A DNA stretch of 45,020 bases, taken from assembly GCA_009602725.1 (NCBI GenBank), contig WELB01000057.1, positions 323,310-368,329 on the forward strand, read 5' to 3'. Positions 1 to 45,020 of this stretch are shown piece by piece. The position numbers and the translations under genes were made by a program. Below the pieces are notes generated by a model. It had not been told where the DNA came from. It saw only the letters and a program-made list of their open reading frames with translations, and made no database searches. Each line of letters starts with the position of its first letter. Position 1 is the first letter of the stretch. The stretch comes from Spirogloea muscicola (Eukaryota; Streptophyta; Zygnematophyceae; Spirogloeales; Spirogloeaceae).

Positions 1-72
<72 letters not shown>
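1..72. repeat. 72-base homopolymer A at window edge
   Basis: Seventy-two consecutive A residues directly abut a very GC-rich coding stretch (GCG/GCC codons from 73). The downstream threonine deaminase frame stays open back to base 73, so the missing N-terminus should lie where the A run sits. I read this as a contig-edge or assembly filler rather than a genomic feature, but an inserted poly-A tract cannot be excluded. Confidence 0.8.
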
Positions 73-73
<1 letters not shown>

Positions 74-3000
74 CGGCGGCGGCCGCGGCCGCGGCGGCGG
101 CCTGCCCGCCGGACCCCTCGCTGTCTGCCATGGGCTACCTGCGCCGCATCCTCACGTCGCGCGTCTACGACCTGGCCATGGAGTCGCCGCTGGAGCTGGC
201 GCCCAAGCTGAGCGAGCGCGTGCGCGCCCGCGTCCTCCTCAAGCGCGAGGACATGCAGCAGGTCGCGCCGTGCACCGGCTCCGAAACCCCTAAACCCGCA
301 ACGCGGCTGAGGCTGCGGCCTCGATAGTGGGCTGCCTGACTGGTGCGGGGGCTCAGGCCAGCCCCGACTGCGTCCGAGGCCGTTGGCTCCACGTTAGGCC
401 CGACGGGAGGGCGCCGTTGTCGCAGCGCTGCCAGAGGGACCGATCGTCTGGAGCTCAAGAGCAGAGGAGTTGGGGTCTTCTCTGTCCTTGGTCGTAATTC
501 TCCAGGATTCAGGATTTAGGTGTTAACACAAATCTTAAGGTTTTGGGTCTTAGGTGTTAATAAGAACCTTAGAGAAATTTGCTCTTGATGACTCCTAATG
601 ACGCGACTGCAACTGTCTGCGCCCTGCTGACGCCTCTCTGCGCATCCGCCAGGTGTTCTCGTTCAAGCTGCGCGGCGCGTACAACATGATGGCGCAGCTG
701 CCGCCCGAGCAGCTGGCGCGCGGCGTCATCTGCTCCTCGGCGGGCAACCACGCGCAGGGCGTGGCGCTGTCGGCGCGCGTCCTCGGCTGCAGCGCCGTCG
801 TCGCCATGCCCGTCACGACGCCGGAGATCAAGTGGCTGTCAGTGGAGCGCCTGGGCGCCGCTGTCGTGCTTGTTGGTGACAGCTACGACGAGACGCAGGC
901 AAGCTCGTCCTGGTGCCCCACCACACTGTAATTCATCGACCAGATTGGCATCTACTGTGAAGCAGCTGACATTGCTGACTGTCATTTGGAAAAAGTACGT
1001 GCCAACCGCTACCAGGACCTGTGTTTGGCCTTTTGACTTGCCCATACTACTCGCACGATGCAAGACCTCTCGTAGTCTCCTTGAGCCCCAGCGCTCCTCC
1101 GTCCCAGTGACCCCACGTTGCAATCCCCAAAGCGGAGGCGCTCATGGGTTGCCGCGGTTGCACAGGCGTACGCGATGCGGAGGGGAGAGGAGGAGGGGCG
1201 GGTGTTCATCCCGCCGTTCGACCACCCCGACGTGATTGCCGGGCAGGGGACCGTCGGCCTGGAGATTGTGCGCCAGCACCCGGGGCCCCTCCACGCCATC
1301 TTCGTGCCCGTGGGCGGCGGCGGCCTCATCGCCGGCATCGCGGCCTATGTCAAGCGCCTCAGGCCCGAGGTTGGACCCTGTTAAGAGATCTCAAGGGTCA
1401 TGATGGAGGCTCAGATTTTGGATCCTGTTTGAGCGTAAGTGATATTGAGCTCAATCGGTGTCCACAGTGGCAGCCTTAACCTGCCGGATCAGGGCAACAT
1501 GAGAGCTCCAGCTTTCATCAAAGTGCGATCCTGATGTATCTGTAAGGGTTGCTCGCCTGCAAGGTGCGCATCATTGGCGTCGAGCCTGCGGATGCCAACG
1601 CCATGGCTCTCTCCCTCCACCACGGGCGGCGGGTGCAGCTGGAGCAGGTTGGCGGCTTTGCCGACGGCGTGGCAGTCAAGATGGTCGGCAAGGAGACGTT
1701 CCGCCTCTGCCAAGAGCTGCTGGACGGCGTCGTACTCGTTGGCAGGGACGCCATCTGCGCTTCCATCAAGGTAGAAGATCCTCTGAGCAGGACATTCGTT
1801 TGATATGCTATTAGGTTTGCTATTACGTGTACACCAACTTCCAGTGGTGGGGTGCTTGATGCACGTAACGTGCTCGTCGGATGGACTTTAGGACATGTTT
1901 GAAGAGACGCGGAGCATTCTGGAGCCAGCCGGGGCGCTGGCGCTGGCGGGGGCCAAAGCGTACTGCACCTACTATGGCCTGGAGGGCGAGGCTGTGGTTG
2001 CCGTAACCAGCGGTGCCAACATGAATTTCGACCGCCTGCGGCTCATCACAGAGCTGGCGAACGTAGGGGCGCGACGGGAGGCCGTGCTTGCGACGTCCAT
2101 GCCGGAAATCCCAGGGTCGTTCAAGACCTTTGCATCTATGGTATATGCAGGAGATTGAAGAGGCTTTGCAACCAGATCTACATCCACTGCTGCCATCTGC
2201 GATCCTTGCTTGTAGCATGTCTTTGCCAGATGCTCTCAGCAAAAAAAATCTAGACATGAACGTCGGCTTTTGATTCGCGTGTTGCCACTGCCCTGCCTCC
2301 TTAGGTGGGCCCGAAGCTGAGCATTACTGAATTTAAATACCGCTACGCTGACGACCGCGTGGCGCACGTCTTGTACAGGTGCAGGCTAAGCACCCAATCC
2401 GCGTGACATGTGCTTACACTGCAAATAGGACATTATTAGTTGAGCTCTGTCTTGACCAGCGGAGACGACCATCAGACCTTTGTGATTGGCTGCTCCTGGC
2501 AGTGTGGGGGTTCACACTCAAGACGAGCTCGACGCACTCAAGGAGCGCATGATCACAGCTGGCCTGCCGACCGTGGACATGACCTCCAACGACTTGGCCA
2601 AGGATCATCTTCGCCATCTGGCAAGCCCTTGCATGCATAAAGTCTGCATAGAAGGGCAGCCCATATTCCTCCCAAGTTTTGCTTGAGGCCCACCACATTG
2701 AGGCTTTCCTGGGGCATAACTTAACCAGCAGTGGACAACGCATGTCTCAGTAGGTATGCTGGTCCTGACGATAGAAGCTTGTGCCGGCAGGTGGGCGGAA
2801 GAACGGACGTGCCAAATGAAACTCTGTACAGATTTGTTTTCCCAGAAAAGCCTGGCGCCTTGGCCAAGTTCTTGCATATGCTGAGCCCTAGATGGAATAT
2901 CACTTTATTCCATTATCGATCGCAGGTGAAGCTGTAATCAAGAAGTGGCCAATTTCCTGACATTGATCCTCACAAACATACTGCACACTCTGACTTCGAC

Positions 3001-3299
3001 ATAAGTGTAGCTGATCTTACTACAACACTGTCTAACCTGCTGGATGCGCACTCTTAGTCGCAAACTGTATATTTTCCAGCTGTACTGAATTGCTGACTCC
3101 ATGCTTGCTCAACGTATATTCCTGATCAGAGTCATCCCTTCCTCTCCATGCTTGACAGGGGGAGATGGGTGCCAACTGCCTGGTTGGCTTGCAAGTTCCT
3201 GCCGATGAGGCAAGGGACTTTGAGTTGAGTGCGAATGCGTTGGGTTATGAGTATGAGAACGAGAGCGGCAACGAGGCCTTTCACATGTTCATGAGATGA
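73..3299 (+). CDS. OMR1: Biosynthetic threonine deaminase (threonine dehydratase), 5'-partial
   Basis: PLP enzyme converting threonine to 2-oxobutanoate, the first committed step of isoleucine synthesis; plastid-located in plants. Exons: 73-261, 653-898, 1166-1369, 1564-1770, 1892-2140, 2305-2378, 2503-2620, 2791-2925, 3159-3299, all in frame (501 residues counted from Met at 130). Visible motifs: [13 protein letters not shown] with the PLP-binding Lys, [30 protein letters not shown], and the glycine loop [12 protein letters not shown]. The C-terminal third holds two ACT-like regulatory segments (around [11 protein letters not shown] and [12 protein letters not shown]), as in isoleucine-inhibited enzymes. 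The Met at 130 is probably internal: the frame is open upstream (PPDPSLSA precedes it) and plant homologues carry a similar stretch plus a transit peptide there. Introns 2 and 7 appear to use GC donors (GCAAGC). The gene converges on the NAC gene. Confidence 0.93.
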
Positions 3300-3380
3300 T
3301 TGTAACATGTAGGGTCTGCAACTGCTGATGCTGGTGTTTGTCCTCTGTATGGCATGATGCTTTGAGGTTATCTTTTAAGA

Positions 3381-3410
3381 TTGAGAATAAGTTCATTGAG
3401 AATAAGTTCA
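3381..3410. repeat. Perfect 15-bp tandem duplication
   Basis: ttgagaataagttca occurs twice back to back (3381-3395 and 3396-3410), downstream of the deaminase stop codon and just ahead of the degenerate duplicated gene end. Confidence 0.9.
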
Positions 3411-3422
3411 AAACATGGGAGG

Positions 3423-3504
3423 GCTCTGAGGCCTTTGACATGGTACACAGCATCTTGTATATATTCTGCCGTTGCTGACACTGGGGTTTGCCCTGTCCAT
3501 GGCA
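3423..3504 (+). pseudogene. Degenerate duplicate of the threonine deaminase gene end
   Basis: Bases 3423-3504 resemble 3268-3353, which hold the last codons (EAFHMFMR) and the start of the 3' flank of the deaminase. Shared landmarks in order are gaggccttt-acatg, then gctga at about 40 bases, then ctggtgtttg/ctggggtttg, then the end atggca. The second copy no longer keeps the stop codon in place. It looks like an old local tandem duplication of roughly 80 bases with no coding role. Confidence 0.55.
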
Positions 3505-4725
3505 AGGATACCTCTGCCTGGAATAATCTATCCTTGAAAGGTACAAATCGTGCATCTATAGCACTTGCAGTCAACCTATACGAGATCTTACAGTTGCCTG
3601 TGCCCTCCACTCCCAACCCCTGATAGTCTCAATCTGTGACTGTGACTCTGCTGACATAGCAGCATTGACCTGATCGACACAGACGTTGATCTTATAGATT
3701 GATCTGCTGGCAGCCTTTGCAGTATGTCATACAGATGCAAAACAAGCACAGAGATAAATTGTGTAGGTGCCATTGTGCTCCCATGCAATGTTTCTTGGTG
3801 CCCTTTCTCTGACTTTCTGATTAAAATAGTCAGCCTGGTTTGGAGCAAGTCTGTCTTGTTATCAAACGGATGACTTTTGCTCTGTGTGGTGCTTCCAAGT
3901 TGCAGTCAACAATTGTTACACAACGCCTCACAACATGCGCCTCAGGTTATCTACCATCCCATCAAGCAGTTTATTAGCATATCCCCTATCCTTCCAGGTT
4001 GAGAAAGGTGTAAAGAGGCTCTTTGGTTTGGTACTTGTTACATCCTCCTCAAAGTCAATACACTCATGACCAATTTGCACCAAGATTGAGAACGACATGT
4101 TGAGGTCATAGGTGTCCAACGCAACAACTCACTGGTACAAATTGCTGTGCTTGCACAACAGCAGCTTCATTGTTGATCAACAAGGTCTACATACCCTCCA
4201 TTAGGCTACTCTAGTGGGCTACTTGGAGGCTCTGAGAACGAACTACTGATACTGAATAGACTTTGCAAAGCCCGGGCAGCTGAATATTTGAACTGGTGTG
4301 AAGGAGCTGCACTGAAGACTGAACCAGCGGTACATCAGCCTGCCTTGCTTTCATATATAACAGCAGGGAGAATGCATCTTCAAAGACTCAAAGTCCTTCC
4401 AATATATGCCTTCTCCTGACCAGAAGTGAAGCGCGAAATAGCTGGCGGTGCGTGCCGGCTAGGTCAGCATGATGCTGTTGCAAATTCCTTCACCTGCAGA
4501 CAGAACGGAACGACTGTTACTCAGAAGCAGGAATCGCAATGCTGCAGGAACTGAAGTCTGCAAGCCCATCAATGATCATATATCAGATCTCAAAATCCCG
4601 AGTACCCTCTGCTTTCCATAAGTCTGAGATAAGAAGGAATGCATCTACCGCTGTATCTACATCAACACATTGTACACGAACGGCAATGCTTCCTGTGGAC
4701 ACAGATGACCAAAGGTTCCTTCCAT

Positions 4726-7712
4726 TCATGCTGCAAAAGGCATGTGGCCAAGTGATGATACCTCTTGCAGGACTGGGAGGACAAGGAGAGCAAGATCAGG
4801 CCTGTCGCACGGGTTCATGTGCGTGCACTCAAGTGCAAGCACCGCCACCTTGAAAGCCTGCGCGACTTGCCACTCTCCACCCTCCGTGTCCAACACGCTT
4901 GCCAGGCTCTTGCTCTCCAAACCTCCCGAGACAGCTCGCTGGATGGCTCCCAGAGCAGCGGTTGGAGGCAACCCGGTCAGCAGCTGCAGGAGGATGATGC
5001 CAAACGAGTAGACATCCGATGCGGGGCCAAAAACGCCGGTCCTGGGTGTGTCAGGATCAAGATAAGGAGACACTGACGCTCCTCGGCCTCCAAGCCGCAT
5101 TCCATCCCGACCTGCTGGTGGTGATGTGACTGCGGCAAGATCAACGGGGCCTATGAAAGCCAACTTGCTCAGCTGCTCTTGCTGGGGCACGAGCTTGGAT
5201 CCGCTCATGCTCAGCTGGCTCGGCGTGTGCACAAGGAGTACAGTGGATGGCTTCAGCTTTTGGTGCAGCACTGGCGGAGAGCGCGAGTGCAGGTATGCCA
5301 AGGCCTCTGCAATCTCCGCCCCAATGGTGAGCCGTGTGCGCCAGTCCAGGGCTCGGAGGTGCTCCTGAAGGCTACCGCCCTGCACGGCTTCATAGACGAG
5401 GCAGCCCTCTGCAGGGCAGCAGCCAATGAGTGGGACGATGGCAGGGTGCTTCAGTGATGCCAGGTGCAAGATACTGGACGCGGCCCCTGGTGCTCTTATC
5501 CGCGCGCCATACTTCTTGACGATGACACTGCCGCCGTTCAGTGCGCCAAGGTACTCATTGCCGTACTCAGCATCCTCCAGAATCTTGCTGGCAAAGTCAG
5601 GCGTTGCGAAGTTGAGATCCTCAAGGGAGTACACAGAGCACCCATAAGCGTCCTGCTCGGACACTGCCGGCTCCGCCACACGTGCCAGGTCCTTGCTCTC
5701 ATCCACCTCAGCCGCGGGCTCCTCAAGCATACTGATCTTCACAGCCAGGGCCTCATTCTCCACAGAGTTAACATCGCTGTGCTCAACATTCCACACCTCC
5801 ACCATCTGCGCCGACGGCAAGAAGTTCCGAGTAACATCCTCGGCCTTCCCAAGAGCCTTCAGCTGACTAAGGTCAAGGTCAGAGCCACCAAAGTTAGCTG
5901 TGATAAAGTCCTTCTCAAGGCCCTTCTTCTCTGAAGGGCTGCCCGCAAGGGGGCTCTCCTTGGGACTGCTCAAGTCGTCAAGCTTCCGCTTGGCCTCACT
6001 TTGGCCCCATTTGCCAGCCTTGCCACTGAAGCCACTTCGGCCGCCGGCGCCACTAGCTCCACCCAGCTGCAGGCTGCTCTGCATGTTCTCGCCCAAAGCG
6101 GCCACGACGCCGGGCAAGCTCTGCACAGCTGTCGGCTTGCCCCTCGCCTCCAACACCTGCAGCTCCTCCTCCTGTCCCTCCTCCTCAACCTCCGCTGCGA
6201 CCTTGGCAACCGCCTCCACCTCCACATTGCCCACGACATCGTCCTCCTCCTCCACAACGCCCTCCTCGCCCTCAACTTCGTCCTCCTCCTCCACAGGCGC
6301 CGTCTGGCCAATGCGGATGCCCTCCACAAGCTGCCTCTCTCGGCTCTCCCTGTCAGCGAGCTGGCGGACAAAGAAGTCCTCAACCACAGCATCCAGGACT
6401 GTGACACCCATGACCCCCTTGCCTTTGCTACTTGCACTGGTAGCAGTGGATACGCCAGCCTTCGGTACTGTGATTGACGGCCCAGCCTGCAGCTGCAGCG
6501 ACTGGTAGTTGCCCGAGGAGGAGCCTCTGGACGGCGACGGCGACGACCCTCTGCCGCCGTTGCTGCCGCCACCACCATTGCTGCCGTCATGGCCTCCATG
6601 GCCATAGCCTCCTCCACCAAGATTACCATGCGAGGTGCCCCCACCAGAGTATGCATTACCCCCGTGGCTTGCACCTGGAGAGCCTGAGCCAGAGCCCTGG
6701 CCGCCGTCATCGCCATTGGTCACACCCTGCCGCTCCACTAGGCTCATGTCCTCCACATCCTCCCTCACAACCTTGCAGATTACCCACGCATTGCGGCCAC
6801 TTCGCTCGTCCTCCAGCATCTCCACATCCGATTTGAGCGTGTACTCGTACATCTTCCACTTCTCCTTGGCCTCGGCAGGGCCCTCCCTTGCCCCCGGCTG
6901 CTTGAAGCGAAACATGCGCCGCTCGGGCCTCGTACCATAGATTGGCTGCAGAGGAAGCTCCAACCAACGCGGTGACCATTAAGAAAGTCCTTTGACAAAT
7001 GGCGTCCACTTGCAAAGCTTACAATGCATGCTCAGGTAAACAAGTGCTTGGTTTGTCCAAGTCTGCGACCAGGTGTGAAGCAGGACGACCTCCAAGCAAG
7101 AGAAGCATACGATTAATTTGGTCATCTAAGCCTGCACAGCCAGCCCAAGGCGAAATTTCAGAAGGGGCAGCTAGCGCACCAGGAGCTCATTGAAGTTGGT
7201 CGCCTGACAACTCTCCTTCCAGCACGGAGGCTTGGTGTCACCAAGGCCCAGCGCACACTCTCGTCGCCTGCGCTTTTCACCAGTCCTATACTGCGGCCGT
7301 ACAAAGAAGTAGCCCACCAACCCCAGCATCCCCTTATCCACTGGTGCTATGAACAACCCTGCATCAAAGGACAATGCAAGTGACTGGCAAATCAGCTCTG
7401 GCCACGTAATTGCGTGTGCTTTTGAGCTCTGGTGCTTGCTTTATGGTTTTGACATTTTATAGCCAAATTGTTCATGAGTAGAAGGAGAGCTTGCCAACAC
7501 ATACCTGGGAGGAGCCACGGACGAGGTTTTGCAAGCAGATCCACTTCAGGGATGAGACCATCAGGGTCAGATATCTTGCGAAGTTGATATGCAAGGTACT
7601 GATTCAACTCTGCCTCATTGACACCTGCCTGCATGCCCTCAATCTTACGCCACAGCCACTCAAAGACTTCATGCTCCGTTGGGGTAAAGCGGATGCCCTT
7701 TGGCAATGCAGC
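4726..7712 (-). CDS. NAC-domain protein fused to a plant-type pseudokinase
   Basis: Exons (descending): 7712-7505, 7358-7180, 6945-4726; frame is kept throughout (868 residues plus stop from the first base of this set). The NAC DNA-binding domain is spread over all three: subdomain A-like LPKGIRFTPTEHEVFEWLW, B-like LIPEVDLLAKPRPWLLPG, C-like GYFFVRPQYRTGEKRRRRE with CWKESCQ, then D/E-like KWKMYEYTL and WVICKVVRED. A Gly/Ser-rich and acidic low-complexity linker follows. The last 301 residues (4729-5631) form a protein-kinase fold like those of plant U-box kinases: YSLEDLNFATPDF, VIVKKYG with the subdomain-II Lys, HPAIVPLIGCCP, SDVYSFGIILLQLLTG, NPCDRPDL. The catalytic loop reads HQKLKPST instead of HRDLKPxN, and the DFG site reads GPVDLA, so it should be a pseudokinase. 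NAC subdomains D/E and the kinase share one uninterrupted exon, so the fusion is not an artefact of exon joining. No ATG begins the first exon; the N-terminus lies upstream. Confidence 0.82.
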
Positions 7713-7781
7713 CTGCGGAGAAGTAGCGACACAGCTCCAGCATCATGAGAATGAAGTAGCACAAGGACACTGAACAGTCAC

Positions 7782-9361
7782 CTGCAAGTTGACCAATCTG
7801 ATGATCCTGATATAGAAGCTCACACAAAAATACATCAAGATCCGGGCTCACATTGGCCAGCATCTTGCTAGGATCCCCAGCCTGAGCCATCAGCAAGGCC
7901 TCCAGTCTCTCAGCCTTCACGAGTGCAGCCTTGGCATGCGCAAGGGCCTCATCACGCTCCTTGCTGCCAGCAAACACAGCGGGCCTCAGTCAATAGGGCA
8001 ACCTTCTTGGAGAAACCTTCTTCTTAGCAGCACAACCAACAGCTGTGAAAGTCATATGGATGTGCAAAAGATTGAGACGTGCAAAAAGCAGCAGTGCCGG
8101 GCTTTGCACCATGCCAAGTCGAGCAGCTGACGCTGAGCAGCGATCTGATTTTCTGTACGCGCCATGTACGTCAAGAATGGCAGCTCCAGGTGATTGCCAA
8201 AGCTCACTGGATGTGTGGGGTTCTGCACATGTTGGCATAGCATCTGTCTCAGCATATCATCAGCCACAAGCAGGACTCGTGCATTCAATAAAAGTCAAGG
8301 TCTTCCTCCAGTACTCCCTCATCCAGTATCGACGTATGTACACCTGTTATACCCTAAATTCCTTTCAGATATCACTCAGAGCTGACATCCTTGTGCTGTC
8401 AATCTGCCCGTGTGGTGCTGTATGCGATTTATCAGTCTACTAACACCAGAGACCAATCATGAGGGCAAGTATACCTGGAGAGGCGACGGCAGTGTCTGCC
8501 CAAACCCAAGGCCAGTCCCTTGCTCTGTAAGGCATGGATCCATAAAAGACCCTCCCTGGCGATGTTCAAAAGGGATCTGGAGGGGTCCACTGCCACTAAC
8601 AAACTCCTGGCCGAAATCTGTACCCACGCCCATTTCTGCAATCTCTAGCAACGTGTTAGACACCCGGCAAGGCAGCAAAATCGAAGAAAGCACCATCGAC
8701 AGCAGCCTACCAACCAAAGCAAAATACAGCCTTGCCAGTCCCTCTTGTATTGTGACATAGCAGGCAAGCTGTTCAAGCTGTTGAGGTACGAGAAAGTGTG
8801 GAGCACAGTGCCAAAGTACTGCAGTGAAGCGTAGATCTGAGGACCCGAGCCTAAACTTGCAAATCGGTGTATGGCCCCTTAGCAAGCGCAGAGATGCACC
8901 TGGAAAGTCCATCCAATTCTCCACTATGCCCATGCGCGGTTCTGTTCACACACAAAGGGCAACTCCCACTCAGCAGTGGTGGAACGCTGCAGTCAGGTGT
9001 TTGCTACGACTGTGTTGAACATGCTGTGGTGCAATGTAGCGTCTCATAAAGAGGCCGAAGCAAGCACCATTTGCGGCCAGCTTTGAGCCAGCCAGGAGCG
9101 CGCGTCAAGTCAGTCAGCCAGGCTGAGCGCTAGCTTCTGGAGATGAGCTGCAGCACCTGGCCTGTCGTCCTCTTGAGGAGGGTCGGCAGTATCATCCACG
9201 GTCATGCCCTGGGCGCAGTCGTCATCCAGCGAAACGCCGAGCATGGAGGCCACGGTGGCCACGCTCTTGCCCTTAGCATAGTCATGCGTCGCGCCCGGGA
9301 TGGCGACGGCGCCGGGGTACTCCTGTTTGGCGCTCACGCCCTGCCCCAGGCCGCTCCACAT
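7782..9361 (-). CDS. Uncharacterised exons, possible N-terminal part of the NAC-pseudokinase gene
   Basis: A phase-consistent chain of exons runs from ATG at 9361: 9361-9157, 8941-8900, 8836-8475, 8222-8110, 7963-7782. It encodes about 301 residues. I do not recognise a family. The start is MWSGLGQGVSAKQEYPG; the segment at about 8110-8222 is rich in Gln/Leu; the last exon is helical and coiled-coil-like (KERDEALAHAKAALVKAERL). Joining the last exon (donor at 7781, phase 1) to the NAC exon (acceptor at 7713, phase 0) breaks the frame by one base, and the implied intron is only 69 bases. Either the assembly has an indel, another splice site is used, or these are two genes. Within 8475-8836 a second frame also looks protein-like, so that exon is the least certain. 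An in-frame extension upstream of 9361 is Pro/Ala-rich and crosses an ambiguous base at 9452. Confidence 0.4.
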
Positions 9362-9844
9362 CGTGGCCTGCGCGGGCGACGGCGGCAGCGAGCGGCAGGC
9401 GCAGCACCGCCGGGACTCGGAGGGCAGCCGCCGGCTCGCGGCCGCCGCCGGNTGTGTCCCGCTTGCCGGCGCGGCGGGGGCAGCGCGGCCAGGCGTCGGG
9501 CCGGCGGGGCGGGCAAGCGAGGGGGGGGGCTTCTCCCCTCGCCCCAGCCGCGCAGCCAAGCGGGGAATCTTCCGCCACCTCCGCGCCGCCCTGCGTTTGA
9601 TCGAGTCCGTCGTCTAACGACTCGGGCCCCCTTGTGACCACCCGGTGAGGCCGCCCTGACGCACGACCTCGCTCATCGTCGCTTGCCCCGGGGGCTCGGT
9701 CGCTTGCGCTTACGCTGGCCCCTTGCAGACGTGCTTGGGCGACGCTAGGGCGGGCATTTTGCGTCGTCCGCTGGAAGACGCAGGAAGCACTCAGTACGAG
9801 AAGGGGCCAAGGGAAGCACAAAGAAAAACAAGCACAAAGAGAAC
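9362..9844. other. GC-rich 5' flank of the NAC region
   Basis: Very GC-rich up to about 9640 with one ambiguous base (n at 9452), then falling in GC. It probably holds the leader and promoter of the minus-strand gene starting near 9361. No TATA element or other site can be called with confidence. Confidence 0.4.
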
Positions 9845-10110
9845 TTGCACGCAATTATTCTGGGCTGGTCAATCACAGCCGTCGCCCTCCAATGAAGAAG
9901 TGGCTCTCCCAATGGGGGCAAGGGCTGTGAAAAGAAGAAAAGGGCTTGCCCATTGAGAAGGAAGAAGGAAGGGCTCGCTCATTGAGGATAGGGGCTGGAA
10001 AAAGCCAGCCCAAAAAAGGATTGACGAAGGTTCGAAGGGGCCAAATGACGGAGGGGCCTAAAGCGCTATGTCAGAATTGGAAGAGTTTATCGGATTCAGA
10101 CCTTAACATT
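9845..10110 (-). mobile_element. Retroelement 3'-flank fragment (repeat family)
   Basis: On the minus strand this contains the module shared with at least six other places: a ccccttcga stretch, then the core tttgggctggc, then further cagcccctatcctca and gagcgagc blocks. It carries two opposed copies of the gggctgg/ccagccc core (about 9863 and 10000). No coding remnant is visible in it. It lies immediately upstream of the best-preserved coding fragment at 10217, in the opposite orientation. Confidence 0.55.
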
Positions 10111-10216
10111 CCTTTCAGCTGGCATCTCACAGCTCACAGCCATTGCCTTCCAATGGAGAAGCTATTTAATTTTGGCCTACTTCCTAGCCCCTCGTAGATT
10201 AGTGCTTCCCCTAGTG

Positions 10217-10871
10217 CAGCCCAAGTGTTGCACCTCCCTCGGCCACTAGAATTTGCCACGACCTCCTGCGAGATGGCATGCAGGGGTTGTTCATGGAGGC
10301 GGGCTACAAGGTGGCCGTGGAAAATTCCTCGGAAATGCCCATCCAGCGGGGTGCAGACGGCCAGCTCCATACCCGACGCGCCGACCTAGTTGCCATCTCA
10401 TTTTTCTTTTGCGGCGGTTCCCTCATCATCGCCGATGTGGTGACTACCGACTGCGTGGGCTCCGCCAATCTCACCAGATTGGCGACGACTGCAGGGCACG
10501 CGGTCGGCCTGGCGGCCCGGGGCAAGGAGCGAAAATACGCGGATCACCCAGTTGGTGATGAATTCGCAGCCCTGGCGATTGACGTACACGGGGCTTTTGG
10601 CAGCCGCTGGCTGGACCTCCTCCAGCGGCTTGCCCATCAGGCCATTGACCGGCGGCCGGGTCTGCCAGGGGCGATGCCCGGCTTCAACGTCGCCGCTTCG
10701 CTCGCTCAGGTATTCCGTTCGCGCCTGGCGGTCTCGTTTCAACGCTCCCTAGCCCACGCCGTCCACACGCGAGCAGGCCGTGCTATGGCTGCTGCCTCTG
10801 GGTCTCGGCGGAGTGCCTCTTTCCCTGCAGCGAGCTACTCTGACTTGATGTTGCTCACTCGCGGGTACTGA
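10217..10871 (+). mobile_element. C-terminal fragment of a retroelement polyprotein
   Basis: Open frame without a credible start (in-frame stop just before 10217; first Met at 10278), ending in TRGY and a TGA at 10869-10871. It resembles the region found C-terminal to the reverse transcriptase in plant and algal non-LTR-like elements: RADLVAIS and later IIADVVTTD (a possible nuclease-like core), FAALAIDVHGAFGSRWLDLL, then RSRLAVSFQRSLAHAVHTRA. No reverse transcriptase domain lies upstream, so this is a 5'-truncated copy. The same C-terminal signature recurs, more decayed, at 11013-11045, 11417-11459, 13178-13210, 13890-13937 and 26086-26118. Family assignment is from remembered sequence style only. 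Confidence 0.6.
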
Positions 10872-11203
10872 GCTTCCCTCTGCATCGTCTTGTGTTTTGT
10901 AGTGTAGTCCTTTTTCGGCACCTTTTCCTTTGGTTTTGGACATTGCCATTCTTTTTGGGCTGGCTTTGCTAGCCCCCCTTCGTATCTGACATCTAGTATT
11001 CAGGCATCGGTTAGCGACCTTTATGTTTTGACCCGTGGTTACTGAGCGGGTCAATCTGCTGTAGATTATGTAGGTCTTTATATGTGTTTGCCTTTGTACT
11101 TGGCCATTTGGCCTTCGTTTGTTTCAAACACACGAATTCACCCCTTCTCTATGGGCGAGGATAGTGTCTGGGGGTAGCTTGGCCTCTTTTCAATTAGCAG
11201 ACC
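10872..11203 (+). mobile_element. Retroelement 3' flank with a second C-terminal remnant
   Basis: The 3' flank of the preceding copy has ttttcggcacctttt and tttttgggctggct blocks shared with the inverted copy at 11320-11460. At 11013-11045 a second terminus reads SDLYVLTRGY and stop. The sequence after it (gagcgggtc, then ctttgtacttggcc) recurs on the minus strand at about 26000-26090. So one 3' end sits directly behind another, consistent with nested or tandem insertion. Confidence 0.55.
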
Positions 11204-11460
11204 TTGTCCATTCCTTTGGGCTGGCCTGTCCCAGACACCAGTCAAGTGGGCCGCGCTTTCCCAAAAACTAGGAATTGCTCGCCCATAGAGAAGAGGGGCT
11301 GGGAAATGGACACAATAGGAAAGGCCAGCCCAAAAGGAATGGACAATTATACAGAGCCAAAAGGTGCCGAAAAGAAAAGTACACAGCTAGACACGAGACG
11401 ACGCAGAGATGAAAGCTTAGTACCCACGAGTGGCAGCAGCAAGTCCGAGTAACTCGCAGC
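11204..11460 (-). mobile_element. Inverted copy of the retroelement 3' end
   Basis: Read on the minus strand from 11460, it resembles the plus-strand sequence 10835-10975: a SYSDLLL segment, TRGY and stop after a one-base shift (11417-11459), ttttcggcacctttt, then ttgtccattccttttgggctggcc (positions 11346-11323). The last block pairs with its reverse complement at 11204-11226 with a single-base indel, giving short inverted arms about 100 bases apart. Confidence 0.6.
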
Positions 11461-11720
11461 TGAGATTCATGCGCGGACCTTGTCCATCTTCATTAGCTGG
11501 CCTTCACAGCCATCGTGCCCTTCTCTCAGGGCGAGCAACTCTCTCTATTGACGTACATTAGAAAAGCTGCTGCTTCTCGTAGCTGTGTGGGTTTAGCGTT
11601 TTCCGGCCCCTTCGGAGCTCGTGCATTACTTTCTGGGGCTGGCCTTTACAGCCGTTGTTTCCCCTTTTGGGAAGACCTTCTTCTTATCCATTTGACAAGT
11701 ATCATCCCCAACCTAATGGA
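11461..11720 (+). mobile_element. Retroelement 3'-flank module, plus strand
   Basis: Contains two copies of the core: agctggccttcacagcc followed by gggcgagcaac (about 11500-11535), and ttccggccccttcgga followed by ggggctggcctttacagcc (about 11592-11655). Both match modules at 26220-26270 (+) and, as reverse complement, at 26340-26400. No coding remnant was found here. Confidence 0.5.
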
Positions 11721-12899
11721 CCTTGTCTATTATTCTGAGCTGCTCTTTCTCAAACATCTCAACATCTCTTTGGAAGAGCTTCTTCTTGTTCCCAAATCTT
11801 TCTACATCTGCGTATGGTCCTAAAGAAGGTGGAGGAATAGGTATCCCGAGGCACAAAGCAGAGAATCTGAGCACGACTACTAGTGCACGCTCTGGCCAGT
11901 CAACGAGAAGATAGACAAAATTGTGTACTAGCATGGCGGAGTCTAGAAGGAGAACGAAGACCCAGTATCCCAATCGTTGATACTCATCCGATCATAGTGT
12001 TATTGTATCACCCCAACGTTGTTTGCCTTCCTCTAGGATCTCAAAGCCACCAAATAAGTTTCCCAAATACTAGCTGATCCGAGAATGCGGAGCTTATGAT
12101 GCACACTACCAAAACTGTGAATGCTTTAAAGCCACAATCAGCATTTGGGTGTACTGAGTCTGGAGTACCGAGCCTCTAAACCAGCACATTCAAGTTCTAG
12201 GGCACGTTCTGGCGAGCACAAGGTACTCTGAGCACATCATATAACTAGAAGCCAGAAATATTCACTGCAGCTTTGTGATGATTGATAAAGTAGACCACGT
12301 TGAAGAGCTCACTCTGAGGGCAATGGGTACGGTTGGAAACTTCACCCTGAAAGCGATGAAATTGGTTCAATCTGGTACTAGAATCATTCGGCTAGCAGGA
12401 CATGCGAATATCTTCAGCGACTGCAGTGCTTTTTCTGCTGGATAGACTTTGCGATCTCAGACTGATGGTCAGCTATTTAAGGTCCTCCGAAGCTCTTGCT
12501 AGTAACACGTTGATCTGCATTTAGATTCGCGCAGCCAACTTCAGGCAAACCCCTGGTTGAGCTTCTTCTGCAGCTACTGCTCTCTGAGACTTTCCTATTT
12601 CTCTCGGTCCATCAGTCAATGTAATATGTGAGACTGCCCCCTCGCTTTGAAGAGAGGCCATCATGGCCCGTGAATGAGTAACATATAGCAGTGGTCCATG
12701 TGGCACAGAATTGTGCAAAGATGTGGGAAAACACATTCTCAGCGCACAGAGGAAAGCAACATGCACCCCGAGGTGGTTAGGTGCGTAGAGGACTCCATAA
12801 GAGAAAAGGCCAGTCGCTGCAAGGAGACTGAGCAGTGGCTGTTAGCAGCCTGCCTCACACGAGGATGAAGAAAGCTCAGCGAGCAGACTAAGCAAGTGG
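11721..12899. other. Gene-poor spacer without recognisable genes
   Basis: Lower in GC than its surroundings. The longest frames (about 60-86 codons, for example 11713-11973 minus and a roughly 60-codon frame near 12260-12447 plus) show no family resemblance. A stretch near 12540-12900 continues the 3' flank of the retroelement copy that lies to its right. I see no gene. Confidence 0.5.
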
Positions 12900-13440
12900 G
12901 GGCTTATTTAGACGAGAACATTGTCTTTTAAAAGCCACAATGATATCTGGCCAGCAGCAGTAAGCTGGACGGACTGACTGCCGGAATTCGTTGGATGGAG
13001 AAGAACAGAAGGCGCGCAGTGCGCATAGATTATAAATGAGACCAAGCCGAGCCAGTACATTGTTCAGAAATAATGGTAGAGCAAAGCATGGCGCTACACA
13101 GAGCAAACAGCGTGGCAAACAAGGGCTAACGTTACAGGCGGAAGCACAACTGACGGGACCATTCGACAACCACAATTGAGCACATACAGATCAGACAGGC
13201 TAACTTGGGGAGCCGGAGGAACACCATGGAAGCCAGTGCCGTGGCATCATTCAGACTTGCATGCTGATGATGGCCACTGCCTGGGAGCGCTGCAAAGCTG
13301 AGCGAGAGCTGCATCCTGCGACATGCAAACAATGTCTGTGTATGCTAGTATGCCTCAAGCTGCCCCCTCCGACTATGACGACGCACGTTAACTAGCTGGG
13401 CGCTGTGCGCTCGAGCACCATTTCTTACAGCAGCCATCGT
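12900..13440 (-). mobile_element. Decayed retroelement copy, minus strand
   Basis: Minus-strand remnants of the C-terminal region: LVNVRRHSRRGQ, then MQLSLSFAALPG in another frame, then PQVSLSDLYVL (13210-13178), where the terminal TRGY has decayed. The 3' flank (from 13177 down) shares gaacaatgta and ctatgcgc-ctgcgcgccttct with the neighbouring copy about 730 bases to the right. Frameshifts and stops break it throughout. Confidence 0.6.
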
Positions 13441-14210
13441 AGAGAAGGAGAAGAAACTTCTCCAAAGCGATGGCTGTGAACTTGGTTCTTTGCAAAATGG
13501 GGCCATGGCTGTGAAAGGCCAAATTTCGGACAAGGTCCGAACAACGGTTCTTCCATTGTAAGGCAATGGCTGTGAGAGGCCAGCCCAAAAGAGAATGTAT
13601 ATGGCCCAAAAGGGTCGAAAAGTCCCCAATAACACGCAGCTACGCAAGTGGCTGGTACAGACGGCTGCTGGTGAGAGGCAGGGAGAGCACGGAGTCAAAT
13701 ATGGGGCTGGACGAACCCCGAACCAAGCGCCGCCAATACGAAGAAAGAGAAGGCGCGCGGAGCGCATAAATTGGAAGGGAGGCCAATTCAACCCAATACA
13801 TTGTTCAGGCAGAGTCTACTGCAAACTAAACAAGGCTACATCATACGGAGACCTAAACTGAGGTGCCTAACTAAGGTAGCAGGGTGACATTAGTACCCAC
13901 GGGTGAGCACAGACAAATCCGACAAGCTAACTTGGGGAGCTGGAGCGCCGGCCACGAAAGCCGGAGGCCTGACTTAGAGCGCGCCCTGCACGTTGATGAA
14001 GAGCCAATACTTGTGAGCGCTGCAAAGTAAGCGAAAGCCGCATACTATGACATGCAACTAAGGCCTGCGGAATGCTGGAGTGGCCCAAGCTGCCCCCCCG
14101 ACTTCAGACGACGCGCATCAACCAGCCGGGCCAGATGCTGGATCAGGACCATTTTACGCCGTAGCCTCCGTAGATATCCATGGCACACGGATTTTACTGG
14201 TCCCCTCCGG
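13441..14210 (-). mobile_element. Decayed retroelement copy, minus strand (second of a pair)
   Basis: Minus-strand translation shows, across frameshifts, MDIYGGYGVKWS (matching IDVHGAFGSRWL of the 10217 copy), [37 protein letters not shown] (here only described as matching the SFQRSLAHAVHTRAGRAMAAASG region), then PQVSLSDLSVLTRGY and a TAA at 13892-13890. The 3' flank runs down to about 13560 with the gggctggcctctcacagcc core and further cagcc-ggctgtg blocks to 13441. It is a direct repeat of 12900-13440. Confidence 0.65.
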
Positions 14211-15496
14211 GATGGTCCTGGTAGTGCCGCTCCTTCTTGCGCTCCGCGCTGGACGTGGCAAAGAGACAAGGCGCGCGCGTGGCAAAGAGAGAAGGCGCGC
14301 AAAGAGGACGAAGAGGCGCTCATGAGAAGGGGGGCCCGATGACCCTTCTCTCTCGGGCAGGTCCTGATTTTCTCCAACAGCCGTCGCCCCACGTTCTCGC
14401 GAAAGCTTCCACGTGAAGTCGCCCGACCGGCGCAGCGGCCGCCCGCGCTCTGATGACGATCGGCGGGACGGTAGAACTGGTGGGCGCAGGTGCACAAGAA
14501 CCTCCTTCTTCCGCGGGCGACGGCAGCGGCGTGGCCTTCTCGCTCAGGGGCCGCTGGCTCGCCCCGGCGATTGGATGCTCGGAGGCTGCGGGGGCGACCC
14601 CTCGGCCGGTCATGTTTGTCGATTGTGTATGTGTTCACTCGTTGCTACCGGAGACCCCCTTAGCCAGCTTATTGCCCCAGAATTGTTGAGCTCGAATTTG
14701 GCTTCCATTTCATTTCATGCGCGCGCGCCTTTCTCCGCCGCCGACCACCACGGCGCCGCGACGGCGATGGGGCGAGGGGGGGGGCGTGGCCGGGGCGGGG
14801 AAGGCGGGGGGCCGCCCTTCCGGAGCCCCACCCCGGAGTGCGTGGCCCACCTTCGCCCGCCCGCGGGCTCCCTTCACACGGGGCCCGCGGCTGGGGCGGC
14901 CGTCCGCTGAGCCCCGCAGAGGAACGAGCCTTTTGGACGCGGCGCATCCATTGGGCGGAGCGCCGGGTGCTGGGAGCACCGGTTGGGGGCGCCGGGGGCT
15001 CTGATGGGCTGGCCAGCCCCCGAGCCAAGCCCGCCTGCGCCCCTAGAGGACGGGGCGCGTACCCCTGCCGGCGGACGGGCGCCCGGCGCCTTAGGTGGGA
15101 ATGGAGCCCCACTGGGCCCGGCAGGGCCCGCCCGGGTGGGGGGGCGGGTCCCTCGGGGATCGCACCCCCGTAACGGCGCCCGTCAGGGACTCTCGCAACG
15201 GCAGCCCGCGGCTGGGGCGGGGCCCTTGACGGCGCCGAGAACTGGTGGGCGCCGCCGATCGTCCCATCTCTGATCCAGGAGGGAGGCGGCGGCGGGGGGT
15301 GGGGCGAAGGCCAGAAGGGAGGGCCGTGGTAAGCGACATGATCTGCCGGCGGCGAGAGGTGGGGCGGGAGGAGGGAGGGGCGACCGCGGTGGGGTTGTAG
15401 TACATAGCTAGAGGCTCCCCCCGCGCCTCCGCCCCGCGCTGCGTAATCATTGTCCCTGCCCCGGGCCCCGCCCTCGCAGCGAAGGCGGCGGCCGCC
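14211..15496. other. GC-rich spacer and 5' flank of the H+-ATPase gene
   Basis: Strongly GC-rich from about 14400 to 15490, with long chance frames on both strands that lack family resemblance (including a 335-codon minus frame). It contains a short tandem repeat at 14255-14300. Its right end must hold the leader and promoter of the H+-ATPase gene starting at 15497, whose ATG sits in gccgccATGg. No individual regulatory element can be named. Confidence 0.5.
14255..14300. repeat. Imperfect 24-bp tandem repeat
   Basis: gtggcaaagagacaaggcgc (from 14255) is followed by gtggcaaagagagaaggcgc (from 14279), with one substitution in the shared part, in a purine-rich stretch of the GC-rich spacer. Confidence 0.75.
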
Positions 15497-18400
15497 ATGG
15501 CGGCCGACGGCGCGGGCAAGGCCAATGGTGGCCTCGGCGACCTCCAGGCCATCAGCAAGGAGGCGGTGGACCTGGTGAGCCTCGCTTTTGGGGCTTCCTG
15601 CGTAGGCCGCCGGGACGCCAATGGCAACACCTGCCGTCCTTGCGCTTGGAGACTCGACTGCTCTGAAGCCCTCCACGGCCGGATCTTGTCGCTCTTTGCG
15701 ACCTGCCTCTTTGCTGCCGGAGCGCGGCGGCAGTGCTTAGAGGCAGTTCGCATCGTTGCTAGATATTTGGGTGCTTTTGGCAACCGGTCGTTCTTGTGTT
15801 GCTGAGGAATCCTATTATGATTTCAGTAGATAGAAGAGAACCTCGGAAGCTGGCCAGTCAGAGCGCCTTCGATGCCGGCGCTTATTCACCGTCTCCCTTC
15901 CTCTGTTCCTGTGTCAGGAGCACATTCCCATGGAGGAGGTCTTCCAGCAGCTCAGATGTTCTCGTGCAGGTCTGACAACTCACGAAGCCGAGGAGAGGCT
16001 GGCCATCTTTGGACCCAACAAGCTGGAGGAGAAGAAGGTAAGCAAGCAAGCTTGCTGAAGATATCGTGAATGGTTCTTGTCATGTTGAGAGGAACTGAAG
16101 TTGTGAAAATTGTGGTCTATCGAGGATGCTTATCAGCGTGGAGAGTCTTGAGGCTTTCTTGGCGGTTGGAGATTCTCAGCGTCCGTCCACGTCCGCGCTG
16201 GTGTCAAGATGCAAGGATCAGTCGTCATAAGGTTTCACCCACGTCGCTGTCCTGAGATGATTGGTATCCTTTCATCTGCAGGAAAACAAAATTCTCAAGT
16301 TCCTTGGATTTATGTGGAATCCCCTGTCTTGGGTCATGGAGATGGCTGCCATCATAGCCATTGCATTGGCTAACGGTCAGGTGACTTGCAACTACTGACC
16401 TTCTGACCTTCTGACCTTGCAGTCACACCTTAGTCTGTCTGCCTGCATGGGATGAGAGAGAAAGCACTTGTAGCTAGTGACACTGTTGTCATCCAGTGCT
16501 AGTTGCTGTGTATCATGACGCTGTATTCGCTGTATACATCAATGAGGATGCAACATTCACTGAAAGCTTTCTGCACGTAGCTCTTTCATCAAATTTGTCG
16601 ACTTCAGAAGATATCATGGCAAGACATGGTGGAGGTTTTGTGCGCTGGTTGGTTGGCTGCACTGACAACCTGCTGTAATTTGGGGTTGCAGGGGCGACCT
16701 CCTGATTGGGAAGATTTTGTTGGAATTGTTCTCCTTCTGATATGCAATGCCACAATCAGCTTCGTCGAAGAGAACAATGCAGGCAATGCTGCTGCAGCAC
16801 TTATGGCCAGGTTGAATCCTAAATGCAAGGTATGTGTATCACGTTTTCAGCACTTTCTGTAGAGTCTGGGTAGAATTGTGCCAAAATGCTTCATGCTTGT
16901 ACAGCTGAGAGCTTGAAATGCTTATCTCCAGTACACTTGTGTAACATGAGGACAGCTTTGTGTACAACAAAATGCAGGTACTCAGGGATGGAACGTGGCA
17001 AGAGCAAGATGCATCCATTCTTGTACCTGGCGACATTATAAGCATCAAGCTTGGTGACGTGATCCCAGCTGATTGTCGCCTTCTTGAGGGTGATCCTCTG
17101 AAAATTGATCAGGTAAAGAATCTTCAATTGACAATCTGCACAATCCCAGTTGCTTGTAAGCAATTGCTAAGCAAAGGAAACAATGGACATGTCCACAACA
17201 AGTAACATGACAGGTCTGACTCGTTGTGATGAGCTTTGAGCTGTGGCGTTTCCAATCTACAGTCGGCGCTCACAGGCGAGTCTCTTCCAGTCACCAAGAA
17301 GCCTGGAGACGAGGTGTTTTCAGGTTCTACCTGCAAGCAAGGAGAAATAGACTCCGTTGTCATTGCCACTGGAGTTCACTCCTTCTTTGGAAAGGCAGCT
17401 CACTTGGTTGACAGTACCAATAACGTTGGTCATTTCCAGAAAGTGAGCTTCATTGTTGCCATCCACATGTTGGTTGCTTGATCTGATAATGTGAAGCCTG
17501 TATTTCACAATAACATCGCTGACTTTTGCTGGTATGATTGCTCATTGAGAGAATTGGGGCCAAACTACAACTGACAAGTTGAGTTGTGCATTGGCAAGTG
17601 CAGGTTCTTACAGCCATTGGCAGTTTCTGCATTGTCTCTATTGCCTTTGGCATTGTTATTGAGATTATTGTCATGTACCCCATCCAGAAGAGGAAGTACC
17701 GTGATGGTGTTGACAATCTTCTGGTCCTACTCATTGGTGGCATTCCTATTGCTATGCCAACAGTGTTGTCTGTCACAATGGCCATTGGGTCCCACAAACT
17801 GTCACAGCAGGTACTAAACTTCATCAGACGACTGTGTTTATGCAACCTTGATCATGACTTTGCTGGTCATCAAGCATACATCTTGAAGAGTAATGTAGCT
17901 CCAGTTAACTGCTAAGGAGTTGCAAGGAGGCAGCCTATCCTTCACACAGGCCCTTTGTACCTACAAGCTAAACACGTGTCAAGTCATGCAATACAGCTGG
18001 AGAGGGTGTATGCCCATGTTTGTCTTTGATTGTTTTGTTTTGCCACTTAGTGAACCTTTATAGATAGTGCCTCCTGATGTGGTAGTAGTCTATTCGCCAC
18101 TCTTAGAGATATGTTGTCATCGAGTTTGTCTGAGGGGTCCATTTACACCTTCTGCAGGGTGCTATTACAAAGCGAATCACAGCTATCGAGGAGCTGGCTG
18201 GCATGGACATCCTTTGCAGTGACAAGACAGGAACGCTGACTTTGAACAAGCTGACAGTTGACAAGACCTTGGTCGAGGTAAGTAATGCTCAACGCGTCAC
18301 TCCTTCTGCAACACAAGACAGTCCGTGTAGCTGGCAAGCCCCCAACACATACCTAACTTTCTGCTTGTGTGTCTATCTGAAGGCTATGTGATAATTAGTT

Positions 18401-21400
18401 GCATCTGACAGTGCAGCAAGATTGTATATGATCTAGCCAAGGACAAGCAAGTGGTAGAAACCTTCAGACAATCAGACTATGTTGTACTGTTGACAGGTTT
18501 ATGCCAAGGGAATCGACCAAGAGTATGTCTTGCTAACCGCGGCCAGGGCATCTCGCGTGGAGAATCAAGATGCCATTGATGCCTGCATTGTCGGCATGCT
18601 ATCTGACCCTGCTGAGGTAAAATTTACCCTGCTCCTTTGAATCTTTATTGATTTGGTCCTGGAGTGTAGCCCTTTAGAAGTGTCATTGGACTTGTCTGAT
18701 CACGGATACTCGTGGGCCCCGAGTTGCGATTTTGAAGAGTGCATGTCCTTCTTGTGTACAAGCTGTGTCCTCCCAGGTGTTTTCATCGCTACTCAGGAGC
18801 TGCAATGCTTTTGTGAAGAGCATACTTGGCACCTCTGATGAGCAAGATGTGGTTGCAGGCGCGCGCTGGGATTACAGAAGTACATTTCCTGCCCTTCAAT
18901 CCTACTGACAAGCGGACTGCGCTGACCTACACGACTCCAGATGGCAAGATGTTCCGAGCAACCAAAGGAGCCCCAGAGCAGGTAAATCACTGCCTCTAAC
19001 TCCGTGCCAGAACTTAGTCTTATGTACCTGTCTTTGTTGGCACCTTTGTAGCTATTGCATCTTGCCATACCAACATTTTCAGAGCAAATACTCGGCTCTT
19101 CACTGTATTCACAAATGGACGTTCATGTGTGCGCGTTCAGATTCTGGACCTTTGTCCAAACAAGGCGTTATTTGAGAAGCAAGTACATGAGACAATCGAC
19201 AAGTTTGCTGAACGCGGGCTCCGATCTTTGGCTGTTGCTAGACAGGTCAGTGAGAGCTTGCAGAGGCTCTCGGAAGCTGATGCTCTTAATCATCATCATC
19301 CTAGTCTATGGAGGTAGTAGTGTGCTTTAAGCAATGTGTGAATAATGCATGGAACAGCGTTGATTGGCATGGGCCCTTTGTAATGCCCTCTTTACAGTGT
19401 GCTGAATGTTTTGGAGGCCCCTTCTGTAGTGTGCTGAAAGGTCATGGCTGTCATTCAGGACGTACCCGAAGGCGTGAAGGAGAGCCTTGGTGGTCCCTGG
19501 GAGTTTGTCGGCCTTTTGCCGCTCTTCGATCCTCCTCGTCATGATAGTGGGGAGACAATCCGCCGTGCATTGACATTGGGTGTCAATGTCAAGATGATTA
19601 CAGGTGATTGTCAAACACTAGGATCACGGTCAAGATGGCAGGTGGAATGATATTGCGCAGAGGCTATGAAGCTGATGTGCATGATGTGCAAAGGGAAATG
19701 TTGATGTTGTTGGTAGTAACCTGCTGCTATGATACATTTCACCTAGAGGCCGCAGCATGTTTTTTGAATATGATGGGCCAGTTATTGGCATACTTTGGTG
19801 GACCAAAACTTATCACACCCTTTGCCCTTTAGGTGATCAATTGGCCATTGCCAAAGAGACTGGGCGAAGACTTGGCATGGGCACCAACATGTATCCATCA
19901 TCCTCACTTCTCGGCAATCACAAGGACCCTGCTCTCGCCGGTCTCCCTATTCACGAGCTCATTGAGAAAGCAGATGGTTTCGCAGGCGTGTTCCCAGGTC
20001 AGTGTGATGGACTGCCCTGTTGACTTGAGACCTCGCTGGCTGCTTATTCATATGCACGGCAGCGTCTTGGTGCCAGCCAGTAGCAGCTGACCTATTTCTG
20101 CTTTTGTGCTGCAGAGCACAAATATGAGATAGTGGCAAAACTCCAAGAGCGCAAACATATCACTGGCATGACTGGTGATGGTGTCAATGATGCCCCTGCC
20201 CTGAAGAAGGCCGACATCGGCATTGCGGTTGCTGACGCAACGGATGCTGCACGCGGTGCTGCTGATATTGTGCTCACAGAGCCAGGATTGAGTGTTATCA
20301 TCCACGCCGTGCTGACAAGCCGCTGCATTTTCCAGAGGATGAAGAATTACACGGTGTGTGGTCCTTAAAAGATGCAGACACTTGACTACTATCACAGGCT
20401 GCCTTCTGTTGTCACCTGATGTTGGTCAAGGGGATGAGCTGACTTATCTTTGTCTGCCCTGAATTTTAATGTGCAGATTTATGCTGTCTCCATCACAATT
20501 CGTATTGTGGTAAGATGTCTGAGCTGTTCTTAAGCACTTTGATCTGCAGTCTGCAACTTGACGTCAATCGTGAGAGCTCCTCGTACTGCTGGTGGAGTCA
20601 ATAACCTCAGCAGGGCAAACGCTGATGCAGCAGTTGTGTTGTTGCAGCTCGGTTTTATGTTGATTGCTTTGATCTGGAAGTTTGACTTTTCTCCATTTAT
20701 GGTGCTGATCATTGCTATTCTCAATGACGGTAAGTGTGGCTGTGCACAATGAATCTGTTATTTGTTTGCCTCAATGTGTTTAATGTGTGAGTGGGTAGTT
20801 TGAACCTGCCATGAGTCTCTGATTTGCGACATGCTCTGTGCAGGGACCATCTTGACAATCTCCAAGGATCGTGTACTGCCGTCCCCTCAGCCTGACAGCT
20901 GGAAGTTGCGAGAGATTTTTGCTACTGGGGTTGTCTTTGGAACATACATGGCCATTGTGACAGTTATTTTCTTCTACTTAGTGCATGATACAAGATGGTT
21001 TGAGGTGAGGGTCAATGATTAAGCACCTGACATTATCAAGCACAGCAGCCCACCTTAAGGACCTGCTGTCATCAGCAATTGCCATGGGTTGTTAAGTATG
21101 TTCCTTGTTCTGATCGTTGCTCTCCATGTGCAGAGATCGTTTGGTTTGAGGGATATCCACCACCGCAGCCATGACAATCCTCACCGCTTGGCCAAGACCA
21201 ATCACCAGCTGAACTCTGTGCTGTATTTGCAAGTTAGCATCGTCAGCCAGGCTCTCATCTTCATCACTCGTTCTCAAAAGTGGTTCTTCATGGAGCGCCC
21301 TGGGCTGTTATTGATGTGTGCCTTTCTTGTAGCCCAACTGGTGGGTCCTTTTCCTCATGTCCTCATGGAGCAATGCCTCTCTTAATACCACCATACGATC

Positions 21401-22393
21401 ATCTCTTCAAATGCAGGAGGGTTCCTCTTTAGCAGCACTTTGAGCAGGGCATATCATGCATACGCTCTTGACTGTGTTGACTTCCAGCAGAGGAGATCAG
21501 TAGCAGCACAGCAAAGACAAAAGTGCTTGGTGCAATGTGTACTGTCATTTGCAATGCCCTCTCCACACACAACAGGGTAGCAAGATGACGACATACTTGT
21601 GCATTTTTTAGCAGCTGGATAAGGGCCACTTTGTTGACCACTTTGACATGGTGCAGATTGCAACCCTTATTACTGTGTATGCGAATTGGGACTTTGCCAA
21701 CATTGAAGGCGTTGGCTGGGGCTGGGCCGGAGTAATTTGGCTCTGGAACATAATCTTCTTCCTGCCATTGGACTTGTTCAAGTTTGCCGTCCGCTATGCC
21801 ATCAGCGGCAAGGCTTGGGAGCTGGTCCATGGCAACCGGGTATGGTGCAGCCTTTCTAGTACACTCCCTTAGTTGGGGAGTATGTGTTTTGACTAGTAGT
21901 GTTGCATGTCAAGCTGCCTGCTCTGTGTGCATGTGTCAGCAGGCCTGTGTAGTGTCATTGCCGCACCTCGGCTGAAGTCAGCCTGACATGAGTATGTGCT
22001 TCTGCAGACTGCGCTGTCTGGCAAGGAGGACTTCGGCAGGCAGGAGAGGCAAGCTGCCTGGGCCACAGCTCAGCGCACGCTGCATGGCCTGCATCCTGCT
22101 GACACAAAAATGGCATCCGAGAGAGGCAGCTTCAGGGACCTCTCAGAGGCTGCTGATTCAGCAAAGAGACGTGCCGAGATTGCAAGGTCAGCACTATATG
22201 ATGTCTGCAAGCAACAAAGATTATGTGCAACAGATGTGCATCTAGTGACCTCTTTGCTTCCATCTCAATCTGCTGATGGCAAATTTGAAACTGTAGGTTG
22301 CGAGAGGCCCACACACTGAAGGGGCATGTGGAGTCGGTTGTGAAGCTGAAGAACATTGACATAGACACAATCCAGCAGGCTTACACGGTCTAG
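15497..22393 (+). CDS. AHA: Plasma-membrane H+-ATPase (P3A), plant-type with penultimate Thr
   Basis: Electrogenic proton pump of the plasma membrane. Exons: 15497-15574, 15918-16037, 16282-16380, 16692-16829, 16978-17112, 17263-17442, 17604-17810, 18158-18277, 18497-18616, 18859-18981, 19141-19245, 19459-19603, 19833-19997, 20115-20353, 20477-20509, 20648-20729, 20844-21004, 21134-21340, 21657-21839, 22008-22186, 22297-22393. They sum to 2,916 bases (971 residues; plant pumps are near 950) with every junction in frame. Motifs: SALTGES (191-197), CSDKTGT with phosphorylated Asp341, [10 protein letters not shown] (597-606), the M5 Arg667 in ITIRIV and the M6 proton-acceptor Asp696 in AILNDG. 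The C-terminal regulatory tail has [12 protein letters not shown] and ends [22 protein letters not shown]. Thr970 in the YTV end is the residue that in land plants is phosphorylated to recruit 14-3-3 proteins. Start chosen because it opens the conserved N-terminal domain in a Kozak-like context. Confidence 0.96.
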
Positions 22394-23729
22394 TTCAACC
22401 AAAGTTAGGCCAGTTCTTTCTACAGGACAATTTCCACCAGCACCACCTTTGCAGCTGAGGCACTTAATAAGGTCTTGCTTGTTAGAGGATATGTGGTTGC
22501 CTAGAAGTCTGAAGTCCAATGAGAGCAGCAAGTAGGGACTTCTCAGAAGCTAGTGTCGTTAAGGCCGTGGCTTGAATGCAAAAGGGAGGTGTGGAGGACG
22601 ACCTCACAACGCCGAGGTATTTCACTGTGCATAGCTGGAGGTGCGAGGTCGGCGGCAGCTTGTGCTCGTGGTATTCGTGCTTTAACAACAAAGTTGGCTC
22701 AGGCTGGGGAAGATGTCACGCGCTCTCCTGCAGAGTGACAGTGGTCTGATAACTTATAGTGGACCCCTCAGTCTTGCTGCAAGTGGTGTCTGCAGGGGAC
22801 TGAGCGCCCCATTTTGACATGCAGCTACTGCCTTGGCAAGGCTTAGATGGTCGCCAGTGTACCCATATACTGCACTATGATTATTGAAGATGACTGTGTG
22901 GCCCAACATTTTGCATGTACTTTGACTCTCTGATTCTTCTGGCTATAACCTTGCCTGCAACTCTGATAATTCTGTGCTAGCAGGATTATATGCTGATTTG
23001 CAGCACAACACATGGTGACCATTCAACGCAATAAACTTGCAGAAAAGCTTGACAAAGGAGAGGCAGATTTACTTAACATGTGCTACTATTTGCCAGCTTC
23101 ACTCAGCTTCCTGATGTACTGTCACTTCGAATGTCCACTCACGGTCTCATGGTGGTGAGGCCTGTGGACTTGGAAAATGCTTCCGCCCTTTTTCTTCTCA
23201 TTATTTTCACTAATCAAACCAGCCGCCTGCAGCAGCTGGGCAAACACCATCAAGGTAATTCCAGCCATGATGGGCTCTGCAGCTGAATGTAGCAGCGCAT
23301 AAGTGTCTTGGACTTGTAGAGTACAACAGTGCCACACCAGCTTGCACTGCAGTTTGTATACATCAAGGGCCAATATTTACTGCAATAGCATCAGATTTAA
23401 GTTGCCACCCAACTGTCATCATAAGTTACTGACGACTCAAGGTTGGATTTGCCATAGCTATGACCTAAATGAGCTTCTTCTGATGGAGCAGCACTAGCAC
23501 ATGCAATTCATCCCTATGGCGTGTGTTGACAAGTCACTGCTTGCTTTGCACGGAGGGTCGACAAACGATCTGTCATCTTGGACTTCTGATGAGATAGAGA
23601 CATGCCACGCTCCACAAGACCAGGCCTAAACCTAATGTTCTAAATCCAGACTGAAGTGAGTTCAGTATGTACGTTGGGTGTTTTAGTATAGGCGGCAAAT
23701 CAGTGGTGAAAAGTGCCAAAGGCATCACA
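22394..23729. other. Intergenic, 3' flanks of two converging genes
   Basis: Holds the 3' untranslated regions of the H+-ATPase (+) and the proteasome beta-1 gene (-). Frames of 60-88 codons on both strands have no family resemblance. I see no gene or repeat of note. Confidence 0.55.
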
Positions 23730-25832
23730 TCAAGCGTTTGTGGGGACGCCATCACTATTAGCGACTAGAAGGGACGCGATTGGCTCCAGCTCCTCATGAT
23801 AGAGTGGCAACTTGTCTCCAGGTACAAATCTGCGGAATGCTCCCTCCTCATTCACCTGGACAAAGAGTCACAGGTACGCCGCCACAACAGATTAGGGTGG
23901 TCCTTTCTGTATTTTTTTAATCCAGGTTCTGTGAAAGCACAACTCACCGTGATGAGGCGCACAACGCCGCCGCTTGACCCATCGCGTGCCATGGCCAGCG
24001 ACACAGCCTTGATGACAAAAGCCTGCGCACATAGTTGGTGGGTGAGAGAGCAACAAGCTGATAGCTCTGCCCTGTTGCCGTAGGTTGATTGCTCTAAGCA
24101 ACTAATTGATAGCACTTCCCAACCAGCAGTGCTGCTACTTGTGGTGGTCAGCACTCAAATGCCGGACGCTGCTCGAGAGAGAAAGTCCATAGAGCTAGAC
24201 AGCCTAGGGCCCACCTCAGCCTCCTCACGTGTCATCCCCTCCTTCCACGCCTGGTCGCAGAAGCCATAGATGTAGCTCGACCCGGACCCTGATCGTGACG
24301 ACTGCTGCTTATCAATGTGCGACCTGGTGGACCAAGGCCCCATGAGATACCTGCTCCAGCTTGCTGGACTTCAACACACTTTGATGCACCGTACAAAGGA
24401 GACCGAATCACAGCCAGCAGGAGTGAGCGGACCGCCGGTGGTGAAGGGAACGCGGAGGAGCGTGCCGCCAATGGGTAGGCCGTACACGCTGCCGCCCTCG
24501 TGCTTGTCCCACCCCGCCAGAATCATGCCTGCCATCAGCATGCTCTGCATGTTGCAACAGGTCCGTGAAGCTCAGCTTTTGCGATGATGAGCGGTGGTCC
24601 AGAGTACAAGCTCTTCAAGGGCGCCACGACTGACGGGCAGAACGTGCACTCAAGGTGGGTGGATACAAACACCATAGTCGGCAATGAAAGAAAGAGCGAT
24701 ATAGAGTGCCTTCGCAACAGAAGAAGAACAAGATAGAGTGCCAGGGGGAATTGCAGCACTTGAAAACATTCTTAGTTACGTGCTATGCGCAACAGATATG
24801 TTCCAGACGTGCTCAACATGGGACCGAGAATGTCACTCCAACCTTGTTATTATAGGCCAACTGCATGGTGAGGTTGGCAGCCGTCTTAACGTCCGCAGGC
24901 GCTCCTTTCTCAATCCTATAATGCAAGCGGCGATACAAGGGTGACAGCAAATTCAAGAGTACTCTGTGAGCTGCCAGCTATCGTGGCCAATTATGCACCG
25001 AGCAAGGAGGGCCGCGACGGCTGCGGCAGCACATCGAGTGGGCTACGGCGGGCCTCAACGACCAGTGGCTGCGAACAGCAAGCACAAGCTGGACACACTG
25101 TGGGACCGCTTCACCACCAAAGCCGCAGCTGAGTGAAGGCGAGCGCTGGAGGATAGATATGTGAAGCTTGCTGCGGAGGGAGGTGGGAAGGGCAGCATCG
25201 GGCGCGCACACATGCTGGTGCAGGAAGTAGCGGACGTAGTCCGAGACGACCTGCGTGTCCGCTGCCTGGGGCGCGCCGCGCGGCCAGGCAGCGGAGGCCG
25301 CTTGGCCTCAGCGCCCAGTCCGCCGCTCACCGGCGGCGGCGGCGACGGCGGCCGCTACCGCTGCAGGCACGCTGGCGACCGCAGACATGGGCTCTGCCGG
25401 AAGCCAAGCTGCGGGGGCGCCGGCGTGGCTGCCGCCGCTCACCGAGCCCGAGCGGCAGAGGTAGACGTTGTCGGTGAGCGCCGTGATCTTGTCCGACGCC
25501 CGGTTGGACACGTACGTGCCTGCGCAGCGCCCAGCTCTTGGCCGCCGCGCCCCGTCAGGCGGGCCATCGCCCGATGCGGCGGCGGCGGCGGCGGCGGCGN
25601 NNNNNNNNNNNNNNNNNNNNNNNNNNNNNNNNNNNNNNNNNNNNNNNNNNNNNNNNNNNNNNNNNNNNNNNNNNNNNNNNNNNNNNNNNNNNNNNNNNNN
25701 NNNNNNNNNNNNNNNNNNNNNNNNNNNNNNNNNNNNNNNNNNNNNNNNNNNNNNNNNNNNNNNNNNNNNNNNNNNNNNNNNNGGCCTCACCCCCGTCGTC
25801 ACGGGCTCGCTCTCGCCCTGCCAGCCCTCCAT
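23730..25832 (-). CDS. PBA1: 20S proteasome subunit beta-1 (caspase-like), one exon in an assembly gap
   Basis: Catalytic beta-1 subunit of the 20S core, an N-terminal-threonine protease cutting after acidic residues. Exons (descending): 25832-25791, [exon 2 in the N run], 25519-25443, 25265-25210, 24915-24843, 24544-24433, 24288-24215, 24022-23948, 23855-23730; all visible junctions agree in phase. Exon 1 gives a 14-residue propeptide ([14 protein letters not shown]) ending in Gly, the usual residue before Thr1. Family segments: [20 protein letters not shown] (its Lys corresponds to catalytic Lys33), [59 protein letters not shown] (Ser129 region), [13 protein letters not shown] (Asp166/Ser169), [16 protein letters not shown]. 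Exon 2, expected to carry Thr1 and the GADSRTST-like segment, is not in the sequence. The conserved pieces make this the beta-1 type rather than beta-2 or beta-5. Co-oriented with the HECT ligase gene upstream. Confidence 0.93.
25576..25599. repeat. GCG triplet run at the gap edge
   Basis: A run of GCG/GGC triplets leads straight into the N run at 25600, within intron 2 (minus strand) of the proteasome gene. Such a repeat is a likely reason for the assembly break. Confidence 0.85.
25600..25782. other. Assembly gap (183 N)
   Basis: Unresolved bases between exon 1 and exon 3 of the beta-1 gene. Exon 1 ends in phase 0 and exon 3 starts in phase 1, so the hidden exon should have a length of 3n+1 bases. 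About 20-25 residues are missing relative to the family. Confidence 0.95.
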
Positions 25833-25844
25833 GGCGCGACGTAT

Positions 25845-25883
<39 letters not shown>
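25845..25883. repeat. CCG triplet run in the beta-1 gene leader
   Basis: About thirteen CCG units (GGC on the coding strand) lie a few bases upstream of the beta-1 ATG at 25832, probably in its 5' untranslated leader. Together with the triplet run at 25576-25599 it brackets the first exon. Confidence 0.85.
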
Positions 25884-25884
<1 letters not shown>

Positions 25885-25989
25885 TGGCGCCGCGAGTTGC
25901 GGCCTGAGGTTCGACCACGGCGGGCGGGTCCCCTAGCTGAGCGTCTGTGCCACTAAACCCAGAATACCGCGGAAGCTCTTCCTAGTACA

Positions 25990-26600
25990 AGGCGAGTGCT
26001 GAGTGATGGAAGCCCCGAGCGGCTAAGTACAAAGCCAAGCACGTCAGTCTTTTGATGTATATCACCGACTGCTAAGCCGACCCGCTCAGTCATCGTTGGC
26101 CAGCACGTCGAGATCGCTAATCGATGGCCAAGCTCCGTGCAGCACACCTGAAGCTCTTCTGCCAACAGGTGCATGAGCTGAAAGCACGGGCCGATGGCTG
26201 TAAGTAAGCTCTTGCATTTTGGGGCTGGCCTTTCCCAGCCCCTATCCTCTGTGGGCGAGCAATTTCTTCCTTGAAGAATGGAGTGTGTATGACGTGATGC
26301 AGGGCCCGGGTGGCCTAGTACAAAGGGGTGAGGGATATGTAAGCCAGCCCGGAGAGAATCGACAATGTCCGAAGGGGCCGGAAAGCGCCATACCACACTA
26401 ATGGAGTACCACAGAAGATGGTCACGTGGTGATCAAAAGTCAGCAGCCACAAGTCAGAAAGAGAAGCTGTGAGAAGCCAGCCGGAAGGGAATGGACAGTG
26501 CCCGAAGGGGACCGCTGTAGCGCATATGCGCCAGTGGCTACTACAAGTGGGTGCTCAAGGAATTCCTAATCAAGACCCGCAAGTTGAATCACTTGGCAGC
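25990..26600 (-). mobile_element. Retroelement 3'-end fragments
   Basis: On the minus strand ISDLDVLANDD and a stop (26118-26086) correspond to the SDLYVLTRGY terminus at 11013-11045, and the following gagcgggtc and ggctttgtacttagcc match the flank there. Further up lie ggggctggcctttcccagcc and gtgggcgagc (about 26220-26260, plus sense), cttccggccccttcgga (26395-26370, minus) and a second module near 26530-26460 (minus). These are several overlapping 3' ends without a preserved coding region. Confidence 0.5.
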
Positions 26601-27530
26601 CGTTCAACAGTTACCAAGCCCAAACCCAGAGTCAGCAGCTAAGCGGCGACCTGCCTGCAAATGCACGGCAAATGGCCTGGGAACGCAGAGGCTGACAAAC
26701 GACACGCTCTCTCTCCCTCCCTGCAACAAGCTTAATAACTCAAACATCCTTGGCCCCTGGAACCTCGAGCAGAAAGAGCCCAGCAATCCGTGAGCCCTGT
26801 CCTCCGACCTCTGCTCATTCTTTTTTTGGGGCTGGCCTCTCCCAGCCACCGCCCCCTCAAGGAAGCGTCTTTCTCTCTGTGGAAGCCTGCCCGCATGCCC
26901 AGGCTCCGAAACCGGCACTGGAGTCGGGACTTATGAAAGGCAGCAGCTGCCCCTCCTGCTGCTGCGACACCGGCAAGCTACACATGCACTAACTTGTGTA
27001 TTTAACCCTTAGGATTCTGCCGATTTTTAACATGTGGCTCAGAGAGCCTCAAGAATCTCGCTATCCTCATAGTGGATCATTGTAATCTAGCCCCCCGCGT
27101 CCCAGCAGCCCAGCTGGGTAGTCGTGCGTGCCATCGCTTTGCTGCTTGCCATTACGGCATCTGCCAATCCATCAACAGAGCATCTGACAAGATGGAGCCA
27201 GTGAGCCACCATCTCGGTGTGCAAATGGCAAGCAGTTCGTCAAACAATCTATTAGGCATAGATCTTAGTGCGTGCCACCAACCACAACCACATGCCAAAT
27301 GAGGCGGAGAATATTATGGATCATACGAGCCATAGTACACCAGCCTCGTCTGACAGGCCATCCAACCTGCAAATGTCAGATGCAGCATCTACTTCCAACC
27401 AACTAACATCTAGCCTACGCTGGTAAGTGGCAATGTGGCCTTGGATTACAAAGGCGCTGGGTTGACCAGCTCTACCTGCTGTGACTTGGACCATTCTTCT
27501 GGCAAAGGAGTTCCCCTCCCGAGCTGTGTG
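26601..27530. other. Intergenic, 3' flank of the HECT ligase gene
   Basis: One more tggggctggcctctcccagcc core lies near 26827-26850 (+). The rest shows no coding resemblance. The part next to 27531 should be the 3' untranslated region of the minus-strand ligase gene. Confidence 0.5.
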
Positions 27531-30500
27531 TCAGCCAAATCCAAAGCCCTCGTTAGCCTCGTGAATGGCAAGCAATAGGCGCTCCTCAATCTGCTCTTTG
27601 CTTGTGTACTCAGGGAGATCCAATTGATTGAAGCTGCAAAAACGCATGAGTGTGATGAGACATCAGTACTTGCAGACATGTCTAAGCTTTGCACTGCTTC
27701 TGTCAAAGGTCTCTAAGCAAAAAGACATCATGCGTGAAGTAAAGCTGGGATTATGTGCACCACTGCAGGTATAACTCAGGTGTCAAGATTGCACTGAGAA
27801 GGAGGTCTCTTTCAATCTGAAATGTAAGCTGCCTCAACAGTGCTCTAAATTCAAAGACCAGGAACATGAAGGCCGTGCACGCCAATCAGGTCAACAAGGA
27901 GGAAATGTAGTCGCTACCATGTGTGGGCTGAAGGTAGGCGCTTTGGAGCACCGTAAGCCTTGTGAATCTGGAAATGTTGGGGTCCTGAGATGCCTTGCAG
28001 TGCCTTGAAGCCCTCCAAGGGCACCTGAAGAAGGGTAGGGAAGCACAACACAAAGAGCACACTGCTGTCACAGATGCAGGCAGTGTAAGGTGCGAGACAT
28101 CTGCACTATCATAAGCAGCGATGTGATGGAGACGGCTCTCAGGAAGTACTCAAAGCTAGCTGTCTCTGCAGAATGTTACAAGTGGCATTGGTAGACAAAG
28201 CTGACACACTATCTGATCTGCATGCTAGATGTGTTGCTGCTGTCAAGGACCACCATCACATAGATGCCTTCCTAACACTAGCAAATCCTGGATGCTCAAG
28301 CCACAAACCTTTGACGTGCCCGTTATGAATTGCAGCAGGCGCGCACAATCCTCTTTGCCAAAACTCCGTACAGTTTCCCAGAACCACTGCACAACCTGCG
28401 AGGCACTAGTGTACCCAGTGTAGTCTGTGTTGTTCCTCAGGTCCTCAACTGTCACAGAAGAAAGGGATGCAATTGACAATGTCACTGCCCATCCTCCATG
28501 ACAACTATTTGAAATGATCATCATGACAGCGGCTCTTTCTGAACAGAACGCTTTATTTCACGTAGTTTCTCTGCCTAAATTCTCTGCGCCTACGGAGCTT
28601 CAGGCTACTGCCTCACCATCGATCTCAGGGAGTCCCGAGATGAGGAGCTCCAGCTCTCTGTCATTGAAGATGGAGATCAAATCCCTTGAGATCAACTCTT
28701 GGAACCCCTCCAGGAACGCATTGATCTGGGGCCTGATTGCAGTGGTCATTCTGTGTTCAGCCAAGAGATCCACATACTCGGCCTTGTTCTCCTCTGTGAC
28801 TTTGATGTTTCTGCCACCTGGCATGAGTTCGTGATCTGTCACCTGCACGAGTTGGTACAAGGAAGATGCGATGTGTGCGTCAGTGCAGACTCCACACTCG
28901 TCTCAGATCACTGCCAGGTTGTTCTGGCGAGTGCACTGCCACTTGGGTGTCCTTGGCAATGCAAGCTAACTGCCCTTGAAGATTACAACTTCGTATATCA
29001 TGTAGTTCTTGTTTTTGATCAAGCGAGTGGTCATATATACTACTTGGTCATAAGACACGACACATATAGAAGTGGTCTCAGCGCAAAAGCAGCCTCTGCT
29101 GGCAACTTGATCCAGGACTGCATTGCCTACACCTGCTGCATGACCTCTGCGTGAACTATGTAAGGAAGCTCGTGCATGGAGGAACTGAGACGTTGCCTAG
29201 GACTTTGTACCTTGCCCTTCTCATAGAAGATGAGCTTCTCTTCATCAGCATCCACGCTGAAGGTCAGGTCTAGTATGTCTGTCACATCGTTCTGCATCTC
29301 ACAAGATCCTATGTCAATTCGACATTACAGAGAAGATCCTTCCAGTGGATGCATTGCTCAAGGAGCACGGATCCATGGCATCGAAGAAAATGGTCCGCGA
29401 CAAACTGTGCTTGCTTACCTCTAGCATCCACTTCAGGTTCTTGTAATAGTCGGGGTCGATTGCTTCAAGCTCGTGATAGGTGACTTTGGCACCCAGTATG
29501 TGCTTATAAAAGGAACGTGTGAAGTGCACGTCTAGAAGCTGCCCATCAAAGAGAGCCTTCGCAACCTGGCATACACATAAACGAAAGAACCACTGCTGAG
29601 CAATGTCATCACACCGGCAGTGCTGCAAATTCATTACTAACTTACCACGTTGTTGCTGCATGCATGTCCAGATAGGAAGTGGTGGTGTGACTTACCACAC
29701 GGCCGACAAACTTGAAGTAGGAAAGGTGCTCGGTCTGGTAAACAGAGTTTGGGTTAGGCTGGAACGTGGCGTCATTCCCCACGGTGGTGAATAGAAGTGC
29801 ACCCCGATCAAAGATCACTCTTGACAGGAGCTGATACCACTCTCTGGTGAGCCCCCCAGCATCGATGCCCTCCTCCCCTTGGAACTGGACAGTGAGTCGG
29901 CCCCTCAGCTCCTCAGGAGTTCTCATCCTCAGCTGCAGAGCAGCCCGTGCAATGCAATCAGAGTAGCTCGTGCGTGTGTCTTTTGTTTGTAAAAACACAC
30001 CTGTCAAATCAGATTACAATTGCAAGAGCGCCATGATCTCTTAATTGAAGGCTAAGGAGGATACAGAATGAAGCAGACAAGATATAGCACCTGATTGTAG
30101 GAGTCTTCCAACACATAAGCTCTTCGCACGCAGATCCTCAGTGTCCCGTTGTAGTGGCCAGGGCCCTGCGCTTGTCCCTCCTGCTGGAGCTTGATCCTTG
30201 ACCTGAAATGCTGCCGCTTGTTGTCGAATTCGAGCAAGCGAGGAACTCTGAGCAGCAAGTCTAGGGAGCCCTCGAGCAAGGAGGGGTTCTGCCTCACAAA
30301 GGCATTCATCAGCTTTCGGTGCCTCTCAGCAAACCTGGCTCCCATCTGCTCTCCTTCGCTCTCTGCAATCGACGATTGGGTCCTCATCAACCGACTTGCA
30401 CCGGCCATTGACGAAGATGCGGACGTGGACGGCTCCGTCGAGCTTCTCCTTGCCTCGTCGGCTGCTGTATCATCGGCCTCGGCAGCAGGCTTGGTGGTGC

Positions 30501-33500
30501 TCGGTGCCGCTTGCATGGAGGAGCTGCTGCCTGTTGCAGCTCGCATTCTGTGACAGAGGACAAAGAAGGCCTCCACAAACGGCAGCACCTTATGGGTCCC
30601 TGGAGGCAAGGGTGGCAACTGACTAGCGCCACCGGCCACTGTAAGCGCCTCTGCATTCGGTGAGGAGTCTGGCAACACGGCCGGAAGGGAGGCCATGCGG
30701 CTCTCAATGGCGGCAATGCAATGCGAGAGGCCTTGCCAAAGGGGCTCAAGTGCCAGGTTGAGCTCCCTGGCCAATGCGAGGCCTGCATCAGCAACAACAC
30801 GAGCCTCCGACTCCGCCTTTGCAGTCTTCTCATTCTGCAAGTGCTCAACCAAGAGCCAAGTCACTGATTAATTCCTCAGCTCAGTCAAGTGCTGTACACT
30901 TTGCATATAAAGAAATCCAATCTTTTATAGCTCTGCGAAGGCCACGGAGTGCAAGGACAGGCCAGTGAGCGCACCGGTTGAGGGAGAGAGATGAGGGTGC
31001 TGATGGCCTGCAGGACTCGCAGAAGTGCTCCGCCAGACATGGTGCTCACGGCCACAGGTGCCACTTCACCGGCAAACTGCTGGAGCTCGGCCAACGCTGG
31101 CCTGCTGAGCTGGCGCGCCACGTTGGACAGCTCCTCCAGGCAGGAGCGCCTGTGGCTGACAACAACTTCTGCCAGCAACTTGACCACCGATGCGACCCTA
31201 GTATATGCCGCTTTTGTGAGCCTGGCAACATAATAACGCACTGAAGTGAGAATACGGGCAAATGTTCAGCAGTCCCATGACGATCATGGTGAACAGGCTG
31301 TCAAGCAAGCAACCTACACACTATCAGGGCTCCAAAAGTTCTCAGTCAGCAGGTGGTGAATGTAAAGTTGCTGAGGGAGTTCAAATGCACAGCATCTTAC
31401 ATACCCCTCCTGAGCCAAGAGGTTGCAGAGTAATCGCAATTCAGACTCTGGGATTAGAGCCAGCACTGCCGCTGCTTCGTTGTTCTTTGTGATCCTGGTG
31501 CCTGCAGGGTCAGGCTCAGTCTCCTCCATCTCCTCCTTGTCCTCCTCCTGCGGGTCAGGTCCTGGTCCGCTTGCAGAGGCTCCTGGCAGACTACTGGGTG
31601 CAGCTGCAGCTGAGGCGGCTGAGGCCATTGTGTCCCTGCCAAAAGCGGCCTGGAGCTCTGCAGACGTCACGCTTGGTTCCTCATGGCCTGCATTTGCAGC
31701 AGCATCTGGCACGGGGCCTGGAGCATCCGCAGCCGGTGCCGCATCGGATGGAATCTGAGCAGGCTTGGGCTTTGTCTGCGAAGTGGAGGAAGCGGCAATC
31801 TCTGTTCCTGCGCTCTTCACAACCACCTCAACCAAGGCCATGACCTGACAAGGTGCCCAGGTGTCAGGTTAGCTCGTGTTTGAGGAGTATCTGTCAAATC
31901 ATTACACTCAAATACAGAAAAGAAGTACACACAGCAAGCATGGCGTAGTCACCTGTTCCAGATGGCTGCTGCTCTGGGAATACATAGGCTGTCGAAGCAG
32001 CTTGAAAAGAAGGACAACTGGGATCTGGTTTTCACTGTCATCACGTTGTTCTTCCTCAGCTACTTGTCCTTCAGTAGCCTTTGCCTTTCCTTTGTCTCTC
32101 CCTTCGACTGCTGCCTTCCTTGAGGGTGATTCTGGCAAGCTGGGGCTCAGGTAAAGCAGAAGCTGGGCTACCTTGGGATGGTGCCTGGCCAGGTATGCCA
32201 GGATATCCAGCACACGGCGCGACACAAGGGGCGGCAGACCTGAGAAAATATGCTTTGGAATCTCAGTGGCAGCAACGTGCAGCCATGTGTGCAGGTGTCC
32301 CCATATGCAACTGATAACAAGCATGAGTTTGCAAAAGCTCTGGAAGCCGAGTAGCTGCATTATCCAGTCTTGACCACGCTCAGTGAAGCTAAATGCAAAT
32401 TTCTGTGCGTATCCTAAAATTCACCAACTACTGGGACGCAATGGACCTTGGTCAATAACACGTGACAGAACAGAGCACCACAACCTGTGCCCATCCTCAA
32501 GATTACTTGGTGTCATGCATACTAGCCAGACCGGGGCTTCATGAAGAAGCACAAGACCCTACTTAAACGTTTTGAGCGCACCTTCATAGAGCTGGGGGCG
32601 GACATAGACAACATTTGACTGGCACCCAAAAAGCCTTGCTTGTGAATCTTTCTCTGCACGAGGTGCATCCATTGTACTTCTCTGCTGAAGCATCTCCAGC
32701 AGGAGGTGGACAAGAGTGACACGTGTGCTGCTGTGTGCACATAAATTCAGCAGCAGGCGCTGGAGCAGACCCTTACCAAGAGGCTGCAAGAACAAACGTG
32801 CATCTATCAGTCTTTGCCATAAGATCTTCGTGGTATAGCTAATCGTTGACCATGTTCAGCAACTTGTAACAGCAGTTGAGGATGGAGCACACAGAATCGA
32901 GTGTCAGTCAAGCCACAAGAGGAACTCAAGTTTCTCATGCTAGCCAGTTCCTGACCTGAGCAAGTCGCAGCAGTCGAATCAGCGCTTCAATTGCGGACCT
33001 TTCCAACAGTGGAGGGCCCTCTATCTCCTTCAATCTTCCCCCCCCCTTCATTCCCAAGCCCAACTGAGGATAGGCTCCCCGTGATCTTGCATTGAGAATG
33101 TCACTGTCAGAACTTGCAGCAACCACCCCTGCAGTCTCCAGAGCACGTGTCTGGAGGCGATTGTGATGTTGGGAGATGGCTTGCCGCCTGAAGAGGCCTT
33201 GCCTCTGATACTGGCTCATGGCCCTCTCTCTCAACAACTGAGCCTCTGCAAGCAAAGCGGGTGGTAGAGCCGCAAGCACCGCTTCGGAGGAGGTCAGCAG
33301 GACCTGCAAACAGAATACAGGTAAAGAATACACGCTCAATAATCTGTAGGTGCTCCAGTAAGGCCTTTGCAAGCACATCACAATAACGTGACTAGTATAT
33401 CTGACACAGTGAGCTTTGCCTGCATTAGCATGTGCTTTTCACTTATGCAGGTTGTTCTGCTCGCTGAAAGACATACAATCAGGTGAACCACCATACCTCC

Positions 33501-36500
33501 TCCCGAAGCTCAGTAGGAAATGTTGCAATGATGGACGCGGAGTCCATGTCCACTGGCTGTCCCTCCACCGCAGCAGCATGTGCTCGCATCAACCGCCTAG
33601 CTCTCTGCTGCGCCAATACCTCTGCCTGAATATCTGGTGGTAGAGCAGCCAAAAATTCTGGATCAAGCTCCTCCTCACCCTCCTCGCGTGGTGGAAGCCC
33701 TTCTGAGGCCCCAGCGATGCCTGCGACAGCGGCAGCAACATTCCTGGTTGCTGTGCTGGAGGATGCTAACACCTCAGCCCTGAGCTGCTCTGGAAGGGCC
33801 TCGAGAAAAGTGGGATCTATGCCACCTCCTCTCACAGAGACCTGAGTCTCATCTGCAGTAGCATTTGGCATCTCCTGCTCGTCAGCTGGAGCACTGGCTG
33901 CGGTGCTGGCCTCTCTTGCAACACTGGCTGCCATATGAGCTGGCTCTGTGGAAGTGCCACCACCCTCAGCACTACTATCTGCGGGGGGCCTCGATGCCTG
34001 GCCCTCCAATATGCTTGTTGCCACTGTTGCTTGTTGAACAGGCTGGCATTGCTCAGGAACAGGTTGCAAGCCTGTAGGAGGTGAAACCTCTTCCATTGGC
34101 ATGGCCGAAGCACTAGAGGAGCTGCCAGGGACAGCATCTTCCTGGCCCACAGCTTGTGCTGGGTCGCCGTCAGCGCTCCCAATCTCCACCTCCAAACTTC
34201 GAAGGCTTTCGCCCACAGTTGCTGCGCTACCACCACTGTCCTGGCTTGCAGCACCATGTCCTCCTCCCATCTGAATATCAGATCCAGCAGGGCTTCCTCC
34301 CACAGGTCTTTCCACCAGTATTGGTGATTCTTGTACTGGCTCACGCAAGTGCCCGCTGCTTGTGGCTGCGGTGACTTCAGGCGCGACCTCGCTCTCGACG
34401 CCACGCGTGACAGCGACTGCATCAGGTGGGCCAGTAGTCGGCTGCGTTGAAGCATGAGCAGCTGGTTGTGGGCTCATCTGGTCCACAAATTGCTCCTCAA
34501 TAGCTTGCGCCATGCGCGCAGCTAATTGCCCGTCTCGCCAGGGCTGCCCATCATCCGTCCAACACGTGAGCCTTCCACCAGGTACATCTGCTCTGTGGCT
34601 GCGGTGGTGGTGGTGGTGGCGATACAGCGCGTGGGCCTGTCTGCTGCCATTGCCGCCAACCACGAAGGAGGACGGCTCCAACAATGAAAAGTCAGCAAGC
34701 GAGTGGAGCTCGCCGCCAGCTCTGTCATTGGGAAAAAGCAAGCCATCTCCATCTGCTGCTGCTCTCATCTGCTCTGCAAGCTCAGCACCGCGGTCCCGGG
34801 TGCTGTTGGGGACTGCCAAACCTCCGCCCTCGTAGAGTAAGAAGTGTGCTATATCCCCGAGTCCGTTTGATGGCCCTCCACCAGCCAGCAAAGACTCCCG
34901 GTCTGCCGTTGCCAGGGCAGCCCATTGATTCGCTGCGGCCTCATTGCCACCTCTGTTGAGAGAGAGGCGTGGCCGGGCAAGGAGGGGGTGAGGGAAGGCA
35001 CTTCTATCGCCGCTGGCTCCGCCACCAGCGTCTCCGCTGCCTACAGCCCCAGTTCCACTGGCTGCGCCTGCCGGGCCCGAGAAAGCACGGTAACCGCTCT
35101 GCCTCCGCCTCTCTGACCGAACGAGGTTGCTGAAGATGTCATTGATGTTCTCAAAGGCGGCGCCAGTGGCCATGCCTGGGATGTCGAGAAGGCCACCTGC
35201 TGCAGCTTGCCCCAGCAGCTGCACATGGTTGACGCCCGTCAAGCCATCCCTCCATCTCACCTCAATGACGCGTTCATCTTCCAAGTTCTCTCCACCCTGC
35301 GCCCCCTCTTCCCCCTCACCTTCCACCTCCTCCTCTTCTTCCTCCTCTTCTTCTTCCTCCTCCGCATCCTCCTCTTCTTCCTCTACAATGTCGTTCTCGT
35401 AGTCGTCTAAACCATGGTTGTCTTCGTGATCCTCCCCGTCCGTCTCAGGTGGAGAGCCAGGGATACCTTCCTCTCCCTGGAGGAACATGGCAAAGGGGGA
35501 AATTTGAGCAAGCCAGCCACACAGAGAGGTATGCATGTGTTATTACTGTGAACACGACAAGTATGCCAATATAATTAATAAGAGGAACACACCTCCACGT
35601 CCTCCCCCTCCTCGTCTTCCTCGTCCTCATCGTCGTCTTCATCGTCTTCATCCTCTTCGTCATCTTCGTCGTCGTGGTCCTCTCCACCCCCTTCACCGTC
35701 CATATCGTCCTCATCATCCTCCTCCTCCCTGCCAAGATCATGCTCCATTCTGAAAGTCATGGAAACAGCAACAGTCTCCAGATCTGTCGCGTCTTCGGCT
35801 GCCTCTCGCAACATCTCCTCCTCCGCTTCCTCAGCACTGGCCTGTTGCTGCAGCATGTACTCCTCCCGCAGGAGCTCCTCCCTTTCCCTCTCGCGTGCTC
35901 TTTCACTTCCCACATCTGCTTCTGCTTCTTGCAGGGACTCCACGCCCTCCTCGCGATGATCCTGGCCTGCACTTTCTGGGCCACCTCCTTGCCAAATGTC
36001 GGCCTGCCCTCCTCCTTCTTGCATCACGTCATCAGCTGATGGTTGAGATCCCTCGGCCCTCTGGTTGGGACCTGCATCCAGGTTGCTGGCTCCAGTCGCA
36101 TTATCCGCCTCCGCCGGCAACTCAGCGGCAGGAGCCGGTGCAGCAGACGTCCTACCCAGGACATGCAAGGGCTCTGCGAGCTGGACACGCGTGAGTGCCT
36201 CCAGGGACCTCAGGAGGTTGTTGAGAAGCTTTAGCACGTGCGGATGATCCAAGTCCAAGACCTGGAGGATGCCTGTCAGGGCAGGCACCATCCCAGCTTC
36301 CGTCATAGTCTTTGCCATGTCTGCTGCAAATAGGTTGCCTTGACTGGCACCAAGAGCTGTTGCGTGGACTGGCAGGAGCCGGTGCGTCAGGTCAATGAGG
36401 GCCAGTAGCTTGCGGTTTGAGACCAGGCAGCCGCTGCCCCGCATCTGCTGCACAATCTGCACCTCCTCATTGAGTGCTTTCACGATCTCAGCTACCACCC

Positions 36501-39500
36501 GCCGTCGCCCCTCGCCTGACCTGGCACAGAGCGACAGGATGAAGTATTGGGCCTTCTCCGCCACCTTCTCCGCCTGGTTCAACTTCTCCTCCCCCTCGTC
36601 CTTGGGCTCGGCAATGACAAGGCTGTGGAGGACATGGTTTATGAGCCCCTGCTTTCCTGCTTGGCAGCTTTCTGTATCCCTTCTCAGCACAACCTGAGCC
36701 GCAGCGGAGTAGAGCAGCAGGACCTCCGTTAGCAGCTTCAGGATGAAGACCACTTTTGGCGGGGCTCGCTTGTCCTCTTCTCCTCCAATTCCCACCCTTA
36801 CCTTGCTTTTGCCTTTGCCCTTCCCCAAGCTGGCAGGTGCAGTAGTGTTCCCCTCATCTACTTCCATGGCTGTTGCTAGTTCCTCGGGCAGGTTACTCAG
36901 CTCTGGCCGCCCGCCCATGCTTGGCAGAGGCGACTGCTTGATGGCCCCCAACAGCTGGTCCACAACCTGCAAAAAGGTGTGCGGCACCCTCCTGTGGCTC
37001 CTAGGCTGCTTGCTCGGTTGCTGCGAGCTGGTGGCTTCACCTTGTTCCTTGGCCCTTGCAGTCCTCTCGTCGCTCGCCACCATGGCTGCGGTCCCCTCAC
37101 CGCTCCCCTGCAAGCCCTTCTCTCTTTCCCTTCCCTTTGGCTTCTCTTTGTCCTTCTCTCGCTCCTTGTCCTTCTCCTTTTCTCCTTTCGGAGCAACCAG
37201 CACCACTGTTGGCCTTCCACCAACAATCTCCACTTGGCAGACGGCCATCGCTGCCTGCATGAAGACGGACGGTTCTCTTCCAATGACAGGAGCCATCACC
37301 GTCAGGAACATCCTCAATGGAATGCGACCGTTCTGCCTTGCCAGCGTAGATGTCAGCGTGTGCCGGATTTCGGCCTCCATAGCAACCTGCAACGTCAATG
37401 GGTCCTCCAGCAGGTGCCTGACCACAGCTGAAGCCACCGTCTCGAAGCCAGGGAAGAGACTAAAGGTGGGCAGAGCCAGCAAGGCAGTCAATCCTCCGCT
37501 CTCCAAGAACTTCACTGCCACAGCGTGCGATTTGGTGAGCCGAGTACATGCCTGGAGGACAGCCTGTGTCACGGAGCCTGGCAGATTTTCCTTGAGGAGT
37601 CGGCAGCATATGTCCATCGCTCTCCACTGCTCCGCATCTGTAAGGTACCCTGTCTGCTGGCCGAGGACGTTCGCAAACGGCACCTTGTCCCCTGCATTAG
37701 TGGCAGGCATAGAGGGCCCTGCCTCCTTGCCCAGCAATGCCTGAGGAGCTTCTGATGATTGAGCACTAGCCGCTGGCGACTCTGGCAGGTTATGTTTAAA
37801 CTGCTGCATGGTATCAATGACCAGTAGCAGGGAGGAGATCCACTTCAAGACCGTAGCAGTGCAGCCCGACGCTAATTGGCCCTGCTCCACAAATTGTTCC
37901 ACGAGGTCAAGGACCACCCCTGCAAGGCCAGCCTGCGCTGCAACTTCCCTCAGTGTGCCATCCTCGCTGAGCAAGAGCGCCAGCAGATGCGCAATTGCCG
38001 CTGTCTCGGAGCTCGCTGTGGGCACCTTGCACTCCTGTAGCCTCCTCAACAGGCAGCCAATGATGGACTTCTTGTCCTCCCTGTCTTTTCGGGCTGCCAT
38101 AGTAACTAGCAGATCCGTCAGGGGATAAGCGAGTGTATCTGACTCCCTCAGAATGTTTATTACTATTGCCACCATATCTTCAGTCCCAGGGCCTTTGGGT
38201 AGACCGCCTGCAGCTGAGTCTGCCACCTCATCGCTCTTCCCTTGCTCGGCATTCTGGTCCCTGCCTGTGCTGCCCACCTTCTCCTTCTGCGGCTCGTCCA
38301 CAGTGCCCATTGACATGGCGAGGGCTTGCGCAAGCTCGTCAGCTTCGGCTACCCTTGCTGCCGCGCCGCCGGCACTGTCTGCATCCCCTGCTGGATGGGA
38401 GAACAACCACTCCATGGCCATCTCGACGCTGTTGGTCCCAACTCTTCGCAGGGCCTCCTCAGCTCTTTCTCGGGGAAAACCCATCTCTACAATCACTGAA
38501 ATGGAAGCCTCGTTTGGAGGAACAATGGGCGCCCGAGCAATGTGGAACCCGCCAGGGGTACTGCCACTCTTGGTGGCACTGCCCTCCGCTGAGCCTCGGT
38601 AGACGTGCGTAATGATTGCTACCACAGACTCCACCAGACTGGGCGGGCAATTGTGGAAGAAGGGGTGCGTCCACATGGGCATCACAGCCTCCAGGATCTC
38701 CACCTGCCCACACAACCCACGACTCTAAGGTCCACGAGTCCACCCACACGATGTCATCGATTTGCTTGCCTAGACAACACAGTCAGCTCAGATGCTTGGA
38801 AGCTTCAATAGCTAACATTCACAATAATCAATATCGATGTTCAGAACAAGGGTCTATTTCCAGTTGGTAGAGCTCAACAAGGAAATGTCACGTGATGCAC
38901 AAAGACTTGGCAAATGTCATGATAGCCACACAGTACTGTATCTGCAGTCTGTACAAACCTGCAACATTAGCATGACAGCCTCTGGATCCTTGGGCAGCGT
39001 CATGGTTGATCCTGGCAGGGGCTGCACCAACAAGGCAGCTGAAGCTGGTTGTCCCAAGACAAGGGTAGACGCCACCAATTGCTCAAAGAGTTTGGCAAAG
39101 CTGCGAAGCCCGTCAATCAGCCACGGAGGACATGAATTTGTTCCATCATGTCCAACTTGCACCAAGTTGGTGCCTACACCTGCCACGAGGGATGAGATGA
39201 GTTAGCTACAGCACATCAGGCTCACTTGTACAACGAGACCAATCAAACTGCTACATCAAGTCACAGCTTATCACATTTCTGCAGATTGCCAGCTGAGCTG
39301 TTGTGCAAGCAGAGTACCATAATTCCACAGCAGTTGGCTGGTAGCTCGGAAGAGGTTGAGCAGCTGCTTTACAGCACCATGGCCATAGAGAGCTCCAAGC
39401 ATGGCGGTATTACACAGCCTGCGCCTGTTATCAAATAAAACCGCCGTGATGTCGTCCACGACTCTTCCAATGTAGTGACACTTGACAGAAGTGTCTGGCA

Positions 39501-42500
39501 GCTGCCCGCCTGTTCAGCAAGCAAGTGCTTAGAGTACTGTTTACTTTAACCCTTAAATTCACATGTGACCTGCAAATGAGGATGACACCTGGCTGATCTT
39601 CATCAACCCAGCTGGCCGTGCACACTGCAGTGCATGGCTAAGTGGAAGCAGATCTATGCATATTCTGACTCCTCCACCGTATTTGTGATACACATGCCTG
39701 TCAACTATTTGCAAGAAATGTCAAGTATCAATATGAATATATGTTAGATAACCATCTTGAATTCCAATGCCACACTTGCACTGCTTAGCAGGAGTACCTG
39801 CCATGTTGTCCTGGAATTCCAGACTTTCTTGCAGCAACTTCGCAAGAGCAACTGCCATTGCCTTAGCTGGCTGGCTCAAGTAAACAATGTCCTCCCTGTA
39901 AGATAGCACGGAAACTAGTGAAGAGGTAAGGTATCCAGCGTACGCAAGAAACATGAAAGCATGAATCTTGCTGATAGAAGCACACCAACTTGTGATGTTG
40001 AGAGTGAGGACCATGTGAGCAACTACTGGACTAGCAATGACAAAAGCTACACAGTCATGTGCATCCCACTTATAGCATGCAAGATCCACAATCCAGTATA
40101 GGTGGCTCACCGACGTCGAGACGGTACGATCATTGCTTTACTAAGTGCTACAAACAGGAGTCGTGCAGCACCAACCAGCCGGCCTAGCATATCCACCTGC
40201 ACAATCTCTTGTGGCTTGCCTTTGCTCAGCTCGCTCTGCAGAGGAGCCGTGCTCGCTTCCAGGTCGCCCTGTGTTGCGTCCACATGGCGGGACACTCGAG
40301 CTATCCGCCGACCACCACCATGATTGGTGGCAACTGCTGCTGCAACCCCGTCATCGAGGCGACGCCTGACCATCTGCCTGTTGTGCCGGATGGCCAGCCC
40401 ATCCCCGGCCCCATCGATGCCAGTCATGTTCAGGAAGTCCACATCCATTGCCCACTGACCACCATCTTCTCCTGCACCCGCAGCCGACCCTCCATCTCTG
40501 GACTCCGCGAACTGCACTGCTGCAGTCGTCCCACCAGCTTCCTCATCCCCTTCAGCTGATAGATTTGGAGTTCCTAGCCCAGCAGCTGCAACTTCCCTCT
40601 CTTCCTTCTTGGCCTCTTCCTTCCTGTCGCTTGCCACGGCCAGTTGCCACTGGATCTGTCGCTGAAGCTGGCCAGCATGCCCCAAGACTTCAACATCATG
40701 ACTGCCCATCTCAGTCAGCATGGTTGGCGAACTCCTCACCAGTACAGCTGCTAATGCGAGCAAGCACTCTGCTGCTGCCAGTGACTTGGCCAGCTTCGCT
40801 CGAGTTGAAGCCTCCAGGTCGATGAAATATGTGCCAGCTGTCAACGTCGTTGTCGCGAGCTCCGTGGCTGACCTTAGCTGCTGCCGCATTCTTGAACAGA
40901 CGGCCTTCACGAGTTGACTTGAGTGCTGTGTTGAAAACGCGCGGAGGGTGACAGACATGCTATGTGCTGTGGCCGACCCTCCAAAGCTGACCGGCAAGGC
41001 AGGCAACGTGTAGAGGTTCAAAAGTGCCTCGATGCCCCTCCGCTCAATGAACAAGCGACTGCTGTGTGCATTGGCCAACATGGAGTCCAGCAGTCGTGTG
41101 ACATTGTTGATGGCTTCTAGCAGGAAGCTCTCGAGCTCTGCCCCGTCCAGCTGGGGTGTTACAACTGCAGCTGTGGCAGAGGACAGACCAGCCGGTGGAG
41201 CTGCGCTTTCGCCAGTTGCACTCTCCGTCCCATGCTGGCCCTGCTCACCCCTCTCCTCATGGTCAGTCTCCATTGGGACAGGGGTTTCAGAACTGGACGT
41301 ACCAACTTCAGCACTGCGCACAGCAATGCCTTCAGCTTCAGTCAGGTCTGCCAGCCCCCTTGGATCCTCTACACTCATGTCCCCCTGCAGCCTAACGCCT
41401 TCGCCTGGCTCCTGATCTGCTGACATTGGCGGCCTATCTGAGCTCTGCAGCTCCTCTGGCTCCTCTGGCGTCGCTCCACCAATGCTTGAGATTGTCCTTA
41501 GGATGTCCAGGCTCATATCAATGCCGCTCGGCCTTAGATTTGGAACATGCCGCATCAACTCCTCCAGTCCTGCACCTAGAACCGAGGGCGTCTCCCCTGA
41601 CAAAGCCCGCATGTACTGCTTGTTGGTGAAGACGGGAACGAAGCATTTCAGGGCACCTGCATTCTGGACGTCTTGAAGACCTGAGGTGTTCAAGCAGAGA
41701 GCAATGAGAGCATTTGGCACAGAGCAAATTGCCTCGGCAGGTGGCATGATACCTGCGCAGAAGGTCCATGTGCAGTCTCATGAGAAACAATGGGAAACAG
41801 TCAACTTCTTCTTGACCAAATGGACACTGAGACTACCACAAAATTACGACTACTCTCAGAATGTAGACATATAGAGGTTATAGAGGTATTGCACAGGCTT
41901 CCACATACCCACAGACAGACAAAGACTGCTAGCACATTCGGTACATTGGACAAATCAGGTCTCAGTTGTCCGAGCACATGACATGGAAGACAGCTGGTGA
42001 GCTCAAATGCAGCGTGTAGGTGTCAACAGTCTGCCGTGTTACCTGCGGACAGGGATTTCAGGAAAGCCCTTGGCAGGCCTGCAGCGTCAAGGGCAGGATA
42101 GCAGGTTGGATCATGGTGGATCAAGTCACTCATGACGGAAGCAGCTAGAGAGAATACGCCACCGCCGAACTCTTTTGCGTGCCTGAATATTGTGCTGAGG
42201 CACGCTGGAAGTGCGTGATCCTCAGGGCCGTGCAATCTCACATTGCTACCTGGTGTGTACAGTGCAAGAGCAATTGCCCTTAGCAAAGCCTTGAGAAGCA
42301 ACCTCTGTGAGGAAGTCACGAGGACGTCAGCGGAAGGTGCTGTGCCCTGCACAGGCGCGTCACTGCCCTCCACTATCGGAGATTTGCCTCTGCCTGGCAA
42401 GGAGCCGCTATCCATAGCCTGGGGCTCAGCCATGGAGTGCACATCTGCCTCAGCGATCCTTCTCTCAACCACGCTAAGCTCCGCCTTCAGCCGTTCAATG

Positions 42501-44906
42501 GTGTCATCAAGGCCCCCAATGTCTCGGAAGAGCGATGAAGCCGAGTTGCTGAAGTCCATGAAGGCTTCCAAGATGTGGACAGCAGAACTGACTATGTGTG
42601 TGTGGGAGGGGTTGAGGTCCTTGAGCAATGGTAGCAGGGTGGGGACAAGACCAGCCTCCCTCAGAGCAGCACATCCAGAAGAGCCGGACACTAGAGCCGT
42701 CACCAGCGCCAGCAACGCCTCGACAAAAGGGACGGAGCACCCCCCCGAGTCACCTGCCGCGACTGAACCGATGGCTCTCTGCATGAGGCTTGGCAAGATC
42801 TCCTGATGGCCACCAGCAGAGATTGCCGTCAGCACTGTGGACTGCCTTGAGCGGTCCTGCGCTTGTGCTGCCAAGGCTCGCAAGGCCAGTGTCCTGATGT
42901 CCTCAGGCACCACTTTCTCCAAACGCACCAGCATCACCAGTTCACCAGCAAACTCTGGCTCATTCGCGAAGAAGGTTGTCAGATCCTGGTGGTCGGGATT
43001 GGACTGCAGCAAGACCGTGAAGGCCAAGAGCCGCACCCGGACATAGTCCTGCCTGCTTGCTAAAGACGTGAAGGCCCTTGCAAACCGCAGCTGCGTCAGC
43101 AGAGCAAATCGTAGCTTCCATGGAACGTGGTGAGCTGCCACCAGCTCCTCCAAAAGCTCCAAGTCAGTGTGCACGTTCTCATGCACAGCTGGCATGTTAA
43201 TGACCTGTCGACCAGGAGTAGCCCTGCTCTTTGCCCCATCAGCACTTTTGCTGCCATCCTCCGAATAGAACTCTAAGTGTAAGGTAGAAGCTCTCTGCTG
43301 CACCTCTGCACTGCACGCTCCCTCGACTGAGCAGGCAACCAGCCCCACTCCCTCATCCTTCCCTCCCCAGCCTTGTGAGAGGCAGAAGAGACGAGCATTG
43401 ATACCCGGCTCTCCAGACCACCTAAGGCTCCTGCTCGGGTGAAATGGCTTCCGTACAAATGCTGCCAAAACCCCAAGCGCTCCTAGTACAACTCTGACAT
43501 CTGTGTATGCCAGTAGCAAAGACATATGCTGCAACACACCACCCAAAGTCGATATCAGCTGATGTCAGTTGCATGATCCCAGGAGATAGGTCTAGCACAT
43601 AGGCAGATGAATTTCAAAGAGGAAACGCCAAGTGGGAGATTTGCCAATGGTAAATGAGAGTGCACAGCCCCTCGTCAAACGTAATTAACCCCATGTCGAT
43701 TATGGCCTCTGTCTAAGGAAGGTGTACATGGCTTCTATCCTTGCCCAACCCTGGACCCCAAGTTTTCTTCTCACCTCGCATGAATTGTATAAGTGTTTGT
43801 TGACGCAATTCTCCAGGATGAGCCTGGTCACCCGCAGTATCTGCAGGACTGCTTCTGTTGGGAATGGACCATCCACTCTGTGCACCTCAGTGTCTCTAGG
43901 GCTTTTGTCAAAGTGCAGGTCTGCCCTTGGCTTGACATGAACCTCAAAAAACGCATCAAAATGGTTCAGTAAGTCGATCCAATGGTTGAAGTCACCCTGC
44001 CAATACATGAGACAAAAAGGACAGGGCTGTCAGCAAGCTGTGCCAGAATGCTACATTCTTCTTTATCTCCTCATCCCTCAAGCTTTGAGGGGTTCTACAT
44101 CTCTGTTTTGCAATAATAGCTGCCACTTCTATGCAAGTGCTTTCAAATGACAGATAGTTTGAGTGGTAAACAAAGCACTTCGTTGTCATAAGTACAAACA
44201 ATTGGCTTCCGATTGTAGATAGAGAAACCAACATCAGCCTGAACATCAACTCCCAAATCCAGGCCCCCCACACCAAGCATGCAAGAGGGCCCTGCTGCCA
44301 GGCACCACACCACTCTACCAATTGCAAGGGAGAGTGGACGAGGTCACGACTGAGGAACCTCACGATTGGTTTTGATGTACTCTCTTGACAAGGGGGGCCC
44401 TACTTTGCCAAGGGTAGCCCTTATCTGCAACTAATGTATACACGTGTAATTATGGAGAGTAACAGCATACCTTCTCATTGTCCAACCGAAGGGCAGCCAG
44501 AGGTACCTCGATTTTCTCCAGAGGTGTGCTTGTGATCTCGTCTATGATTGCCCGCACTCTAGCAGGCTTCACCAGCAAGGAGACCAACAAGGCCGTCAGT
44601 GAACAGAGCAGGCGGTTGCTGCTTCGTCCTAGGCCTCTCACTTGTTCTGTGGGCTTTAGGTGACCGGAGCACGGTGCAGGACTTCGCCGCTGAGCATCGC
44701 GCGGAAAACCGGCACTGGAGCACAACACAGGCGACCCCGCTCCTGGCCCCGAGCTGCCAGAGGGGCGTTGCCAGGACAGGCTCGCATGTGGTGCATGTGG
44801 TGCACGACGTGCGCCGCAGATTGACTCGGACGATATGAAGAAGGGCCGCACAAGGCGCCGGGTTTTCCCTCACCGGCTCGACGCCCCTCTTCTTCTTGGC
44901 CTTCAT
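27531..44906 (-). CDS. UPL1: Giant HECT E3 ubiquitin ligase, UPL1/UPL2 type
   Basis: Ubiquitin-protein ligase of the plant UPL1/2 (HUWE1-like) class. Exons (descending): 44906-44874, 44566-44471, 43996-43775, 43528-42043, 41752-40111, 39895-39798, 39509-39318, 39179-38959, 38703-35593, 35476-33497, 33303-32956, 32783-32582, 32239-31953, 31844-31405, 31197-30975, 30834-30091, 29932-29696, 29565-29419, 29291-29211, 28842-28617, 28448-28309, 28024-27918, 27633-27531. They total 12,366 bases (4,121 residues; Arabidopsis UPL1/2 are about 3,700) and every junction is in frame. Domains in order: N-terminal armadillo-like DUF908/DUF913 region ([35 protein letters not shown]), UBA (about 1396-1434, [20 protein letters not shown]), UIM ([12 protein letters not shown]), long acidic runs at the exon 9/10 border, DUF4414 with ubiquitin-binding-like repeats ([34 protein letters not shown]), and the HECT domain ([20 protein letters not shown]) with catalytic Cys4088 in [14 protein letters not shown]. 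The end is EANEGFGFG. Confidence 0.96.
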
Positions 44907-45020
44907 GATGCCGACGCCCGGCCACCTCCCGCTTCCTCCGCCAGCAGGCCCGCCCGCCCGGCGGGCCTTGCTATGCGCAGGCCGCCCCGCGGCCTCCCCC
45001 CGCCGCCGCGCGGGCGGCGC
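44907..45020. other. GC-rich 5' flank of the HECT ligase gene
   Basis: Very GC-rich sequence upstream of the ligase ATG, presumably leader and promoter; too short to call any element. Confidence 0.5.

Follow-up and report, generated by a model that had tools for sequence, protein, structure and literature searches.

A NAC domain fused to a probable pseudokinase of likely U-box-kinase descent in a gene with three copies in an algal genome

In land plants, NAC factors govern programmes of stress response and of the cell wall. The locus described here raises the question of whether a NAC domain and a plant-type kinase fold can be encoded as one protein, as an initial annotation of positions 4726 to 7712 had proposed. 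It lies in a window of 45,020 nucleotides (C57:323310-368329) from Spirogloea muscicola, an alga that seems to belong to the sister class of the land plants, and the genome searched is assembled into 471 contigs with 153,112,186 bases in total.

On the minus strand, the segments 7712-7505, 7358-7180 and 6945-4726 have GT...AG borders and matching phases, and they join into a frame of 868 residues. NAC subdomains A/B lie in 7712-7505 and subdomain C in 7358-7180, where the initial annotation had placed them. The annotation was also right about the third segment, a single uninterrupted exon of 739 codons plus a stop, which carries NAC subdomains D/E (6945-6760), a linker and the kinase fold (5637-4774). 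The linker begins with a Gly/Ser-rich stretch (6759-6502) and continues through 6501-5638, where conserved blocks occur and which includes an acidic stretch (6297-6238) and a basic, Ser-Pro-containing block (6000-5935). A C-terminal tail with the stop codon (4773-4726) ends the frame.

A Pfam search of the joined 868-residue protein matched NAM (PF02365) at residues 35-166 with 39.0 bits (cut-off 27, E 1.3e-9) and PK_Tyr_Ser-Thr (PF07714) at residues 603-849 with 53.0 bits (cut-off 23.1, E 3.9e-14), and PF00069 scored 51 bits (cut-off 31.7). The NAM search of the joined exons had been set beforehand as the test that could refute the fusion, and its score lay above the cut-off. Searched exon by exon, the same profile matched one of the five stretches below the cut-off, exon 7712-7505 at 22.3 bits, and gave no match in the other four. 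Pfam detected neither a U-box nor an immune-receptor domain in the joined protein, and in NCBIfam the only models matched were bacterial kinase models, far under their cut-offs.

The three exons of the annotated span were correct, but three more upstream had been missed. With 8633-8475, 8222-8110 and 7963-7852, all on the minus strand, the protein reaches 996 residues in six exons. The first of these begins with ATG, and its frame and donor are conserved in three genomic copies with no indels; the next two encode an N-terminal extension, charged and helix-like in 7963-7852, and their splice sites and open frames are conserved in the three copies. Further upstream, on the minus strand, there is a candidate first coding exon, 9361-9157, whose frame is open in all three copies, whose variable columns before the donor fall 3/0/13 on the codon positions, and whose phase-1 donor would fit the acceptor before 8635 in frame. 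The same region holds an open reading frame of 83 codons (9361-9110, minus strand), likewise open in all three copies, with changes of 5/1/14 by codon position. This frame is probably the first exon, but could be a separate small open reading frame. The predicted product would have about 996 residues, or about 1,065 if the candidate 5' exon is correct, and its predicted order is an N-terminal extension, the NAC fold, a flexible Gly/Ser and acidic linker, and a C-terminal pseudokinase.

The same fusion, with the same introns, occurs in two further copies, on contigs C82 and C291. These align to the window at 87.5% and 86.5%, over a stretch that reaches from about 9.5 kb to 2 kb or lower, and in both of them the six exons form an open frame with conserved splice sites. 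With two additional fused copies, the join can be put down neither to chance nor to a single faulty join in the assembly, and an assembly artefact was ruled out on this ground. Over 6945-4765 of exon 6, the three copies differ by a single 3-base indel, which lies in the Gly/Ser-rich stretch, and their five introns hold 9, 2, 4, 9 and 5 gap runs. A three-way comparison of 6945-4729 gave 219 variable columns, distributed 49/42/128 on codon positions 1/2/3, with an unclear third-position excess in 2 of the 12 full 60-codon blocks (codons 120-180, 7/4/5; codons 240-300, 4/8/8). The single indel and the third-position bias indicate that the linker and the kinase are read in the frame of the NAC domain. 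In the C82 copy the C-terminal tail is conserved; in the C291 copy it is replaced by 29 different residues, followed by a stop.

We calculated dN/dS for each pair of the three copies by the NG86 method, at dS of about 0.13-0.20. The NAC segment is the most constrained (0.04, 0.05 and 0.06 by pair), and the kinase gave 0.22-0.25 in the three pairs, with 0.35, 0.43 and 0.26 for its N-lobe and 0.14, 0.18 and 0.20 for its C-lobe (p < 1e-6 in each pair). The mid linker gave 0.25, 0.29 and 0.34 (p 5e-7 to 5e-5), and the Gly/Ser stretch 0.25, 0.45 and 0.18, of which the second value is not significant (p 0.21). These ratios indicate that the NAC domain, the mid linker and the kinase are under purifying selection. 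For most of its length the linker therefore changes in the way of protein-coding DNA read in the frame of the NAC domain. This speaks against two genes, and a gene boundary within the linker was ruled out as the main reading by the conservation of the frame across the three copies. We conclude that the NAC-kinase fusion is almost certainly real.

What kind of kinase is attached? By sequence, the domain is of the plant RLK/Pelle type, and its best matches among solved chains are SYMRK (E 3.9e-21) and ScRIPK-type chains (E about 1e-20 to 1e-19). Its catalytic motifs are lost, as the term pseudokinase in the initial annotation implied: HQK (5265-5257) stands for HRD, Phe takes the place of the Asp of DFG, the glycine loop has degenerated, and the alignment has a gap at the helix-C Glu. 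The beta-3 Lys is conserved, and the letters of HQK, AFIG and IVKK are identical in all three copies. The domain is probably a catalytically inactive pseudokinase, judged by these motifs, and an active kinase was rejected on HQK for HRD and AFIG for DFG in the three copies. AlphaFold, given the kinase of the window as a single sequence, returned a mean pLDDT of 37.2.

Plant U-box (PUB) kinases are a known class. Outside the three copies, the best match to the fused kinase in the genome lies on C266 (104.3 bits), with a counterpart on C122, and each of these two genes encodes a coiled coil, a kinase and a U-box. In a FastTree analysis of 10 sequences, a small and partly fragmentary sample taken from one genome in which the C69 and C94 kinases are partial domains, the fused kinases grouped with the PUB-type kinases with a support of 0.976. 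A kinase core of 165 residues scored 95.5-100 bits against the PUB-type kinases and 33-77 bits against four other RLKs. The descent from a U-box kinase that had been proposed for this domain is supported by these genome matches and by the tree. None of the 32 U-box matches, among 39 candidates scored in the genome, is on C57, C82 or C291. An exon break lies inside the kinase of both C266 and C122 and none inside the fused kinase; either the capture of a spliced copy or loss of the intron may explain this difference.

We also searched the genome for relatives of the NAC part. At E <= 0.1, an exon-wise search of 13 candidates gave six genes, namely the three fused copies and three NAC-only genes on C80, C49 and C48. 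The NAC-only genes are 63-64% identical to the fused gene over subdomains D/E and stop 186, 177 and 186 codons past the NAC domain, respectively, and the stretches surrounding them yielded no match to a kinase. NAC genes other than the fused one likewise come in threes (C175/C16/C38 and C80/C49/C48), which fits the recent whole-genome triplication of Spirogloea muscicola reported in passages of PMC10487979. Many weak NAM matches, of about 26-37 bits, cluster on C21, C264, C348 and C9 and perhaps represent a divergent, locally multiplied NAC-like family.

The gene structure also resembles that of NAC genes. The donor follows PWLLPG in phase 1, and the position and phase of this PWxLP-G intron are common to all four other NAC loci checked (L005, L006, L007 and L021). 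Single-sequence comparison to solved NAC structures was weak, with a best E of 0.006 (7xlj), and five of the nine matches listed were the unrelated mitochondrial bS16m. By profile match and gene structure, the product would be a NAC-domain protein. The basic block KRRRREC, shared with the NAC-only trio, and the WxMxEY strand are conserved in the fused NAC. The recognition strand WKATGxD, however, is not matched; exon 7358-7180 reads CWKESCQA at this place, and a NAC-only sister reads CWKVCQTT. The corresponding strand of ANAC019, YWKATGTD, is reported in passages of PMC7147800 to read the major groove. The altered strand suggests that the DNA specificity of the NAC domain has changed or been lost, and of the NAC DNA-binding domain originally proposed, the NAC profile stands and the DNA binding is uncertain.

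A second candidate fusion of this sort, of NAC with a PUB-type kinase, was seen on C404, at about 1927-6203 of L026 (G000:C404:17500-25500). There, the frame of a canonical NAC gene stays open past a breakpoint and goes on into PUB-gene sequence that encodes a coiled coil and a kinase. The stretch homologous to C264 extends to L026:3719 and the one homologous to C21 to L026:3818, and homology to C18 begins at 3855; the C21 and C264 counterparts of the NAC gene end in stops. The C404 kinase has HRA where C18 has HRD, and no U-box match was found on C404 among the 39 candidates scored in the genome. The chimaera occurs once, its contig is 48 kb long and the stretch contains no N; both a true translocation and a misjoin are consistent with this. 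That this genome has seen two or more joinings of NAC to a PUB-type kinase, an old fusion (window, C82 and C291) and a young one on C404, is an unlikely proposal. If both fusions are real, NAC factors and PUB kinases would be natural partners, and in this alga a single protein would link a cytoplasmic kinase pathway to transcription with no catalytic cascade in between.

How might the window protein work? The reading that we prefer, and to which we give an even chance, is that it is a NAC factor with a non-catalytic docking or regulatory pseudokinase module. A PUB-type (U-box) receptor-like cytoplasmic kinase would have lost its U-box and its activity, and the degenerate kinase would have been captured within the last exon of a NAC gene. 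The pseudokinase would not phosphorylate. Its role would be one of docking or allostery, for the most part by way of the C-lobe, the lobe under stronger constraint, and kinases or E3 partners of the ancestral pathway would control the NAC factor through this module. The NAC factor would form homodimers or pair with its NAC-only sisters. As a guess from the letters, activation may be the task of the acidic segment, and the Ser-Pro sites may be phospho-switches. In favour of this reading are the two Pfam matches in one joined protein, the two further copies with open frames and identical splice sites, the coding pattern of changes in exon 6, the dN/dS values, the loss of HRD and DFG in all three copies, the grouping with PUB-type kinases, the phase-1 NAC intron, and the reported action of the plant pseudokinase NIPK with a transcription factor. 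The weak match of the NAC part to solved structures, the low mean pLDDT and the non-significant constraint on the Gly/Ser stretch in one pair count against it. So does the replaced recognition strand, because DNA binding by the NAC factor may have been lost.

Ranked next after the docking mechanism is a reading that takes this loss as its starting point. The NAC part would no longer bind DNA alone, and the protein would be a scaffold or a dominant-negative dimer partner that brings partners from the kinase pathway to ordinary NAC proteins or to the NAC-only sisters. The replacement of the major-groove strand, here and in a NAC-only sister, speaks for such a scaffold, which we regard as possible but unlikely, since the NAC domain is the most constrained segment of the protein (dN/dS 0.04-0.06) and since conservation of KRRRREC and WxMxEY means that binding to another site is possible. 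It is improbable, in turn, that NAC and kinase are encoded by different transcripts, through an internal promoter or an alternative 3' end, with the long frame being incidental. The linker is indeed long and partly of low complexity, but its middle part is coding in the frame of both domains in three copies (dN/dS 0.25-0.34) and holds neither a frameshift nor a stop, while the introns are broken by the gap runs counted above.

The remaining explanations concern the kinase part. Conservation of the beta-3 Lys and the constraint on the domain would fit a kinase that is still catalytic through an unusual mechanism, yet Lys for the Asp of HRD, Phe for the Asp of DFG, the degenerate glycine loop, the gap at the helix-C Glu and the identity of HQK, AFIG and IVKK in all three copies make this very improbable. 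We give marginally less weight still to a recent, lineage-specific accident heading to decay, in which the kinase part would have no function; the degenerate motifs and the diverged tail of C291 are what such a decay would leave, but three copies hold the frame at dS of about 0.13-0.20 and the C-lobe is constrained in each pair (dN/dS 0.14-0.20, p < 1e-6). The least probable of all is that the pseudokinase is an integrated decoy that baits a pathogen effector, a role put forward for domains fused to plant immune receptors. Kinase and NAM domains are both known as integrated domains in plant immune receptors, according to passages of PMC4759884, but Pfam found no immune-receptor domain in this protein, and a NAC factor is not a receptor.

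With a NAC protein that carries its own pseudokinase in three copies, direct signal input to a plant transcription factor through a built-in docking domain becomes testable, and with it the possible coupling of signalling to transcription that the initial annotation had put forward. A further prediction from the fusion is that, in land plants, NAC proteins and PUB kinases encoded by separate genes may bind each other.

Other features were observed in the same window. It starts with a run of 72 A, directly followed on the plus strand by exons at about 73-3300, which by eye resemble those of a threonine deaminase gene. An open frame of 218 codons at 10215-10871, plus strand, resembles by eye the endonuclease end of a LINE-type retroelement. 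At about 30052-43564 on the minus strand there are several long acidic open frames of up to 1049 codons, with a UBA-like stretch; judged by eye, they are perhaps one large UPL-type E3 ligase gene.

A NAC protein with a kinase fold had been thought unknown when this locus was annotated, and this did not hold. Mohanta et al. (2020, PMC7147800), who surveyed 160 plant species, list in passages of the paper NAC chimaeras, predicted from gene models, in which a protein-kinase domain either precedes or follows the NAC domain, so that the kind is already known. Among the nine algae of that survey, the same passages give NACs in Klebsormidium only. Those chimaeras are like the present one in having a NAC and a protein kinase in one predicted protein, in both orders; they are database gene models, with no mention in these passages of pseudokinases, copies or selection, whereas the present fusion was checked in three genome copies. 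Our literature search found no account of a NAC-pseudokinase in Zygnematophyceae. PMC11096116 reports 209 Pfam combinations unique to Zygnematophyceae and does not name NAM with Pkinase in those parts of its text that bear on them; its tables may list the fusion. As far as this search shows, what is new is a NAC-pseudokinase derived from a U-box kinase and retained in three copies within an algal genome.

Within the genome, the NAC-only trio is like the fused gene in subdomains D/E, the KRRRREC block and the phase-1 intron, and the fused gene has its NAM match above the cut-off; the trio has short tails where the fused gene has a C-terminal pseudokinase. From NAC transcription factors, the fused gene differs in its altered recognition strand. 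The PUB kinases of C266 and C122 are the closest kinase relatives found for it in the genome, but the fused gene lacks their catalytic motifs, U-box and kinase intron and has a NAC domain in front. WRKY19/MEKK4 also combines a plant transcription-factor domain and a kinase in a single protein, although, as described in passages of PMC4759884, it is a WRKY-NLR-kinase immune-receptor fusion with an integrated NLR and not a NAC. Finally, the plant pseudokinase NIPK acts with the transcription factor NF-YC1 and is suggested, in PMC9532615, to be a positive regulator. According to the same paper, NIPK and NF-YC1 are separate proteins that interact in the cytoplasm and at the plasma membrane, and the transcription factor is of another family, unlike the NAC domain and pseudokinase of the window, which are joined in one frame.
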